This document shows, in pieces, positions 1 through 64,000 of a stretch of 64,000 bases of DNA (its first letter is position 1; each line of letters starts with the position of its first letter). A program made the translations under genes and the position numbers. Under the pieces are notes generated by a model. That model worked only from the letters and a program-made list of their open reading frames with translations. It searched no databases and had not been told where the DNA came from. Origin of the DNA: Acidobacteriota bacterium. GTDB taxonomy: Bacteria; Acidobacteriota; Terriglobia; Terriglobales; Acidobacteriaceae. Location: assembly GCA_013289795.1 (NCBI GenBank), contig JABCZH010000004.1, positions 248,001-312,000 of the forward strand, written 5' to 3'.

Positions 1-23
1 ACCGATTGCCAGGCTAGAACCGC

Positions 24-977
24 TTATTCTTCCGGGAGGCTACTCTGCACTGCGACCGCCGACGGAGCATAACGCGAGTAGTAATCGCTCGATGCCGCTT
101 CTCGCGAACTGTTTAACAACGCACCGATCAATTTCGATTGTTCAATCGCTTCTAAACCACGTTGCAACTGCTGCTTCTGCGTAGCTCCCTGCCGAGTCAC
201 AAGCAGCACACCATCCGCAAGTCGCGTCCAGATGCTGGTATCGCCCAGTGGGAGTACCGGCGGGGAATCGATCACGATCCAGTCAAACCATGCGGTCAAC
301 TGATCCATTAGGGCGGAGAGGCGGCCCGACTGCATCAGTTCCAAAGGGTTCTTAGGCGAACTGCCCGCCGGCAGGAACCAGCATCCTGGACCTTCTAGAC
401 GATAGATGTTCCGCATGGGGCCGGGTTCGCCCTGCAACCATTCACACAATCCGGGAAGCTTGCCCAGACCAAACATCTGAGACAGTGCCGGCCGCCGCAA
501 ATCTCCATCCAAGAGCAAAACCTTCTGCTGCTGTCTGCGGGCCAAGGTGCAGGCCAAGTTTGCTGCCACCATGCTCTTCCCCTCTTGGGGAATGCTGCTG
601 GTAATTAAGACTTTCTTCAGCAAGCGGTTTTGTCGAAGCTGACGCAAGCGAACACCGAGGAAACGGAATTTTTCTGCGGCTATGCTCTCCCGGTCGACCA
701 AGCTGACAAGGCGGCTCTGCGGAGAAACCACCACCTGCAGCAACGGAAACTGCTCGACGACAGTTGGGCTGGTATCGCTGGTCTCACCTTGCAGGGCGAC
801 GGCGGGCTCGACCACGGACTCATGTTCGACGGCAAGATCATCAACCGGGAACTCACGGACAGCGGACGCTTTCCGCTCCACCGCCTGTATCAGTTCGGTT
901 GCGATGGACAAAGCCGGGCTTTCCTCTCCGGACTGTTCTGCCTCGGACCTTTGTAAAGCGTCAAATATATGGCTCAT
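24..977 (-). CDS. BY-type tyrosine kinase (CpsD/CapB-like) of the EPS operon
   Basis: A 317-residue cytoplasmic autokinase, expected to control polysaccharide polymerisation through cyclic tyrosine phosphorylation together with a Wzz partner. The Walker A motif SSIPQEGKS lies near residues 127-135, Walker A' LLLDGDLRRP at 154-163, and Walker B VIDSPP at 235-240. A tyrosine cluster YYSRY at 299-303 near the C-terminus is the likely autophosphorylation site. The N-terminal 80 residues are acidic and poorly conserved. The protein has no membrane segment, so its activator should be the separate Wzz protein encoded two genes upstream. The ATG lies inside the 3' end of the ATPase gene (17-bp overlap), which suggests translational coupling. 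Last gene of the operon. Confidence 0.9.
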   Translation of the reverse strand: MSHIFDALQRSEAEQSGEESPALSIATELIQAVERKASAVREFPVDDLAVEHESVVEPAVALQGETSDTSPTVVEQFPLLQVVVSPQSRLVSLVDRESIAAEKFRFLGVRLRQLRQNRLLKKVLITSSIPQEGKSMVAANLACTLARRQQQKVLLLDGDLRRPALSQMFGLGKLPGLCEWLQGEPGPMRNIYRLEGPGCWFLPAGSSPKNPLELMQSGRLSALMDQLTAWFDWIVIDSPPVLPLGDTSIWTRLADGVLLVTRQGATQKQQLQRGLEAIEQSKLIGALLNSSREAASSDYYSRYAPSAVAVQSSLPEE

Positions 978-1950
978 GTTTACTCGCGCGAGTTGTCACC
1001 GCCTGGCGCCTTTCAAGTTCGTCCAGCGGCTTTTGCAGATGTGAAACCAAATCGAGCAGGGTCTTGGCGGCGAGGCGGAAGTCCGTTTCCTCGCCCATCA
1101 CCTTGGGCTCTTCGGCATGAAGTTGATGCACTACGCCCAGCCGAAAATCCACGGCAATATCATCAATGATGTCGGGAGTGATGCGGCGTGCCTGACGCGC
1201 ATATCCGGCAATCAGAGCGTTTTCACAGATGGTGTTGATGAGCCGTGGAATCCCCCGGGAATGTTGATAGATGTCCGCAATGGTCTCGATCGGAAATAAC
1301 TCGTGGCCCAGAGAACTCGATCCTGCCAGTTGCAAGCGGCGCTCGATGTATCCCCGGGTTTCATTGGCATCGAGCGGCTCCAGACGCGAGCGCAACGCGA
1401 TCCGTTGTTTGAGCTGTCGGAGTCCAACCGAGTCTAATTTGTCGTCAAGCTCGGGCTGCCCTACCAACAGAATCTGTAGCAGTTTATCGTGGGCTGTCTC
1501 CAGGTTCGTCAGCAGGCGGATCTCCTCAAGAATGTCGGCCGAGAGATGATGCGCCTCGTCCACCACCAAAACGGTGGTTAGCTTCCGTTGGGCACGAGAA
1601 ATGACATACCCACCAAGCTCGAGCAGTAACTCACCTTTGTTCTTGCCCGATGCAGGCAACCCAAAATCGCTGGCGACATATTGCAAGAACTCGACCGGGG
1701 ACAGCCTGCCGTTGAAAATATAGGCATAGGCTACGTCATTGTTCTGCTTGAATAGTTGCAGCAGGCAACGCAAGACCAGGGTTTTCCCCGTGCCCACTTC
1801 TCCGGTTAACACCACGAACCCCTTGTGCCTTCGCACTCCGTAGTAGAGTGACGCCAGAGCTTCGTTGTGTCTCCGGGTGGGAAAAAGAAAAGACGGATCC
1901 GGAGTGATCTCGAATGGATTCCGCTTCAGGCTGTAGAAAGACTTGTACAT
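961..1950 (-). CDS. ExeA-like AAA ATPase of XrtA/PEP-CTERM-type EPS loci
   Basis: A 329-residue AAA ATPase opening with the family signature MYKSFYSLKRNPFEITPDPS. Walker A GEVGTGKT is at 50-57 and Walker B VLVVDEAHH near 127-134. It resembles general-secretion ATPase ExeA and matches in length the ATPase found beside exosortase-linked EPS genes. Its exact role is not established; energising assembly or export of the EPS machinery is the usual assumption. It sits between the Wzz gene (13 bp upstream) and the tyrosine kinase gene (overlapping), so all three are probably made together. The family assignment is firm, the function is inferred. Confidence 0.88.
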   Translation of the reverse strand: MYKSFYSLKRNPFEITPDPSFLFPTRRHNEALASLYYGVRRHKGFVVLTGEVGTGKTLVLRCLLQLFKQNNDVAYAYIFNGRLSPVEFLQYVASDFGLPASGKNKGELLLELGGYVISRAQRKLTTVLVVDEAHHLSADILEEIRLLTNLETAHDKLLQILLVGQPELDDKLDSVGLRQLKQRIALRSRLEPLDANETRGYIERRLQLAGSSSLGHELFPIETIADIYQHSRGIPRLINTICENALIAGYARQARRITPDIIDDIAVDFRLGVVHQLHAEEPKVMGEETDFRLAAKTLLDLVSHLQKPLDELERRQAVTTRASKHEPYI

Positions 1951-1962
1951 TTTAGATGACGC

Positions 1963-3573
1963 CTAGCCGTGCAAATAGCTGAAGGCGGACCCGATCAGGA
2001 TGGTGACCGCTACAAATCCCGCGACTGCCCACCCCAACCAGGTTTTCCTCTTGCTGACCTGTTCGTCGGCTGAGGTCACAATAACCGGGATTTCAGAAAT
2101 TACGGGCACGGGCAACAAGCCTTTGATCTCCGCTTCGCTGTAGGCCCGATCGTCGGCCATCTCGAATGCACCCGCCACCGCCGCCCCCAAGGCTAACCCA
2201 ATCCCCAGCCCCATGCCACAGAACTTCAAGCGGTCGGGGAAGTCGGGTTTCAAAGGCAGGCTGGGTGGATCAAGAATGCGGAAGCGCTCGCCTTGTTGCA
2301 GCAGTTCCATGCTGGTGGCCATGGAGGACTCGGTTTTCTTTTTCAACAGTTCATCGTAGTTCGCCTTGGACTGATCGTAGCCTCGGGTTAAATCCGCCAG
2401 TTGCTGCTCGCGTACCGGCTCCTGGTTGAGTCGCGCCTGGTATTCGCCCACCTTGGCTTTCAGGGTTGCAATCCCCCGTTCCCGGTTCGCAATTTCCGTT
2501 TCGTTCGCCTGCAATTGCCCCTGCAACTGGACCATGGGGGATGCATCGCGAATGTCCGCCGCTGTAACGGGCGCGGCAACGTCCTGGGTGGGGGCCGCGC
2601 TGCCGTCGGCCTTCGCCTTCATACCGGCCATGATCTGATCCCGCATCTTCTCGGTGGTAACGATCTGGTCTTTCAACTTGCGCACATCGGGGTGACGATC
2701 AGTGTAATGGGAACTCATGTCAGCAAGTTGTGCCTTCAGTTTTTCCAGTTCCTGGTCAACCGCCGCGAGACCCAGCGGAGCGCCGTCGGAAGTTTTGGAT
2801 GATCCCTGCAGGGTGCGGTACTGGTTCACCAGGCTTTGCAGGTAAACGTGTTGTTGGCGAGCGCTATTGAGAGCGTCTCCTTCGCTCTGGAGCTGCGACT
2901 GCAGGCCCCCCAGGATCTGAAGATTGGGAGCCAACTGCTCCGGCAATTCGCCCACGTGCTGCGCTTTGAACTCGCGGATCTTATCTTCCTGCGCCGCCAG
3001 AGTTTGCCGGGCGGTCTCCAACTGACCCTCCATGAATTTGGTGGTGTCTTCGGACTGCTGCTGCCGAACTTCAAGATTTTCATTGATAAACAGATTGGTG
3101 AGCTGGCTGGTGACCTGCTGGGCAACGTACGGATCTCGCGCCGAATAAGAGACATTGAAGGCGGTGATTTGGTTGCGGGCATCCCTGACGAGCTCAATCT
3201 GAATGTCCTTGCGCATGCGCTCGATTAGTTCATCGGGGCTGGTACGGGGGCGCTCGGCAGCATAAAGCTTCAACTCATCGATAATATGCAGGAGCCGGGT
3301 CCGGCTGAGAATCTGTTGGGTGATGCTCTGCAACCGCTCCTGCAGGTCGTCGTTGACGTTGGGCGTCACGTAGTCCTTGGGCATGGTCGGCTGTTCCACC
3401 AGAATCAGGGTGCTCGATTTATAGCGGGGCGGCAAAATCCAGCTCGCACTCCATACCGCCAGCCAACCAACAAAAAACGGGATCAGGAAATGGAAGTGGC
3501 GGCGGCGTGCGACTCCCAGGTAGTGTTGAAGATTGAACCCTTCCGAACGTTGCTCGTTGAATTCTTCTGCCAT
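1963..3573 (-). CDS. Wzz/GumC-type polysaccharide copolymerase (chain-length determinant)
   Basis: A 536-residue inner-membrane protein with the Wzz layout: a membrane helix near 29-48, a long periplasmic coiled-coil region (about 70-430), a proline-containing segment, and a second helix near 455-478. A third hydrophobic segment at 514-532 lies after a short cytoplasmic-like stretch. The extra C-terminal helix recalls the long chain-length proteins of exosortase-associated EPS loci. It lacks a kinase domain; the kinase is encoded separately two genes downstream. The ATG at 3573 lies two bases after the stop of the beta-barrel gene. Expected to set polymer length and form the periplasmic part of the export channel. 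Confidence 0.9.
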   Translation of the reverse strand: MAEEFNEQRSEGFNLQHYLGVARRRHFHFLIPFFVGWLAVWSASWILPPRYKSSTLILVEQPTMPKDYVTPNVNDDLQERLQSITQQILSRTRLLHIIDELKLYAAERPRTSPDELIERMRKDIQIELVRDARNQITAFNVSYSARDPYVAQQVTSQLTNLFINENLEVRQQQSEDTTKFMEGQLETARQTLAAQEDKIREFKAQHVGELPEQLAPNLQILGGLQSQLQSEGDALNSARQQHVYLQSLVNQYRTLQGSSKTSDGAPLGLAAVDQELEKLKAQLADMSSHYTDRHPDVRKLKDQIVTTEKMRDQIMAGMKAKADGSAAPTQDVAAPVTAADIRDASPMVQLQGQLQANETEIANRERGIATLKAKVGEYQARLNQEPVREQQLADLTRGYDQSKANYDELLKKKTESSMATSMELLQQGERFRILDPPSLPLKPDFPDRLKFCGMGLGIGLALGAAVAGAFEMADDRAYSEAEIKGLLPVPVISEIPVIVTSADEQVSKRKTWLGWAVAGFVAVTILIGSAFSYLHG

Positions 3574-3575
3574 GA

Positions 3576-4976
3576 TTATCTTCCCAACGGCCGCGCAAAC
3601 TGATAGGAAATGGACACCGACTCCATATTGGTATCGGGTGCGGTGCTGATCGCCGCGATGCCACTGTAACTCTGGTGCAGCCGTGTGTATCCCGCCGTTG
3701 CGCTCAGATGCTGGCCCAAAGTTCTTTGAATGGATGCACTTCCAGAAATCGAGTGACCTCCGGGATTGGATAGGAAGAAGAGCGGGGTCACCGTCTTATT
3801 GATCGCATACGCCCCAGACACACCGGCGTTCCAATTCTTGCTTAACTGCTGCCGCACCGACAGGTTTGCCGTGTTTGAGTGAAAGGCTCCCAGCAGTCCA
3901 CCACCCCCCGATACCATTCGCGAATAGCTGGCCGCCAGGTTGGTATGACGTGCTTGCCATCCCATGCTGGCAGTCGCTGCGGGCGACCATGACTGTGCGG
4001 CCGACAACGGGGCCTGTTCAACGTCGTAATGCTGCGGCCCCGCGGAGACCGAGAGCGAAAGCGTAGGCTGCGGATAAAACGTATAAAACCCCAAGACCGC
4101 GTGGGTTTGGGTCTCGTCCTGGGACGCCCCGTTCGGATACGTCAGTATTCTCTGGTATTGATAAGACGCGCCGATGTAATGCTTCTTCGACAAGCGGTGA
4201 GAATAGAACGCCGACCCTCCCTGCGAACTGGAGTCAAACAGCCCGGGAACCTGCGTCGAGTTCGAGTAATGCAGATTGGTGAAGGTCCCGCTCGCACCGA
4301 TCATTCCATTGGCACTGAATTGATAGGTGATCTCTGGACTGCCATTGTTGTTGAGCTGATCCGCAAGCGGCGCTACTACCGCGATTCCCACACCCTGCAA
4401 ACCACCCGTCACCGCGCCGGCCGATGCCAGATCCGGCTGGTCCAATACGCTGGAAGACTTCTGAAATGTGTCTCGCAAGCTCAGAGTCACGTGCGGGCTC
4501 AAACGGTAGGTGAAATTGATGGAAACATTCTGGTTTTCCTGGTTCCGCGAACTCACGCGCTGATAGAACGTGAAGCCCGGACTGTAGCTGAGAACCCAAT
4601 GCAGACGCGAAGTGGTTTCGTCCAAGGCAATATTAGGAAAAATCGAATAGCTCACATCACTCACAGGATTGGCCGTTATTCCCCCCAAGACATTGTCGCT
4701 GTATGCCGTGGTGAAAGTTAATCCGCCGCGCAGGTAATTGGACCGTTCCTGTGCCGTATATGTACTTGGATAAGCGGCTCCGCTTACCGGAGGAGGAACT
4801 TGCATGCGGTCTTCCACCGTGGCCGGAGTTGCAGTATTGTCCGTGACCGCCGTCGCGTTATCCGTGCTCGGAGGAACGGTGTTCGCGGTTGGCGCGTTAT
4901 TCACCTGCGACCATAGCGGTACGCCAGCCATCAGTACGATACTCAACCCAGCCTGTTTCAAGATGCGTAAATTCAC
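3576..4976 (-). CDS. EPS-operon outer-membrane beta-barrel protein
   Basis: A 466-residue protein with an N-terminal signal peptide (hydrophobic core 10-20, probable cleavage after WSQ) and a Thr/Pro/Ala-rich linker to about residue 70. Then comes a long series of amphipathic strands rich in aromatic residues, typical of a transmembrane beta-barrel; the protein ends with the strand SVSISYQFARPL. Barrels of this size sit at the same position in exosortase-linked EPS loci (PEP-CTERM-associated outer-membrane family), and I infer a role in polymer passage or anchoring. The start is a GTG overlapping the stop of the export-protein gene (GTGA, 4 bp), indicating translational coupling. Confidence 0.8.
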   Translation of the reverse strand: MNLRILKQAGLSIVLMAGVPLWSQVNNAPTANTVPPSTDNATAVTDNTATPATVEDRMQVPPPVSGAAYPSTYTAQERSNYLRGGLTFTTAYSDNVLGGITANPVSDVSYSIFPNIALDETTSRLHWVLSYSPGFTFYQRVSSRNQENQNVSINFTYRLSPHVTLSLRDTFQKSSSVLDQPDLASAGAVTGGLQGVGIAVVAPLADQLNNNGSPEITYQFSANGMIGASGTFTNLHYSNSTQVPGLFDSSSQGGSAFYSHRLSKKHYIGASYQYQRILTYPNGASQDETQTHAVLGFYTFYPQPTLSLSVSAGPQHYDVEQAPLSAAQSWSPAATASMGWQARHTNLAASYSRMVSGGGGLLGAFHSNTANLSVRQQLSKNWNAGVSGAYAINKTVTPLFFLSNPGGHSISGSASIQRTLGQHLSATAGYTRLHQSYSGIAAISTAPDTNMESVSISYQFARPLGR

Positions 4977-5602
4977 GGGACGACGATGGTGTCGCGGGGC
5001 TGCAATTTAATGTTCTGTGCAGAATCGTGGCCCTTGACCACGTTCTTATAGTTGAAGGGGAGACGGGTGGTGGTGCCGTCCGGATTCTGCCGCAGGATAT
5101 AGATGGACTTCTGTTTAGCGAAATCACGGAAGCCACCGGCGATGGCGATCGCGTCCAACACCGTCTGCGAATTGGTCAGCGGATAGGCACCCGGCTTGGC
5201 GACCTGCCCCAGAACGTTGTATTTCTGGCTGTTGATCTGCTGGACCATCACGGTCACTTCGGCGTCAGCAATGTAGCTTTTCAGCCGGGCCGCGATGTCT
5301 TGTTCGAGACTCAAGGGGGTGCGTCCGGTGGCTTGCACTTCGCCAACCAGGGGCAGCGATATTTTGCCATCAGACCGCACCGGAATTGCCTTTTGTGAGA
5401 CGTCTGGTTCCTTCCAAACGTTGATCGTGAGAATATCGTCGTTGCCAATCACAAAACTGTTGTCGTGTGGCTTGCTGGCATTAACATCTGAAGGCGGCGT
5501 TGACGGCGGCGGCGCTGAACCGGCCTGCGCCCACAACCAAGTGGACAGGAGCGGGCCAACGAACAGTAGTCCAAGCCACTTCACTCCAAGGTTGTTCTTC
5601 AT
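4973..5602 (-). CDS. Wza-like polysaccharide export protein
   Basis: A 209-residue exported protein. The signal peptide ends near AQA at 25-27; there is no lipobox cysteine, unlike classical Wza. A Poly_export domain spans about 48-120, starting at VIGNDDILTINVW, and includes the conserved DGKISLPLVGEV segment. A single SLBB domain follows (about 128-205), containing GQVAKPGAYPL. The protein is shorter than Wza and lacks the C-terminal outer-membrane helix, so it probably works with the beta-barrel protein encoded immediately downstream. It lies 49 bp after the regulator gene in the same operon. Confidence 0.9.
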   Translation of the reverse strand: MKNNLGVKWLGLLFVGPLLSTWLWAQAGSAPPPSTPPSDVNASKPHDNSFVIGNDDILTINVWKEPDVSQKAIPVRSDGKISLPLVGEVQATGRTPLSLEQDIAARLKSYIADAEVTVMVQQINSQKYNVLGQVAKPGAYPLTNSQTVLDAIAIAGGFRDFAKQKSIYILRQNPDGTTTRLPFNYKNVVKGHDSAQNIKLQPRDTIVVP

Positions 5603-5651
5603 ATTCGCTCCGAGCGGTCGCGAGTGAATGCCATGGGTGGACCGATCTTGC

Positions 5652-7190
5652 TCAGCTTACCCTGCCGTTGCTCTTAAAGCCATTGCCATTTGTCTTGGTG
5701 CCATTGCCCCCCGCGAACGGGGCAGCATCCGAGGCGTGCATGTGATACTGCTCGATTTTGTAGAGCAGAGTCCGATAGCTGACCTTCAACAAACGCGCCG
5801 CCGCTTTGCGGTTCCAGCCGGTTTTGTCGAGGGCCGCGGCAATTGCGTTTCTCTCCGCTTCCAGCTTCACACTTTGAACCAGCGACTTCAAGGAGCCCAG
5901 GTTCGACCGGGTGGTGCCAGCGTCGTTCCCAGGGAAGTGTGGTTCAATTCCTCGCTCGAATGAACCGGCCTCGAAATTTTCACGGCCTTGCGCACGCTCG
6001 CCCAGTGCCAGGTTCTTGTCCCCCATCACTAGGTAGCGCTTCACGAAACTCTCCAACTCTTTCAGGTTTCCCGGCCACGAATGGGCCTGGCAGGCATCGA
6101 GAACAGAAGCTGAAAAGGCGCGTGGCTGAAGGTTGTAACGCTTGGCCAGATGATGCATGAAGTGCTGCGCCAACAACGGAATCTCGTCCCTACGCTGGCG
6201 CAACGGCGGGACATGGATAGTAAACGCGCTCAGCCGGTAGTAAAGGTCTTCCCGCAGTCTCCGCTCAAAAACCGTGCGCTCATCGCCGGCCGTGACCGTG
6301 GCGATAATTCGCACATCCACGTCCACCATCGCTTCACTGCCCGGACGGGCAAACTGTTTGTTCTGCAGGATCTGGATCAGCTTGGCCTGCTGTTCCGCCG
6401 GCATTTCGGCAATCTCATCCAGCAGAATCGTCCCCTTGTCACACAGCTCGAACTTGCCCCCTTTGGCTCGTGAAGAGTTGTTGGAAGTGTCGTGCTCATG
6501 ACCGAAGAGTTCACTCTCCAGAAGGTCTTCGGGGAGCGCCGCACAATTCACTTTGACAAACGGGAACCCGGATCGGATGGACAATTTGTGAATCAGGTGC
6601 GCCACCGTGTCCTTCCCGCTTCCGCTCTCTCCCAGGATCAGGACTGGAACATTGGCCTCTGCCAGCAATTCAGCCTGGGCGCGAAGCTTGCGCATCACCG
6701 GACTGGCGCCGACAAAGAAGGCTTCTGCGCTCAACTGCTCAACGTCTTCGCTGCTGATGTCGTCTCCCGAGTGGGGATGGGTCGAAAACAAATGTCGCCG
6801 AAGGACTTGCTCCAGTTGTCGGTCTTCCACCGGCCGGACCAGATAGTCCTGTGCTCCCAGGCGAATCGCTTCCCTTTCCCGGCCGGCGTCCTCGGGGTAG
6901 GCAATTAGAATGATGGGCAATTCCGGACGCAGCCGGCGCAGCCACCGCAAAATGTGCAGGCTGTCGCCGTCGCCCCGTGGCAAGTCCAGCAGAAGCAGGT
7001 CGGGCGTGGCGCCGGATTGCACTCGCTCCATGGCGTCCCAGCCGCTACCGGCGGTTTCCAGGTGCCAGGAATTGGATTCGCTGATCGACCACAGCGGCCG
7101 CAGAACCGCGGACTCACGGCTCACGACAAGAAGACGGGTTGTTTCGATTGCGTTTTCTGCCACGGGATTAGTGGCTCCTTTGAAAGACAC
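5652..7190 (-). CDS. NtrC-family regulator (receiver-AAA-Fis) lacking GAFTGA
   Basis: A 512-residue protein with three parts. The receiver-like domain (about 17-133) has a candidate phospho-acceptor Asp69 in LLLLDLPRGD, but the usual acidic pair is replaced by VVSRES and the conserved Lys by Arg (YLVRP). The AAA domain (about 157-400) has Walker A GESGSGKD at 187-194 and Walker B GTILLDEI at 253-260. The Fis-type helix-turn-helix is near 440-482. Where GAFTGA is expected after ESELFGHE (about 232-242) the sequence reads HDTSNNSSRAKGG, so the sigma-54 contact loop is missing. It resembles PrsR, the regulator of PEP-CTERM EPS loci, in domain order. The GTG at 7190 is used here; GTG 7163, with GGAG 11 bases upstream, is an alternative. 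Confidence 0.87.
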   Translation of the reverse strand: MSFKGATNPVAENAIETTRLLVVSRESAVLRPLWSISESNSWHLETAGSGWDAMERVQSGATPDLLLLDLPRGDGDSLHILRWLRRLRPELPIILIAYPEDAGREREAIRLGAQDYLVRPVEDRQLEQVLRRHLFSTHPHSGDDISSEDVEQLSAEAFFVGASPVMRKLRAQAELLAEANVPVLILGESGSGKDTVAHLIHKLSIRSGFPFVKVNCAALPEDLLESELFGHEHDTSNNSSRAKGGKFELCDKGTILLDEIAEMPAEQQAKLIQILQNKQFARPGSEAMVDVDVRIIATVTAGDERTVFERRLREDLYYRLSAFTIHVPPLRQRRDEIPLLAQHFMHHLAKRYNLQPRAFSASVLDACQAHSWPGNLKELESFVKRYLVMGDKNLALGERAQGRENFEAGSFERGIEPHFPGNDAGTTRSNLGSLKSLVQSVKLEAERNAIAAALDKTGWNRKAAARLLKVSYRTLLYKIEQYHMHASDAAPFAGGNGTKTNGNGFKSNGRVS

Positions 7191-7221
7191 TGGAAAGACT
7201 CAGCAGTTTGGGGGGAAAGAC

Positions 7222-7779
7222 TTACAAGGGCTCGACGTCGTATCCTTCGATGCGAACCGCCAGCGACCGTTGAATGGCATCGACGGACAAAACCAGGGTG
7301 CTGTCTCCATTGCGGGAAACCAGGATACCCTCAAGGCCGTTCAAGGCGCCGCTGCGAATACGAACGCGCTGACCGATCTTGAGGAAAGGATGAGTGGTCC
7401 ACGGCAGTTGCTCGTCGAGCAGCATCCGCACCGCGTCGATCTGCGGGTCAGGAATCGGAGTTCCCTGTCCCCGAATCCCCACGAAGTTCAGCACGCTGTC
7501 GATCCGGAGCACGCGCAGGCGCTCTTCGCTGGTGGGCGCCAGCCGCACAAAGACGTAGCAACCGAACAGCGGAAGATCCACCGATTTCTTGCGATCACTC
7601 CAGCGCCGTATTTCGGTGACCAGCGGCAAGAACGTCGTTACGCCGCCCTCTTGGAGCCGCTGCGCCACAACTTTTTCGTGCCGCGCGCGGGTGTGCACGG
7701 CATACCAATGAGGTACGACCGGCTCACCCCCGAGGATTGGCGGGGCCACGCCGTCCCACGATTGATTGAAGGTACTCAT
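7222..7779 (-). CDS. NusG-like antiterminator (UpxY/LoaP/RfaH type)
   Basis: A 185-residue NusG paralogue. The N-terminal NGN domain starts at HWYAVHTRARHEKVVAQRL and contains PLFGCYVFVRL. A C-terminal KOW domain contains KIGQRVRIRSGALNGLEGIL. Paralogues placed first in capsule or EPS operons bind paused RNA polymerase and carry it through internal terminators; that role is inferred from family and position. The ATG at 7779 was chosen because homology begins there and a GAGGG sequence precedes it. It is the first gene of the seven-gene export operon, 31 bp before the regulator gene, behind a long leader. Confidence 0.87.
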   Translation of the reverse strand: MSTFNQSWDGVAPPILGGEPVVPHWYAVHTRARHEKVVAQRLQEGGVTTFLPLVTEIRRWSDRKKSVDLPLFGCYVFVRLAPTSEERLRVLRIDSVLNFVGIRGQGTPIPDPQIDAVRMLLDEQLPWTTHPFLKIGQRVRIRSGALNGLEGILVSRNGDSTLVLSVDAIQRSLAVRIEGYDVEPL

Positions 7780-7843
7780 AGCTTCGCCCTCTGAGTCACA
7801 AACGCCACTGACTCTGCTGCGCACACAAGTTACTTTGGGGGAC

Positions 7844-7861
7844 GACCTCACCCTTGAGGTC
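7844..7861 (-). promoter_or_regulatory. Leader hairpin upstream of the NusG-like gene
   Basis: A perfect 7-bp inverted repeat (GACCTCA / TGAGGTC) with a 4-base loop, 65 bases upstream of the antiterminator start codon. There is no T-run on the minus strand after it, so it does not look like a plain terminator. A recruitment or pausing hairpin for the NusG paralogue is possible but unproven. Confidence 0.4.
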
Positions 7862-8123
7862 CGGGGGAAACTGCAAACAAAAGCAAACTGTTACGAAAAC
7901 GCCTGGGGGGAAGGACTAGCCTGTTACCTTTTCTGCATCATTGCACAAACTGCTTCATCTTCAAACACCACCATCGGGCTATGGCGTCAGGTGGCTCACC
8001 AAGGGCTAATGAAAGCACCAACAGGAGATCACATAAGGTGCTGCTAACCTACGACCGGATGCAGATTGCTGCAAGTGGTACATAGTCTCGGCGCCGGCTT
8101 TCTCACATTCCATAGGGCTTAAT

Positions 8124-8155
8124 GTCTCTCTTCGGAGGAAGTAGTCCTTAGAGAC
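8124..8155 (-). promoter_or_regulatory. Second leader stem-loop upstream of the NusG-like gene
   Basis: An outer stem GTCTCT / AGAGAC (8124-8129 with 8150-8155) encloses an inner AGGA / TCCT stem (8136-8139 with 8145-8148). It lies about 345 bases upstream of the NusG-like gene. Visible in the sequence; its function is unknown. Confidence 0.35.
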
Positions 8156-8600
8156 GAACTTCTCTCCCGATTACGACCTGTGTCAGGTTGGGACGGTGCC
8201 GAAGGTGGAGAGATTGGCTGCGTGGTAATCCTGATCTATATCACCTCAAACAACTGATTTTAAATATGTAAACTGCAATTAGTTAACTGAAACCCTGTTC
8301 GAGAAGGCATTCTCCGAGCCTCGGTTTCAACCTAACCAGGAGCGGCCATGTAGAGGATTTGCATATGATTGCAAACTGTTGCACACTTCTGGTTGGATTG
8401 CGCTTGATTGTGACCCAGGGATTCCAGTACACTTTCCTACGTTGCCTGTGCCGCGCGGTTCGCTGCGGTTCCCCCGGCAGGTGGTTTGCTTTCTCCCCCA
8501 ACGGATGCCAAGTCTTCTCGGGGAAACTCGGCATTCAGCAGACTCGAATGAATTCTGACTCCCCGGGCGTTAATTGAATATCGGCTTCCTTGGAGAGTGG

Positions 8601-9650
8601 ATGAAAGACCAGCTTACGGCGGGAGGGATCATTCGGGTCCTCGTGGCCGACGATACCCGAATCCATACCCAGTTGCTGGCGGACGCGTTGCGGCGGGACG
8701 GTGGTCTGCAAGTGGTCAGTTCAGATTCTGGATTCGAGGGTTTGACCGCTCGCGGCAGCCTGCACAACGTCGATGTTCTGGTGATCAGTTCCAGCCTGGA
8801 CGAAGAGCCCGGCCGCGGATTAGAGGCGTTGCGCGCCGTACGCGCGTCGCATCCTGACCTCCGGTCGGTGGTGTTGCTCGATTCTTCCAAGCGCGAAGCC
8901 ATCTTGGAGGCTTTTCGCGCTGGTGCCCGAGGGATTTTCAGTCGCCACGAATCTGCAGAGACTCTCGCGAAATGCGTGCACAGCGTGCATCGCGGGCAGA
9001 TCTGGGCGAACGGCGAGCAGATGGCATATGCGGCGGAAGCGCTGGCAACCCTGCACAGCATACGGGCGGTGGATGCGCACGGTCTGAATCTGCTCTCCAA
9101 ACGTGAACTGGAGGTGGTTCGCTGCCTAGCCGGGGGGCTCACCAATCGCGAGATTGCGGAGCAGTTGGGACTGAGCCAGCATACCATCAAGAATTACCTG
9201 TTTCGAGTGTTCGACAAGCTCGGCGTCTCTAGCCGGGTCGAACTCCTTTTCATGACTTTGAGCCAGGCCAATCAGTCGCAATCGTTGTTCCAGCATTTCC
9301 TCTCCACTCTGACCGGACCCAGGCTTCAGGACGAGGCAATCTTCACGGAATGCCAGAAGGCGGCCGAGCAGGGAGCGCCGATCGCCCAGGTGGCTCTGGC
9401 CCAGATGCACGGGACTCGCCGCGCCAACTCCAGGGACTTGATGCAAGCCTACATGTGGTACTTAATCGCGAGCGAAAAGATATCGCAGGCCGGCAAGAAC
9501 GTGAGTGAATCCCTTACTCCTGACGAACTACGTCAGGCTGAACTGATGGCCGCGGATTGGCTGGCCAAGACTAGGGAGGCACTGCCCCCACGTATAAAGA
9601 GTGCAACCAGCCACCCACCCCGCAGCAGCGCCAGCGCGTCTTCCGCTTAG
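8601..9650 (+). CDS. LuxR-type response regulator with Sel1-like tail
   Basis: A 349-residue protein. The receiver-like fold spans about 10-130; the acidic pair ADD (16-18) is present, but the phospho-acceptor position in VDVLVISSSLDEE reads Ser and the conserved Lys is not evident, so phosphorylation is doubtful. The LuxR/GerE helix-turn-helix (about 165-228) contains LSKRELEVVRCLAGGLTNRE and SQHTIKNYLFRVFDKLG. The C-terminal third carries a Sel1-like repeat (GAPIAQVALAQMHG, then DLMQAYMWYLIAS). ATG 8601 is preferred over the upstream TTG 8574 because GGAG lies five bases before it. The last 15 codons belong to a 46-bp element repeated at 18283-18328. Transcribed away from the EPS operon. 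Confidence 0.85.
   Translation: MKDQLTAGGIIRVLVADDTRIHTQLLADALRRDGGLQVVSSDSGFEGLTARGSLHNVDVLVISSSLDEEPGRGLEALRAVRASHPDLRSVVLLDSSKREAILEAFRAGARGIFSRHESAETLAKCVHSVHRGQIWANGEQMAYAAEALATLHSIRAVDAHGLNLLSKRELEVVRCLAGGLTNREIAEQLGLSQHTIKNYLFRVFDKLGVSSRVELLFMTLSQANQSQSLFQHFLSTLTGPRLQDEAIFTECQKAAEQGAPIAQVALAQMHGTRRANSRDLMQAYMWYLIASEKISQAGKNVSESLTPDELRQAELMAADWLAKTREALPPRIKSATSHPPRSSASASSA
9605..9650 (+). repeat. Copy A of a 46-bp dispersed repeat (C-terminal codons of the LuxR-type gene)
   Basis: This stretch, including the stop codon, matches 18283-18328 at 39 of 46 positions. Read in the same frame, both copies end in a very similar Ser/Ala-rich tail followed by TAG. Confidence 0.7.
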
Positions 9651-9713
9651 GCAAGCCGCAGCCCCCATTCTCGTCAGTTCCGACTCGCCACCCCGCCCAA
9701 CGGCCACCCTCGT

Positions 9714-9737
9714 GTCATCACGGTCTGTGACGATGAC
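9714..9737. terminator. Possible bidirectional terminator between convergent genes
   Basis: A stem GTCATC / GATGAC with a 12-base loop sits midway between the convergent LuxR-type and GloVer genes. There is no T-run on either side, so the assignment rests mainly on position. The rest of 9651-9820 shows nothing recognisable. Confidence 0.25.
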
Positions 9738-9820
9738 CACTGGCATAGGAATGCCTGTCTGCCGGAAGCTACCCAGGTTCCACTACGGGATCGCCTCGCC
9801 TCCGCCGAAATCCAACTTCA

Positions 9821-11545
9821 CTACGTTACTGTAAAAACCTCCGAACTCGTAGCCGTTCCATCTGGAGTGGTAACCGTGATCGGGCCGGTCTTTGCGCCGG
9901 TCGGAACCGTGGTGGTGATTTCGGTGTCGGAGTTGACGGTAAACGTGGCCTTCACGCCACCGAAGGTGACCCTGGTCGCGCCGGTGAAACTCGTGCCGTT
10001 GATCGTTACCGGTGTACCGACCGTACCGCTCATCGGGCTGAAGGTCACGATATGAGGAAGAACACGGAATGGCCGGTTGCTGGTCAGCGTGCCACCGGGC
10101 GTAGTCACAGTTACCGTGCCCGGAGTCGCACCGGACGGAACCACCGCCGTCAGGTAGCTGTCGGCAACCACGGTGAAGGTGCTTGCTGCGGTCCCGTTGA
10201 AGGAAACTGCCGTAGTTCCGGTAAGTCCCTGACCAAGGATTTCGACGGTCTGTCCTACAATACCGTACCAGGCGACCAAGTTGGCATACGGTTTCAATTT
10301 CATATCCAGGCTGAAGAAAACGCCTGTATTGATGTTGCCGCCATTTTGAGTCTGTCCGTATAGAGTCCCATTGGTGGCCTGAAACAGTGTGCCTTTGGGA
10401 TAAGAGCCTGTGGTCGAGTCGAAATTGTACAGAACAGTGTACTGGCCACTCGGTGTGAGTTGGAAGATGACTCCATACGCTTTGCTGCCGCCGCCTACTG
10501 TGACGCCATAGAAGTTGCCGTCGGTCCCCTGCACCAGGCCGCCGTAAGGGACGCCCCCATCCGTGCAACCGGGTTGGTTGCAGAAGCTATAAAGCACGCT
10601 GTACTTGCCCGCCGGGGTGATCTTGAACGCGACGCCCTCGCGGAAGCCCCCTGTGCCAAGGCCACCGGCGGAGGTCGTCCCATAGAAACTCCCGTCCGAG
10701 CCTTGTACAAGCCCGTCGTAAGGATTGAACCCATCGTTGCAGTTCACTTGAGCACAGAAGGTGTAGAGAACTGTGTACTTGCCGGCGGATGTTATTTTAA
10801 AAATTACGCCGCCGTTCACAAACGTATTCCCGATCGAGCCTCCGAGCGCAGTGGTCCCATAGAAATTGCCGTCGGTTCCCAGAACCAGGGGGGAATCAGA
10901 ATTCGCGCCATCCGTGAGCTGTTCGAATGTATGGATGACTTTGTACTTTCCGGAAGGCGTGATCCTGTAGATGACGCCGCACCCGCCGTTCAAGTACGTG
11001 CATTTGGAAATGTCTCCTCCTTCGCTTGCGGTGCCGTAAAAATTGCCATCCATACCTTGCACGGGTGGTGCAATAGGAGTGTTTCCATTGACCTGGTTAG
11101 TGCCGCCAAAGACGTTAAAGTCGAATACCTTGCCGGCTGAGGTCATGCCAAAGATGGTCCCTACTTGATCAGAACCGCCGGCCTCAGTCGTACCCCAGAA
11201 CCCTCCATCGGTTCCCAGCGTCAGGCCGCTGAAGGGAAAGGCTCCGTCTCCCGTTTGCGTCAGGAAGCTGTGCAATACGGTCACCTTCCCTCTTGGTGTG
11301 ATCTTGAACGCGGTACCGCCCGAGTCACACCCCCCGTTTGGGCTTGTGCTGTATAGGTTGCCATCGCGTCCCTGCGCGATGACGCCTGTATTCTCAGGGG
11401 TAAGCGGATCGCACTTGACGTTCCCAAAGTTGTATAGCACGGTGTAGGTTTGGGCGTGGAGCGCGGTCGCCACTGTGGCGAGCGCCAAGCCAAGCAACAA
11501 ACCGACCAGCTTGGGATTAGGGGTCAAACTCCTGATTCGATTCAT
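9821..11545 (-). CDS. Secreted GloVer-repeat protein with two IPT/TIG domains
   Basis: A 574-residue exported protein. The signal peptide has a hydrophobic core at 14-30 and a probable cleavage after LHA. About seven Gloeo/Verruco repeats follow (about 33-405), each with a G-x-D-G-N-(F/L)-Y-G-T-T core and a (V/I)-F-K-I-T-P-(S/A)-G-K-Y segment. Two IPT/TIG immunoglobulin-like domains follow (about 410-490 and 493-574). Such proteins are probably beta-propeller-like surface or secreted proteins; no enzymatic motif is visible. A strong AGGAGG sequence precedes ATG 11545. Divergent from the winged-helix kinase gene at 11704 and convergent with the LuxR-type gene. Confidence 0.85.
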   Translation of the reverse strand: MNRIRSLTPNPKLVGLLLGLALATVATALHAQTYTVLYNFGNVKCDPLTPENTGVIAQGRDGNLYSTSPNGGCDSGGTAFKITPRGKVTVLHSFLTQTGDGAFPFSGLTLGTDGGFWGTTEAGGSDQVGTIFGMTSAGKVFDFNVFGGTNQVNGNTPIAPPVQGMDGNFYGTASEGGDISKCTYLNGGCGVIYRITPSGKYKVIHTFEQLTDGANSDSPLVLGTDGNFYGTTALGGSIGNTFVNGGVIFKITSAGKYTVLYTFCAQVNCNDGFNPYDGLVQGSDGSFYGTTSAGGLGTGGFREGVAFKITPAGKYSVLYSFCNQPGCTDGGVPYGGLVQGTDGNFYGVTVGGGSKAYGVIFQLTPSGQYTVLYNFDSTTGSYPKGTLFQATNGTLYGQTQNGGNINTGVFFSLDMKLKPYANLVAWYGIVGQTVEILGQGLTGTTAVSFNGTAASTFTVVADSYLTAVVPSGATPGTVTVTTPGGTLTSNRPFRVLPHIVTFSPMSGTVGTPVTINGTSFTGATRVTFGGVKATFTVNSDTEITTTVPTGAKTGPITVTTPDGTATSSEVFTVT

Positions 11546-11703
11546 TTCACTCCTCCTGAAATCTCGAGATCGAAAAGGTGGGGTCTGCGGTACCCGACTT
11601 GTGAGAAAATATCACCCAAGTCGATCCAGTCGGCGTAGCTTGCACTATTCCCCAACCGCTGTCTTGACGGAGTTCTGAAGAATTCTTTAAGAATGCTAAG
11701 TCT

Positions 11704-14475
11704 ATGGTTTTCAAGGGCTCACCCAGCGATGTTCAGGATCGAGCCGGGCGTCTCTGGCGGTTTGCTGACTGCGAGTTTGACGAACTCTGTCTTGAGCTAC
11801 GGGTCAAAGGCAAGCTGGTAAACCTGGAGTTGAAGCCTTTGGAGGTTCTGCTGCAGCTCGTACTTCGTGCCGGCACAGTGGTTACCAAGGAAGAATTGCT
11901 GGAAACGGTCTGGCCGGGCCTGACCGTCGTGGATGGCTCTGTTGCCACGGCGATCTCCAAACTCCGCAAAGCACTGGAAGACGAGGATGCTACCGTTGTT
12001 TCAACAATTGCACGCGTCGGTTACAAATTGGCGGTCGCTGTTCATAGCACAGACCTTTCACCCTTTCTGACATGGCGGCGCTCGGGCTTTAAGACTGGCG
12101 ATCCGGTGCCTGGCCGTGAGCAATGGCGCTTGAAGTCTTGTCTCGATCTGTCATCTTCGAGCGATGTCTGGCTCGCTGAAAATCCGAAAACCGGCGACCT
12201 TCGTGTCTTTAAGTTTGCCTGTGATGAATTCCATCTCAAAGGCTTGAAGCGCGAGGTTACGGTTTCCCGGTTTCTGCGCCAATGCCTCGGCGATCGGCCG
12301 GAGTTCGTCCACATCCTGGAATGGAGTTTTGAGAGTCAACCCTACTTCCTCGAGAGTGAATATGGGGGCCTGAACCTTGTGAGGTGGGCCGACAGCCAGA
12401 GTGGACTTTCCAATATCCCTCTCCCCGTGCGCCTGCGCCTGCTTGCGGACGTGGCTAAAGCGGTCGCGGCAGCTCATGGAGCCGGTGTCCTGCACAAGGA
12501 TTTGAAGCCGGCGAATATTCTAGTGGCGCCAGAGGTCAATGGCAGGTGGCTGGTAAAGGTCGGCGACTTTGGAATTGCTTCATTAGTCGAGCCGTCTCGA
12601 CTGAAGGATATGGGAATCACCAATCTCGGTATCACCCAGACTGGAGGCCCGCAATCACCGTCGTTGACCGGGACACTCATGTATCTGGCTCCGGAAATTC
12701 TCTCTGGACAGCGCCCCACTGCAGCGGCCGATGTCTACGCTTTGGGTGTCATGCTCTACCAACTTGTGACTGGCGACTTTCGCAAACCGCTTGCACCGGG
12801 GTGGGAAGGAAACATCGCAGATCCGATAGTTCGGGAGGACATTGCGCAAGCTGCCTGCGGCGATCCCGCTCGTCGTCTTAATAGCGCTGCGGAGTTGGCG
12901 GAGCGCCTGTTGAACCTTGATCACCGCCGCCAGCAGCGCGACGCGCTCGAAGAGTCAGCCAGACGTGAAAAGATCGCTGAACGCAAACGCGCCGAAGCTC
13001 GTACTCGGCGGCCCTGGGTTGCGGCAGCTTCGGTTCTGCTGGTGGGGTTGCTGCTGAGCCTGAGTCTCTACCGGAGATTGGCATCCGCCCGCCCGGCCAT
13101 GAAGACAGTGGCGGTTCTCCCGTTTCAAAATGCAGGCTCGGATCACAGTCTCGACTTTCTCCAACTTGCTCTGCCGGATGAAGTCGCAACCACTCTTAGT
13201 CACACGCGTTCGATTTCAATCCGCCCTTTTGCGTCGACTCGCAAATACACGGAACCGTTCCTTGACCTTCAGAAGACCGGCAAGGAGATGCAAGTGACCA
13301 CGGTCGTGACGGGGCATTTCCAGCGGGTAGGAGAGCAACTGCAAATCACGTTGGAGGCCATCGACGTCGAAAAGAACCGCTCGCTTTGGCGAGATACGCT
13401 CAACGTTCCAGCTCAAGATCTGCTTGCGATGCAGGACAAGATCACAACCAAAGTCCAGGTTGGACTGGCATCGGCTTTGGGAGCGTCCGCACTCACAACC
13501 GACGCCGCTCCGCGCCCAAGCAATGAAGAGGCGTATGACCTGTACTTGCGCAGCGCTGCTGTGGCGGATAGCTCCGGCCCGGATCTGCAAGCAATTGCGA
13601 TGTTGGAAAAAGCCGTGGGTCTGGACCCGAACTATGCTCCGGCATGGGTTGCTTTGGGGCGCAGATACTACACCGAGGCTCGCTACGAAAGCGAAGCCGG
13701 GGACGAAGTCATGATGGAGCGTTTCCAGGCAGCCACCGAACACGCCTTAGCCCTGGATCCCAATTCCATCACTGCTGGCGCCGCACTTGCCCTGAGGCAC
13801 ACGGAACAAGGAGAGTTGTCCAGGGGTTATCAGCGGGCCGAGGATCTGGTTCGCCGCCGCCCTGACAGTGCAGATGCTCACTTCATGTTGAGCTATGTGT
13901 TGCGGTATGCGGGACTATTGGAAGAAGCTGCCAGCCAGTGTGAGACAGCCTACTCGCTCGATCCTCACGCTCAGACCAACGTCTTGCGGTCTTGTGCGGT
14001 TGTTTTCATGGCACGGGGGAACTATCGGCGCGCCAGGGATTTTCTCAACATCGATCCCGGTTCAGAACTGGCAAAAGGGCTCAGCATCGGCATCCTTGTG
14101 CGCGAAGGCAAGGAACAGGAAGCCCGCCAGCTTGAACCATCGCAACTACCGCACTGGGGGAGCTTCAACTTGCTGCTGGCTTGCGTGCAACACCAGCCGC
14201 CAGCTGAAATTGTCGGTCTGTCGCGCGCTGTGCTGCCCTCACCAGATGCGGAGGTGAACTATTTTGCCGCTTCGCATCTCGCCTACTGCGGACAAAGCAG
14301 CGCTGCTTTTCAGATGCTGAAACGGACCATCCAGGGCAACTACTGCTCCTATCCCGCGCTCGATACGGATCCCTTCTTTGCTGGCTTGCGTGCTAAACCT
14401 GAGTTTACCGAGATTCGTTCCGCCGCGATCGCATGCCAGAACAACTTCCTGGCCCAGCGAACTGAGCAGCGCTGA
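11704..14475 (+). CDS. Winged-helix / Ser-Thr kinase / TolB-N-like / TPR fusion protein
   Basis: A 923-residue membrane protein. An OmpR/CadC-type winged helix (about 15-113) contains ELKPLEVLLQLVLRAG and ends with VSTIARVGYKLAV. A Ser/Thr kinase domain (about 137-405) has candidate VAIK-type Lys170, catalytic HKDLKPAN at 264-271 (HKD rather than HRD), DFG at 288-290 and an APE segment near 329-331. The glycine-rich loop is degenerate (DLSSSSDVW). One transmembrane helix lies at 438-457. A TolB-N-like or CadC-like segment begins at MKTVAVLPF (466), and TPR-like repeats cover about 605-900. The layout puts DNA binding and kinase in the cytoplasm and the TPR sensor outside. ATG 11704 has only a weak ribosome-binding site. 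The palindrome AAGAATTCTT lies just upstream. Confidence 0.87.
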   Translation: MVFKGSPSDVQDRAGRLWRFADCEFDELCLELRVKGKLVNLELKPLEVLLQLVLRAGTVVTKEELLETVWPGLTVVDGSVATAISKLRKALEDEDATVVSTIARVGYKLAVAVHSTDLSPFLTWRRSGFKTGDPVPGREQWRLKSCLDLSSSSDVWLAENPKTGDLRVFKFACDEFHLKGLKREVTVSRFLRQCLGDRPEFVHILEWSFESQPYFLESEYGGLNLVRWADSQSGLSNIPLPVRLRLLADVAKAVAAAHGAGVLHKDLKPANILVAPEVNGRWLVKVGDFGIASLVEPSRLKDMGITNLGITQTGGPQSPSLTGTLMYLAPEILSGQRPTAAADVYALGVMLYQLVTGDFRKPLAPGWEGNIADPIVREDIAQAACGDPARRLNSAAELAERLLNLDHRRQQRDALEESARREKIAERKRAEARTRRPWVAAASVLLVGLLLSLSLYRRLASARPAMKTVAVLPFQNAGSDHSLDFLQLALPDEVATTLSHTRSISIRPFASTRKYTEPFLDLQKTGKEMQVTTVVTGHFQRVGEQLQITLEAIDVEKNRSLWRDTLNVPAQDLLAMQDKITTKVQVGLASALGASALTTDAAPRPSNEEAYDLYLRSAAVADSSGPDLQAIAMLEKAVGLDPNYAPAWVALGRRYYTEARYESEAGDEVMMERFQAATEHALALDPNSITAGAALALRHTEQGELSRGYQRAEDLVRRRPDSADAHFMLSYVLRYAGLLEEAASQCETAYSLDPHAQTNVLRSCAVVFMARGNYRRARDFLNIDPGSELAKGLSIGILVREGKEQEARQLEPSQLPHWGSFNLLLACVQHQPPAEIVGLSRAVLPSPDAEVNYFAASHLAYCGQSSAAFQMLKRTIQGNYCSYPALDTDPFFAGLRAKPEFTEIRSAAIACQNNFLAQRTEQR

Positions 14476-15023
14476 TGTCGAGCCCTCCAAAACATTGATA
14501 GCAGTATCTCAGGAAGGATTGTTAGCGTAACATCGCCGTTACACATTGACCAGTGTTGGTGAGAGAGAACGCCCTTTTGTTACGGCGGAAGCGAAATGGG
14601 AGTCGAAAGCACCGTCAAACCTACATTCAACAACCCGCAGCGCAACCGATGGCAGTTTTAGATATATAGAAGGTAGTGCAAGGCAGTGATAATGGCAGGT
14701 GATCGGCAGGTTGTATTGACAGGCTCAGTGCAGTCTGGCGGGTGTTTTCGTCCTGAGTTTCAAAACCCGAGTTTCTTGCGCGGATTCTGTTTGGGAAGCA
14801 TTTTCGGCACACGCAAGTCCACCCCAGTCCCCTGACCATAACACTTGCGCTGTTCTTTTTTTCTTGTGCGGAAAAGAAAGGGTTCCCGCACAGGTCGGGA
14901 TTTCCCGATTACTGGTGAAATTGATTCTATAACAAATGCCGGTTCTCACACCCGAGTAGACTTTGGTGGTGCCAACCAACCCACCCCTGAGAGGCGGCTT
15001 CTTACCGCTGCTGAGTCCGGCGC
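14476..15023. other. Intergenic region between convergent genes, no gene seen
   Basis: This 548-bp stretch lies between the kinase stop and the stop of the FG-GAP/GloVer hybrid. It holds two inverted repeats: 14527-14542 (5-bp stem) and 14865-14892 (7-bp stem TGTGCGG / CCGCACA next to a T7 run). The T-run precedes the second stem on the plus strand and reads as an A-run after it on the minus strand, so neither orientation gives a canonical intrinsic terminator. A TTGACA at about 14716 has no matching -10. Confidence 0.4.
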
Positions 15024-17720
15024 TTACGGCGCGACCAGAAACTTTCGATTGCTCGTAAGCGTGCCTAGGGACGTGGTCACGTCCACAAACCCAGTGGTCG
15101 CACCTGCTGGTACGCTGCTCGTGATTAAGGAACCTGAGGCCACGTTGAAGGCAGCCGGAGTCCCGTTAAACGTGAGGCTGGTCGCGTCCGTCAGATCGGT
15201 TCCCAGAATCCCGACTCCAGCTCCAACCCTGCCGGAGGCAGGCAGCGTTGTCACAAACGGGTCCAGACCTACGGACAAACTGAATACCGTCCCATCGTTA
15301 TTGGCGCCGCCAGACGGCGTTGTCCCGTAGAACGTCCCATTGGTGTCCTGGAGCAGCGTGGCTTGAGGGAAGGCGCCGTCCGGGCAATTGCTTTGGGCGC
15401 AAAAGTTGTAAAGAGTCGTCAGCGTGCCGCTCGGGGTGATTCTAAAGATGGTGCCATGACCGTTCACGCCGAAAGAGATTGTTGTCCCGTAAAAATTCCC
15501 ATCAGCGGCTTGGACCAGCGCGGCCTCAGGGCCGGCGCCGTCCGGGCAACCGTTTTGGGGGCAAAAGCTGTACAGGCTCGTCAGCCTGCCGTTTAGAGTG
15601 ATTTTGAAGACGGTCCCGAGAGCGTTGACTCCGCCCGAGAACGTTGTCCCGTACAACTTCCCATCGGCGCCTTGGACCAGCCCGGCGTCAGGCTTGGCGC
15701 CGTCCAGGCAACCGCTTTGGGCGCAAAAGCGATAAACAGTCGTCAGTGTGCCACCTAGGGTCATCTTGAAAACTGTGCCATCGTCGTTGTCCCCGCCCAG
15801 GTGGGTTGTTCCGTACAAATTCCCATCGGTGGCCTCGACCAGATCCCCTTCGGGGCTGGAGCCGTCGTTGGAAGAGCCGAAGTCGTGAAGCTTGGTCCAT
15901 GTGCCGCTTGGGGTGATCTTGAAGACCGTGCCCACACTGTTGGCCCCGCCCTGGAAGGTTGTCCCGTACAAATTCCCATTGCTGGCCTGGATCAACGCGT
16001 GGTTAGGCCCTTGACCGTCGGTGCAACCGCCTTGCGAGCAAAAACTGTAAAGCGTCGTCAGCCTGCCGTTCAGAGTGATTTTGAAAACGGTGCCGCCGCC
16101 GTTGGCTCCGCCCCCAGACGTTGTTCCGTACAAATTCCCATTGGTGGCCTGAACCAGCGTCGCGTAAGGGCTCGCGCCGTCCGGACAACCGCTTTGGGCG
16201 CAAAAGTTGTAAACCGTCGTCAGTGTGCCGGTAGGGGTGATTTTGAAGACCGTGCCATTGTTGAAGGCCCCGCCCGCGGACGTAGTCCCGTAGAGGTTCC
16301 CATTGACGGCCTGGACCAGTCCCGCGTAAGGGGTGGCGCCGTCGGTGGAATTGAAGCTGTGCAGTGGGGTGAGCTTCGGCGGCAGCACGAACACGTAAGC
16401 TGCTCCCATGAAAGCACCCTTGTTGCGAGCTCCCACCACCGCTGTCGAGCCGGAGATGGCTACCGAGAGCCCGAAAGCGTCGCCCGAGGTGCCGTCGGAG
16501 GCAGTGAGTTCATCCTGCTGCGTCCAAGTCGTCCCCGAACGCATGAACACATAGGCCGCCCCGACAGTGTTACCGCCGAGGGCTCCCGCCACCGCGGTGG
16601 AACCGGAGCTGGCTACCGAGGTGCCGAACGCGTCTTGCGGAGCACCGTCGGAGGCGGTCAGCTCGGCCTGCTGCGTCCAGGTCGTCCCCGAGCGCACAAA
16701 CACGTAGGCCGCCCCAGTGCTCGAGTTCTTGCCGGGGGCTCCGGCCACCACGGTAGAGCCCGACACGGCCACGGAGTAGCCGAGGCCGTCGTCCGCAACA
16801 CCATCGGAGGCGGTAAGCTCGGCCTGCTGCGTCCAAGTCGTCCCCGAACGCACGAACACGTAGACTGCGCCGAAGCTGACGTTGTAGCCGATGGCTCCGA
16901 CCACCGCGGTGGAATCGGAGATGGCCACGGAAACGCCGAAGAGTTCGCCCGTAACAGTGTCGGAAGCGGTGAGCTCCGCCTGCTGAGTCCAAGTCGTCCC
17001 CGAACTCACGAACACGTAGGCCACTCCGGCGAGGAAGTTCTTGCCCTCGGCTCCTACCACCGCGGTGGAGCCGGAGATGGCTACGGAGATGCCGAACGCG
17101 TCGCCCCCGGCACCGTCGGAGGCGGTGAGCTCCGCCTGCTGAGTCCAAGTCGTCCCCGAGCGCACGAACACGTAGGCGGCCCCGGTGTAGGAGTTCTTTT
17201 CGTAGGCCCCCACCACCGCAGTAGAACCGGAGATGGCTACGGAGAAGCCGAACTGGTCGTTCGGAGCGCCGTCGGAGGCGATCAGCTCTGCCTGCTGGGT
17301 CCAAGTCGTCCCCGAGCGCACGAACACGTAGGCCGCCCCATTGGTCAAGTTCTTGCCGGGGGCTCCCACGACCGCGGTGAAACCGTCGATGGCTACCGAG
17401 GTGCCGAAGAGGTCGTTAGGACCGCCGTCGGAGGCAGTGAGTTCGGCCTGCTGGGTAGCGCCCGGGGCCTTGTTGATTCGCCCGAGCTTGGCTCGCACGG
17501 CCGCCCGCAGCGACGCCGGCGCTTGGGCCAGAGTCATTGGGGAGGCAGACGCCGAGCGCCATGTCGGTGCCGACGGCAGAACCCGTTGCGCCGAGGTGGA
17601 TGCGATGAAGCGGGACCCGACCTGATTTCGACTGTCCTGCGCGGCCAGCCGGAGCGGCACAGCCAGCGTCGCAACGAATACAGTCATCGCTGTAATCAAA
17701 ACTAATGTCCTGGATTTCAT
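15024..17720 (-). CDS. Secreted FG-GAP / GloVer hybrid repeat protein with IPT-like end
   Basis: An 898-residue exported protein. The start was placed at ATG 17720 because a perfect AGGAGG precedes it and a signal peptide follows (SRTLVLITAMTVFVATLAVP, cleavage near LAAQ). After a linker come seven near-identical 52-residue FG-GAP-type repeats (about 90-450), each with SGTTWTQQAELTASDG and (F/L)GxSVAxSGSTAVVGA cores. Seven GloVer repeats follow (about 452-810) with GNLYGTT and GTVFKIT cores, then a C-terminal IPT/TIG-like domain (about 815-898). Two different putative propeller arrays are joined in one chain. No catalytic motif is seen; adhesion or matrix structure is only a guess. A TTGACA promoter lies about 100 bp upstream. 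Confidence 0.85.
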   Translation of the reverse strand: MKSRTLVLITAMTVFVATLAVPLRLAAQDSRNQVGSRFIASTSAQRVLPSAPTWRSASASPMTLAQAPASLRAAVRAKLGRINKAPGATQQAELTASDGGPNDLFGTSVAIDGFTAVVGAPGKNLTNGAAYVFVRSGTTWTQQAELIASDGAPNDQFGFSVAISGSTAVVGAYEKNSYTGAAYVFVRSGTTWTQQAELTASDGAGGDAFGISVAISGSTAVVGAEGKNFLAGVAYVFVSSGTTWTQQAELTASDTVTGELFGVSVAISDSTAVVGAIGYNVSFGAVYVFVRSGTTWTQQAELTASDGVADDGLGYSVAVSGSTVVAGAPGKNSSTGAAYVFVRSGTTWTQQAELTASDGAPQDAFGTSVASSGSTAVAGALGGNTVGAAYVFMRSGTTWTQQDELTASDGTSGDAFGLSVAISGSTAVVGARNKGAFMGAAYVFVLPPKLTPLHSFNSTDGATPYAGLVQAVNGNLYGTTSAGGAFNNGTVFKITPTGTLTTVYNFCAQSGCPDGASPYATLVQATNGNLYGTTSGGGANGGGTVFKITLNGRLTTLYSFCSQGGCTDGQGPNHALIQASNGNLYGTTFQGGANSVGTVFKITPSGTWTKLHDFGSSNDGSSPEGDLVEATDGNLYGTTHLGGDNDDGTVFKMTLGGTLTTVYRFCAQSGCLDGAKPDAGLVQGADGKLYGTTFSGGVNALGTVFKITLNGRLTSLYSFCPQNGCPDGAGPEAALVQAADGNFYGTTISFGVNGHGTIFRITPSGTLTTLYNFCAQSNCPDGAFPQATLLQDTNGTFYGTTPSGGANNDGTVFSLSVGLDPFVTTLPASGRVGAGVGILGTDLTDATSLTFNGTPAAFNVASGSLITSSVPAGATTGFVDVTTSLGTLTSNRKFLVAP
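15250..16374 (-). repeat. Seven-copy GloVer repeat array in the hybrid gene
   Basis: Tandem coding repeats of roughly 50-55 codons with strongly conserved cores for the Tyr-Gly-Thr-Thr and Val-Phe-Lys-Ile-Thr segments. Related to the array in the 9821-11545 gene. Confidence 0.75.
16375..17453 (-). repeat. Seven-copy 156-bp FG-GAP-type tandem repeat
   Basis: Seven direct coding repeats of 52 codons in the hybrid gene, well conserved at the DNA level. They keep a long antisense frame open on the plus strand, which is not a gene. Copy number is likely to be unstable by slippage or recombination. Confidence 0.8.
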
Positions 17721-17810
17721 TGTGCCTCCTCTGCGTTCGCGTAGAAGCGAGCGCCCCGGTTCAGGTCGGACCACCGGGAAGGACAGGGGTGGGTGCGCCT
17801 GAACGCGATA

Positions 17811-17838
17811 AGTCTATGCTCAGAACGACTGCTGTCAA
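17811..17838 (-). promoter_or_regulatory. Sigma-70-type promoter of the FG-GAP/GloVer hybrid gene
   Basis: On the minus strand: TTGACA (17833-17838), a 16-base spacer, then TAGACT (17811-17816), about 90 bp before the ATG. It has the same build as the promoters at 18896-18923 and 19964-19991. Confidence 0.5.
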
Positions 17839-18282
17839 GGGGAACTTTCTGTGGTTGGAGACCCGGAAATGCCTCGTCAGGCGGTGCTTTCGGAGCCATA
17901 CGCATTGCAAACCTGTGGGGTGGTCACGACCCCAATCGGCAACCGTGCTCGTCGTCTGCTTCGACAACATCTCTGCCCAGGACTTAGACTTCGCGGCGGA
18001 TTCGTTCCTTGCGTCCAGGGCGCGATTGGATCGAGAATTCCCTCCCCAGGGAAGCTCGATATCACTCATCCTTGACGAGCGGCGGTCCCCACTCGGAAGA
18101 AATTGCTGTTTGCAAGCAGGCGTTTTTACACCAGTAACCTGACCTGCCATCCTGCCGAAATCCTGTAGTTTTGGCCCGCTCCGCTTCGGTCATCCCGAGT
18201 GGCACGAATCAACGGGTTCGAAGGGCTGCATCGGAGAGGTTTTCGACACGTTAGGATACAGCCGAGAAGTGCCATGTGCATC

Positions 18283-18328
18283 AACCAGCCGCCCACCCCG
18301 GAGCAATGCTAACGCATCTTCCGCTTAG
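18283..18328 (+). pseudogene. Copy B of the 46-bp repeat, possible fossil of a regulator C-terminus
   Basis: 39 of 46 bases match 9605-9650. In the corresponding frame it reads TSRPPRSNANASSA then TAG, against TSHPPRSSASASSA then TAG in the LuxR-type gene. Three of the seven differences are silent. Upstream of this stretch I see no further similarity, so it is either a remnant of a lost paralogue or a short mobile repeat. Confidence 0.4.
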
Positions 18329-18372
18329 CAGCGCGGAAGAACAATAACCCGATTGATTATCTGGATTTCTAG

Positions 18373-18861
18373 CTAGTTCCTGGCGAGCCGGCGGCGTTGT
18401 TTCCCGGCGAGCAATATCCCCGCGAACAGCGCCAGTCCGGATGCCGCCAGGTAGGAGAGTTGGGTGCCACCTTCGGGCGCCAGCGTGTCGTATTGGAAAT
18501 ATCCCTCGCTGCGCCCCTTCGTTATGCTTCCGTACGCGTCATAGGTGCCGGTCAACGGGTTGAACACGATGGTATACGCAATGGTGTCGCCGTCAACTTT
18601 CTTGTCGAACGTAAAAATATCTCCGTGTTGCGGCTTGGTGATCGTCACGGAAACTCCGTTGAAGATACCCCCGACGAACGTCAGCGTCTCTTTGGTAAAC
18701 GTGTCTGTCTTCGTGTTGTAGTCGAAGGTTGCTGTCAGGGTTGTGTTAGACCCACCGGTCACGTTCGTAGAGTAGTCGAACTCGGTGACGGAGCCTGCGA
18801 ACGCGCTCATTGAAAACGCGATCACGCAAAACGCAAGGCCGAACTTGAGATAGAACTTCAT
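18373..18861 (-). CDS. Small secreted protein with PEGG-type C-terminal sorting-like tail
   Basis: A 162-residue protein. The N-terminal signal peptide starts MKFYLKFGLAFCVIAFSMSA with cleavage near AFA/G. A beta-rich middle of about 100 residues is rich in Thr, Asp and Gly. The C-terminus has APEGGTQLSYL, a hydrophobic helix, and the basic end KQRRRLARN. This tripartite tail is the layout of PEP-CTERM-type signals, which exosortases cut after moving the protein across the inner membrane. ATG 18861 is preferred to GTG 18882, because the GTG would lie only about 7 bases after the predicted transcription start. The mature function is unknown. It resembles the next gene only in its tail. Confidence 0.78.
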   Translation of the reverse strand: MKFYLKFGLAFCVIAFSMSAFAGSVTEFDYSTNVTGGSNTTLTATFDYNTKTDTFTKETLTFVGGIFNGVSVTITKPQHGDIFTFDKKVDGDTIAYTIVFNPLTGTYDAYGSITKGRSEGYFQYDTLAPEGGTQLSYLAASGLALFAGILLAGKQRRRLARN

Positions 18862-18895
18862 ACTGTCTACAGGGATCGACACTGCACCGTTGTCG

Positions 18896-18923
18896 AGTTT
18901 ACAGCCCCGGCTCGTGCTGTCAA
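18896..18923 (-). promoter_or_regulatory. Sigma-70-type promoter of the first PEGG-tail gene
   Basis: TTGACA (18918-18923 on the minus strand), a 16-base spacer, then TAAACT (18896-18901), ending 35 bp before the chosen ATG. Confidence 0.5.
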
Positions 18924-19096
18924 GGCTGCGAAATTATGCATACCTTGCAAATTCTTGCAACATGCACCTAACGACCTATCTATCAGATAGTTGGCAGGGT
19001 GTCGGCGCGCTTCCAAATCTGCCTCTGGCAGTAGGTCTTCTTCTATCCGGAAGAGACTGTGGAAAACCACGAAGAAAACTTTGGGTGGACTGGAAA

Positions 19097-19120
19097 GTGC
19101 TCCTGCAGCAGCAGGAGCAC
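19097..19120 (-). terminator. Terminator hairpin after the second PEGG-tail gene
   Basis: A perfect 10-bp GC-rich inverted repeat (GTGCTCCTGC / GCAGGAGCAC) with a 4-base loop, starting 18 bases after the stop codon at 19139. Only TTT follows on the minus strand, so it is a short-U-tract terminator candidate. Confidence 0.6.
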
Positions 19121-19138
19121 ATCGTGAACTCTCGCTGA

Positions 19139-19861
19139 CTAGACCGTCGTCACTCGTGCATCAATCTGGGGTCGGGAGCGGAACTTGATAGCCGCCAAAC
19201 ATGCGAGCGTGGTGAGCAGCAGGTACATCAGTGTTGATCCGCCTTCTGGCGCCGAGATGAATCCAAAGAATTCCTGCGGCGGTGTGGTGGGGCACGATCC
19301 TCCATTGCAGGTGATCGAATGACTCAAGTCAGGCGTGTAGATAAAGAAATTGGCAAACTCACCGGGGGTGAACTGTTGCCCCGCGGCGGAATTCAGCCAG
19401 CCCTGCACCGCCAGCCATGCCGCTGAGTTCGCGCCTAGCCAGCTCTTGACCGCGTTGGGTTGAAACACCGCCCAGAGAGCGTATGCCAGGTAGCCGACTT
19501 GAGTTGCGTTTCCGGAATAGGTTGGAGAAAGCATTTGTGTGGCCAGCCATGCGGCTTCGTCGTACAGCTGGGTGGCATTCGCCATACTGCCCCACTTGGT
19601 GCCGTTCAGGTTCGAGAGTGTGGTGACATTGGCTGTCCACGACTCGCCCACGTAGCTGTCATCGACAAAATCATCGCAGATGATTTGCGCAGATTGGCCG
19701 TTGACCGTTGCGGTGTACGGCCCGACGTAGACTCCGTCCATTACGTTGCTCCCCGCGCTGGTCAAAGTGATATTGACCTGACCTTGGCCCAAAGCAACGG
19801 GCGCGAAGCACAGAAGCATAGCCCCCATGGCCAACCACAGACTGCGACCCGTTCGCATCAT
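19139..19861 (-). CDS. Secreted protein with PEGG-type C-terminal sorting-like tail
   Basis: A 240-residue protein. The signal peptide (core LWLAMGAMLLCFAPVALG) cleaves near residue 26. The folded middle is rich in Trp, Tyr and Asn and contains one apparent disulfide pair in SITCNGGSCP plus ICDDFVDD. The C-terminal tail has APEGGSTLMYLLLTTLACLA and then a basic segment KFRSR. The tail shares A-P-E-G-G-(S/T)-x-x-x-Y-L with the neighbouring gene, fitting a variant PEP-CTERM signal; ten residues follow the basic patch, more than usual. Two adjacent ATGs (19861, 19858) follow GAGGAG. It has its own promoter (19964-19991) and terminator (19097-19120), so it is probably monocistronic. Function unknown. 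Confidence 0.78.
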   Translation of the reverse strand: MMRTGRSLWLAMGAMLLCFAPVALGQGQVNITLTSAGSNVMDGVYVGPYTATVNGQSAQIICDDFVDDSYVGESWTANVTTLSNLNGTKWGSMANATQLYDEAAWLATQMLSPTYSGNATQVGYLAYALWAVFQPNAVKSWLGANSAAWLAVQGWLNSAAGQQFTPGEFANFFIYTPDLSHSITCNGGSCPTTPPQEFFGFISAPEGGSTLMYLLLTTLACLAAIKFRSRPQIDARVTTV

Positions 19862-20377
19862 CTACTCTCCTCTAATAAACAATCGTGGATCAGTGAGCTG
19901 CATTGGGGGGAAATGCTGGAGGGAGGGCTCAGTTCATCCGCAACTTCTACTGCCACGGTCTCCACTCTAACCCAACCGTGGGGGTTGTCAAGAATGATAA
20001 TTTCTGCGACCACGTTGCAAGCTGCTGCAACCACTAAAGTGCCACACCCGCCAACTGACTGTCGTCGATATCGCGTTTCTGGCAATGGCATATACCACAC
20101 ACATATACAAAGACTTAACAAACTCGACAGACTTTCGTTTCTCACGTCTACATGAAAGGCTCCTCTCCCTAACAGCCGTTAGTCTCTAGTTATCATATCC
20201 GCGGTTATTGACGGCGGCTCCTCTCTTCTTGAACGAGCCTGCAACCAGGCGCAGTGCCCTCCTTATTAGGTACAAATGGTAGCGCACAGGTCCCGCGAGG
20301 CACTGCTTGTACAATCCCGCCCTTGGTACTTCGGGGCCAGCGGGTTCTAACGAGGTTGCGCGTACACTGTGGAAGAT
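19862..20377. other. Divergent intergenic region
   Basis: About 515 bp between the PEGG-tail gene and the plus-strand TPR lipoprotein gene. It contains the minus-strand promoter at 19964-19991. A TACAAT at 20310-20315 could be the -10 of the TPR gene, but its -35 is poor. No small gene is supported. Confidence 0.4.
19964..19991 (-). promoter_or_regulatory. Sigma-70-type promoter of the second PEGG-tail gene
   Basis: TTGACA (19986-19991 on the minus strand), a 16-base spacer, TAGAGT (19964-19969), about 100 bp before the ATG. Confidence 0.5.
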
Positions 20378-22684
20378 ATGTTCAGGTTTTCTTCTTCTCG
20401 TCTGATTCTCTTTCTTTATTGTGCACTCGCCGCGACTACATTTTCTGGATGTTCACGTGACCCCAACGTGCGCAAGCTCAAGTATTTTGAAAGTGGCCAG
20501 CATTATTTTCAACAAGGCAAGTATTCCGAAGCTGCGGTCCAGTTCCTGAACGCCACCCGCGTCGATCCCGCCTACTCCGAAGCCCACTATCAACTCGGGC
20601 AAAGTTATTTGAAGATGCAGCAATGGTCGCCGGCGTACCAGGAGTTCGCACGCACCGCCGAACTAGACCCGGGCAATTGGCAAGCGCGCCTCGATCTGAC
20701 CAAACTGCTGATTGCCGGTAATAGCCTGCAGCAGGCGCAGGAGCAAGTGGATCTGCTGCTCAAGAAATGGCCGAACCAATGGCAAGCGCATGTGATGGCT
20801 TCCACCCTGCTGACCGCACGTGAAAACATCCCCGATGCGATTGTGGAAATGCAAAAGGCCATCACGCTCGAACCCGGTCGCTCCGATTCATACTTGACGC
20901 TGGGCATCTTGCAACAGAAGAACAATCAGCCAGATGCTGCTGAAGTGAGCTTCAAGAAAGCCATCGACCTCGAACCCAAATCCGCGCCTGCTCAGTTAAT
21001 GCTGGGCAGCTACTACCAATCGCGCGGCCGCTGGAACGACGCCGAGAAACAGTTCAACGACGCTATCGCCTCGGATCCTACCAATCCCGGGGCGCGGGGC
21101 GCCATGGCCAGGCTTTACCTGGAAGAAGGCAAGAAGGAAGCCGCCGTAGATTTTCTGCGACGGGCCAAGCGTGACTTCCCCGACAACTCGATTGGCTACC
21201 GCCTGCTGGGCGACTTTTTCTTCGCCACCGGGGACATGGATCAGGCCACGACAGAGTACGGGACTCTTTTGCAAGAGCACCCCAAAGACCTTCTGGTGAA
21301 GAAGAATTACGTTCAACTCCTGATCCTGAAAGGCCGCCTGGCAGAAGCTGGGAAATTGAATGACGAGGTTTTGAGCGCGAATCCCAAAGACACCGACGGC
21401 TTGGTCAACCGCGGCCAGATACAGATTCAAAACGGCAGCCTGAACGACGCCAGTTCCACGCTGCAAGCGGCGACGCAGAACGATCCCGAGAACGCCCTCG
21501 CCCACTACTACTTCGGGATTGCACTGGAGAAATCCGGCAACTCTGGACGTGCGGAGACAGAGTGGAGAGAGGCTCTGCGCCTCCGTCCCAACTTGGTGGA
21601 CGCACAAAGAAACCTGGCCGGAGTGGCCTTGCGCAAGGGCGACATGCCGGCGCTCGAAATGGCCGCCACTCAGATCATCAATCTGCAACCCTCATCGCCG
21701 GACGGCTACGCCCTGCGCGCCATTTCCATGATCAACCGCAGCCGCCTCAAGGATGCCGAGGAGGATGTACGCAAGGCCATCGCAGTCGCGCCCCAGAGTC
21801 CGCTGGGCTACGTGCAATTGGGGAGCTTGCGGTTTGTTCAGAAGCAATATGACCAGTCGGGCAAGGCCTACCAGGACGCCTTGGGTCGCGATGTCAACTC
21901 CAGCGACGCTCTGCGCGGACTGATCAACACCTTTCTGGTACAGGGCCAGATCGACAAAGCCATTGCTGCAGCAAAAACGCAAATCGCCAAGGCACCCGCC
22001 AATGGCAGCTTCTACGATTTGCTCGGCACCGTACTTTTTAAGAATAAGCGAGACTTGAACGGCGCCGAGGACGCATTACAAAAGTCTGTCCAGATCGATC
22101 GCAACTCTGATGCTTTGATCAAGCTGGGTGAAGTGCAGGCCGCCAAGGGAGAAGTGGACCAGGCCATCACCACCTATCAACAAGCCATCAAGGAGCACCC
22201 GCGCAATGCCAGCTTCAACATCCTGCTAGGGGAGCTCTACGAATCCAAACGCGATTGGAAGCAGGCTCAGGCCGCCTACCAGGCAGCTGTGGACGTGGCT
22301 CCCAATGATCCCCTCGCCTCCAACAATCTAGCCAATGTGATGCTGCGCCTGGGGGGTAATCTGGATGTGGCCATGGCGCTGGCGAAGACCGCGCGCCGCG
22401 GCATGCCTGATTCTGCGGATGCGGCTGACACAGTGGGCTGGGTCTACTACCAGCAGGGAGCTTATCAATCTGCAATTGACATGTTTCAGGAAGCACTCAG
22501 GCTGGCGCATAACAATAGAGGTCCTGATGACCCTAACGTGCACTATCACCTCGCGCTGGCCTATGCGAAAACCAGGCAGTCCGGCCTGGCTCGGCAGCAC
22601 CTGGAGCGTGTGCTCCAGATCAGCCCTAACTACAGTGATGCGGACGACGTCCGCCGGCAGTTAGCCCAACTGCAGCGGCCGTGA
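20378..22684 (+). CDS. TPR-repeat lipoprotein (PrsT-like)
   Basis: A 768-residue lipoprotein. The signal peptide ends in a lipobox TFSGC with the lipidated Cys at about 25. TPR units then run almost to the C-terminus, beginning KYFESGQHYFQQGKYSEAAV and including many A-x-x-x-Y/F-x-x-A-I/L helix pairs. Size, lipidation and repeat content match the TPR lipoprotein (PrsT) that accompanies exosortase/PEP-CTERM EPS systems, but large TPR lipoproteins also occur elsewhere. ATG 20378 was preferred to GTG 20369 because the signal peptide then has a normal length. Probably a periplasmic scaffold for polymer or protein export. Confidence 0.82.
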   Translation: MFRFSSSRLILFLYCALAATTFSGCSRDPNVRKLKYFESGQHYFQQGKYSEAAVQFLNATRVDPAYSEAHYQLGQSYLKMQQWSPAYQEFARTAELDPGNWQARLDLTKLLIAGNSLQQAQEQVDLLLKKWPNQWQAHVMASTLLTARENIPDAIVEMQKAITLEPGRSDSYLTLGILQQKNNQPDAAEVSFKKAIDLEPKSAPAQLMLGSYYQSRGRWNDAEKQFNDAIASDPTNPGARGAMARLYLEEGKKEAAVDFLRRAKRDFPDNSIGYRLLGDFFFATGDMDQATTEYGTLLQEHPKDLLVKKNYVQLLILKGRLAEAGKLNDEVLSANPKDTDGLVNRGQIQIQNGSLNDASSTLQAATQNDPENALAHYYFGIALEKSGNSGRAETEWREALRLRPNLVDAQRNLAGVALRKGDMPALEMAATQIINLQPSSPDGYALRAISMINRSRLKDAEEDVRKAIAVAPQSPLGYVQLGSLRFVQKQYDQSGKAYQDALGRDVNSSDALRGLINTFLVQGQIDKAIAAAKTQIAKAPANGSFYDLLGTVLFKNKRDLNGAEDALQKSVQIDRNSDALIKLGEVQAAKGEVDQAITTYQQAIKEHPRNASFNILLGELYESKRDWKQAQAAYQAAVDVAPNDPLASNNLANVMLRLGGNLDVAMALAKTARRGMPDSADAADTVGWVYYQQGAYQSAIDMFQEALRLAHNNRGPDDPNVHYHLALAYAKTRQSGLARQHLERVLQISPNYSDADDVRRQLAQLQRP

Positions 22685-22906
22685 ACCGTGAACACCGTGA
22701 ACAAAGAGAGCGGGCTCCGGCCTCCAGGAAATGATTATCTGCCGCTTGACACTCGCTGTATGATGTTGGGCTGCTGGGGTTTGAACGACCCCCGCGGGAT
22801 CAGGGGGCTGGGCCCCGGGCCTTCGCGGCCGCAGTTTCAGCCTGCCTGAGCGCTTGGAGTAGAAACGCGGATTGAACCAGTGCGTGGGTGTGAACGGAGG
22901 CTAGAT
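22685..22906. other. Intergenic region before the pilin gene
   Basis: The 222 bp between the TPR gene and the pilin gene are GC-rich with a C5/G5 inverted repeat around 22791-22809. TTGACA and TATGAT both occur near 22747-22765 but only seven bases apart, so no proper promoter can be called. Confidence 0.3.
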
Positions 22907-23083
22907 ATGACGAATCTTCTTCGCCGGCTTTGGTCGGGTAGTGACAATGACGAGGGCCAGGATATTGCCGAATACGCCGTATTGCTGGCGGTGATTCTGG
23001 TTCTAGTCGTGGGGACCGTCCGGCTAATCGGCTCGAACGCCAACAACGTGTTTTCCTCCACCGCCAGTGCAATCAATCAGTAG
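22907..23083 (+). CDS. Flp/Fap-family type IVb pilin
   Basis: A 58-residue pre-pilin. A short basic leader ends in DNDEG, followed by QDIAEYAVLLAVILVLVVG with Glu at +5 and Tyr at +6 of the presumed mature protein, as in Flp pilins. The helix continues into a short polar tail. ATG 22907 was chosen because GGAGG precedes it by eight bases. No tad/cpa assembly genes, prepilin peptidase or second pilin occur in this window, so assembly genes must lie elsewhere, or this is an orphan pilin-like protein. It lies 222 bp after the TPR lipoprotein on the same strand. Confidence 0.8.
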   Translation: MTNLLRRLWSGSDNDEGQDIAEYAVLLAVILVLVVGTVRLIGSNANNVFSSTASAINQ

Positions 23084-23097
23084 CAGTTCAAAGCGGC

Positions 23098-23135
23098 GGA
23101 GCGTGGATCTCGTACGCGAGGGACTGGCACGCTCC
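23098..23135. terminator. Bidirectional hairpin between pilin and aminotransferase genes
   Basis: A perfect 8-bp stem GGAGCGTG / CACGCTCC encloses an inner CTCG / CGAG stem and ends directly next to the stop codon of the minus-strand aminotransferase gene. There are no strong T-runs, but the position between convergent stops supports termination in both directions. Confidence 0.5.
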
Positions 23136-24299
23136 TCACGGCGCGAATGCCCGCGTGCCATAGAACGTAGCGATCGCGTTCACCACCAGGTCTTGTTGGC
23201 CCGCTGACATCTCGGGGAATATTGGGAGGGCCAGCACTTCCCTGCTCACCGCTTCCGCCTCACGCAAGTCTCCTGGTTTGTACCCCAAATACGAAAACCC
23301 CCGCTGCAAGTGCAACGGTACGGGGTAGTAAATCTCGGTTGGAACTCCGCAGCCGCGCAGCGCAGCTTTCAACTCATCACGCTGCGGCGCGCGAATCACG
23401 TACTGATTGTAGATATGCGTGCAACCTGTCTGGACCCGGGGCAGTCCCAAAATACGGTCAAGGCCGCGGCTCTTGAACAGCTCTGAGTATCGCGTGGCGT
23501 TCTTTTGACGTCCTTCCGTCCAAGCGTCGAGGTAACGGAGCTTGACCCGCAGAATCGCAGCTTGCAGGGCATCCAGACGGCTGTTCATGCCAATCACTTC
23601 GCATTCGTACTTGGAGTGACCCCCATGATTGTGGAGCACGCGAAGGTTATCCGCAAATTCAGGGTCGTTGGTCGTCAATAAGCCGCCATCTCCGGCCGCA
23701 CCCAGGTTCTTCGAAGGAAAGAAACTGAAGCACCCGCAGAGTCCGATGCCACCGACGGCGCGGCCATTGTACTTGGCTCCGATGGCCTGAGCCGCATCTT
23801 CAATCACGGGGATCTCGCGCGTGTTCGCGATCTCCATGATCGAATCCATATCCACAGCCATACCGAACAGATGTACAGGAATAATCGCCTTGGTCGTTGG
23901 GGTGAGCGCGGTTTCTAGTTTTCCCGGATCAAGGGAGTAGGTGATGGGATCGATGTCAACGAACACAGGTCGCGCACCCAGACGGGCTATCGCGCCAGCG
24001 CTGGCCACGAACGTGAAGGGAGTGGTGACGACTTCGTCGCCTGGGCCGACTTCCAATGCCATCAGAGCCAGCAGGAGCGCATCCGATCCCGAGGCACAGC
24101 CGATCGCAAACTGCGCTTGCGTGTAAGCAGCAATCTCCTTTTCAAGGCTTTCCACTTCCGGGCCAAGAATGTATTGCTGCGACTCCATCACTCGCTGGAT
24201 GGCGGCATCGATCTCCGGCTTGATGGTCCGGTACTGGGCCTTCAGATCGAGAAATGGAAACAGCTGGAGGGAACCCTTGCTTGATGTGCTCGTCGTCAT
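23136..24299 (-). CDS. DegT/DnrJ/EryC1/StrS-family sugar aminotransferase
   Basis: A 387-residue PLP enzyme expected to transaminate a nucleotide-linked keto sugar to an amino sugar for surface glycans. PLP-binding Lys197 lies in FFPSKNLGAAGDGG, with Asp168 in VIEDAAQAIG. The substrate-side segments ASGSDALLLAL and TPFTFVASAGAI are intact. The length is typical for the family. The start was placed at ATG 24299, since the open frame upstream has no homology. The exact sugar cannot be told from sequence. No nucleotide-sugar dehydratase lies next to it; gmd, 24 kb to the right, supplies a possible 4-keto sugar. Stands alone, convergent with the pilin gene. Confidence 0.9.
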   Translation of the reverse strand: MTTSTSSKGSLQLFPFLDLKAQYRTIKPEIDAAIQRVMESQQYILGPEVESLEKEIAAYTQAQFAIGCASGSDALLLALMALEVGPGDEVVTTPFTFVASAGAIARLGARPVFVDIDPITYSLDPGKLETALTPTTKAIIPVHLFGMAVDMDSIMEIANTREIPVIEDAAQAIGAKYNGRAVGGIGLCGCFSFFPSKNLGAAGDGGLLTTNDPEFADNLRVLHNHGGHSKYECEVIGMNSRLDALQAAILRVKLRYLDAWTEGRQKNATRYSELFKSRGLDRILGLPRVQTGCTHIYNQYVIRAPQRDELKAALRGCGVPTEIYYPVPLHLQRGFSYLGYKPGDLREAEAVSREVLALPIFPEMSAGQQDLVVNAIATFYGTRAFAP

Positions 24300-24670
24300 G
24301 GTCTGTGGAGATGAGTGTAAACCGAATGGGGGCCTGATTGCGGCACTTATAGAAGGACGGCCGCGCAGACTACCGCCATGCGGTGTGGCTGCGCCTCTGT
24401 GGGCCAATGCCGATGTAGTGGCGCACAGACCTGGGGCAGTACCGCCTGCTTAGATTTTGTTCACCTCTTGTCCCGCAAACTTGGTCACCGGGGTGTCGGT
24501 CTCTCCCCGCGCGGCTTATCGTGATTGCCCTACAATAGAAGCCGCAAGAATTGAGAGGGGTGCCATTGTGCCCCAATCGTCCGATGGAAAACGGCCGAGT
24601 GGTGCCCCGCCATGCCAAGGAGATCCTGGATCAGGATGAATCGTCCAAAGTGGGATTGTGTGCAGCGTAG
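24300..24670. other. Intergenic region upstream of the aminotransferase gene
   Basis: About 370 bp between the sedolisin stop and the aminotransferase start, both minus strand. It contains a 6-bp inverted repeat ATCCTG / CAGGAT with a 3-base loop at 24623-24637, a weak terminator candidate for the sedolisin gene. No convincing gene or promoter is visible. Confidence 0.35.
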
Positions 24671-27600
24671 TTACTGTCCCACGGCCTTGTTCATCGGAAT
24701 ATCGGTGATCGCACCGTAACGCTCCGTGATGGTCTTCCCCGTGCTGCTCTGGATCACAGACCAGGTTCCGGTGGGTGGATACCACACGGCAAAGTCAGCT
24801 TTGCCGTCGCCATCGTAATCTCGGGATACAGGCACATCCCCCGTTTGCCCTAGGCGCTGTACGAGCTCTTTGCCGTTACTGCTCTGAATTACGTAGAAGG
24901 TTCCAGTCGAGGGCAGCCATATAGCGATGTCGGTCTTGCCGTCGCCGTCGTAGTCTGCGGGTACGGGCACATCGCCGCTCTCTCCGAACACTTTCGTAAT
25001 CTCTTCTCCGTTGCTGCTCTGAATGATGTACCAGGTTCCGGTCGAGCGCCGCCACACTGCAATGTCGGTCTTGCCGTCGCCGTCGTAGTCGCCGGGCACC
25101 GGCACGTCGCCATTCTCTCCAAATCGCTTCGCGACTTCCTGTCCGTTGCTGCTTTGAAGTATGTACCAAGTTCCTGTCGAGGGCCGCCACACAGCGATGT
25201 CGGTCTTGCCGTCGCCGTCGTAATCGCCGGGCACCGGGATGTCTCCTGCTTCGCCCCACGCCCGCACGACTTCTTTGCCGTTACTGCTCTGAAGGATGTA
25301 CCACGTGGCGTTCGAGGGGCGCCGCACGGCGAAGTCAGTCTTGCCATCGCCGTCGTAGTCGCCGATGACAGGGGTATCACCGTTTTCGCCCCATGCGGTC
25401 GCCAAGGATCTGCCAGAGCCATCGGTGCCGAAGAAGGTGCCGACCGACGGTCGCCACACCGGGAAAGCAGCCCTTCCCTCCCCGAAATAGTCCACCTGCT
25501 CACCGCGAGCAGTATTTAGCTTGTAGAACCTCGACCGCGTCAGAAAAGCCTGCTCCAGGTTGTAAGCGTTGACGGTGCCGATTCCGGTGGCGAAATCCCA
25601 ACCGACTTGCGTGCCATAGGCCGGCTGGTATGCCGAGTCCGAGGTGGAAAGCACGCCAACGGTGGCCGAGTCTAGAAAGCAATTTACGGTACCCTGGCAG
25701 GGCACATCCATGTCGCCCCGGACTACATCGTAAAAAATGCACGTGCTGGCGGGGAGGCTGCCGAGAGGGTCTGACTTGCAGGCAGCGTCGCCACTCTTGC
25801 CATACTCGGAGGCGGCGAGCGAGTAGTAGGTTGGATCCGGATTGCCCCAACGTTGGCCGGTACCCTGGTTGATCAACGATTGGATGGCGGCCATGATGGG
25901 AGAGGCAAACGAAGTACCGCCAGCCGCCGACCAACTGGCGGGATTGTTGGTGGGGCAGGGACCGCCGCCGTTGGGGTCGGTGTTGCAATAGAGATAGGAG
26001 TGTCCCCAGAGTCCGCTGGCGGCGAATAACGACACATCAGGAAGGTCGCGCACTCCATCCGCCGGATTGCCAACCACCGATTGCCACAAAGGTTTGGCAT
26101 ATCCCTTACAGGTTCCGCCGACGACACCTGGAGTGTTTGGCACTCCGGTCGCACAGGCGCTGGGGCCACCCGAACCGCCAACTACATTCAAGAAGTTACT
26201 CCCGGTTGGGGAACTGCAAAAGCCGGAGGTGCCATAGGTGGTGGTGAATCCCTCGAATTCAGCAAGTAACAGGCCAGCGCACGAGTTGTTCCACGGAATT
26301 TCCGGAATGTAGGAAAGCGCTGAGCCCCAGGTCGTGGTGTTGGTGTTACTCCAAAAAACGCCGGTGTCTCCGGCGAAGGTGTCGCCGAAATCGGTGCCCC
26401 CGACGGAGACGTTGTACACCGTCGAGCCCCAGCCGTTTACGTTGATGCCGTGGGTGGCAACATTGGCGCCGCGGTCAGATACGGCCGCCGCCTGATCTCC
26501 GGACGAAACAAAAACAGAAACACCCGCGGTCACCGCCTGCTGATATAACAAGTTGATAAAAGCGTCAGCCGCTGCGCCGGTGTCGGTCTCGGACTCGCCA
26601 TAGCTAATGCTGATGATCGCCGGCGGGCTGCCGGCGTTGAGAAGGTTCTGCAAGGCAATAAAGCCGCCAAACGTAGTGGCGGTGTCCGCGCACGTAATCA
26701 TATGAATGGCTGCATTCGGCGCCGCAGAACTTGCCCATTCCGCGTCGAGGATCGCTTCCCCATCGGCACCGTTCGCGCCGGGGTCAGTGCAGTTGTTGAG
26801 GCCCTTGGGTGGGGCCGGATGAGTCGTGGTGAAGGAGCCTCCGCTAAACCGAGGGGAGAGACCAAATACGTCGCGGAACGTCTTCCAGTCTCCCGGGTTG
26901 AAAACATCGCTGTCTTCAACCAGAACGATCGTCTGACCCAGGCCTGAAACACTTCCCGAAAACAGCGGATTGAGGTTGTAGATCGTTGCCAGATCGGCTG
27001 GCGCAACGTAGAAGGTCCCACCGCCCGCGGTCAGATTGCTGCGCGGCTGGTACATGGGCTGCGGCATGAAATCGCTCAGCGAGACCACTCCGACGATGGC
27101 TGGCGCGAGCGCGGCCGGAATCTGCGGGTCGGTCATGTTTGCGATATGTTCCTTACCGCCGACGTCGAGCTGATGGATCTCGGTGTGGAATGCCTGGCGC
27201 ACTTGACCTGCTGTGCCCGAGAAGTCGATGACGAATCGGTTGGGGTACACAGTATTAATGCTAAAGCCATGCGCCTTTAGCCATCCGGTGATGCTGCGAA
27301 TATCTTCCTGAGCCAAGCCGTAAGTCTCCCCCAACTCCTGTGCAGTCAGCCAGTGGTGAAAGTCGGGCGACTCCGAGTCGTGTAATCGGTCAATCAACTT
27401 CTCCAGTGCTTGCTCCTGGGCCGATGAGCGTCGCAACAGAAGCATCATGTGCTCCAGAGGGAAACCATCGGCAAGCCGGCCCCGGTCGTTCTTCGCATTC
27501 GCTTCTGGACGGATGTTGCCTGGCAAACTGACCAACTTCGCTTCGTCAACTCTTTCTGTTATGAGAATCGGGATCGGCGTGACGGCCCCGGACCTGTCGG

Positions 27601-27691
27601 AATCGGGGCCATTCTGAGCGACGATGGTTGCGGCCGCAGCCGTGAGAAAGAAGAACAATAACCACGAAATCAGTACTCGGAAGCTTGTCAT
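24671..27691 (-). CDS. Secreted sedolisin (S53) serine-carboxyl peptidase with FG-GAP repeats
   Basis: A 1006-residue exported protease. The signal peptide is within 1-26. A pro-kumamolisin activation domain covers about 45-200. The catalytic S53 domain (about 225-720) has the Glu312/Asp316 pair in GEAILDAEW, oxyanion-type Asp399 in SSGDQ and nucleophile Ser594 in GGTSFASP. After about residue 735, five 45-residue FG-GAP-like units follow, each with DYDGDGK calcium-loop and WYILQSSNG segments. Sedolisins are acid-active endopeptidases; the repeats may bind calcium or the cell surface. ATG 27691 follows GAGG by seven bases. A TTGACA lies about 90 bp upstream but with a poor -10. Confidence 0.92.
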   Translation of the reverse strand: MTSFRVLISWLLFFFLTAAAATIVAQNGPDSDRSGAVTPIPILITERVDEAKLVSLPGNIRPEANAKNDRGRLADGFPLEHMMLLLRRSSAQEQALEKLIDRLHDSESPDFHHWLTAQELGETYGLAQEDIRSITGWLKAHGFSINTVYPNRFVIDFSGTAGQVRQAFHTEIHQLDVGGKEHIANMTDPQIPAALAPAIVGVVSLSDFMPQPMYQPRSNLTAGGGTFYVAPADLATIYNLNPLFSGSVSGLGQTIVLVEDSDVFNPGDWKTFRDVFGLSPRFSGGSFTTTHPAPPKGLNNCTDPGANGADGEAILDAEWASSAAPNAAIHMITCADTATTFGGFIALQNLLNAGSPPAIISISYGESETDTGAAADAFINLLYQQAVTAGVSVFVSSGDQAAAVSDRGANVATHGINVNGWGSTVYNVSVGGTDFGDTFAGDTGVFWSNTNTTTWGSALSYIPEIPWNNSCAGLLLAEFEGFTTTYGTSGFCSSPTGSNFLNVVGGSGGPSACATGVPNTPGVVGGTCKGYAKPLWQSVVGNPADGVRDLPDVSLFAASGLWGHSYLYCNTDPNGGGPCPTNNPASWSAAGGTSFASPIMAAIQSLINQGTGQRWGNPDPTYYSLAASEYGKSGDAACKSDPLGSLPASTCIFYDVVRGDMDVPCQGTVNCFLDSATVGVLSTSDSAYQPAYGTQVGWDFATGIGTVNAYNLEQAFLTRSRFYKLNTARGEQVDYFGEGRAAFPVWRPSVGTFFGTDGSGRSLATAWGENGDTPVIGDYDGDGKTDFAVRRPSNATWYILQSSNGKEVVRAWGEAGDIPVPGDYDGDGKTDIAVWRPSTGTWYILQSSNGQEVAKRFGENGDVPVPGDYDGDGKTDIAVWRRSTGTWYIIQSSNGEEITKVFGESGDVPVPADYDGDGKTDIAIWLPSTGTFYVIQSSNGKELVQRLGQTGDVPVSRDYDGDGKADFAVWYPPTGTWSVIQSSTGKTITERYGAITDIPMNKAVGQ
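24674..25471 (-). repeat. 135-bp tandem repeats in the sedolisin gene
   Basis: Five and a half direct coding repeats of 45 codons with a DYDGDGK core, strongly alike at the DNA level, suggesting recent expansion or ongoing homogenisation. Confidence 0.8.
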
Positions 27692-27878
27692 GATCGATCC
27701 TCAAATTTCCCCCCGGGAAGCGTGGCCAAGGCTCGTCGCGAGTCCCGAGGAGTGCGCCCATGTTCGCACGAAAGCACTTTTTGTCAAGCGGAATTCGTGG
27801 CAAAAGGCCACAGCCTGCACACTTGCGCCAACGTCAGGTTGGATGCTGGGTCGGGCACCAACAGCGCGCACAGTCCGC

Positions 27879-30539
27879 CTATTCGACGACCAACGTGAGC
27901 GTCGCGGTGTGGGTCAAGGTCGTTCCGCCTGCTGTGTATTTGCCGGCCACAGTCAGCACATAGGTTCCCGCCGGCGTTCCCGTACCCCCGCCGCCGCCAC
28001 TGCCGTTTCCACCGCAGGCCGGCACCAGCGATGTGGCCGCTACGACCAGCACCAGCCAAAACACACGACGCATTCTCGCCGGAGGCCGTTGCCCACTCAC
28101 TCCAGCCATACTCACAAGTAACGGAAGTCCGAACAGTCCGCAAACTAGCCAGCCTTCGCTGCTCGCGAACGGACTTCGGTTTATGGAGACCGAACGCGCG
28201 GTCGTGGTAATAGTTGCGTTAAAGCCGACGCTAGTCGACAGGTCAATCGAAGCCGGAAGCATGCATGTGGCTCCAGCCGGTGCCCCGCCACACGTTATCG
28301 TAACGGTTTGATCGAAGCCCGCTAATGGTTGGACGCCGAGGGAATAACTCGCGGTCTCTCCAGCTGTGATGGTGAGGGAAGCGGGACTGGGGGCGCTCAT
28401 GACAAAGTCCGGGCCCGAGCCCCTGAGCAATACGCTTTGCGGACTGCCAGAAGCATTGTCTGTAAAATTCAGGCTCGCGCTTCGCCCCCCCAACGTCCTC
28501 ACGAAGAACGTTACAGCGACCGGACAACTGGCCCCGGCCGGGAGTTCCGAATTACAAGTGTTGGTTTCGACAAAATCGCCAGCGTCAGCACCCGTCAATG
28601 TAATGACCGGTGCCGTCACTGTTCCGGGGCCAGGGTTGGTCAGCGTGACTCTCCCCGAGCTCTTCGTACCGATGCCCTGGGCTGGAAACGTCAAGTCGGC
28701 GGGCAACTTGACCGTCGGCGGAGTAGTATCGCCCACGCCGGTGAGCGGAACAGATTGGCCGCCGAGCCCGTTGTGGGGAATATTGAGGATAGCGCTTTGC
28801 GTGCCCCCTACAGTCGACACAAATGTCACGGTCATCTGGCACCCCGCTCCGACCGCAAGCGAAGTCGTGCAGGTGTTGGTCTGCTTGAACTGGCTCTGAT
28901 TCGTTCCGCTGATATTCACAGCCGACAACGTGAGCGTCTGAGTTCCGTTGTTGGTCAAGGTGATGATCTGCGGGGCGCTGCTTGTCCCCACGGTCTGGTT
29001 GCCGAAGCTCAAACTAGCCGGCGAAGGGTTGCCGACCGGAAATGAGCCCTGCAGGAACATCCACAATCCGCCGCCATTGTAATCTTGAGCCAGCAGATCT
29101 TGTTTACCGTCGCCGTTAAAATCGCCTTGTAGAAGGGGGATAAGCGCTAGACCGGTCGTCGTCTTAATTGCCACTGGGTTTGCGAACGTACCATCTCCGT
29201 TTCCGATCCATATCGAGAGGTCATCAGCGGGGAATGGCGCCAACGCAGCATCGGTTACGAAGTCGAGTTTGCCATCACCGTTGAAATCGGCTGGCGGAGA
29301 AGCCGCCGCACCTGAGGAAGGTTGAGTTGCGGCCTGAAAACTGCCGTCACCATTCCCGAGTAGCAGCTCCGTCCAGAAAGCCAGGGGACGGTCTTGGGAA
29401 TAATTAAGCAGGAGATCCAGCTTCCCATCTCCATTCACATCATAGGAGGCCTGCACGTCGAAGCCTATACCAGTCACTACTTGGAAAGACGAATTGACCG
29501 CCGCTTGAAATGTGCCGTCCCCATTTCCAGGCAGGACCGCGATCGAGGTCTGACTAAAACATAGCAAGTCAAGCTTGCCGTCGCCGTTGTAATCAGCAGC
29601 GTTACCGCACCCGTATTGGAAGTAGATCGGTAGTGAAGTGTTGACGGGACTCTGAAACGTACCATCGCCATTTCCCAACCATAACGAAATCCCAGAATCG
29701 GAACCGTTGTGGTAATTGGCGATGATGTCCAAATTGCCATCCTGGTTGAAATCTCCGACCGTCAGGCCGGTGTAGCCAGTATTGCTCTGGCCTTGAGTGA
29801 CGATAGGTGATTGGAAGGTACCATCCCCATTGCCCAACAAAATCGATACCGTACTGGAATCGAAATTTATCAGCGCCAGGTCCACTTTCCCATCGTCGTT
29901 GAAGTCGCTGAGCACAGGAAGCAACGCAGGAAATGAGTCTGAGACCGTCGCGTTCTGGATGGCCAACAGGGGCTGAAACGTACCATCGCCATTTCCCAGC
30001 GCCACGTATGGATTCGCAGCTTCCACGTTTTCGAGAAAAACAATTAGGTCGAGTTTACCGTCATTGTTGAGATCCGAGGCAAGAACGGCGAGCGGGTTTA
30101 GACCCTGCAGTTCCGGGGTCTGCAGGCCCGCCACAAGAACGCTGCTTGCCGGATTCGTGATCTCAAAATAAGCCACACTCGACGTCCCGCCGCCGGGCGC
30201 CGGATTCGACACCGTAATTCTGGCGGTGCTTGCGGTCACGATGTCGGATGCAAGAATCGCTGCAGTAACCTGCCCTGCGCTCACGAACGTCGTGGCTCGC
30301 GGACTGCCATTCCAGTTCACAACCGATCCGCTAACGTAGCCCGCGCCATTTACCGTCAGCGTAAATCCAGTTCCGCCGGGGACTGCTGCGGCCGGCACGA
30401 CCGGAAGGTCAATGAAGGGGACAGGGTTATTAGCGGCGAAAACCGCACTGCAGGCCGTCACCACAAACAACGCAAAAGCAATAGGAAGTCTCGCGTGGGT
30501 GCCTGCCCAACGATCAAGAATGGTATTCGGTTCGAACAT
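27879..30539 (-). CDS. Giant secreted FG-GAP / choice-anchored-D protein, array member 3
   Basis: An 886-residue protein. After the signal peptide (cleavage near AVFA/ANN) an IPT-like domain begins at NPVPFIDLP and includes [20 protein letters not shown]. Seven FG-GAP/VCBS units follow, with DxNxDGKxDL and LGNGDGTF cores (about 150-500). Next are two ASPM-SPD2-Hydin-like choice-anchored-D domains (about 515-720) and an Ig-like segment. The C-terminus has a hydrophobic helix, an Arg-rich turn, a second helix ending LVPACGG, a Gly-rich linker and a last beta segment. It begins 6 bp after the stop of the next paralogue, so the two are co-transcribed. Function unknown. Confidence 0.82.
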
Positions 30540-30545
30540 AGCTCA

Positions 30546-32831
30546 CTATTCCACGACCAGCGTCAGCGTTACGGTGTGGGTTAACGCCTCTCCGCCGGAT
30601 GTATATTTGCCAGCCACTGTCAACGGATAGGTTCCTGCTGGCGTTCCCGATCCGTTGCCGCCACTGCCGCCGTTTCCCCCACCACAGGCCGGTACCAGCA
30701 ACATCGCCGCAGTTATCCAAAGAAGGAAACTCCACCGATGCAGGTGTTCCCTCCGCCGTATACCAAACCCCGCCAGGCTCACAATCAGTGGCAGTCCGAG
30801 CAGTCCGCACGCCAGCCATCGTCCGCTCTTGGAGAACGGGCTGCGGTTCATCGCACTTGTGCGCGCAGTCGTTGTTACCCTATAACCGACCTTGATGCCG
30901 GACGACCCGTTTAGCGTAGCTAGTGCTGGCAGGCACTTCACCCCAGCCGGAGTTCCGCTGCAGGTCAGGTTCACCCCTCCTTCGAATCCATCGATTGGAT
31001 CTACTTCGAACGTATATAGCGCGGTCTGACCCGCCGCCACCGTGAGCGAGTTCGGTGTCGGCTCGCTGATGGAGAAATCTGTGCCTACTCCGCTAAGGGC
31101 AACCGCCTTGTTTCCAATCCCGCTGTTCGGGACATTGAGCGTGGCGCTTCGAGGTCCCACGGCGGCAGGTGCGAATGTCACCGTAATCTGACACTTTGCC
31201 CCGATAGCCAACGAAGTGGGGCAATTACTGGTCTGCTGAAATTCACTTGCATTCGTCCCGGTAATATTCAAAGCAGAGAGAGTAAGGAGCAAGGTACCGG
31301 TATTTGTAAATGTGACGACCTGCTCTGGACTTCTCGTACCGATGGCTTGGCCAAAGTTAAGGCTGGCCGGAGATGGAGTACCTGCGCCGAATGAGCCCTG
31401 CAAGAACATAAGCGTTCCGTTTTGGTCCCCGGCAAGCAGATCCATCTTGCCGTCGCCATTAAAGTCCCCTTGAACCAGCCCACCTAGGGGCAACCCTGTG
31501 AACGTCTGAATCGCCACCGGATTGTCGAATGTCCCATCTCCATTTCCCAGCGCAACGGAGAGGTCATCAGCTGGGGGAAAGCGCGCTCCGGCAGCAACTA
31601 CGAAATCTAGCTTGCCATCACCGTTGAAGTCGCCTGGAGGAAATGCCGGGAACCCCTGGACCCCGCCGCCGCCCGGCCCGAAGGTGCCATCCCCGTTGCC
31701 GAGAATTACTCCTGCCCCGACGATGAAAAAGGAAGGATCGTCCTCGAAGGTCCAGTCAATGAGGTCGAGTTTTCCATCCCCGTTTACATCGGCGAGAGAC
31801 GCGTTTATAAGGAAGGCTGCACCCGGAGACGTGACGCAGGGCTGGAACGTACCATCCCCATTTCCAAGTTGAACAAGAATCTGTCCAGATATGTTGTTGC
31901 TGGTTAGGCCGACCAAGTCAAGCTTCCCGTCCCCATTCACGTCGCCCACAAGGCTGCTTGCGCATTGCGAAGAGTTACTTACCGGCGGCTGGAAAGTGCC
32001 ATCCCCGTTCCCCAGCAGTACCGCGGTGCCACCGTTAGCGACGATATCGAGGTGGCCGTCCTGGTTGAAATCTCCAACCAATAGTCCACCAAAATATGCA
32101 GTGTTACCTTGACCGGTGGTGATCGGCGGCTGGAACGTGCCATCTCCATTGCCCAGGAACACAGAGATGGCATCAGGAGAGGTGTTCTCAAGCGCCAGAG
32201 CTATGTCGAGGTTCCCGTCGCCATTGAAGTCGCCGAGAGCAAAGCCCGCGGTCGGTCCGCCTACGACCCTGGTCGGCTGGAAGGTACCGTCACCATTTCC
32301 TAGGGCCACCGTTACCGTTGCGTCTTCGGTGTTAACTCCCTGGGAAAGAACAAGGTCGAGTTTGCCATCATGGTTGAGGTCTACGACGACAGGGGGAAGT
32401 GAACTTCCGACCTCGCCCAGGCTCGTGATTTGAAACCCTGCCAGAATGACGCTGTTCACGGGCACCGTGACTTCAAAATAGACAGCATTGGACGTGCCGC
32501 CTCCGGGGGCAGGATTTGAGATTGTGATGGGAACAGTTCCTGCGGCGGTGATGTCGGACGCCAGAATCGCTGCCGTAAGCTGTGCGGCGCTAACGAAGGT
32601 CGTGGCTCGCGGACTGCCATTCCAGTTCACCACCGATCCATTGACGAAGCCCGCGCCGTTTACGGTTAGCGTAAATCCAGCTCCGCCGGGAACCGCAACC
32701 GAGGGCACAGTGGGGAGATCGATAAAGGGGACGGGGTTATTGACGGCGAAGGCTGCGCCGCAGGTCATTACGACAAGGGCCGCTAGGGCAATCCATGACC
32801 AGCGATCAAGAGCAGTTTGTACATTGAACAT
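30546..32831 (-). CDS. Giant secreted FG-GAP / choice-anchored-D protein, array member 2
   Basis: A 761-residue paralogue of the 27879-30539 product. It has the same signal peptide plus NPVPFIDLP opening and IPT-like domain, seven FG-GAP/VCBS units (about 140-480), and a single choice-anchored-D domain (about 495-600). The same C-terminal module follows: two hydrophobic segments, LVPACGGG, a Gly-rich linker and a GKYTSGG beta tail ending TLTLVVE. The start was moved to ATG 32831 because it aligns with the start of the paralogue (MF...LDRW). It has one fewer choice-anchored-D domain than member 3. Middle gene of a head-to-tail array. Confidence 0.82.
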   Translation of the reverse strand: MFNVQTALDRWSWIALAALVVMTCGAAFAVNNPVPFIDLPTVPSVAVPGGAGFTLTVNGAGFVNGSVVNWNGSPRATTFVSAAQLTAAILASDITAAGTVPITISNPAPGGGTSNAVYFEVTVPVNSVILAGFQITSLGEVGSSLPPVVVDLNHDGKLDLVLSQGVNTEDATVTVALGNGDGTFQPTRVVGGPTAGFALGDFNGDGNLDIALALENTSPDAISVFLGNGDGTFQPPITTGQGNTAYFGGLLVGDFNQDGHLDIVANGGTAVLLGNGDGTFQPPVSNSSQCASSLVGDVNGDGKLDLVGLTSNNISGQILVQLGNGDGTFQPCVTSPGAAFLINASLADVNGDGKLDLIDWTFEDDPSFFIVGAGVILGNGDGTFGPGGGGVQGFPAFPPGDFNGDGKLDFVVAAGARFPPADDLSVALGNGDGTFDNPVAIQTFTGLPLGGLVQGDFNGDGKMDLLAGDQNGTLMFLQGSFGAGTPSPASLNFGQAIGTRSPEQVVTFTNTGTLLLTLSALNITGTNASEFQQTSNCPTSLAIGAKCQITVTFAPAAVGPRSATLNVPNSGIGNKAVALSGVGTDFSISEPTPNSLTVAAGQTALYTFEVDPIDGFEGGVNLTCSGTPAGVKCLPALATLNGSSGIKVGYRVTTTARTSAMNRSPFSKSGRWLACGLLGLPLIVSLAGFGIRRREHLHRWSFLLWITAAMLLVPACGGGNGGSGGNGSGTPAGTYPLTVAGKYTSGGEALTHTVTLTLVVE

Positions 32832-32933
32832 ATGTACCGCCTTTTCGAGAGCGTTGAGCATCGCAAAACCCATGTTCGCCTGGAAAGTTCTTTGCCGTAG
32901 GCCGTTTCGTCCGCAAGGTCTTTCGTTTGCCTA

Positions 32934-35900
32934 TCACTGCACGGTCACGGTCAGCGTCGTATTGCTATTGGAGTTTCCCGAGGCCGCGGTCACCGTGACG
33001 TCATAAGTATTGGCCGCCGTGCCCGATGATCCGGAACCGCCACCGCCTCCACAACCCGCCCACGAAATAAATGCCAGCAGCAAGACCGGAGCGGCCAGCA
33101 CCGGCCAGCGCTTACGGTTCCCGATCAGCAGAAGCACCGAGGCAAGAAAGAACACCGTCCACGCGATGGGAATTGCTCCCGATGGGAAACTGCCACGCGC
33201 GACTGTGCCTCCAGACCCCGATGCCTTGGTCTGCACCGTCACCGATGCGTTCGTCGGATTTCCGCCGCTAACCTGGACGGAAGCCGGCACGCTACAGGTT
33301 GGCGCTGCCAAGCCGGCCGGACTGACGCGACAAGCCAGGTTCACCGTGGCGGTGAAAGCTGCTGCGGGGGTTATTACCAGTTTAAAAACTGCACTCTGGC
33401 CCGGCGAGACCTGGGCCGAAGTAGGCGATCCTGGCGCCGGCGCGAGCGAGATTTCCCCAGCCGGCAACTCGGGTGCCGTTCCCGATAGCGCGATGCTCTG
33501 CGACCCGTTTCCGGCATTATCAGCCACAAGGACCGACGCAGCAGCCGTTCCCACCGCGGTCGGACTGAACGTCACATTGATCGTACAGGTCTCGTTGGGC
33601 TGGACCTTGGTGCTGCAGTTGTTAGTCTGGCTGAATTCGCTGGCGTTGGCCCCGCCCATCGTAATGCTTGTTACCGCCAGCGCGACGGCGCCCGAATTGG
33701 TGAGCTTCACGACTGCTTTGGCGCTGCTGGTTCCCACCGGTTGCGGAGGGAAGGCCACCTTAGTGGGAGAGAGCGTCACCACCGGAGCCGAGATCGTGGT
33801 ATTAGGCAGAACGTAGGTGTATCCACTGCCTGCATTCGAAACCAGATCCGGCTTGCCGTCACCGTTCATATCTACGGCCAGCTCGAAGGTCGGCGCGTAG
33901 CCATACATAGACGCGCTAAGTATTTCGATGGGAAGCTGAAAGGTACCGTCTCCATTCCCGAGGTACGCCCAATAGTCGTTATAACCGCCACCAGAGTGGG
34001 ATTGGTGATAGTAATCAGCAAGGATGTCGAGGATTCCGTCACCATTGATGTCAGCCACAACGATGGGTAGGAGGCATGCAGGAGAGGACGGGGTTTGGGC
34101 AGTGAAAGTGCCATCGCCGTTACCCAGTAGCACCTGACAGCCAAGGTTGTCGTAGCCCCACAAATCCGGCTTCCCGTCATGGTTAAAATCTGCGCTGCCC
34201 AGAGCTGTAAAGTTTCCCAGCGGAAAAATCGCTGGCTGGAAGGTGCCGTCGCCGTTGCCGAAAAGAAGCGCGGTCCCTAAGTTTCCCGTGCCGAGAGGGG
34301 ATGTGATGATGTCAATGTTGCCGTCGCCATTGAAATCCCCCGCAATCAAATAGGTGGTATTCGTGTTCCCGCCCCCGTCATAAACATAAGACGGTGAGGC
34401 GAAAGTGCCATCGCCGTTCCCTAACAATACGGCGAGTGATTGCGTCCCAACCGGACCTATGGCAACATCCAGCTTGTGATCGTTGTTGAAGTCGGCAATC
34501 ACCATCGAGTACTGCACACCGTCGGCACCCACGACGCTTTGGGGATTAAACTGTGGCGACTGAAAGCTGCCATCGCCATTCCCCAGCAATACGCTGTAAC
34601 CCCAATTTCCCGACGTGGTCCCTGCCACCACCAAGTCGGGATAGCTGGGAAGGGGTAATACTCAGCCGAGGTCACGAAATCAAGTTTTCCGTCGCCGTTG
34701 AAATCGCCCGGAGGATAGGCCGCCAATCCCAATACAAACCCGCTCGCGTTGGAGAAAGCGCCCTTGCCCTGGCCAGGGAACACTGAAGCGCCATAGCTCG
34801 TTCCATAGGGCCCCCCGCCCCCGACCGACAGAATCAGATCCAGCTTCCCGTCTCCGTTGACATCCGCGGCCGATATATTCTGATCATAGCTACCAGAAGC
34901 ACCACCATGGGGGGAGGATTCTACGGGTGCTTGGAATGTACCGTCACCATTTCCCGGCAGGACAGCGAACATAGTCCCAATGCCGAACAAATCCAGCACA
35001 CCGTCCCCGTTGAAATCGCCGACTGCAGGCGGATAACTTGTCGAGAACGGGGCCAAGGAGTTTACCGGCGTTTGAAACGTGCCATCCCCGTTGCCCAGGA
35101 GGAGCGAAACACCGGTACCGGGGTTGCATCTGTAACATTGGGCGATGACGTCGAGGTTCCCATCCTGATTGAAATCGCCGACGACTGGCCAGGCGTATTC
35201 CGTGTTCGCTTGGCCGACGGTCACGATGGGTGCCTGGAATGTGCCATCGCCATTGCCCATGAAAGTGGAAAAAGTATATGGAATTTGACTCCCGTTCACG
35301 ATAACCAGGTCGAGGTTCCCGTCGCCGTTGAAGTCCCCTAGCACAACATCGTTTGCTTCGAGATTCGTTGCAAGGAAGACCTCCGGCTGGAATGTCCCGT
35401 CGCCATTGCCCAGCGCTACGGCGACATGAAACACATTCATATAATTCACGAAGGTGGTGGAAAAGAGTATCAGGTCAAGCTTGCCGTCATTGTTGAAGTC
35501 GGCGGCGGTTAGAAAATAAACGTTGCCAAATCCATCGAGTGGCAGGCCCGTCACAACAACGTCGCTGGCTGGACTCGTGACTTCCAAATAGGCGACATTC
35601 GATGTGCCGCCGCCTGGGGCAGGGTTCGACACTGTAATTCTGGCCGTGCTTGCAGTCGCAATGTCGGACACAAGAATGGCCGCGCTAACCTGCCCTGCGC
35701 TAACGAAAGTCGTGGCCCGCGGACTTCCGTTCCAGTTCACCACCGACCCGCTGACGAAACCTGCACCGTTGACGGTCAGCGTAAATCCCGCTCCGCCCGG
35801 AACCGTCGCCGTGGGCACAATGGGGAGATCAATAAAGGGGACGGGGTTATTGGCAGCGAAAGCCGGGCAACACGCCATAACAAGAAAGGCCGCCGAAATG

Positions 35901-35959
35901 ACAGGCAGCCTACGGAGAACACCCGACAGGCGCTCAAGACCGCTACGAGCATTGAACAT
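32934..35959 (-). pseudogene. Giant FG-GAP protein, array member 1, interrupted by a frameshift
   Basis: The 5' part (from ATG 35959, preceded by GGAGGGG) encodes the signal peptide, IPT-like domain and six FG-GAP units, and stays in frame to about 34650. The 3' part, in another frame down to 32934, encodes five more units, choice-anchored-D and Ig-like domains, and the two-helix/GCGGGGG tail. Adding one base in the G-runs at 34647-34655 rejoins the frames into about 1008 residues. The junction reads like the end of one repeat ([15 protein letters not shown]) fused to the middle of another (PDLVVAGTTS), so deletion between two paralogues is as likely as a simple slip. A sequencing error cannot be excluded. 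Confidence 0.72.
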
Positions 35960-36222
35960 ACGGGCCCCTCCGCGGTTTAGCTTACGCTTCCGCAAACCCG
36001 GGCCAAGGGTAGAAGTTCCGTTCCTTGGCGGCGCCTCGGCCTGTGGGCAGCAATCATACTCCCAAAATATCAATTTAGGCAGGCACACGTCTGCTCTGCT
36101 GGGAACTTCAAGGAAGGCAGATCAGGTGAGAACTGGCGGGGGCTGAGCGGGACTTAGATGGTGCGGGCTGGTTGCGGTAAGCGAAGTGAGACTGGAGATC
36201 GTTCTTGCAGACGGGATTCTCT

Positions 36223-37311
36223 CTAGCCAGTACCCGCGGCTACAACTTCGGCAATGCGCTCGCCAGCGTGCCCGTCCCACAAGGGAGGTATGGCTCCGCG
36301 CTTTGCCTGTCCGTTCAGGATCTTTGATATCTCGTGGCGCAGTTTGCTTTCATCCTGCCCCACCAGAATGTTGGTCCCTACGGAAACCGTTACCGGGCGC
36401 TCGGTGTTGTCTCTGAGCGTAAGGCATGGGACGCCGAGATAGGTCGTTTCTTCCTGAATGCCGCCGGAATCTGTAATTACCACGCGGGCATTACGTTGTA
36501 GGGCCAGGAATTCAACATAGGGAAGCGGGTCAATGAGCTGGAGCTGATCGGACTGCAAACCAAATTCAGCGATGCGGCGGCGGGTCCGCGGATGCACAGG
36601 AAAAACCAGAGGCAGTTGCTGGCTTATTTCGAGCAAGGAACGAAGAAGTCTTTGCAGCACCTCGCCATCATCCACGTTGGACGGGCGATGCAACGTGATT
36701 AAGGCGTAGGCCTTCGGGAAACCATTGGTGCCGCACCTGCCGGCCTCAGGCAACAGCCGCACCAGAGAATCGATCATGACATTGCCGACACGGTGTATCT
36801 TCTCGCGTGCAATACCCTCCCGCAGCAGATTGGCATCGCCGTCTTCTGACGGCGTGAACAGCAGGTCTGCAAGTTGGTCGGTAACCAGGCGGTTGATTTC
36901 CTCGGGCATCGACCGGTCGAAAGAGCGAAGTCCTGCCTCCACATGCCCAACCGGCAGACGCAGCTTGGCACACACCAGGGCCGCCGCAACCGTAGAGTTC
37001 ACATCTCCGTAAACCAACACCAGGTCAGGCTTGCGCTCCAGCACGACCGGCTCGAGGCGGGTCATGATCTCGGCTGTCTGCCTGGCATGCGATCCCGCGC
37101 CGACGGCAAGGTTCACATCCGGAGAGGGGATTCCGAGTTGCTGGAAAAATACGTCGGACATGTTTGGGTCATAGTGCTGTCCGGTGTGAACCAAGGTCTG
37201 CTCCACGGCGGGACGCTTTTCGAAGGCCCTCATCACCGGAGCAACTTTCATGAAATTTGGGCGGGCTCCAACCACGTGGAGAACATGCGTCGCTGGACTA
37301 GAGAGAGGCAT
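36223..37311 (-). CDS. wecB: UDP-N-acetylglucosamine 2-epimerase (non-hydrolysing)
   Basis: A 362-residue enzyme that interconverts UDP-GlcNAc and UDP-ManNAc, feeding ManNAc-type sugars into surface glycans. Family motifs are HVVGARPNFMK near the start, HTGQHYDPNMS, the EAGLRSFDRSMPEEINR block, HRPSNVDD and TDSGGIQEE. The length is typical. Start ATG 37311 gives the usual N-terminus just before the first beta strand; the longer open frame upstream has no homology. It stands alone between the FG-GAP array and the divergent lipoprotein gene. Confidence 0.93.
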   Translation of the reverse strand: MPLSSPATHVLHVVGARPNFMKVAPVMRAFEKRPAVEQTLVHTGQHYDPNMSDVFFQQLGIPSPDVNLAVGAGSHARQTAEIMTRLEPVVLERKPDLVLVYGDVNSTVAAALVCAKLRLPVGHVEAGLRSFDRSMPEEINRLVTDQLADLLFTPSEDGDANLLREGIAREKIHRVGNVMIDSLVRLLPEAGRCGTNGFPKAYALITLHRPSNVDDGEVLQRLLRSLLEISQQLPLVFPVHPRTRRRIAEFGLQSDQLQLIDPLPYVEFLALQRNARVVITDSGGIQEETTYLGVPCLTLRDNTERPVTVSVGTNILVGQDESKLRHEISKILNGQAKRGAIPPLWDGHAGERIAEVVAAGTG

Positions 37312-37619
37312 CAGAGTAGCTGGCCCGGCCGGCGACGGGCATTTATTAGCCTTGGAGCATCCATGATGATGGGCTAACCGAAAAAGCTTATCAGACGAGG
37401 AAGCGGACGCACCTTTCACCGCACACATGCACCGGCCTGGGTGGCTGGTGGTACCGGGCAAGACTTGTGGGATGTCGAAACGAAGGGTTGCAAGAAGGGG
37501 AATCTGATTAACAAAGCTGGAGGGTGGCTGCTTCCACTAGGATTAGTTAAGATGCAGAGGATTCGAACTTCAGTAGGTTGATGAGAATGAACTACGGTGT
37601 TTCCTGTGGTGTTTCGACG
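37312..37619. promoter_or_regulatory. Divergent intergenic region with leader stem-loop
   Basis: 308 bp between wecB and the plus-strand lipoprotein gene. A stem TTAGCC / GGCTAA with an inner CATC / GATG pairing at 37346-37377 lies 35 bp upstream of wecB and would be in its leader RNA. No clear promoter was found. The possible alternative start of the lipoprotein gene (ATG 37581) falls inside this region. Confidence 0.35.
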
Positions 37620-38684
37620 ATGTATCGAGTTACGAAACGGCTCCTGATGTTGACCCCGACCCTGCTAATGAGCTGCTGCGGACCGGGAGTTCAGGACGGC
37701 CCGTTTCTCACTCAAAGTAACACAATCGTGGCCGAGCTGGCTAAACCAAGCACTCCGTACGTAGCAACCGATGTCAGCACGCAGACCCACCATATGCCTT
37801 TTTTTGAGGATTCGTACGGAGTCCGCGCGCTGTGCGAAGCGTATCGCGCCAGCCGCAATCCCTCGTACCTCGCCGCTGTCCAGGCATGGACGAACCGGAT
37901 AGTGGCTGACCAGGCACGGATGATCCCGCACGGAGCCTATTATATGAACTACAGCGAGTTCCGGCAGCCGGGCGAAACCCAAGGTGATTGGTATGTCGCC
38001 GACAGCAGCAGCATCGCCCAGGCCGTGCTTTGTACCGAGCAGCTTAGCAATAACTCGGATGGAGCTCGTTACCGAGCCTCGGCTCAGCAGTTCTTCTCCC
38101 TGGTAGAGGGCGCCTACACCAACCCAGACGGTGGGACGAGTAACGGCATCTGGGGTAGCTATCAAGCAAGCTGGTGGGCGTCCACAGCGATATTCGGGGC
38201 CTTCGCATTTGAGATGTATAAGGAAACGGGGGCTCCTGTTTATCTGGAGCGCGGTCTAAAATCGTTCGACTGGCTATCAACCACCGGCACAATAAACTTC
38301 GTGCGCCCCTCATTCGCGCAAGCGGCGCCCGGCATTATCCTCTACACGGGCGAGTTCTACGTTCAAGCTTGGCCTTATGTGCAAGGTACTGCAAGGGAAG
38401 CCATAGCTTCGAAACAATTGCAGTTCGTGTTCGCCTGGATGGCAGCCAATCAAAAAAGCCAAAATCCGAATTCCCCCATAAATTACATTGCGCATGGCCA
38501 GACCTACATGGCGGGCCTGCCCGCCTTAACCTATAGCATGCAAGTCGGGAACGCTGATGCTGAACTTAACTACTTACGCACAATAATGGCCAACGAGACT
38601 GATCTGGCCAACGCCGACGTCTGGGCACTGACAACCTGGTTAGCATGGTCAGAGTCTGCGCAGCTGCGGAGCATAAGCCGGTAG
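37620..38684 (+). CDS. Lipoprotein with predicted alpha/alpha-barrel (six-hairpin glycosidase-like) fold
   Basis: A 354-residue protein of unrecognised exact family. The signal peptide MYRVTKRLLMLTPTLLMSCC ends in a lipobox-like LMSC. Helical repeats with aromatic and acidic clusters follow: HHMPFFEDSYGVRALCEAYR, GDWYVADSSSIAQAV, and SWWASTAIFGAFAFEMYKET. Paired helices of this kind occur in six-hairpin glycosidases, lyases and epimerases, so a role in trimming or modifying the EPS is plausible but not shown. ATG 37620 was chosen for the lipoprotein signal; ATG 37581 is possible and ribosome-binding sites are weak for both. It is the only plus-strand gene in the right half of the window and is convergent with the EPS operon. 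Confidence 0.65.
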   Translation: MYRVTKRLLMLTPTLLMSCCGPGVQDGPFLTQSNTIVAELAKPSTPYVATDVSTQTHHMPFFEDSYGVRALCEAYRASRNPSYLAAVQAWTNRIVADQARMIPHGAYYMNYSEFRQPGETQGDWYVADSSSIAQAVLCTEQLSNNSDGARYRASAQQFFSLVEGAYTNPDGGTSNGIWGSYQASWWASTAIFGAFAFEMYKETGAPVYLERGLKSFDWLSTTGTINFVRPSFAQAAPGIILYTGEFYVQAWPYVQGTAREAIASKQLQFVFAWMAANQKSQNPNSPINYIAHGQTYMAGLPALTYSMQVGNADAELNYLRTIMANETDLANADVWALTTWLAWSESAQLRSISR

Positions 38685-38714
38685 CATATTTGATTTCCGC
38701 TCCACAACAGATGC

Positions 38715-38732
38715 ACGGGTAAACTCGCCCGT
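38715..38732. terminator. Weak hairpin between convergent genes
   Basis: A 5-bp stem ACGGG / CCCGT with an 8-base loop lies between the lipoprotein gene and the 3' end of the EPS operon. No T-run follows. Confidence 0.25.
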
Positions 38733-38790
38733 TGGGGGATGCTTGTAGGGATTGACCCGCGACCGCCGAACGGGGTGGACTAGAGAGGCG

Positions 38791-39501
38791 CTATTTTTTC
38801 ATGGTCGCGAGGGGTCGCAAGTTACCTGAGTCGTGATCAGCCTTGAGCGGCATTACAAGCTCCTTCAAGCGGCCCAGGGTTAACCCGACAAAATCCTGGA
38901 TAACACTGTTTGCCCCCGCTCGCCGGAGGACTTCGCATCTGGAATCACCCGCGAGGGCCAGACACTTCATGCCAGCGGACTTCGCCGCCCTCACTCCAGA
39001 AACCGAATCTTCGATCACCACGACATTCTCCGGACGCACCCCCATTTGTTCTGCCGCCAGATGGTAAATAGCGGGATCCGGCTTGCCATTAAGGACGTCA
39101 TTGGCAGTGACAATCGCAGCAAAGTGCCGAGTAAGCTGCAGTCGATCCAGGGTGAACCTTGTGCGCCTCTCGCTCGCCGAAGTAGCAACCGCTTTGGGAA
39201 TACCCAACTGTTCGAGATGATCGAGGAATTCGCACAGACCCGGAACCGGTTTTATTGGAACTCCGACTTGCTGGAAGAATTGATCTTTCCGATTTCCGTA
39301 CTCCACAACTTCAGCTTTCGTAAGATCGCCGAGAAAATGACGCAGTATGTCCTCACGTCTCCAGCCTTCCAAAATGCAGTCCAAGTCTGTCTCCGAGACG
39401 TGCTTGCCCAGCGTCAAGAGAAATTTCTGCCACGCCTGTCGGTGAACGGGATGACTATCGATGATCACCCCATCCATGTCAAAGATGATTGCTTGCAGCA
39501 T
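38791..39501 (-). CDS. HAD-superfamily phosphatase/phosphomutase-like protein in the GDP-heptose set
   Basis: A 236-residue HAD enzyme of the beta-phosphoglucomutase-like subfamily. The nucleophile motif IIFDMDGVIIDSH is near 4-16, ATSASERR near 108-115, the conserved Lys in NGKPDPAIY, and VVIEDSVSGVRAAKSAG near 165-181. A helical cap domain sits between motifs I and II. Position beside HddC and HddA suggests it removes the 7-phosphate in the heptose pathway, a step normally done by the different HAD type GmhB; this is inference. ATG 39501 lies 23 bp inside the upstream nucleotidyltransferase gene. Last gene of the 25-kb operon. Confidence 0.82.
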   Translation of the reverse strand: MLQAIIFDMDGVIIDSHPVHRQAWQKFLLTLGKHVSETDLDCILEGWRREDILRHFLGDLTKAEVVEYGNRKDQFFQQVGVPIKPVPGLCEFLDHLEQLGIPKAVATSASERRTRFTLDRLQLTRHFAAIVTANDVLNGKPDPAIYHLAAEQMGVRPENVVVIEDSVSGVRAAKSAGMKCLALAGDSRCEVLRRAGANSVIQDFVGLTLGRLKELVMPLKADHDSGNLRPLATMKK

Positions 39502-40213
39502 AGGGTTTCTCGCCATCCTCCAGAAGCCCCGGCCAACTGGTCTGGGCTGAGCGATAGTTTTCCATAGTCCCTACATCCAAAAGATAGTCGTGCACTGGAT
39601 AGGCAAACATTTGGCCTGCCAGATGGGGCAGCACATCTAATCCGAGATCCGCGGGCTGCGAACTGGGGATCGCGTCAAGCAATTCAGGAGTGCCGATCAT
39701 GAGTCCCGAAAAAACCCAATGGCTCGCGGGATGCGCTGGTTTCTCGACGAACTCCCGGATAACGCCAGCTTCATCGAATTGGACCACTCCGCAACGTTGC
39801 GGATCGGGAACGCGGCACAACCCCAGCGTTGCAATTGGCCTTCGAAGTTGGTGGAACTCAAGCATTCGCTCCAGATTGGCCGTGGTCAGAACGTCCGCGT
39901 ACAACACCCAGAAACACGGTTCGCCAACCACCCAATCACGGTTAGCGCGGAGCGTCCCCGCACTGCCCAGCAGCACCGCCTCGTGCGACAGATGCACTTT
40001 TACCTCCGAGCTGTTGTTCCGGACGTACTCCTGGACCATTTCGGCATGGGAATGAAGATTGATTAGGATTTCGTCAATCCCGAACCGGCGGCAGAGTTCC
40101 AACCAGATGCCTAGAACCGGCACATTGCGAATCGGGACGAGACACTTGGGAACTTTGTCGGTGAGGGGTCGTAAACGCGTGCCCTGTCCAGCCGCGAGCA
40201 GAAAGGCCTTCAC
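39479..40213 (-). CDS. hddC: Sugar-1-phosphate nucleotidyltransferase (HddC-like)
   Basis: A 244-residue nucleotidyltransferase. The N-terminal signature AFLLAAGQGTRLRPLTDKVP is followed by KCLVPI. VLYADVLT supplies the metal-binding Asp, and GLCRVPDPQRCGVVQFDE and VEKPAHP are sugar-binding segments. It should couple heptose-1-phosphate, or mannose-1-phosphate, to a nucleotide. The neighbouring GHMP kinase and GmhA favour GDP-D-glycero-alpha-D-manno-heptose. A GTG start at 40213 was chosen: GAGG lies five bases upstream and the family's N-terminus begins there, clear of the upstream gene's stop at 40254. Confidence 0.82.
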   Translation of the reverse strand: MKAFLLAAGQGTRLRPLTDKVPKCLVPIRNVPVLGIWLELCRRFGIDEILINLHSHAEMVQEYVRNNSSEVKVHLSHEAVLLGSAGTLRANRDWVVGEPCFWVLYADVLTTANLERMLEFHQLRRPIATLGLCRVPDPQRCGVVQFDEAGVIREFVEKPAHPASHWVFSGLMIGTPELLDAIPSSQPADLGLDVLPHLAGQMFAYPVHDYLLDVGTMENYRSAQTSWPGLLEDGEKPYAASNHL

Positions 40214-40253
40214 CCGATCCTCGCGTATTGCCGCATGAGGTTTGATGACCACT

Positions 40254-41339
40254 TCAACGGGACATCTCCGGAGAACCAACCGGAACGAACGTCCAACGCG
40301 AACCGCCCTTCTCATCGCCGTCAATAAACGGATCGTTCACGATTGCTTGAGCACCTTGGAAGTCGAAGCCCAGAGTCATCTCGTGAATGCCTTCGGCGGC
40401 CATCGCGTTTCGCACCGCTTCCTGACACGACGGCTCGCAATAGAGCAGCAAGAACCCGCCCCCTCCGGCACCAGTGATCTTGCCACCCGATGCGCCATGA
40501 TGCCTAGCCAGGGCGTAGAGCTGGTCGATACGCGGATTCGAGATCTTGGTGGAGAATTTCTTCTTGGCATGCCAGGCTTCATCCAGCAGCCCTCCGAACC
40601 TGGACAAATCGCCTTTGAGCAGCGCCTCACTCATATGCTCCGCCAGCAAGTGTACTTCATGTAAGGCATCAATCGTCGAGCCGGAGTGCTTCCGAGTAAA
40701 CTGCTCCTGTTCTTCCAGGATTGTCCAGGAGTGGTGAGAAGACCCTGTAAAAAACAGCCTGAGATTAGCCTGGAGTTCGCGCATGACCTGGGGGTCGAGG
40801 TCCATGGGCTCTACGTGCACGGAACCATCGCGGTCGAAGGTAATGTAGTTTAGCCCTCCAAAAGCTGCGGCATATTCGTCTTGTTTCCCGACGTGACGTC
40901 CCAGAGTACTGCGGGCGATTTGAAAGGCGCGCTCGGCCAGCTCGTACTTGGAGATCGGCATTTGCAAGTAAGAGGTCAAGGTTTTTAGAATGTTGACGCA
41001 GACGCTGGCTGAGGAACCCAAGCCTGTGCCGGGAGGAATCTCCGAGGCCAAGAAGAGATCGACGGAGATTCGGAGCCCCAGATCCTTCAGAGTGGCCAGC
41101 GGGATTTCGAGCCCGCTTCCCTTGACTTCCATCGCGGCGATGTCTGACCAGTTTTCGAAAATCCGCAAGTCGGAAGAAATAACCTGAATACGGCCGTCGG
41201 TACGCTTACCCAGAATGGTGTAGAAGTACTTATTGATGGCAGCGCTGAGGACAGCCCCACCGAATTGTTGATAGTAGGCCGGAAGATCTGTACCTCCACC
41301 GGCAAAACTAATCCGCACTGGACTGCGAACGATGAGCAC
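40254..41339 (-). CDS. hddA: GHMP-family sugar kinase (HddA-like, D-glycero-D-manno-heptose-7-phosphate 1-kinase)
   Basis: A 361-residue kinase. The N-terminus IVRSPVRISFAGGGTDLP, the ATP-binding loop PPGTGLGSSASVCV and the C-terminal GGKITGAGGGGFLLLY motif are the three GHMP signatures. QDEYAAAFGGLNYITF is characteristic of the heptose/fucose-kinase branch. It should phosphorylate sedoheptulose-derived heptose 7-phosphate at C1. The GTG start at 41339 overlaps the end of the phosphoglycosyl transferase gene by 32 bp. Together with GmhA, HddC and the HAD protein it gives a near-complete GDP-heptose pathway. Confidence 0.85.
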   Translation of the reverse strand: MLIVRSPVRISFAGGGTDLPAYYQQFGGAVLSAAINKYFYTILGKRTDGRIQVISSDLRIFENWSDIAAMEVKGSGLEIPLATLKDLGLRISVDLFLASEIPPGTGLGSSASVCVNILKTLTSYLQMPISKYELAERAFQIARSTLGRHVGKQDEYAAAFGGLNYITFDRDGSVHVEPMDLDPQVMRELQANLRLFFTGSSHHSWTILEEQEQFTRKHSGSTIDALHEVHLLAEHMSEALLKGDLSRFGGLLDEAWHAKKKFSTKISNPRIDQLYALARHHGASGGKITGAGGGGFLLLYCEPSCQEAVRNAMAAEGIHEMTLGFDFQGAQAIVNDPFIDGDEKGGSRWTFVPVGSPEMSR

Positions 41340-42765
41340 CTTGCAAAGTCTCCTGCAGGAACGGCGATGTAAGTTCGTTGAATCCCGCCTCGGTCGACGC
41401 CGTGATAGCGGGAGAGAGCCGGGGGTAGCGTATGAGCCGGATGGCCAGAGTCCACAGAGTTTGCAGCAGCAGAGAAACGTCGGTGAGCGGCGACGGGTTC
41501 AGCAGATACTGGAGGTCAAAACGGGCTTTCTCCTCCGAAGAGTGTTGTTCGCGTAGACCATGTACCTGGGCGAGCCCGGTGATCCCAGGCTTGACGATAA
41601 GCCGTTGCCGCTGCCACTCCGAATAACACTGTACCCGCTGCGGAGATTCCGGACGTGGTCCGACGAGAGCCATATCGCCACGCACGACATTCCACAACTG
41701 GGGCAATTCCGTCAGGCTCAGCTTCTCCAACATACGTTCGAATCTGGAGGCATGGTTGGCTGGACGGTCCACGTTCAGGCGCAGCATCGAGAAAAGTCCG
41801 CCATTCTGGCCACACCGCGTCTCCTCTCGGACCGCTCTGCCCTTGATCCAGTGAAGTCGGATCACCGCCGGCAATAATGCTGGCATCGCAATAACCAGCA
41901 ACAGTGAGCCCAATCCGATGTCCATCCCCCGCTTCCAGTAGCTCCAAAACGCATAGGATACCGCCGGATCTTGCAGTTGCAGCAAAGGAAGGCCATCCAC
42001 ATCAATCAGATCGAGCTTGGAAAGATACAGCTCGTAGGGCTCGGGCACAAAGCTGACGTGTATTCCGTGCTCGCGACACTGCCCGGTCAAGTTGAGTATC
42101 TCAGGCCATGCCGGCTTATCCAAAGCCAATATGAGTTCATCCGTCTGTTGAGCACGAAGCAGTTCGATCACTCCCAAGGTCGGGACAGTCGTACTGGCTT
42201 TCGCGCTTTCGGGTGTCACATTTAAATGCACGCCATCGTCTGCCGGGAAAAGAAAACCGACCACCTTACACAACATTTCAGGGTGGCGCTCAATCTTGAG
42301 TGCCAGTTCGCGGGCTACCCTGCCGGTTCCCACAATTGTCACCTTCCGAACTGCCCCAGCGAGAAATCGCGATCGAAGCATTGACCGGGCGGCATAACGG
42401 ATACCCAGGAAACCCAGATATAACAGAACTCCAAAGTAAGCCAAGGCTAAGCGGGACACGAAGCGTTGCGCCAGGTAGCCTGCTCCCAGGAGCAGGCCCA
42501 TTAAACCACCAGTCGCCAGAAAAACATGTGACATCACCGCCGGAAAGCGCCAACCCCCGCTGAAACAATCCAGCTTCATCCAGGAAGAAAAGACCGTCCA
42601 GAGAATCCAGGTTGCCGCGAGAAACGGCAACAAACGGTGAATTGCGATGCGATCCGCCCGGTTCCAGGTCATGCCATAGCGGAGCACATCAGAGCAAAAC
42701 AATGCGGCTGCCGCCCAGCAGAGATCTGCCAGTAAAATCCAGCGACTCAGGTGACGTGGTTTCAT
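41308..42765 (-). CDS. Polyisoprenyl-phosphate sugar phosphotransferase (WbaP/WcaJ type) with altered catalytic dyad
   Basis: A 485-residue inner-membrane protein. About four N-terminal helices come first, then a Rossmann-like CoA-binding-type domain (VTIVGTGRVARELALKI), a re-entrant or transmembrane helix (RGMDIGLGSLLLVIAMPALL) and the bacterial sugar-transferase domain ending in GDMALVGPRPE and KPGITGLAQVHG. Such enzymes load the first sugar phosphate onto undecaprenyl phosphate. The motif that normally reads S-L-D-E-L-P-Q here reads SLTELPQ: Thr352 (ACG, 41710-41712) replaces the Asp that forms the covalent intermediate. It may use another mechanism or be inactive. A second, intact transferase is encoded at 44639-45349. 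Confidence 0.87.
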   Translation of the reverse strand: MKPRHLSRWILLADLCWAAAALFCSDVLRYGMTWNRADRIAIHRLLPFLAATWILWTVFSSWMKLDCFSGGWRFPAVMSHVFLATGGLMGLLLGAGYLAQRFVSRLALAYFGVLLYLGFLGIRYAARSMLRSRFLAGAVRKVTIVGTGRVARELALKIERHPEMLCKVVGFLFPADDGVHLNVTPESAKASTTVPTLGVIELLRAQQTDELILALDKPAWPEILNLTGQCREHGIHVSFVPEPYELYLSKLDLIDVDGLPLLQLQDPAVSYAFWSYWKRGMDIGLGSLLLVIAMPALLPAVIRLHWIKGRAVREETRCGQNGGLFSMLRLNVDRPANHASRFERMLEKLSLTELPQLWNVVRGDMALVGPRPESPQRVQCYSEWQRQRLIVKPGITGLAQVHGLREQHSSEEKARFDLQYLLNPSPLTDVSLLLQTLWTLAIRLIRYPRLSPAITASTEAGFNELTSPFLQETLQGAHRSQSSAD

Positions 42766-42806
42766 GAATGTTTGGGTGAAGAGATTCTATCTCATCTTGG
42801 AGGAAA

Positions 42807-43394
42807 TCAGGCAAAGGCTCCCGTCGCATGACAAATCTTCGCCTTTATCGAGGTGAATAGAGCGTGCGCCGCACACACGTGCAAATCCTCGATGATCTGC
42901 ATGTTATCAGAAGGAACCACCATGCACACATCGCAGAGTCCCTTCATCTTACCGCCCTGAAAGCCACTGAGTCCTACCGTGGTCGCCCCTGCTTCACGAG
43001 CGACTGCCAGAGCACGCAGGACATTCGGCGAATTTCCGCTTCCACTGATGGCGAAGGCGACATCCTCTGGGCGGACCAAGTTTGCCAACTGTTCGGCAAA
43101 GATGTCCTCGTAGCCGGAGTCGTTGGCCCACGCTGTCATCAGAGGAATGTTGTCGGTAAGCGCCAGTACCCGAAAGCGCTTGCCACTGCCGTTTAACGTC
43201 CCTTTGCCGAGATCACAGGCGAAGTGCGAAGCCAGAGCCGCACTTCCCCCGTTGCCGAAGATGTAAACCATGCGACCGGCATCATAGGCTCCCAGAAGAA
43301 TGCCGGCGATTTGGTCAATGCTCGCAAACGGAAGCCTCTTCACCGTCTGCGAGAGACACCCAAAGTAGCTGTTGACATCATAGATTCCTGTCAT
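42807..43394 (-). CDS. gmhA: Sedoheptulose 7-phosphate isomerase (SIS domain)
   Basis: A 195-residue SIS-domain isomerase making D-glycero-D-manno-heptose 7-phosphate, the first step of ADP- or GDP-heptose synthesis. The sugar-binding loop VYIFGNGGSAALASHFACDL, the AISGSGNSPNVLRAL loop and MQIIEDLHVCAAHALF near the C-terminus match the family, and the length is normal. It lies 41 bp upstream of the WbaP-type gene and 41 bp downstream of the epimerase gene in the operon. Confidence 0.9.
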   Translation of the reverse strand: MTGIYDVNSYFGCLSQTVKRLPFASIDQIAGILLGAYDAGRMVYIFGNGGSAALASHFACDLGKGTLNGSGKRFRVLALTDNIPLMTAWANDSGYEDIFAEQLANLVRPEDVAFAISGSGNSPNVLRALAVAREAGATTVGLSGFQGGKMKGLCDVCMVVPSDNMQIIEDLHVCAAHALFTSIKAKICHATGAFA

Positions 43395-43435
43395 GTCGAT
43401 TTCCTTGCACTGAACTGGTGATGAGCCATAAGACC

Positions 43436-44545
43436 TCAGCTCACACTTAACACCACACCGGCGTTCCGCATATGCGCATCCGCATCGGCAATTTGTTCGG
43501 GGACCCCGCCAATGCTCTCAATCCAGGCCAGAAAGTCGTCCATGATCGTGGACAGGTCCCGGCGGGCTCGCCACCCCAATTGAGTCAGCTTGTGAATGCT
43601 GGATACACTGTGGCGGTTGTCGCCACGGCGATACTCCCCGGTGATCTGAACCCCTGCAGCCGAGGGCAATTTGCGGAGAACAGCATTGGCATAATCAATC
43701 ACGGTTGTCGGATTGCCGCTTCCAACATTGAAGGTGTGAAAATTGGCTGCGTCCTTCTCAAGAACCAACATGTTGGCATCCACAACATCCTGTACGTGAA
43801 CAAAGTCCCGGGTCTGCCGCCCGTCCTCATAGATGATGAGCGGACGGCGCTGCATAGCGCGGCTGAAGAATATCCGGCATATCCCGGAATAGTGGTTGTA
43901 AAGGGATTGTCGTACACCTTGGGTGATGGAGTAGCGGAGCGCCACAGTGGGAATTCCATGCAGCCAGCCCAGACCAAGGGCCGCCTTTTCCCCGGCCAGC
44001 TTGGAAACGGCATACTGGTTGTAGGGGTTATTGTGTTCTTCCTGCAGAGGAACAGGGGTTGCCTTTCGTCCACACTGGGGGCAGCTTACTTCCCAGTCTC
44101 CCCATGCGAGTTGTTGCTGCGACCGGGGTTGCGGCAAAATAAAACCATCTTGTGGGCACGCGTACTGGCCTTCCCCGTATACCGCTTGTGAGGACGCCAC
44201 GATTACCTTCTTCACCGGAAGCTGATACTGCACGATAAGTTCATAGATCAGCGCTGTGCTTACCGCATTCACCTGAAGGAAATGAGAAAACTCCGGCATG
44301 TAATCCTGGTAGGCTGCCTGGTGCGAAACCACATCAACACCCTGCAGAGCTTTCCGTAGAGTCTCCCGGTCGGTAACATCGCCGTGAATGAATTCAATGC
44401 CAGCCGGTAGATACGCGGGCCGTCCATGGGGATGGACCTTGCGGAGTAGACTGTCCAGCACTCGGACCTGAAATCCCTCCTGCAAGAAACGATCTACGAG
44501 GTGAGACCCAATAAAGCCGGCCCCCCCGGTTACGAGCACTCGCAT
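43436..44545 (-). CDS. NAD-dependent SDR sugar epimerase/dehydratase with Cys-rich insertion
   Basis: A 369-residue extended short-chain dehydrogenase. It has the Rossmann motif VTGGAGFIGSHLVD at the N-terminus and a catalytic Tyr-Lys pair in YNQYAVSKLAGEKA. Between VYGEGQ and the Tyr-Lys motif lies an insertion with YACPQDG and SCPQCGRK, three or more cysteines that could hold zinc. Similar insertions occur in some dTDP-/GDP-sugar 4-epimerases; the substrate cannot be named. ATG 44545 was chosen at the start of homology. It lies 41 bp upstream of gmhA. Confidence 0.82.
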   Translation of the reverse strand: MRVLVTGGAGFIGSHLVDRFLQEGFQVRVLDSLLRKVHPHGRPAYLPAGIEFIHGDVTDRETLRKALQGVDVVSHQAAYQDYMPEFSHFLQVNAVSTALIYELIVQYQLPVKKVIVASSQAVYGEGQYACPQDGFILPQPRSQQQLAWGDWEVSCPQCGRKATPVPLQEEHNNPYNQYAVSKLAGEKAALGLGWLHGIPTVALRYSITQGVRQSLYNHYSGICRIFFSRAMQRRPLIIYEDGRQTRDFVHVQDVVDANMLVLEKDAANFHTFNVGSGNPTTVIDYANAVLRKLPSAAGVQITGEYRRGDNRHSVSSIHKLTQLGWRARRDLSTIMDDFLAWIESIGGVPEQIADADAHMRNAGVVLSVS

Positions 44546-44638
44546 GATTAGAAAAACTCCTGAAAGAAGTGGATGCCTGCTGCTGCCAGCGCCGTCCTCG
44601 AGCCCGGTACTCGCGCGCAAGAGAACATCCTAGAACCG

Positions 44639-45349
44639 CTACTTACCAGATCCACTCAGAACCTCCTTCGCTGTCCTCAGCAGTATCTTAAAGTCCAGAT
44701 AAAGAGACCAGTTGCGGATGTACTCTAGATCGAGCCGTACCCATTCGTCAAAGTCGCTCACCCGGTTTCGGCCCCCAACCTGCCAGAGACATGTCATACC
44801 GGGCTTCACGGCAAGCTTCTGTTTCTGAAAATCGGAGAATTCCTCGTATTCGGTGACCAAAGGAGGACGCGGGCCTACCAGGCTCATGTCGCCCTTCAGG
44901 ACGCTGTAAAGCTGAGGTAGTTCGTCCAGACTGTATCGCCGCATCCAGGACCCAACTTCAGTAACGCGCGGATCATCGGTCATCTTAAAGACCGGTCCAC
45001 TCATTTCGTTGAGCGCAGTCAACTGCGAACGAAGTGTCTCGGCATTGGCCACCATCGAACGAAATTTGTAGCTCACGAACGGCCGGCCAGATTGCCCAAC
45101 CACTCTCCATCGATAGAAGGCGGGACCGGGAGAAGTGGCCCTGACCGCGATTGCCAAAACCAGAAAAACTGGGGACAGAAGCAGCAACAGAAAGGCCGAA
45201 CCTACAGCGTCAATGCCGCGTTTAGCGGCCAAATAGATCGGGCTGTCCCAGGCGGGCGACAAAACCAACTGCTGCAACGAACTTGGCTGAGCGATCACAG
45301 TAACCAGACGGTGGATAACTCTACATCCCCACTGCAACCTCAGGAGCAT
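44639..45349 (-). CDS. Short phosphoglycosyl transferase (PglC/WcaJ C-domain type)
   Basis: A 236-residue monotopic sugar transferase. A hydrophobic segment AVGSAFLLLLLSPVFLVLAI is preceded by AAKRG. Then come the conserved VSYKFRSM, the intact catalytic Asp142-Glu143 pair in YSLDELPQLYSVLKGDMS, LVGPRP and KPGMTCLWQVGGRN. It should transfer a sugar phosphate from a nucleotide sugar to undecaprenyl phosphate and so start repeat-unit assembly. It lacks the polytopic N-terminal part found in the second transferase of this operon. No ribosome-binding site is obvious before ATG 45349. Confidence 0.9.
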   Translation of the reverse strand: MLLRLQWGCRVIHRLVTVIAQPSSLQQLVLSPAWDSPIYLAAKRGIDAVGSAFLLLLLSPVFLVLAIAVRATSPGPAFYRWRVVGQSGRPFVSYKFRSMVANAETLRSQLTALNEMSGPVFKMTDDPRVTEVGSWMRRYSLDELPQLYSVLKGDMSLVGPRPPLVTEYEEFSDFQKQKLAVKPGMTCLWQVGGRNRVSDFDEWVRLDLEYIRNWSLYLDFKILLRTAKEVLSGSGK

Positions 45350-45415
45350 CTGATGTTAGCCGATAACGAGCCCGGTCGAACCATGAAATCCAAAACTGCT
45401 GACGCATCAAAGAAC

Positions 45416-46813
45416 CTAATTCGACAACGGCCGATTCCGGGACGCTCCTGATGCGAGCTTCAATAACTCCCGCTCAAAGCTTCGCAACACTATATTCCTC
45501 TCCAGGTCCGACACTGCACAGGTACGTGCGTTCCGCCCCAGTTTTTCGCGCAGTGCCGGGTGGCTGGCTAACTGATCGATGGCCCACGCGAACCCGGAAG
45601 CGTCCCCGGGAGGCACCACGATGCCACGGCCTTCCACCACCTGGGAAAGTTGTGTACCACTTGCCGCACTCACGACTACCGGACGACCGCTGGCCAACAT
45701 CCCCGTCAACTTGGAGGGCATTACCAAGTCAGCCGCATCCGCCCGTTGCGGCAGCAGGTGGATGTCGGCAACATTGAGCAAATCATTCAAACGCTCGAAA
45801 GGCTGGAGAGGCAGGAAGTGAACATTCTTCATTTGCGCTGCCAAACTTGCAAGCGCCGGCTTGGCGGGACCATCGCCGCAAAATACGAAGTGCAGTTCAG
45901 GTCGCGACCCCAGCTTGCGGACGGCCTCCGCCAGCACGTCTAGTCCTTGTTTCTGTGCCATCGTCCCCGAGTATAGGGACACGATCGCTTCAGGGGGAAT
46001 GCGCAACTCGCTTCGCAGCGGACTAGGATTCTGTAACGGGAAAATGGCTTCCGTATCCACCCAATTCGGAAACAGCACATACTTGGACGATTCGACTCCC
46101 TTTTCCGCCAAACGCAGACCCATCTTCTGCGAGATGGTTGAAACCCGGTCAAACCCCTGCATGCACTTTTGTTCTGCCGCCGTCACGAACCGCCGCAGGT
46201 GCGAAGAAGTCAACATTCCCATTTCGAAGGCAGCGTCAGCCTCCAGGTCCTGAACATGGAACCAGCTTTTCGCTCCGGAGAGGCGAGCTGTGAGCCATGC
46301 ATTGGGCGCACATAGCAGCGTCGGTTCGATAACTAGCACTACCTCAGGCCGCCAGGAAACCTGGCGCAGCATGCTCCAGAAGCTGCTAAACGCAAAGCTC
46401 GCCAAGTGCAAGGCACGCTTTCCAGCCGAAGGAGTTCGCGGAACCCACACCGGACAACGGAAGACGGAGAGACAGCCTACTTGCACCTCTACACTCTTCG
46501 ACCGCGCTTCTGAAACGAGCAGACCCGCCGAAGGCCCAGACCCTGCCGATGTATGAGAGGCCGCAGCTTGGCTGTAGCCCTCGATCCCCCCCTGTTCACA
46601 AACATCTGAAGTTCCGTGATAAGCCCAATTTTCCCGTCGATAACGCCAAGGCGAGTACCCCGGAGCTACTCTCGATGCCGGATTGAACGGTGGCGCAGTT
46701 ACCGCACGAACCTCATGGCCCTTCTCGGCCAACCATTCCGCCATTTCCCCGGTGAACTTGCCAACTCCCACCAGTTCTGGGGCGAAATTGAGGCCATGGA
46801 TAAGGATACGCAC
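45416..46813 (-). CDS. GT4-type glycosyltransferase (WcaI-like)
   Basis: A 465-residue GT-B enzyme. The N-terminus RILIHGLNFAPELVGVGKFT and EMAEWLAEKGHEVRAVTAPP match colanic-acid transferase WcaI. The C-terminal donor domain has VSLYSGTMAQKQGLDVL, FCGDGPAK and MPSKLTGMLASGRPVV. A poorly conserved insertion of about 40 residues follows the first beta-alpha unit. The GTG start at 46813 lies 12 bp after the fcl stop. Fucosyl transfer is plausible given gmd-fcl next door, but unproven. Confidence 0.88.
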   Translation of the reverse strand: MRILIHGLNFAPELVGVGKFTGEMAEWLAEKGHEVRAVTAPPFNPASRVAPGYSPWRYRRENWAYHGTSDVCEQGGIEGYSQAAASHTSAGSGPSAGLLVSEARSKSVEVQVGCLSVFRCPVWVPRTPSAGKRALHLASFAFSSFWSMLRQVSWRPEVVLVIEPTLLCAPNAWLTARLSGAKSWFHVQDLEADAAFEMGMLTSSHLRRFVTAAEQKCMQGFDRVSTISQKMGLRLAEKGVESSKYVLFPNWVDTEAIFPLQNPSPLRSELRIPPEAIVSLYSGTMAQKQGLDVLAEAVRKLGSRPELHFVFCGDGPAKPALASLAAQMKNVHFLPLQPFERLNDLLNVADIHLLPQRADAADLVMPSKLTGMLASGRPVVVSAASGTQLSQVVEGRGIVVPPGDASGFAWAIDQLASHPALREKLGRNARTCAVSDLERNIVLRSFERELLKLASGASRNRPLSN

Positions 46814-46825
46814 CGGTCAATCTCT

Positions 46826-47818
46826 CTATGTTCCAACTTCCAAAGTAGAAGGGCTTTCCGCAATATGAGAACAGAAATCCTTATAGGCCTGTACCAGGCC
46901 TTCGCGCAAACCAATTCGCGGTTGCCATCCCAGGGACTTCAGGCGGTTAGTCTCCAATAGCTTGCGGGGTGTGCCGTCCGGCTTTGTTGAATCAAATGCA
47001 AGGGCCTGGTCAAGCCCGACTATTTCGGCAACGAGTTCGGCGACTTCCCGAACCGTCATGTCCTTTCCCCAGCCAACATTTACCAAAGGCGGGTTCTCGG
47101 CATCGCCCGCCAGTTCGGCAAACCGTTCCTCGGGCAAATTGAGGAGAAAAATGCAGGCATCGGCTGCATCGTCGCTGTAAAGAAATTCCCGGCGGGGGGT
47201 TCCCGTGCCCCAGACCACGGCTTGCTCCGTACCGCTCATCTTGGCTTCATGCATCTTGCGGATGAGGGCTGGGATGAGATGAGAATTGCTGGGATGGTAG
47301 TTGTCCCCGGGACCGTAAAGGTTCGTCAACATGGCGGCCAGGAACTGGGTTTTGTATTGGCGGTTATATGCCCAGCACATCTCAATGCCCGAGATCTTGG
47401 CCACCGCATAAGGACGATTCGTGGATTCCAAGGGACCAGTGAGTAAAGAATCCTCGCGCAAAGGCTGGGGGGCAAGTCTCGGGTAGATGCAGCTGGAACC
47501 CGCAAACAGCAGTCGTTGCACGCGGCTCCGATAAGCTTCGTGAATGACGTTGGTCTGGATGCGAATGTTCTCGAAGATGAAATTCGCCGGGAAGGAGCTA
47601 TTTGCGAGAATCCCTCCGACTCTTGCAGCCGCCAGGAATACGTATTGCGGGCGTTCCCGCGCAAAGAACTTTTGTACGGCCGCGGAGTCAGTGAGGTCCA
47701 AGTCGCGGTGGGTTGCGAGCACCAGGTTGCTGTACCCCATTGCCCGCAAGCGGCGGACCAAGGCCGAGCCGAGTAGGCCGGTATGACCGGCCACGTAAAT
47801 GGCGTCAGATGTGCGCAT
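46826..47818 (-). CDS. fcl: GDP-L-fucose synthase (GDP-4-keto-6-deoxymannose epimerase-reductase)
   Basis: A 330-residue SDR enzyme that completes GDP-L-fucose from the gmd product. The NADP-binding motif is AGHTGLLGSALVRRL, with FLAAARVGGI, the catalytic region SSCIYPR and YAVAKISGIEMCWAYN, and NLYGPGDNY. The length is normal. It starts three bases after the gmd stop, a typical gmd-fcl pair. Confidence 0.94.
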   Translation of the reverse strand: MRTSDAIYVAGHTGLLGSALVRRLRAMGYSNLVLATHRDLDLTDSAAVQKFFARERPQYVFLAAARVGGILANSSFPANFIFENIRIQTNVIHEAYRSRVQRLLFAGSSCIYPRLAPQPLREDSLLTGPLESTNRPYAVAKISGIEMCWAYNRQYKTQFLAAMLTNLYGPGDNYHPSNSHLIPALIRKMHEAKMSGTEQAVVWGTGTPRREFLYSDDAADACIFLLNLPEERFAELAGDAENPPLVNVGWGKDMTVREVAELVAEIVGLDQALAFDSTKPDGTPRKLLETNRLKSLGWQPRIGLREGLVQAYKDFCSHIAESPSTLEVGT

Positions 47819-47821
47819 GTT

Positions 47822-48904
47822 TCAATCGCGGTACTCGTAAACTTTGTAACCCGAGGCTTTGACTAGTTGATCGCGCTCGGCGCCTTGCAGATCGGAGGCC
47901 ACCATTTCCCGTACCAGTTGCTTGAAATTGACCCGGGGCTGCCAGCCTAGTTTCACCCTGGCCTTGGTTGCATCTCCCATCAACGAATCGACCTCCGCAG
48001 GGCGGAAATAGCGGGAGTCGACCTGCACGACGCATTTTCCCCTGACATCGTAGGCTTTTTCGTCGACTCCCGACCCCCCCCAGGACAATGAAAGGCCCAG
48101 TTCCGTGGCAGCGGTATCTACGAACTCCCGCACCGAATGTTGTTCACCAGTGGCAATTACAAAGTCTTCGGCCTCGTCTTGCTGCAGCATAAGCCATTGC
48201 GCTTCGACGTAATCTCGCGCATGGCCCCAGTCTCTCTTGGCGTCAAGGTTGCCGAGGTAGAGACAATCTTGAAGGCCAACCTTCACGCGGGCCAAATCAC
48301 GGGTGATCTTGCGAGTGACGAAGGTTTCTCCGCGGACCGGTGACTCGTGATTGAAAAGGATGCCGTTGCTGCAATGCATCCCGTAAGCCTCGCGGTAGTT
48401 TACGGTAATCCAAAAAGCGTAGAGCTTGGCCACCGCGTAGGGGGAACGAGGGTGGAATGGAGTGTCTTCGTTTTGCGGACTCTGGTGAATCAAGCCATAG
48501 AGTTCGGAACTGGATGCCTGGTAGAAACGCACCCGCTTCTGCATACCTAGGATGCGGATGCCCTCGAGCAGACGAAGTGTACCCAGTGCATCGGTGTTGG
48601 CGGTAAACTCCGGCTGTTCGAACGAGACCGCTACGTGGCTCTGGGCGGCCAAGTTGTACACCTCGTCGGGTTGCACTTTTTGCAGCACCCGGATGAGGCT
48701 GTTTGAATCTGTCATGTCACCGTAATGCAGGTGGAATCGGTGACCGGGCACATGCGGATCCTGATAGAGATGGTCCACGCGTTCAGTATTGAGCAACGAG
48801 GTGCGCCGCTTAATGCCATGGACTTCGTAGTCCTTGGCGAGCAGAAATTCAGCGAGGTAAGCGCCGTCTTGTCCGGTGACACCGGTGATCAGTGCTTTCT
48901 TCAT
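47822..48904 (-). CDS. gmd: GDP-mannose 4,6-dehydratase
   Basis: A 360-residue SDR dehydratase making GDP-4-keto-6-deoxy-D-mannose. It has the Rossmann motif [49 protein letters not shown], the catalytic Ser-Ser-Glu of [10 protein letters not shown], and [40 protein letters not shown] is the GMD-specific segment. ATG 48904 starts at the family's usual KKALITG; an in-frame ATG five codons upstream is possible. Its keto product could also serve other sugars made in this locus. Confidence 0.95.
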
Positions 48905-48939
48905 TCGACGATCAAGCATCCCTGGTTCACTGTTACAAC

Positions 48940-49941
48940 TCACCCTCGGGAAGCCAATGGCATATTCGCGACGGCAACCAGGCAATCCCCCCGCCCCAGG
49001 CGATTTCCAACATAGAGCATCGGAAATAGTATCCCTCTGGCGAAACCGATGAGTGTCAGAATCAGCAAAGGATTCCTGAGCTGTCGGGTCGGCCTGCCGC
49101 TACGGGCAAACATTCCCGTGATTATGGATGAGGCCACCCACAAGGCCGGCGTGATCTGGCCAAGTTCAACGGCTGAGAACCCGGTCTCGACCAGCAGCCC
49201 TCGCAACGTCGTGGGGGAGAAGTGAACAATATGAAACGGCACGTGCCAGTTGATCCAGGCACGGCCAAAGAGCCTGCGCAGCCAGCTCTGGCTGTTAGGG
49301 CAAGTGATCCAAACCTGGCCCCCCGGCCTAAGAATGCGGGCGATATCCAGCAGCATGCTTTTGGGATCAAGCGAGTGCTCCAGTACGTTGGAGAGCACCA
49401 CTACATCGTAGGGACTGGCTGGGTGGAAATCTGCCAGCAGCGTTTCGTACACAGTAAATCCTGCGGACCTTGCCACCGAGGCTGCTCTTGGATTCAACTC
49501 CAGCCCTTCCGGAGTGAAACCGTTCCGTCTATGGATATGGAGTCCACGACCTTCATTACACCCAATGTCGAGCAATCTACCGTTACCCTCCCGAGCGTGG
49601 AATGAACCGTCTCCGTCCAACACCAGCCACAGCCGATAGAGCCATGACGCGAAAAACCATTCCCGCCAACGGGTGTATGTAGTACCCCGTTCCCCCCCGA
49701 AGTTGTAATAGGTTTCATAGAGTCGCTTCAGATCACCCGGCTCGGGACGCGGCAGGGTTTGTTCTAAGCCGCATACTGAACATCGGCGAATGACGTACTC
49801 TCCGGGGACGCCGAAGCGGCTGTCCGTGACCTGGGGCAGCACATCGTTGGTTTCGCCGCCGCAGATGATGCAGCCTCGTTCGTCGTCCTGCACCGTCAGC
49901 GACGTCGCAACCGCTGATGTTCCGTGGGTCTGGTATGGCAT
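48940..49941 (-). CDS. Class I SAM methyltransferase with N-terminal Cys4 zinc site
   Basis: A 333-residue protein. The N-terminal CIICGG and CSVCGLEQ form a likely four-Cys zinc site, followed by YYNFGGERG. The SAM-binding motif is [20 protein letters not shown], and [18 protein letters not shown] is the acidic/post-I region. A C-terminal hydrophobic stretch ([14 protein letters not shown] and [13 protein letters not shown]) could associate with the membrane. Such proteins methylate sugars or lipids in glycan loci. Its stop lies 35 bp before the gmd start. Confidence 0.85.
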
Positions 49942-49942
49942 A

Positions 49943-51220
49943 TCAATTCGAATTTCTACCGTTTTGCGGCCCAGTCAGAGAAGGCTCGGTCCCACAGGTC
50001 AATTCATTCAGAAGAGCGACAAGACTGTCCCTCGACTTGTCATGCTGCTCGCTAAAGTCCTTCGCACTAGCATTCGACTTTGCAGCAACGACTGCGGGAT
50101 CGCGCTGCCACTCCAGCAAGCGCTCCACTGCAACCGCAACAAAATCCTCGTCCGGCGGCACCAGTACACCCGAATCTGCCGTCACCATATCGGACAGACA
50201 TCCGCGCGCCCAGGCGATTACCGGTATTCCGTGCGCCATGGCCTCGTGGACGACCAAAGGCGCAGCCTCGTTTGAATACTGCGACGGGAAAAGCAGTATG
50301 TCGATGAGATCCCAAAAAGACTCTTTCTCCGGTCCGTAGCGCGGGCCTACATACTTTACCGAGTGCAGCCGAGCTGCCGTTTCCTGGACCGCCTTTTCGA
50401 CCGTAGCATTTTCGAAGGGACCGGCGATATACACGTCAAAATCGGCGCCCCGACTCCTGAGTCGCTCAGCAATTGCAAGAACCTCCAGGATGCCTTTTTC
50501 GCGCGAGATATTCCCGAGAAATCCAATGCTCCGGATGGAGGTGCGGGTCCGATGTTTTGCCTCTTCGGGGTGATCCATGATCGCTGCATTCGACACCACT
50601 TTTGTTCGCGAGGCCATCGGATAGCATTGTCTGAGTTTCTGGCCCTGCGTTTCGCATATCACAATGTGTGTGGCAGATGGTCCCGCCAATCGCACCAGCA
50701 AACGTGTCGGAAATTTTCTCCGATCCAGATATGCGAAGCTATGATGATGAAGGAAGACACGGGCACCCCTAAGGCGGGCGGTAGCCACAAATAGTGCCTC
50801 ATACAACTGACCCCATCCCCCCGAGAGTCCAACGTACAGAGTGCTTCCGAGCTTGCCGACAGGTTCCCGCAAGTATCGTATGAACGCTCTTGCAATCTTG
50901 CGAATGCGGCCTAATCGGCTAAACCAATCCCTTTTTAACGACGCTGGGGCCAAGTCCAACACCACTGGCAAGGTTCCACGCCTCGCGAGATGCCCATACA
51001 TCCCGGCATTAACCATCGCCATACCATGTACCGGCGGAGGAAAGGCTCCTAGCATACAGACGCCGGACTCGCGTTGTTGCAGCCGCCTCCCGCCCCGCCG
51101 ATCAGAACGAGACCTGGTGGCAACGTTGTTTACGGGGGTTTCGATGGCCAAGGTGCTCAATACATACGAACGTGGGCCAGAATTTTCCGCCCGATCCGCA
51201 CCGGGCATCCTCTGGAGCAT
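49943..51220 (-). CDS. GT4-type glycosyltransferase
   Basis: A 425-residue GT-B enzyme. The N-terminal domain starts in CMLGAFPPPVHGMAMVNAGM; the donor domain has IGFLGNISREKGILEVL, YIAGPF and the E-x7-E region NEAAPLVVHEAMAHGIPVIA. The residues before VCMLGAF look unconserved, so the start is uncertain: ATG 51220 is the first ATG past the upstream gene's stop (51277), and ATG 51208 or 51055 are alternatives. The acceptor and donor sugars are unknown. Confidence 0.82.
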   Translation of the reverse strand: MLQRMPGADRAENSGPRSYVLSTLAIETPVNNVATRSRSDRRGGRRLQQRESGVCMLGAFPPPVHGMAMVNAGMYGHLARRGTLPVVLDLAPASLKRDWFSRLGRIRKIARAFIRYLREPVGKLGSTLYVGLSGGWGQLYEALFVATARLRGARVFLHHHSFAYLDRRKFPTRLLVRLAGPSATHIVICETQGQKLRQCYPMASRTKVVSNAAIMDHPEEAKHRTRTSIRSIGFLGNISREKGILEVLAIAERLRSRGADFDVYIAGPFENATVEKAVQETAARLHSVKYVGPRYGPEKESFWDLIDILLFPSQYSNEAAPLVVHEAMAHGIPVIAWARGCLSDMVTADSGVLVPPDEDFVAVAVERLLEWQRDPAVVAAKSNASAKDFSEQHDKSRDSLVALLNELTCGTEPSLTGPQNGRNSN

Positions 51221-51276
51221 TGACGGTATCTGTCTTAAACTCGCAGATCGGAATCGGGCAACCGAGCTTGGGCCTG

Positions 51277-52191
51277 TCAGACAGCTGCCGGAGCGCCTAT
51301 TGCGGACACGCCATTCGACGCAGCGAGCATGTTCCTCGTAAACGAAATACCGATTCCAGCACCGGGATACCAATGGTCTTTCGGCTGTTCCCGAAAAAAA
51401 ATGAACTGCCGCCCCCGCTCCGCAGAGAACCTCGCCAAGACATCAGTGCAATGGGAATTGTCTCCGAGAATGAGACCGTTAGAACCTAGTTTGGGTGCGA
51501 CAAGCTCATACTCGCGTCGCTCGTATTCTGCAGAATGATCGCTGTCGTTGATAAAAATGTCAATCTCGGGAATGGATCGGAGCGATTGGATCGAGTCACC
51601 GTAGAGAATCTCCCCGACGCTACGATACGGCTGGGTGAGCAGAAAGCCTGCGTCCGGGTCCTTATCTGTGCCGAAATATCGGCCCGGAAAACCCTCCGTC
51701 GCGTTGCGTAGCAGAGCGGCACAGAGGGTCACAGCTCCCAGGCCTTTGTCCACTCCTGTTTCGACGACCACATGTGGCTTTAATATGCGCACGAAAGCGT
51801 ACCACCCCAGTCGCCTTCCAAACGCGCACCTTTCGTCCGCGCAATGTCGCATGCGGCTCTTGCGGGTTTCCTCAATAACGTGCCGCTTCAGCGCGTCGTC
51901 CCCCTGAAGCTCGTTGACATAGCCCATGGCTGCGGAATACGACACGCCCGTAATCGCGGAGACGGTGTGCGCCAGGTACTCGCAATTTTCATGAGTTATC
52001 TCAAACGTGAAATTTGTAGCCTCGCGCGATGAAACCGCCCATGTTACCGTACGCTTCAATTGCGGGGTGTAGTAGCCAAGAGCCATACTCAATCGAACGG
52101 GTATCAGCACAACCCGTCCGAGATTCGCCTTCAACAGAAAGGGTCTTACCTTCTTCTTCAGGAAAGACGTGATTGGACCGTCATGAGGCAT
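51277..52191 (-). CDS. Class I SAM methyltransferase (Methyltransf_24-like)
   Basis: A 304-residue protein. A helical N-terminal third precedes a SAM-binding domain with VVVETGVDKGLGAVTLCAAL, IDIFINDSDHSAEYERREYE and GLILGDNSHC. The DSDHS motif is the metal-site type of cephalosporin-hydroxylase/Methyltransf_24 proteins. Probably O-methylates a sugar of the repeat unit. ATG 52191 lies 25 bp after the upstream methyltransferase stop. Confidence 0.82.
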   Translation of the reverse strand: MPHDGPITSFLKKKVRPFLLKANLGRVVLIPVRLSMALGYYTPQLKRTVTWAVSSREATNFTFEITHENCEYLAHTVSAITGVSYSAAMGYVNELQGDDALKRHVIEETRKSRMRHCADERCAFGRRLGWYAFVRILKPHVVVETGVDKGLGAVTLCAALLRNATEGFPGRYFGTDKDPDAGFLLTQPYRSVGEILYGDSIQSLRSIPEIDIFINDSDHSAEYERREYELVAPKLGSNGLILGDNSHCTDVLARFSAERGRQFIFFREQPKDHWYPGAGIGISFTRNMLAASNGVSAIGAPAAV

Positions 52192-52216
52192 TGTCTTAGA
52201 AACCTAGAAGTCGATG

Positions 52217-52969
52217 CTACTCAGAAACCCCAGCGCAAAGCAGCGAGCAATGATAAGTAAACAGACCGCAGGCCAGCGGCTCGGCTGTCCGAAGAAGGCA
52301 TTCCTTTAACAAATACTTCAGAGTCCCTTTGCGGCCAAATTGGTACTTATACATCGCCAGCGATGGGTTGCTCACGACTTGAGACAGAACCCGCAAGTCG
52401 CAGGTTTGAACTAGCCGCCTGATGGTCTTCCGGGAGTAGAAGTTGATGTGCCCCACCGGGTCGAAAACAAAATCGGGCTTCAACATCATGGTGTCTTCGA
52501 GTGGCACTTCGACGAAAACGTAATCGGCCACTCGCGCAGCCTCATACAGCAACTTCCGAGGATATTCTGCATGCTCGACAACATGGCTCAAAATCGCGAG
52601 ATCAAACTGGCGAGACTTGTAGGGGATGGAATATCCGTCGAAAAGCTGGCATTCATGCAAGCGCGAAATATTCCTTCGAAGTATTGCAGTAACGGCGCTT
52701 CGAGAGATTTCTAGAGAATATAATTCCTCCCCGAAATTCCCGTCAGAAAGGCGCTGCAGAAGCGCCCCTTCACCAGAGCCGATATCGAGGATTCTGCCAT
52801 GAGGAGTGGCGGCGCAAAGATCGACGACATTCTTGACTTTGCCGATCGCTCCCAGGGCTCGCCAATCCGACTCTCCGTCATAGTACGCGTCGTAGTTTTG
52901 GCTGAGTTTCGCACTGACTGCGACGGTACGCGAAACTTCCGGTTGGATATTTACTTTCAAAGAAGACAT
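52217..52969 (-). CDS. Class I SAM methyltransferase
   Basis: A 250-residue methyltransferase. SAM motif I is RILDIGSGEGALLQRLSDG, the post-I acidic region follows in YSLEISRSAV, and motif II reads FDLAILSHVVEHAEYPRKLL. The C-terminal DPVGHINFYSRKTIRRLVQT resembles ubiquinone/sugar methyltransferases. ATG 52969 was preferred to the longer frame from 53128, because that one overlaps the upstream gene and has no conserved residues there. Confidence 0.82.
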   Translation of the reverse strand: MSSLKVNIQPEVSRTVAVSAKLSQNYDAYYDGESDWRALGAIGKVKNVVDLCAATPHGRILDIGSGEGALLQRLSDGNFGEELYSLEISRSAVTAILRRNISRLHECQLFDGYSIPYKSRQFDLAILSHVVEHAEYPRKLLYEAARVADYVFVEVPLEDTMMLKPDFVFDPVGHINFYSRKTIRRLVQTCDLRVLSQVVSNPSLAMYKYQFGRKGTLKYLLKECLLRTAEPLACGLFTYHCSLLCAGVSE

Positions 52970-53066
52970 ATTCCCGCTATCCCTCTCGAAGTCAACCTTC
53001 AGCGCAGACCAATCGGGAGATCGAAAGACTGCCCTCGCCGGCGCCAGAAACGTCGCCTCTTCTAGG

Positions 53067-53939
53067 TCATTTCCTGAGAACGTAGAAGACGGAGGTGGCA
53101 CGAAGTTTTTCGAAAGCCGTCGTGGCATGATACTTGACGGGCAAGGGCAGTGCGCTCAAGACTTTATCAAGTCGCACCAGGAGCGTTGAATTGTAGGGTC
53201 TGAGGTCCAGTTTCCTGGCAACATAATTAATCGGCGCAAAACCACACTGGTTCTCCGCGACGATCTCGAATCCCGCGCTCTCGATAAACGAGCGGAAAAG
53301 CTGCGGAGGGATTCCTCTTTCGTGCTTCGACAAACCAGCTCTTGGGGCCATCCAACCGCCCATCGATGTGATCGGCTCTGTTATTAGGGCGATTCCGCCT
53401 TGGTTGGTACAGCGGTACAACTCCCTTATTACCGTTGAAACGTTTGGGATGTGGTGAAGTACGCCGATACAAGTGACAAGATCAAAAGTATCATCCGGAA
53501 ACAACATCGAGCCATCGACGTTCGGGGTGGCATAACTGGCTTGGATGACGGCCTTGAAATTGCTGGAAGACTCAAGAATCGTGACCTCCCCTAAACGGTC
53601 GGCAATGGGAAGAAGCTCAACCCCGGTCCCGCCCCCAAAGCAAAGCACCTTCGCAAACTTCTTACGGGGTAGTTTTCTGTATCCGTAGAACCAGTTCCTA
53701 GCATGATAGGGATATTTCTTCATGCCAGCGCGGATCTCGAAGCACGCCTCCTTTTCATCCGCGAACCACTGGGCGATCTCTTCAGCCGTAAAATCGTCAC
53801 CGATGAGCGCCTCGCCGGAAAGATAGCGACCCAAATCGGAGTGCTGCTTCGCCGGGCCTTGGCCTTCCGAGCCCCGCCGACGGTCGCCCCCGCGAACGGG
53901 TGCCGTATCCTCCCACCGTATGTCTCGGTTACTCTCCAT
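53067..53939 (-). CDS. Class I SAM methyltransferase
   Basis: A 290-residue methyltransferase. Motif I is VLCFGGGTGVELLPIADRLG, and motif II is FDLVTCIGVLHHIPNVSTVI with TNQGGIALITEP. ATG 53939 is preferred to GTG 53960 because GGGAG lies seven bases upstream. The C-terminal domain contains two short hydrophobic segments. One of seven methyltransferases in the operon; substrate unknown. Confidence 0.84.
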   Translation of the reverse strand: MESNRDIRWEDTAPVRGGDRRRGSEGQGPAKQHSDLGRYLSGEALIGDDFTAEEIAQWFADEKEACFEIRAGMKKYPYHARNWFYGYRKLPRKKFAKVLCFGGGTGVELLPIADRLGEVTILESSSNFKAVIQASYATPNVDGSMLFPDDTFDLVTCIGVLHHIPNVSTVIRELYRCTNQGGIALITEPITSMGGWMAPRAGLSKHERGIPPQLFRSFIESAGFEIVAENQCGFAPINYVARKLDLRPYNSTLLVRLDKVLSALPLPVKYHATTAFEKLRATSVFYVLRK

Positions 53940-54003
53940 GATTAACTCCCGGCCTGACACTGGTTACTGCGCTTGCGCGCGGTCTCGGGGCTCTTCGTCA
54001 ATG

Positions 54004-54747
54004 TTAGGGTCTTGCTGGCCGGCACAAAACCTCTGCTCTGTCCTGCGAGGCCTGTCCAACGACGCTCAGCTCATAGTTCCATGACCGAAGAAGATCGCAG
54101 CACTCTTTGTGAATCTCCCTGCCATGAGTGGCTAAGAACAAAACCGGCTTGAATCTCTGAAAGCACAACATTGCCCCGGCCAGCGCCTTGGCCTCTGCTC
54201 CTTCGATGTCCATCTTGATGTAGTCGGGGGGAGCCAGCTTTTGCTCCTGAAGCAGTGAATCCAGTGTGGCCGTGGCCACGCGCAGACTCCCCTGGTCTTG
54301 AAGACGGCCCATCGCCCCCGTTCCTTCCTGCTCGAAGAACGCGGTGCCAACCTGATCACAAATTGCCAACTCGAACACCTCGACGTTCTTGGCGGCGTTC
54401 AAGGCAAGATGTTTGTAAACATAGGCAACGTTAGCTGGCAGAGGTTCGAAGGCAAATACCTTTCCCTTGCCAACGAGCATAGATGCAAGCAGCGAATAAA
54501 ACCCCACATTAGCCCCAACATCGTAGAATACGGCATCCGGCTTCACCTCGCGTGCGATCAGCTTCTGCATGGAGGCTTCATAGCTGCCCAGCCAGAACGC
54601 GTGGCGTTGGGATCCGACAATCCACTTCCTCCCTCTCAGGGGACCTTGCAGGATTGGCACCGTCATCGTTCCCGGCAGGATTCTGAGGGGATAGCGGGAA
54701 ATTTTTCCTAACAAGTTCGTGTTAGGCAGCGCCGAGAAATCTATCAC
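54004..54747 (-). CDS. FkbM-family methyltransferase
   Basis: A 247-residue FkbM-type O-methyltransferase. VFYDVGANVGFYSLLASMLV is the SAM motif, FAFEPLPANVAYV the acidic loop, and DYIKMDIEGAEAKALAGAM the family-defining segment. The GTG start overlaps the stop of the upstream glycosyltransferase by four bases (GTGA). FkbM enzymes methylate hydroxyls of sugars or polyketides; here a sugar is expected. Confidence 0.9.
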   Translation of the reverse strand: MIDFSALPNTNLLGKISRYPLRILPGTMTVPILQGPLRGRKWIVGSQRHAFWLGSYEASMQKLIAREVKPDAVFYDVGANVGFYSLLASMLVGKGKVFAFEPLPANVAYVYKHLALNAAKNVEVFELAICDQVGTAFFEQEGTGAMGRLQDQGSLRVATATLDSLLQEQKLAPPDYIKMDIEGAEAKALAGAMLCFQRFKPVLFLATHGREIHKECCDLLRSWNYELSVVGQASQDRAEVLCRPARP

Positions 54748-56018
54748 GGTTCTATCCTCTTCTCGAACTGCGGATCAACCCCTCCGAAGAATTCTCTCGA
54801 AACACCGTTCTTTCTCGATGAGGGTTCCCCATTCAAAGCGGCCTGATAATCCTCGATTCGCCGCTTGGCTTGGGACTCCCAACTGAACTCCTTCTCCATC
54901 TTCCGTGCGCCGGAAGACCCCATCTGCTGCCTGACGTGCGGGTCGCGGAGCTGCAGCAACGTTCGAACCAAGTCCGCTCCATCATTCAGCAGATAAAACA
55001 AACCGTTTCCCTCAATGCGTTCCTTCGCCGTCATCGTGTGGTTGGCAATAATCGGGAGACCACAAGCAGCAGCATCTAACATAGATAGGGATTCCTGCGC
55101 AGGCCAGACTGCAACATCGGCAGCGCGAAAGAAGTCGCCCAACTCCTGGACCGGCACAAAAGCATGGGTCGTGCACCTGGCGCACGATTCGATAGCGCGG
55201 CCTTGTGTTCCTTTTCCTACAAAGAGCCCGTGGAACGGCTCACCCTTGCTGGCAAGATGCGCGATAGCTTGTGCTAACAGCAATGGGTTCTTGTCCTCCC
55301 CGAACCGGCCGGTATAGATGCAGACGATGTCGGAGTCAGCAAAACCCAGTCGTTCCCGCAATGCAACCCTTGCCTTTCTATCTTTCTCGCTGCAAGCGGG
55401 CCTGAACAGTTCAGTGTCCACACCTAGCGAACGAACTTCTACTTTCTTTCGCGGAATGCCAAAGAACCTCACGGCTACATCGGCGCAGTCCGGAGCGATC
55501 GCATAGCACTTCTCGGTCAACAGACTGACCGACCATCCGGGCAGAGTTCTGGTGATGGCGCAGCGCACACGCTCGGCGTTCCACCAAGGCAAGGACTTGC
55601 TTGCCAGGGGGAAAACAGACGCATGGTAGTGATTGCCAGAGAATAACTTGTACCCGAGATAACTTTTGTATAGGGCTGCATCCAGCGGGGTCCACCCAAG
55701 GACGGTCGAGCACTGCACGATATCAGGACGGATGGTGGATAGCTTTTCTCGCAAACCCACCATCCGCATGTAACCCGCGATTTTCTTATGACCGAGGATG
55801 TGCAGGGTATAGCCATCCAGGTTTTCAACCGTGCCAGCCTGGTTCTGCCCCAAGAAGTCTCCGTAGGTTTCTTGGGACTCTGGCATCCAGTAGTAGGGCG
55901 GGAGGTCCATGGTCACCACATGGGTTTCGATTCCTGCACGCGCAAGATATCGGGGCAACATATTCTCCAAATACCCCATGTTCCTGCAAAACACTGGGGC
56001 CAGCAAAACTAATCGCAT
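54744..56018 (-). CDS. GT4-type glycosyltransferase
   Basis: A 424-residue GT-B enzyme. The N-terminus RLVLLAPVFCRNMGYLENML is the acceptor-domain strand; VCIYTGRFGEDKNPLLLAQA opens the donor domain, and AQESLSMLDAAACGLPIIAN is the E-x7-E region. HYHASVF (about residues 130-140) may line the acceptor site. One of only three recognisable glycosyltransferases of the operon. ATG 56018 has no strong ribosome-binding site and lies 40 bp after the beta-helix gene stop. Confidence 0.87.
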   Translation of the reverse strand: MRLVLLAPVFCRNMGYLENMLPRYLARAGIETHVVTMDLPPYYWMPESQETYGDFLGQNQAGTVENLDGYTLHILGHKKIAGYMRMVGLREKLSTIRPDIVQCSTVLGWTPLDAALYKSYLGYKLFSGNHYHASVFPLASKSLPWWNAERVRCAITRTLPGWSVSLLTEKCYAIAPDCADVAVRFFGIPRKKVEVRSLGVDTELFRPACSEKDRKARVALRERLGFADSDIVCIYTGRFGEDKNPLLLAQAIAHLASKGEPFHGLFVGKGTQGRAIESCARCTTHAFVPVQELGDFFRAADVAVWPAQESLSMLDAAACGLPIIANHTMTAKERIEGNGLFYLLNDGADLVRTLLQLRDPHVRQQMGSSGARKMEKEFSWESQAKRRIEDYQAALNGEPSSRKNGVSREFFGGVDPQFEKRIEP

Positions 56019-56058
56019 TCGAATACCCTTGGAATTTCAACGCTCACTGAGCGGACCC

Positions 56059-57609
56059 TTAGCGGTGGTCACAACTATCCGTTCGCAACCGGCCTTCGCA
56101 AGCGTAGGGGGTAGCGAAGCCCTGCACTTTGTTGTTAAGAATTCGGTTGCCCTCGCTGTACATGGGCGCTGCAAGATTAGGGGCATCGGCTACATCAATG
56201 CCTCTCGCTGCGGCGGTCGTCCCTCCCATACAAGTATTCTCAACGATCGTCAAACGATAACCACCTCTGGAAAAAATGCAACTTGCGCCGCTGCCAAAGG
56301 TCACCACTCCACAGGTGTTTCCCTTGACGAGCGTGTCATGCACACCAGGAGAGACGTTAATACACACTTGCTTACTAGCACCGATAATATTGTCCGTCAC
56401 GCTGCTGAAGCCTGTGCCAAAATCCACCTCCAACCCGCCGCTGGTCGGAGGCCCCGGAAGGAGCAGAGCGCTTGTGTTTTCGTTGATGTGGTTTCCAGCG
56501 ATGACCGCATCGACAGTTGCAGCAATTTCGGAGTAAACCGCTTCATTGAAATTGCTGTTTTGGATGGTCAGATTTTGGTCCATATACCCGGCAAAACAAT
56601 TTCCCGAAGCATCTTGACAGGTGATGTGGTTAATTAACGTCCCCCGTGTATCGCGGGTTGCGATTCCGACGATCACATGAGTGTCTTTGATCTTCGGAAT
56701 GATAATTGTGATGTCATGAACCTCAATATTCGAGGTTGCCGGGCCGACCTTACGGAAGCTCAGGCCCCAGTAGCTGGGCGGACCGGCCCAGGGGCGCGCG
56801 TTTGGAAAGGCAATGCGAAACGGCTTCGCCGTATGGACCACGCTTCCGCTAACACTCGAAACTTCCATCCAATCCGCGTACACATGATCCCTAACTATGG
56901 AGTCCCTCTCGGTGACAATCACCCAGTCACCTGGCGACAGTTTGGCCGCGTCGGCGGAGTCTTGGGCAGAGAAAGAAGTTGCTCCTTTGGCGATCGCCCC
57001 GACGATCCGCATGGGATATGTTTCCTGGGATGAAATGTAAAATAGTCGGTCGTTACTTACTAAGCTTCCCTGCGGGGCAAAGATGATCCTGCCGCGGCCA
57101 TTGATCGTGCCTTTCTGGATCGGATTGTTTCCCGCACCGAACGGGGCTATCGTGCTTGCCGTATTGCTCACCATGAATGTTACCCCGTCGCTGATGTTGC
57201 ATACTCCTCCTTTGGTTGTGCCCTTGTATACGCAGGAGCGGATTGCGGCTGTGTCGTCCGTTCCATAGTAGGTGAGCGTATCCGTTGCGGTTGTGCTTGC
57301 GTTGGCTGCCAACGTGACTTGATTGGGGGACGTAAAAGCCTGAATCTTGGTCACTAAAGCGCCGCCGCCTATTCCCGCACCGGTGACGACAATGGCTTTG
57401 CCTACGTCGGTTGCGGCAAAAACCGCGGAGCGAGAGCGAAAGGAAGCAGTGCCGGCCCCGATGGCACCGTCTCGCAATGTAACCACGTCCCCCTTGCCCC
57501 CGAAATCCTGGGGGGTCACCGCATACGCCAGCGTACTTCCTGTCTCCGCGAGAACTACGGCGATCATGATCAATTTCACGAGCAGCGTTGCCATGGAAAA
57601 CAGTCTCAT
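56059..57609 (-). CDS. Secreted right-handed beta-helix protein (pectate-lyase-3-like)
   Basis: A 516-residue exported protein. The signal peptide (core LLVKLIMIAVVLAETGS) cleaves near AYA/V. The N-terminal TPQDFGGKGD and YYGTDDTAAIRSCV match the opening of Pectate_lyase_3/GH28-related folds. Beta-helix rungs rich in Asn, Gly and Ile follow (about 280-490), including IEVHDITIIIPK, LTIQNSNFNEAVYSEIAATV and NTCGVVTFGSG. A strong AGGAGGAGG ribosome-binding site precedes ATG 57609. Position inside the EPS operon suggests it cuts, epimerises or binds this polymer. No catalytic residue can be fixed by eye. Confidence 0.83.
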   Translation of the reverse strand: MRLFSMATLLVKLIMIAVVLAETGSTLAYAVTPQDFGGKGDVVTLRDGAIGAGTASFRSRSAVFAATDVGKAIVVTGAGIGGGALVTKIQAFTSPNQVTLAANASTTATDTLTYYGTDDTAAIRSCVYKGTTKGGVCNISDGVTFMVSNTASTIAPFGAGNNPIQKGTINGRGRIIFAPQGSLVSNDRLFYISSQETYPMRIVGAIAKGATSFSAQDSADAAKLSPGDWVIVTERDSIVRDHVYADWMEVSSVSGSVVHTAKPFRIAFPNARPWAGPPSYWGLSFRKVGPATSNIEVHDITIIIPKIKDTHVIVGIATRDTRGTLINHITCQDASGNCFAGYMDQNLTIQNSNFNEAVYSEIAATVDAVIAGNHINENTSALLLPGPPTSGGLEVDFGTGFSSVTDNIIGASKQVCINVSPGVHDTLVKGNTCGVVTFGSGASCIFSRGGYRLTIVENTCMGGTTAAARGIDVADAPNLAAPMYSEGNRILNNKVQGFATPYACEGRLRTDSCDHR

Positions 57610-57715
57610 TGTTCCTCCTCCTGTCTGTGCCGCGACGATGATGCTGAATGGCCTATGAGATTAGGATTTGCGAACATGGGTGGAAAATTCAGGCCTGCAA
57701 TTCACAACGACCTGA

Positions 57716-58516
57716 CTAGTTTGCCGTCGGTTTACGCGCGCAGACAAGAACGTGGGCAGAAAGGCTTTCCAAACCCAGGAGACTAATCGCCCATTCGTAG
57801 ATGAGAATGGCCAGCGCCAGCGGCAAGAAAAAGTTGAAATAACTCGATTGTGAATACGCGACTTTCACATCCACCGAAGTAAAGCCCTCCGCTTCAAGCA
57901 CCCGGCGAAAAGCAGCGGGCGAACAATGCTCATAATAAGCTGGGAAAATCCCGAACTCTGCGGCCTGTTCTTTCAGTGCATACGCAACCCGGTGAGCGAC
58001 CGATACTGGAAGGAGCCGGTTGATGAGGCTAAAGGGAGCATACTTGTTGGGAAAAAGAGTAATGAAGACTCCGCCCGGTTTCAAGACCCGGTAGGCCTCC
58101 CTGACAAAGCGATCCACACCTCTCAAATGCTCGAGCACGTATCTTGATGAGACGATATCGGAAGAATTGTCCGGCACTGGAATCTCCTGCGTAACGTCCG
58201 CAACTTTTCGGTCGGAAACATCAAGATTCTTTTCCAGTTCCGAGGCGGAAATGTCCACCGCAATAATGTCAGACCCCAAACACTCGTTCGCAAACGCACA
58301 CCTGGCTCCTCCACCCACATCGACAATTACGCCGCCGCCTCTTGCGAACGTTCCGACGACAGATGGGTAAGCGGCAGCCACATTGCACTTCACATGGGGA
58401 AAGTGCTGCCGCAAACGGTAATACAGACGGCGATTGACATTGATCATCCACATCATGGTTGTCCGCCAGTCTCGAGACTGACTTAGCTCAATCCGTTCTG
58501 GAGTTACGGTACCCAT
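57716..58516 (-). CDS. Class I SAM methyltransferase with hydrophobic C-terminus
   Basis: A 266-residue methyltransferase. The SAM loop is GVIVDVGGGARCAFANECLG, IIAVDISASELEKN the acidic loop, and VSSRYVLEHLRGVDRFVREA motif II with LKPGGVFITLFPNK. A hydrophobic stretch FNFFLPLALAILIYEWAISL near the C-terminus suggests membrane attachment, as expected if it acts on a lipid-linked glycan. ATG 58516 is used; ATG 58456 is possible. Confidence 0.85.
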   Translation of the reverse strand: MGTVTPERIELSQSRDWRTTMMWMINVNRRLYYRLRQHFPHVKCNVAAAYPSVVGTFARGGGVIVDVGGGARCAFANECLGSDIIAVDISASELEKNLDVSDRKVADVTQEIPVPDNSSDIVSSRYVLEHLRGVDRFVREAYRVLKPGGVFITLFPNKYAPFSLINRLLPVSVAHRVAYALKEQAAEFGIFPAYYEHCSPAAFRRVLEAEGFTSVDVKVAYSQSSYFNFFLPLALAILIYEWAISLLGLESLSAHVLVCARKPTAN

Positions 58517-58542
58517 TCGGTGGCTGCCTCCCCGTGCCGCAA

Positions 58543-59280
58543 TTAGGAATCGTTGCGGTTGTTCCTGAAACTGTACTCTTCGCCACTGGGCGAAATGTTG
58601 AATATCCGATAACCGGCCTGGTTAAGCCTCTCGATCGCTTCACGCGTCTTTCCGGGCCCTATCTCCGGCCAGCGGTGATGAAATTCCACCAGGATCTGTT
58701 GGGGCCTGATTTTGCAGGCCAGCAAGTCCGCAAGCACCCCGTATTCCGCACCCTCGATATCCATCTTCAGAAGATCGATCTGAGTGTGTCCCAGCATCTT
58801 CATGATCGTAGACAGGCGGTAAACCGGCACTTCGATGGCCGGCCGAGGGCTGTCTCGCGGCAACATCGTGTGCGAGACATGACTAGGATCCTTGGGAGGA
58901 AGAAACTTGCAAACACCGTCGAAATCTGCAACACCATATCCGTGAAACACAAACTGGTCCGGAAGGGTTTGCGATTGCACCCATTGAATCGAGCGAGGTG
59001 TGGGGTCGAACGCCTGCACCTCGATACCAAATCTCCCTATCAGCTCCAAATCGAATGAGATCTCTTCCCCCACTCCCAGGCAATAAACCACGCTCTTGTT
59101 TGACAATCCGTCGGGACACAGACACCACGACGCACCCTTGTTCCCCAAGGAAATCTTGGTGCACCTCTGTTGCGCAATCCGCCAAAGATCCAAACCGCAG
59201 AGCACGTGAACCATTCGCCGGATGTGCTGGTAAGAATCGCGCAAGCCACCCATGGTCACATTATAGTTAGTTCCAGACAC
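58543..59280 (-). CDS. FkbM-family methyltransferase
   Basis: A 245-residue FkbM-type methyltransferase. SVVYCLGVGEEISFDLELIG stands in for the usual motif I, VQAFDPTPRSIQWV is the acidic loop, and DLLKMDIEGAEYGVLADLL the family signature, followed by QILVEFHHRWP. Motif I is divergent from the DVGANxG form seen in the other FkbM protein of this operon. The GTG start lies two bases after the polymerase stop; ATG 59253 is possible but has no ribosome-binding site. Confidence 0.85.
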   Translation of the reverse strand: MSGTNYNVTMGGLRDSYQHIRRMVHVLCGLDLWRIAQQRCTKISLGNKGASWCLCPDGLSNKSVVYCLGVGEEISFDLELIGRFGIEVQAFDPTPRSIQWVQSQTLPDQFVFHGYGVADFDGVCKFLPPKDPSHVSHTMLPRDSPRPAIEVPVYRLSTIMKMLGHTQIDLLKMDIEGAEYGVLADLLACKIRPQQILVEFHHRWPEIGPGKTREAIERLNQAGYRIFNISPSGEEYSFRNNRNDS

Positions 59281-59282
59281 GG

Positions 59283-60668
59283 CTATCCCGTCCCGTACGA
59301 AGCGGCGGTGCGTGCAGCGGCAAGAACTCTCCTCTTCGAACGCGTCGGAGCGGAGTCCATGCCCGGCCGGGGCGGCAGGAGGTAAAGAAACAGAATCAGA
59401 AGGCTCAGTCCCCCCGAAAACAAAGTCGTAAAAATAGAAATGTTGGCGAAGTTGTACGCAGCGTATGTGGCAATCAAAGCGGACAGTCGCGGATCGTGGC
59501 GTCTTGCCGCCGAATCAAGAACCCAAAATACCAGCCCACAAAAGACAGAAATCAGCAGTACTCCGGACAGGCCCATCGCTTCCAAACCGTCCGTGGCCCA
59601 GAAGTGCGCGGTGGCATCGAGGTCAGAACCGTTCTGGTAGAAAGATCCTATTTCAAGACCTATGAAGTTTGCGTAAGGATAGTGCACAAACCAATTCACC
59701 CCGGTGACATGGGAATAGTAGGTGAAAGGGTTTTGCTGAAAGAAATTGTAATACCATGCAGTCACCAGTCCACCCATGGGCAGAGTGCGCATTAATATCA
59801 CGAATAGCACAGCGAAATGGATTGGACTAGGATCGTAGCCTACGTAAACGAAAGAAAGACATAATCCGGCCAGCACCGCAAGAAATCCGAACGTGACCTT
59901 CAGACCAAAAGGACTCCGACCTACTCGTAACACTGCGTAGACACCGGGAATGAATAATATCGACAGGATCGAGCCTTTCGTGCCGAGGGCGCTGTAGACC
60001 AGAAGTTGACCCAGAATCCCGGTCAGCAACAACCAGGAGCGACGGTAATAAAGACCGAAGCCCATGAGAAAGGGATTGACCGCACCAGTTAGCCCCATGA
60101 GAGCATAACTAACCGCAGTTCCCTCGCTCACATCCTTGGCAGTGTTGCGCTGGTCGTATATGTCTGCGAACGACACGATGTGCAGATGCTTGTGAAGAAC
60201 AACTAGCACCCAGATAACCAAGCCAGTTCCCATGCATCCAAAGATCGCCCAGAATATTTTTTGAGAGATTCTCACAGGGCGAAGTGGGAGCAAAGGAAAA
60301 AGGTAGCTTAGCCCCACTAAAGCAAAAGCCGTGAAGAATACAATCATGAGCACGCTAACCTCGGTTGGCGGGTTGATGCCCGCAAACAGAGGAACAAACA
60401 TTGAAGGAATGATCACGGTGATATAAAGCACCCAATAAGCCAAGTGCGACGGCCGGGTCAAGTGGATTGGCATCCAGAGACTGGGTACCAAACTCAGGAC
60501 CCAGGCCAGCACCTCGTATTTCGTGGAGGGCTGAAAGTAGTCAAACCCAAAGTATGCCCAAGTAGGATCCAGATAATGGATATACATCCACTGAAAGCAG
60601 GCGACGTAGGCGGCCATGCCGCCAACCAGCAGAAGACGCTGCGAGCCCGTGCTTCTCGGTTTAGTCAT
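59283..60668 (-). CDS. wzy: Wzy-like O-antigen/EPS repeat-unit polymerase
   Basis: A 461-residue polytopic membrane protein with roughly ten to twelve hydrophobic helices and a large polar loop around 175-200 (ADIYDQRNTAKDVSEGTAVS), typical of repeat-unit polymerases. Sequence conservation in this family is low, so assignment rests on topology and on position between flippase and sugar-modifying genes. The ATG at 60668 overlaps the flippase stop by eight bases. It should join lipid-linked repeat units at the periplasmic face, with length set by the Wzz protein. Confidence 0.75.
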   Translation of the reverse strand: MTKPRSTGSQRLLLVGGMAAYVACFQWMYIHYLDPTWAYFGFDYFQPSTKYEVLAWVLSLVPSLWMPIHLTRPSHLAYWVLYITVIIPSMFVPLFAGINPPTEVSVLMIVFFTAFALVGLSYLFPLLPLRPVRISQKIFWAIFGCMGTGLVIWVLVVLHKHLHIVSFADIYDQRNTAKDVSEGTAVSYALMGLTGAVNPFLMGFGLYYRRSWLLLTGILGQLLVYSALGTKGSILSILFIPGVYAVLRVGRSPFGLKVTFGFLAVLAGLCLSFVYVGYDPSPIHFAVLFVILMRTLPMGGLVTAWYYNFFQQNPFTYYSHVTGVNWFVHYPYANFIGLEIGSFYQNGSDLDATAHFWATDGLEAMGLSGVLLISVFCGLVFWVLDSAARRHDPRLSALIATYAAYNFANISIFTTLFSGGLSLLILFLYLLPPRPGMDSAPTRSKRRVLAAARTAASYGTG

Positions 60669-62064
60669 TTTCGCTACCGACAAACGTGACATTTTCGGGC
60701 GGAGCTGTGCTCACTGGGCCAAACCAGTCAGACACCACTTTCATTCCGTTCACCGCCGGTCCGCACGCCACATTCATCTGAGTATGGAAGGACAGAAACC
60801 CGACACCTAACGTGGCGGCGTAAACACCCGCCGACACCAGCATGCCGTACACGGCGCCTCGCACTCCAAAATGAATCACCAAGGGGATCCCAGCGGCGAA
60901 CGTGGCAGCGCCGCTGGCCAGATATGCGTACAGGACCATATTGGGTCGTTCCCCAGATTTCATGGCGGCGTTCATGGTATTGCCGATTGCCATCAGGAGA
61001 GGAACCACAGTCAGAGTACCCAACAGCGTGGCAACGTCGTCGAACTTGCCGCCATAAACGCGATGCACCAGTGGGTTCCCGAAGAACACCGCTAATAGGA
61101 CAAAGCTTCCACTGACCAGGACGAAACCCAGCAAATACATTCTCCAGAGAGAGAAAAACTCCCTTACTTGTTTCGAGGCGTAGCGGTGCGCCAGCATTGG
61201 TAAAACCAAGAAGGTAATTGCAGTCAAGACTTGGTCGACTGGCGACACCAACATGTAGATTGCTCGCAGCTCCCCGACCTCTTTCAAGGAAAGGAACGCC
61301 GCTACGACCCAATAGTATCCTTGGTTTGTAAGCTGAAAGACAAAAGCAGTTGCCAGTATCCAACGGGCGTATTGCCAGTGCTCTGAGCGATGGTTCGGCT
61401 GTGCGTCGGTAAAAGCTTCCATTGGTATTTTTCGAGGCAGTTCACGGAAAATGGACAGTGCTCCAATGATCCAGCCGACGGCACAAATCAGAAACACCGA
61501 AAGGCCATTCAGGAGTCCAGCTCTCATCGTAATCCCCAATAGAATCAGGAGCGTCAAGAAGAAGACGAGTGACAACTTTGCCGCAGTCCGCGGCTTTCTT
61601 TGCACATACAGCATCCGACGGATGAGAGCTGCGGTCAAAAGGACGCCACTGCTGAGGGCCAGACCCAACAGGGAGCGGGATGCTAGCGCCGGCGCGATCC
61701 ATGAAAGCACCCGCCAAGTCAGGAGCAGCAATACGGTGAGGGCGACTCCAAGCACGGCATTATTGCGCCAAAGCAGCCAGCGATACTCCGGACCATGATT
61801 CCGATATCGGCCGGCACCGTAGACGGTATAAGTTTCCAGGATTGCGGCATTGTGCAATCCATTCAGGAAGGTGAAGCCGGAATACACCAACGCAAACATC
61901 CCATACTCGTCTTTGCTAACGGTACGCGCAAGCGCGACGTTGGCAACGAACATTCCTCCGACCGAAAAGGCCTGGTCTGCGATACTAAAAATGATCTGGT
62001 GGAGTCTGGTCCAGGAAAACGAAAGCAATGTGGGTGAATTCGGCCGGGAGTTACGTTGAATCAT
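60661..62064 (-). CDS. wzx: Wzx-like polysaccharide flippase (MOP superfamily)
   Basis: A 467-residue protein with about twelve hydrophobic helices. The N-terminal segment ADQAFSVGGMFVANVALART and EYGMFALVYSGFTFLNGLHN are typical of polysaccharide-synthesis flippases. It should move the undecaprenyl-linked repeat unit to the periplasm. The ATG at 62064 overlaps the stop of the upstream Wzz gene (ATGA), and the gene overlaps the polymerase start, so Wzz, Wzx and Wzy are translationally linked. Confidence 0.88.
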   Translation of the reverse strand: MIQRNSRPNSPTLLSFSWTRLHQIIFSIADQAFSVGGMFVANVALARTVSKDEYGMFALVYSGFTFLNGLHNAAILETYTVYGAGRYRNHGPEYRWLLWRNNAVLGVALTVLLLLTWRVLSWIAPALASRSLLGLALSSGVLLTAALIRRMLYVQRKPRTAAKLSLVFFLTLLILLGITMRAGLLNGLSVFLICAVGWIIGALSIFRELPRKIPMEAFTDAQPNHRSEHWQYARWILATAFVFQLTNQGYYWVVAAFLSLKEVGELRAIYMLVSPVDQVLTAITFLVLPMLAHRYASKQVREFFSLWRMYLLGFVLVSGSFVLLAVFFGNPLVHRVYGGKFDDVATLLGTLTVVPLLMAIGNTMNAAMKSGERPNMVLYAYLASGAATFAAGIPLVIHFGVRGAVYGMLVSAGVYAATLGVGFLSFHTQMNVACGPAVNGMKVVSDWFGPVSTAPPENVTFVGSEND

Positions 62065-63515
62065 TCTGAGGACTCATGCGCCTCATCAGCATTACCGTTC
62101 GTACGTTCCCGAGATGAGCGCCGGACTAGCCGGATCCAAGCCATATGCGTCATCGCATGCAGGCGCGAACCGTTCGGGGTACTCCAGGGCATCTTGGCGT
62201 TGACGGATTGAAAGACTTCCAGTGCCAGTACCTTTCTGGGATCGTTCGAGTCGGTGCGCTGCCACTGCTTTGCCAAGAACACCCAGCACACGCCTCCCGC
62301 CAGGGTAACCAACGTGAACAAGGCAGTAACCAGCGCACGCGGAGGGAAGGATTTTTTTTCTGGCAGGTTGGCCGGATCCAGAATTTTTACACTCGGGGTA
62401 TCCTTAACTTCCTCGACCTTTTCCATTTCGTACTGTGCTGTCAAAGTTTCGTAAACCGCCTCCTGAACCTTGACGTTGCGATAAAGATCGTAGTAGGTAA
62501 CCCCGAGAACGGGGAGTTGGCGGATCGAAGGAGAAAACTCCCCGTTTTGAACCGACTTCCCAGGTTCGCCACCTCCGAGCTTTTCCAGTTGGGCGCGTAA
62601 CTCCGCGATACTACTCTTGGTGGACTGCACACGCGGGTTGTTGTCTGTATAAACCTGCTCCAACCCCTTCAAATCCGATTCCATGCCGATCAACTGCCCC
62701 TGAACAGCTGCGGCCGCTTCCACCATCGCCTTACCCTGCTCCTCGATGTCAATCGCCGTGTTCTTACTGGCGAATTGGCTGAACGCCAAGGAGGCGTTGT
62801 CCAGTTGTTGCTTGACAGCCTGCAGACGCCCTTCAAGAAAGATGCGCTGGCGATGGGCCGCCGAGGTGTCGATTTCTTTCATCAGGCGGTTCAATTCATC
62901 GACGTAGCCCTGACCGATTGCGGCAGCCCGTTGTCGGTTCTTGTCCGTAATTTCAATTGTGATGATCCCGCTTTTTCGATCCTCTGAAATCCCACTGTTG
63001 TCCGAGAGGTCCTTGCAAGCGTCCTCCTTATACTTATCCCCGTACACCTTCTGGAGGTCGAATCGATCCACCAATCTCTCCTGGATGGTATGGCTTTTCA
63101 AAACACCGACGTACTCCGCACCCACGTTTTTAAGACCCAGGAGATCACCCGCAATAGCTCCGAGCCCACCACCGCCGCCGCCACCACCCCCGCCACCGCC
63201 TTTTGACTTGCCTCCTCCCGTTCCCCCTCCGGTCATCATCGCTGCCATCATCCCCATGGCCGAGCCTTCTGATTCCGGAGGCATCAGTTGTACGGTGGAT
63301 GCATAGTGGTTTGGAAGCAAGATTGACAGCAAAAGGCCGAGGACGATTCCTATGCCTGTAACCTTCCCGAGGAAGCGGCGCTCTTCCCAGACCAGGCGCC
63401 AACGTTCGATGGACTTATCGCGCGGAGTAACGACGTCGTCCGGGACTCCGACTTCCAGGTGCCCCGTAACGTCTTCGTCTCGCTGCGTTGGAGTCATCTG
63501 CGGCATATCTCTCAT
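62061..63515 (-). CDS. Second Wzz/GumC-type chain-length protein, with poly-glycine insert
   Basis: A 484-residue inner-membrane protein. A first helix lies near 50-68 (VTGIGIVLGLLLSILLP). After the LMPP segment comes a Met/Gly-rich insertion with a run of about 12 glycines. The coiled-coil body follows (about 190-330), then a proline-rich segment (DPANLPEKKSFPPRALV) and a second helix (TALFTLVTLAGGVCWVFLA). A basic cytoplasmic tail of about 70 residues ends the protein. No kinase domain. The start ATG 63515 overlaps the stop of the Wzi-like gene (ATGA). It differs from the Wzz of the left operon, so the strain has at least two copolymerases. Confidence 0.87.
   Translation of the reverse strand: MRDMPQMTPTQRDEDVTGHLEVGVPDDVVTPRDKSIERWRLVWEERRFLGKVTGIGIVLGLLLSILLPNHYASTVQLMPPESEGSAMGMMAAMMTGGGTGGGKSKGGGGGGGGGGGGLGAIAGDLLGLKNVGAEYVGVLKSHTIQERLVDRFDLQKVYGDKYKEDACKDLSDNSGISEDRKSGIITIEITDKNRQRAAAIGQGYVDELNRLMKEIDTSAAHRQRIFLEGRLQAVKQQLDNASLAFSQFASKNTAIDIEEQGKAMVEAAAAVQGQLIGMESDLKGLEQVYTDNNPRVQSTKSSIAELRAQLEKLGGGEPGKSVQNGEFSPSIRQLPVLGVTYYDLYRNVKVQEAVYETLTAQYEMEKVEEVKDTPSVKILDPANLPEKKSFPPRALVTALFTLVTLAGGVCWVFLAKQWQRTDSNDPRKVLALEVFQSVNAKMPWSTPNGSRLHAMTHMAWIRLVRRSSRERTNGNADEAHESSE
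63165..63200 (-). repeat. Poly-glycine codon run in the second wzz gene
   Basis: About twelve consecutive glycine codons (GGN, mixed third bases) in a Met/Gly-rich loop of the periplasmic domain. Codon mixing argues against simple single-codon slippage. Confidence 0.7.
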
Positions 63516-64000
63516 TTCTTTAAGCGCCAGTTTGGATACAACGTCAGCTGGACCGATGCAATGAAATTCGATTGCCCGGTGGACGAGAGCACCGGAAACT
63601 TCCACTGCTCTTGTTGGAGCAACCCGGAGACGGAAATGTTATGCCCGACCATGAATTCACCGCGAGCCGAATAGTCAGCCAGCCGGCCGCCCCCAATAAA
63701 AGCGGGGGATACGGTCTGCAGGCGATAGCCTAGCTGTAGCTTATTGCGTGGAGTAAACGAATACGTCAACCAACCTTGCGCACCTCGGCCCTCCCGCCCG
63801 ATCCAACTCGCCATCAAAGTGCCGTCATTGGTATAACCGGAACGATACCGATCACCGTTATAGTATATTGTCCCACGCAACACATGGTTTCGCGATTCGT
63901 TTATTCCCTCAGCGCGAAACTCCATCTTGGGGACTTTCGGTATTTGGGGCATGTAGATGCCAGGATTTACGTTGGCACGCGCGGAACCAATGGGTGAAAT
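63512..64000 (-). CDS. Wzi-like capsule assembly protein, partial (runs off the right edge)
   Basis: Only the last 162 codons are in the window; the frame stays open to the edge (reading SARANVNPGIY before MPQIPKVPK), so the true start lies outside. The visible part matches the C-terminal beta-strands of Wzi-family outer-membrane proteins: FRAEGINESRNHVLRGTIYY, GREGRGAQGWLTYSFTPRNK and GYRLQTVSPAFIGGGRLADY. Wzi binds capsule at the cell surface. It is upstream of and overlaps the second wzz gene, so the large operon begins beyond this window. Confidence 0.8.
   Translation of the reverse strand: MSPIGSARANVNPGIYMPQIPKVPKMEFRAEGINESRNHVLRGTIYYNGDRYRSGYTNDGTLMASWIGREGRGAQGWLTYSFTPRNKLQLGYRLQTVSPAFIGGGRLADYSARGEFMVGHNISVSGLLQQEQWKFPVLSSTGQSNFIASVQLTLYPNWRLKK

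Follow-up and report, generated by a model that had tools for sequence, protein, structure and literature searches.

A PEGG C-terminal tail and a stand-alone exosortase clade as a probable protein-sorting pair in Acidobacteriaceae

PEP-CTERM and related C-terminal signals share one tripartite build, in which a signature motif is followed by a hydrophobic helix and a basic end, and are processed by exosortases. EpsH, the exosortase of the PEP-CTERM/XrtA system, is a polytopic, mainly helical membrane protein with eight helices, and the PEP-CTERM genes of proteobacteria have been reported to be under sigma-54 regulation. The portion of the 2006 description of EpsH cited here names an invariant Cys, an Asn-x-x-Arg and a His-x3-Gly, and includes Cys-Xaa-Gly among its three invariant motifs (PMC1569441). 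Cited sections of later reports describe GlyGly-CTERM/rhombosortase pairs as dedicated one-target systems with adjacent genes (PMC3237569), and PGF-CTERM/archaeosortase A as an example of a C-terminal cut with lipid attachment (PMC9263693, PMC3237569).

Here we present a C-terminal tail, PEGG, which is nearly restricted to genomes carrying one clade of exosortases and very probably forms a protein-sorting pair with it. The analysis began from a window of 64,000 nucleotides (the whole stretch of DNA analysed, to which the positions below refer unless a contig or locus is named). An earlier note, made from the letters of this window, had proposed that two adjacent secreted proteins carry a variant sorting signal and that another part of the genome encodes an exosortase dedicated to it. 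The features concerned are the following.

18373..18882, minus strand: exported protein 1, PEGG-tailed; 169 aa when read from the GTG at 18882
18376..18480, minus strand: PEGG tail 1, APEGGTQLSYL, then a hydrophobic stretch, then KQRRRLAR; full tail APEGGTQLSYLAASGLALFAGILLAGKQRRRLARN
19139..19861, minus strand: exported protein 2, PEGG-tailed; 240 aa, with a CDD[FY] motif in its mature domain
19142..19252, minus strand: PEGG tail 2, APEGGSTLMYL, then a hydrophobic stretch, then RSRPQIDAR; full tail APEGGSTLMYLLLTTLACLAAIKFRSRPQIDARVTTV
20369..22684, plus strand: PrsT-like TPR protein (TIGR02917, 366.7 bits against a cut-off of 312.2)
24..7190, minus strand: co-directional XrtA/PEP-CTERM-type exopolysaccharide-like operon, all XrtA-type models below their cut-offs
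G000:C4:171660-172556 (contig 4), outside the window and about 75 kb to its left: PEGG-clade exosortase (PF09721)

Compared with the described systems, this pair recalls PEP-CTERM/XrtA (EpsH) in its signal peptide, its tripartite tail, its co-distributed exosortase with Cys, Arg and His, and the exopolysaccharide genes in the vicinity of several enzyme loci. It differs in the signature, PEGG-x3-Y instead of PEP, in the separate tails seen where both systems coexist, in the one or two PEGG proteins that were found in most genomes, and in its enzyme, which scores 134.4 bits against the XrtA model (TIGR03109), below the cut-off of 208. The best NCBIfam match of the enzyme is XrtC (TIGR04151), the exosortase of VPDSG-CTERM, at 160.5 bits, but this also lies below the cut-off, here 300, and seven tails scanned gave no VPDSG-type model match over cut-off. 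With GlyGly-CTERM the tail shares a tripartite build containing Gly-Gly, whereas its enzyme belongs to a superfamily other than that of rhombosortase and the GlyGly-CTERM model of NCBIfam matched none of the seven tails. Archaeosortase A is distantly homologous to the enzyme, although the PGF-CTERM system is archaeal and uses another signature. A literature search returned no paper on a PEGG tag, an earlier mention being possible in the 2012 archaeosortase/exosortase paper, and the lone match for PEGG together with exosortase was an author name. A new exosortase/sorting-signal pair is the best reading of tail and clade; its enzyme and substrate are sharply defined, and none of the family models searched names it.

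Both window proteins have N-termini that resemble signal peptides, called by eye as for all tailed proteins here, and both end in APEGG[S/T]-x3-YL, a hydrophobic stretch and basic residues, in agreement with the earlier note. Their mature parts, which it had described as unrelated, share nothing in a BLASTP comparison beyond APEGG and chance-level pieces. Protein 1 probably starts at an ATG at 18861, which gives 162 aa and a more usual signal peptide (MKFYLKFGLAFCVIAFSMSAFA); it is homologous to a PEGG-tailed protein of genome G472 (36% identity over 157 columns). As a whole sequence, protein 1 matched no NCBIfam or Pfam family at E<=0.1, and protein 2 likewise had no model in either collection that names it. 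The domain of protein 2 models well (score 85.7), and a fold search of the PDB with it found nothing at E<=0.001. The pairing gives these two family-less proteins a likely fate.

The genome of origin (G000) comprises 4.67 Mb and is 99.9% complete. A DNA scan of it with CCNGARGGNGGNWSN, a pattern for PEGG plus S/T-like codons, gives 16 sites, and the same pattern reversed as a control gives 20. At 2 of the 16 the signature leads into a hydrophobic segment, basic residues and a stop codon, and these two are the window proteins. An HMM built from four tails (A1), with both window tails in its seed, scored these two at 70.6 and 67.7 bits and everything else in the genome at 13.5 bits or less. The earlier note had held that a lack of further tailed proteins would speak against its proposal; the window pair are indeed the sole carriers found, which we do not count against the pairing because most genomes with the system show only one or two PEGG-tailed proteins. 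When seven tails were scanned alone, no NCBIfam model exceeded its cut-off except for one marginal LPXTG match, and no Pfam model did so, PF07589 (PEP-CTERM) included. Judged by sequence, the tail has a PEP-CTERM-like build and lies outside the family models scanned.

The PEGG tag is broader than the two window tails imply. An alignment of 29 tails, with at least one from each of 27 genomes, has E-G-G-x4-Y in all 29 and the preceding P in 27 (it is sometimes A); E-G-G is followed by S, T, A or D, and many tails have a Cys midway along the hydrophobic part. The consensus reads [V/A/S/T]-P-E-G-G-[S/T/A]-x3-Y-L, then a hydrophobic helix and a basic end. A script cut the list of tails at EGG, and the HMM matches behind it were not selected for EGG. 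The alignment excludes one remnant, from G539, that is degenerate and has no EGG (27.1 bits); a partial second match in G520 (31.9 bits) and a second match in G591 (34.2 bits) stand outside the tails read, and matches below about 24 bits were taken as chance after some had been inspected.

Exactly one PF09721 exosortase is encoded in the genome, scoring 142.9 bits against a family cut-off of 25.7. In relatives, XrtA-like enzymes score above 200 bits on this model and the others, to which the present enzyme belongs, at most 185. Its confident AlphaFold2 model (mean pLDDT 92.7) is helical except for three short strands; searches for a solved relative, by sequence (E<=1) and by fold against the PDB (E<=0.001), found none. 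A pattern scan with the exosortase across a genome collection of 84,980 species found nine loci, eight of them 34-42% identical and the nearest named one, from an Acidobacteria MAG, 50% identical; plasmid records held distant exosortases only (six records, 27-33% identical).

Tail and enzyme were sought in the same genomes, as the earlier note had suggested, and were found together. In a sample of 399 genomes of the class, searched with the enzyme and with A1, tail matches at E<1e-6 occurred in five genomes (G000, G028, G284, G335 and G424), which are exactly those with an exosortase more than 50% identical to ours (5/5 against 0/394). Three of these (G284, G335, G424) gave strong tail matches though they are outside the HMM seed. 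The next-best exosortases in this sample are at most 43% identical, and the next-best tail match (E 2e-4) lies in an unrelated protein. In 300 genomes of the family, searched with the enzyme and with a seven-tail HMM (A2; threshold E<1e-4, at most 25 first-look candidates per genome being scored), tails were present in 27 genomes of 9 genera: 25 of the 29 genomes with an exosortase of the clade, against 2 of the 271 others. When the six seed genomes are omitted, the figures become 19 of 23 and 2 of 271. A Fisher test gives 4e-30, or 5e-24 once the six seed genomes are set aside; as the genomes are related to one another, their counts are not independent, and the values are to be read with this in mind. 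The picture is the same in a tree of 62 exosortases: a clade of 30 rows (support 98/96) contains all 26 rows from tail genomes, and the 32 rows outside it contain none. The tree was built without six of the 68 sequences, which were truncated, broken or too distant (G520, G590, the second copy of G539, G505, G034 and G005). The 271 other genomes include 11 with an enzyme match that is unplaced in the tree, either fragments (G505, G520, G590) or matches of at most 40% identity (G024 by its XrtA-like copy).

This near-restriction has exceptions in both directions. The two tail genomes outside the clade are G520, with a truncated copy of the enzyme, and G595 (93% complete), in which an XrtA-type enzyme was the only exosortase found. 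The earlier note had also reasoned that genomes with the tail and no exosortase at all would undo its proposal; all 27 tail genomes have an exosortase. Conversely, a 29-tail HMM (A3) found no clear PEGG tail in four clade genomes: G474, G446 and G547, where its best E values range from 0.04 to 1.1 (G547 is 98% complete), and G434, which has a broken enzyme gene and a PEP tail 4 kb from it. Contamination reaches 6-7% in four tail genomes. In each of five genera (g7, g9, g29, g33 and g34) some genomes have the pair and others lack it; within the listed members of these genera tail and enzyme travel together, barring G595, G547 and the fragmentary G590.

Residue conservation separates what is general to exosortases from what marks the clade. 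All 54 exosortase rows share Cys187, Asn229, Arg232, His253 and Gly257. At position 189, two residues on from Cys187, all 26 PEGG-clade rows have Ser, whereas the other related rows have Gly (17/24) or Ser (7/24) and the XrtA rows Gly (4/4); besides the tree exclusions, G434 was dropped from these counts, and seven further rows belong to neither group. As Ser also occurs in 7 of 24 other related rows, the Gly of Cys-Xaa-Gly does not define all PF09721 members. By the features tested, except for this Gly, the enzyme classifies as an exosortase.

A large separation exists between the PEGG pair and the PEP-CTERM/XrtA system. XrtA-type enzymes occur in 16 of the 27 tail genomes, every one of which has PF07589 tails above the cut-off; of the 11 with no XrtA found, nine have no PF07589 match over the cut-off, among them the genome of origin, which has none even at E<=0.1. 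The remaining two, G605 and G610, have 4 and 5 PF07589 matches with no XrtA found, so that the separation is not perfect. G446 combines a clade exosortase and XrtA with neither a PEGG tail nor a PF07589 match; since a genome with XrtA would here lack its PEP-CTERM tails as well, absence in this 84% complete draft proves little. A separate exception to the usual pairing is G026 (97% complete), with 17 PEP-CTERM matches and no PF09721 exosortase found.

The domain of protein 2 can be followed across both systems. Searching 150 genomes of the family with an alignment of it (A4) gave 36 matches in 28 genomes; 30 loci were read, yielding 28 distinct proteins with a readable tail (a homologue in G463 is cut off and its tail unreadable). 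Four of the 28 end in EGG tails and 24 in PEP tails. The four with EGG tails come from G000, G451, G485 and G498, and XrtA was found in none of these genomes, whereas in G484 and G497, which have both enzymes, the domain carries a PEP tail and PEGG stands on other, tiny proteins. One mature domain with either tail, together with the natural controls provided by genomes in which only the PEGG exosortase, only XrtA, or both were found, makes exosortase specificity testable.

We consider it highly probable that the PEGG tail is a C-terminal sorting signal read by a stand-alone exosortase clade that is related to, and distinct from, XrtC and XrtA. The proposal of the earlier note is in this respect supported by the single PF09721 enzyme of the genome and by the co-occurrence of tail and clade. 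The steps from cleavage to final location can be modelled on exosortases and archaeosortases. The signal peptide would export the PEGG protein, and the tail would hold it in the inner membrane; the exosortase, with Cys187, Arg232 and His253, would cut, on the outer face of that membrane, at E-G-G or close to it, passing through a thioester step as in the exosortase literature; and the cut protein would be handed to an acceptor, probably becoming linked to exopolysaccharide or to the outer surface.

An alternative account would be a plain C-terminal membrane anchor of common descent that is read by no enzyme. A hydrophobic helix with basic residues can anchor by itself, and a local duplication could give two neighbours the same tail. 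It is nevertheless quite improbable, given that E-G-G-x4-Y is invariant in 29 aligned tails on unrelated mature parts, that the tails track one exosortase clade across 9 genera, and that the protein 2 domain is found with either type of tail. Still less probable, in our judgement, is that XrtA or a general exosortase handles PEGG as a weak PEP-CTERM variant. The 16 tail genomes with XrtA, among them G595 with no other exosortase found, would fit such an arrangement, but no XrtA was found in 11 tail genomes, the genome of origin included; no strong tail match occurs in the 394 class genomes that lack an enzyme of more than 50% identity; and PF07589 matches neither the seven tails scanned nor anything in this genome.

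Enzymes from outside the exosortases were weighed as well. An LPXTG-type sortase might be suggested by three of the seven tails, which come near the cut-off of the LPXTG anchor model (14.6, 15.3 and 16.1 against 15.9 bits), and by the one sortase of the genome of origin. The tails are without an LPXTG motif, though, and a PF04203 sortase turned up in only 7 of the 27 tail genomes but in 4 of the 6 tail-less genomes used for comparison, so this candidate was dropped as extremely improbable. We regard a rhombosortase-like rhomboid protease that reads Gly-Gly, as in GlyGly-CTERM, as equally far-fetched: the Gly-Gly of the signature, mostly followed by Ser, is reminiscent of the SGGS given for GlyGly-CTERM in the cited part of that report (PMC3237569), but the lack of a GlyGly-CTERM model match in the seven tails argues against such a protease, which would also leave the co-occurrence with the exosortase unexplained.

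The cargo of the PEGG tail is varied and often very small, which raises the question of what is delivered. By eye, the 29 tailed proteins comprise 14 micro-proteins, 4 Gly/Cys-rich proteins of 129-148 residues, 9 proteins with the CDD[FY] domain and 2 resembling protein 1. Between signal peptide and tag, the micro-proteins have only about 10-30 residues, which are polar, basic, His-rich or Cys-rich, and in 14 of the 27 tail genomes the sole tail read sits on such a protein. Ten related micro-protein tails show 259, 67 and 544 differences at codon positions 1, 2 and 3 (pairwise sums); the excess at third positions is as expected of coding genes. The micro-protein ORFs, at loci L112, L137, L139, L154, L155, L157, L158, L159, L161, L163, L166 and L167 and at L023:11072-11419 and L025:9889-10146, measure 68-149 residues as listed and are easily missed in annotation. 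Sigma-54-type sites upstream of the 29 tail genes were no commoner than in shuffles, and sigma-54 control of these genes is accordingly unsupported.

Twelve of the 14 micro-proteins come from genomes that also have XrtA, whereas 10 of the 11 carriers with the CDD domain or resembling protein 1 come from genomes in which no XrtA was found, the exception being that of G595. The kind of cargo thus goes with the enzymes present. A tentative and rather doubtful extension is that the clade serves mainly to mature exported micro-peptides, as an enzyme dedicated to them, and that larger proteins take the PEGG tail for the most part where XrtA has been lost. If so, a short peptide would either be set free or become attached, at the cell surface or on exopolysaccharide, and the product would be a cap, a linker or a signal, not a folded surface protein.

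Linkage between tail and enzyme is partial. On the same contig, 0.1-6.1 kb separate the two in 11 of the 27 tail genomes, and 43-95 kb in four more; small PEGG-tailed proteins lie 0.4 and 0.9 kb from the enzyme in G022 and G028, and the linkage counted for G539 is to a broken second exosortase copy. That copy (L208:6695-7581) lies 1.3 kb from a micro-protein gene, and an intact one is present elsewhere in G539.

In the window, the PrsT-like TPR gene is the divergent neighbour of protein 2 and forms associated context. The operon at 24..7190 encodes a kinase, a TIGR03015-like ATPase, a TIGR03007-like chain-length protein, an unmatched protein, a TIGR03027-like export protein and a sigma-54 response regulator. 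No XrtA-type exosortase was found in this genome by the PF09721 search, and the PEGG exosortase may have taken the place of XrtA alongside this operon. Two further proteins of the window, at 9821-11545 and 15024-17774, consist largely of GloVer tandem repeats (TIGR03803) and have neither PEGG nor PEP tails.

Around the enzyme, 23 of 31 loci (the 30 rows of the clade plus G442) have, no more than 6 kb away, members of a cluster of exported proteins that look fibronectin-III-like by eye (4 of 42 members viewed, up to four being viewed for every neighbour cluster), and sugar-nucleotide genes occur near several loci. Together, these neighbours give the PEGG enzymes a link to exopolysaccharide that resembles that of known exosortases. 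The flanking fibronectin-III-like proteins are exemplified by L013:10952-11650 and 12549-12983 and recur at 22 other exosortase loci; in the genome of origin one such gene overlaps the exosortase start by 8 bases, and the single flanking protein scanned had CbhB as its only match (28.5 bits). A small protein ending in SY(W/F/V)FHK(T/M)GHHKLER...L(A/T)HR also recurs near the exosortase, at L013:10082-10738 and seven other loci.
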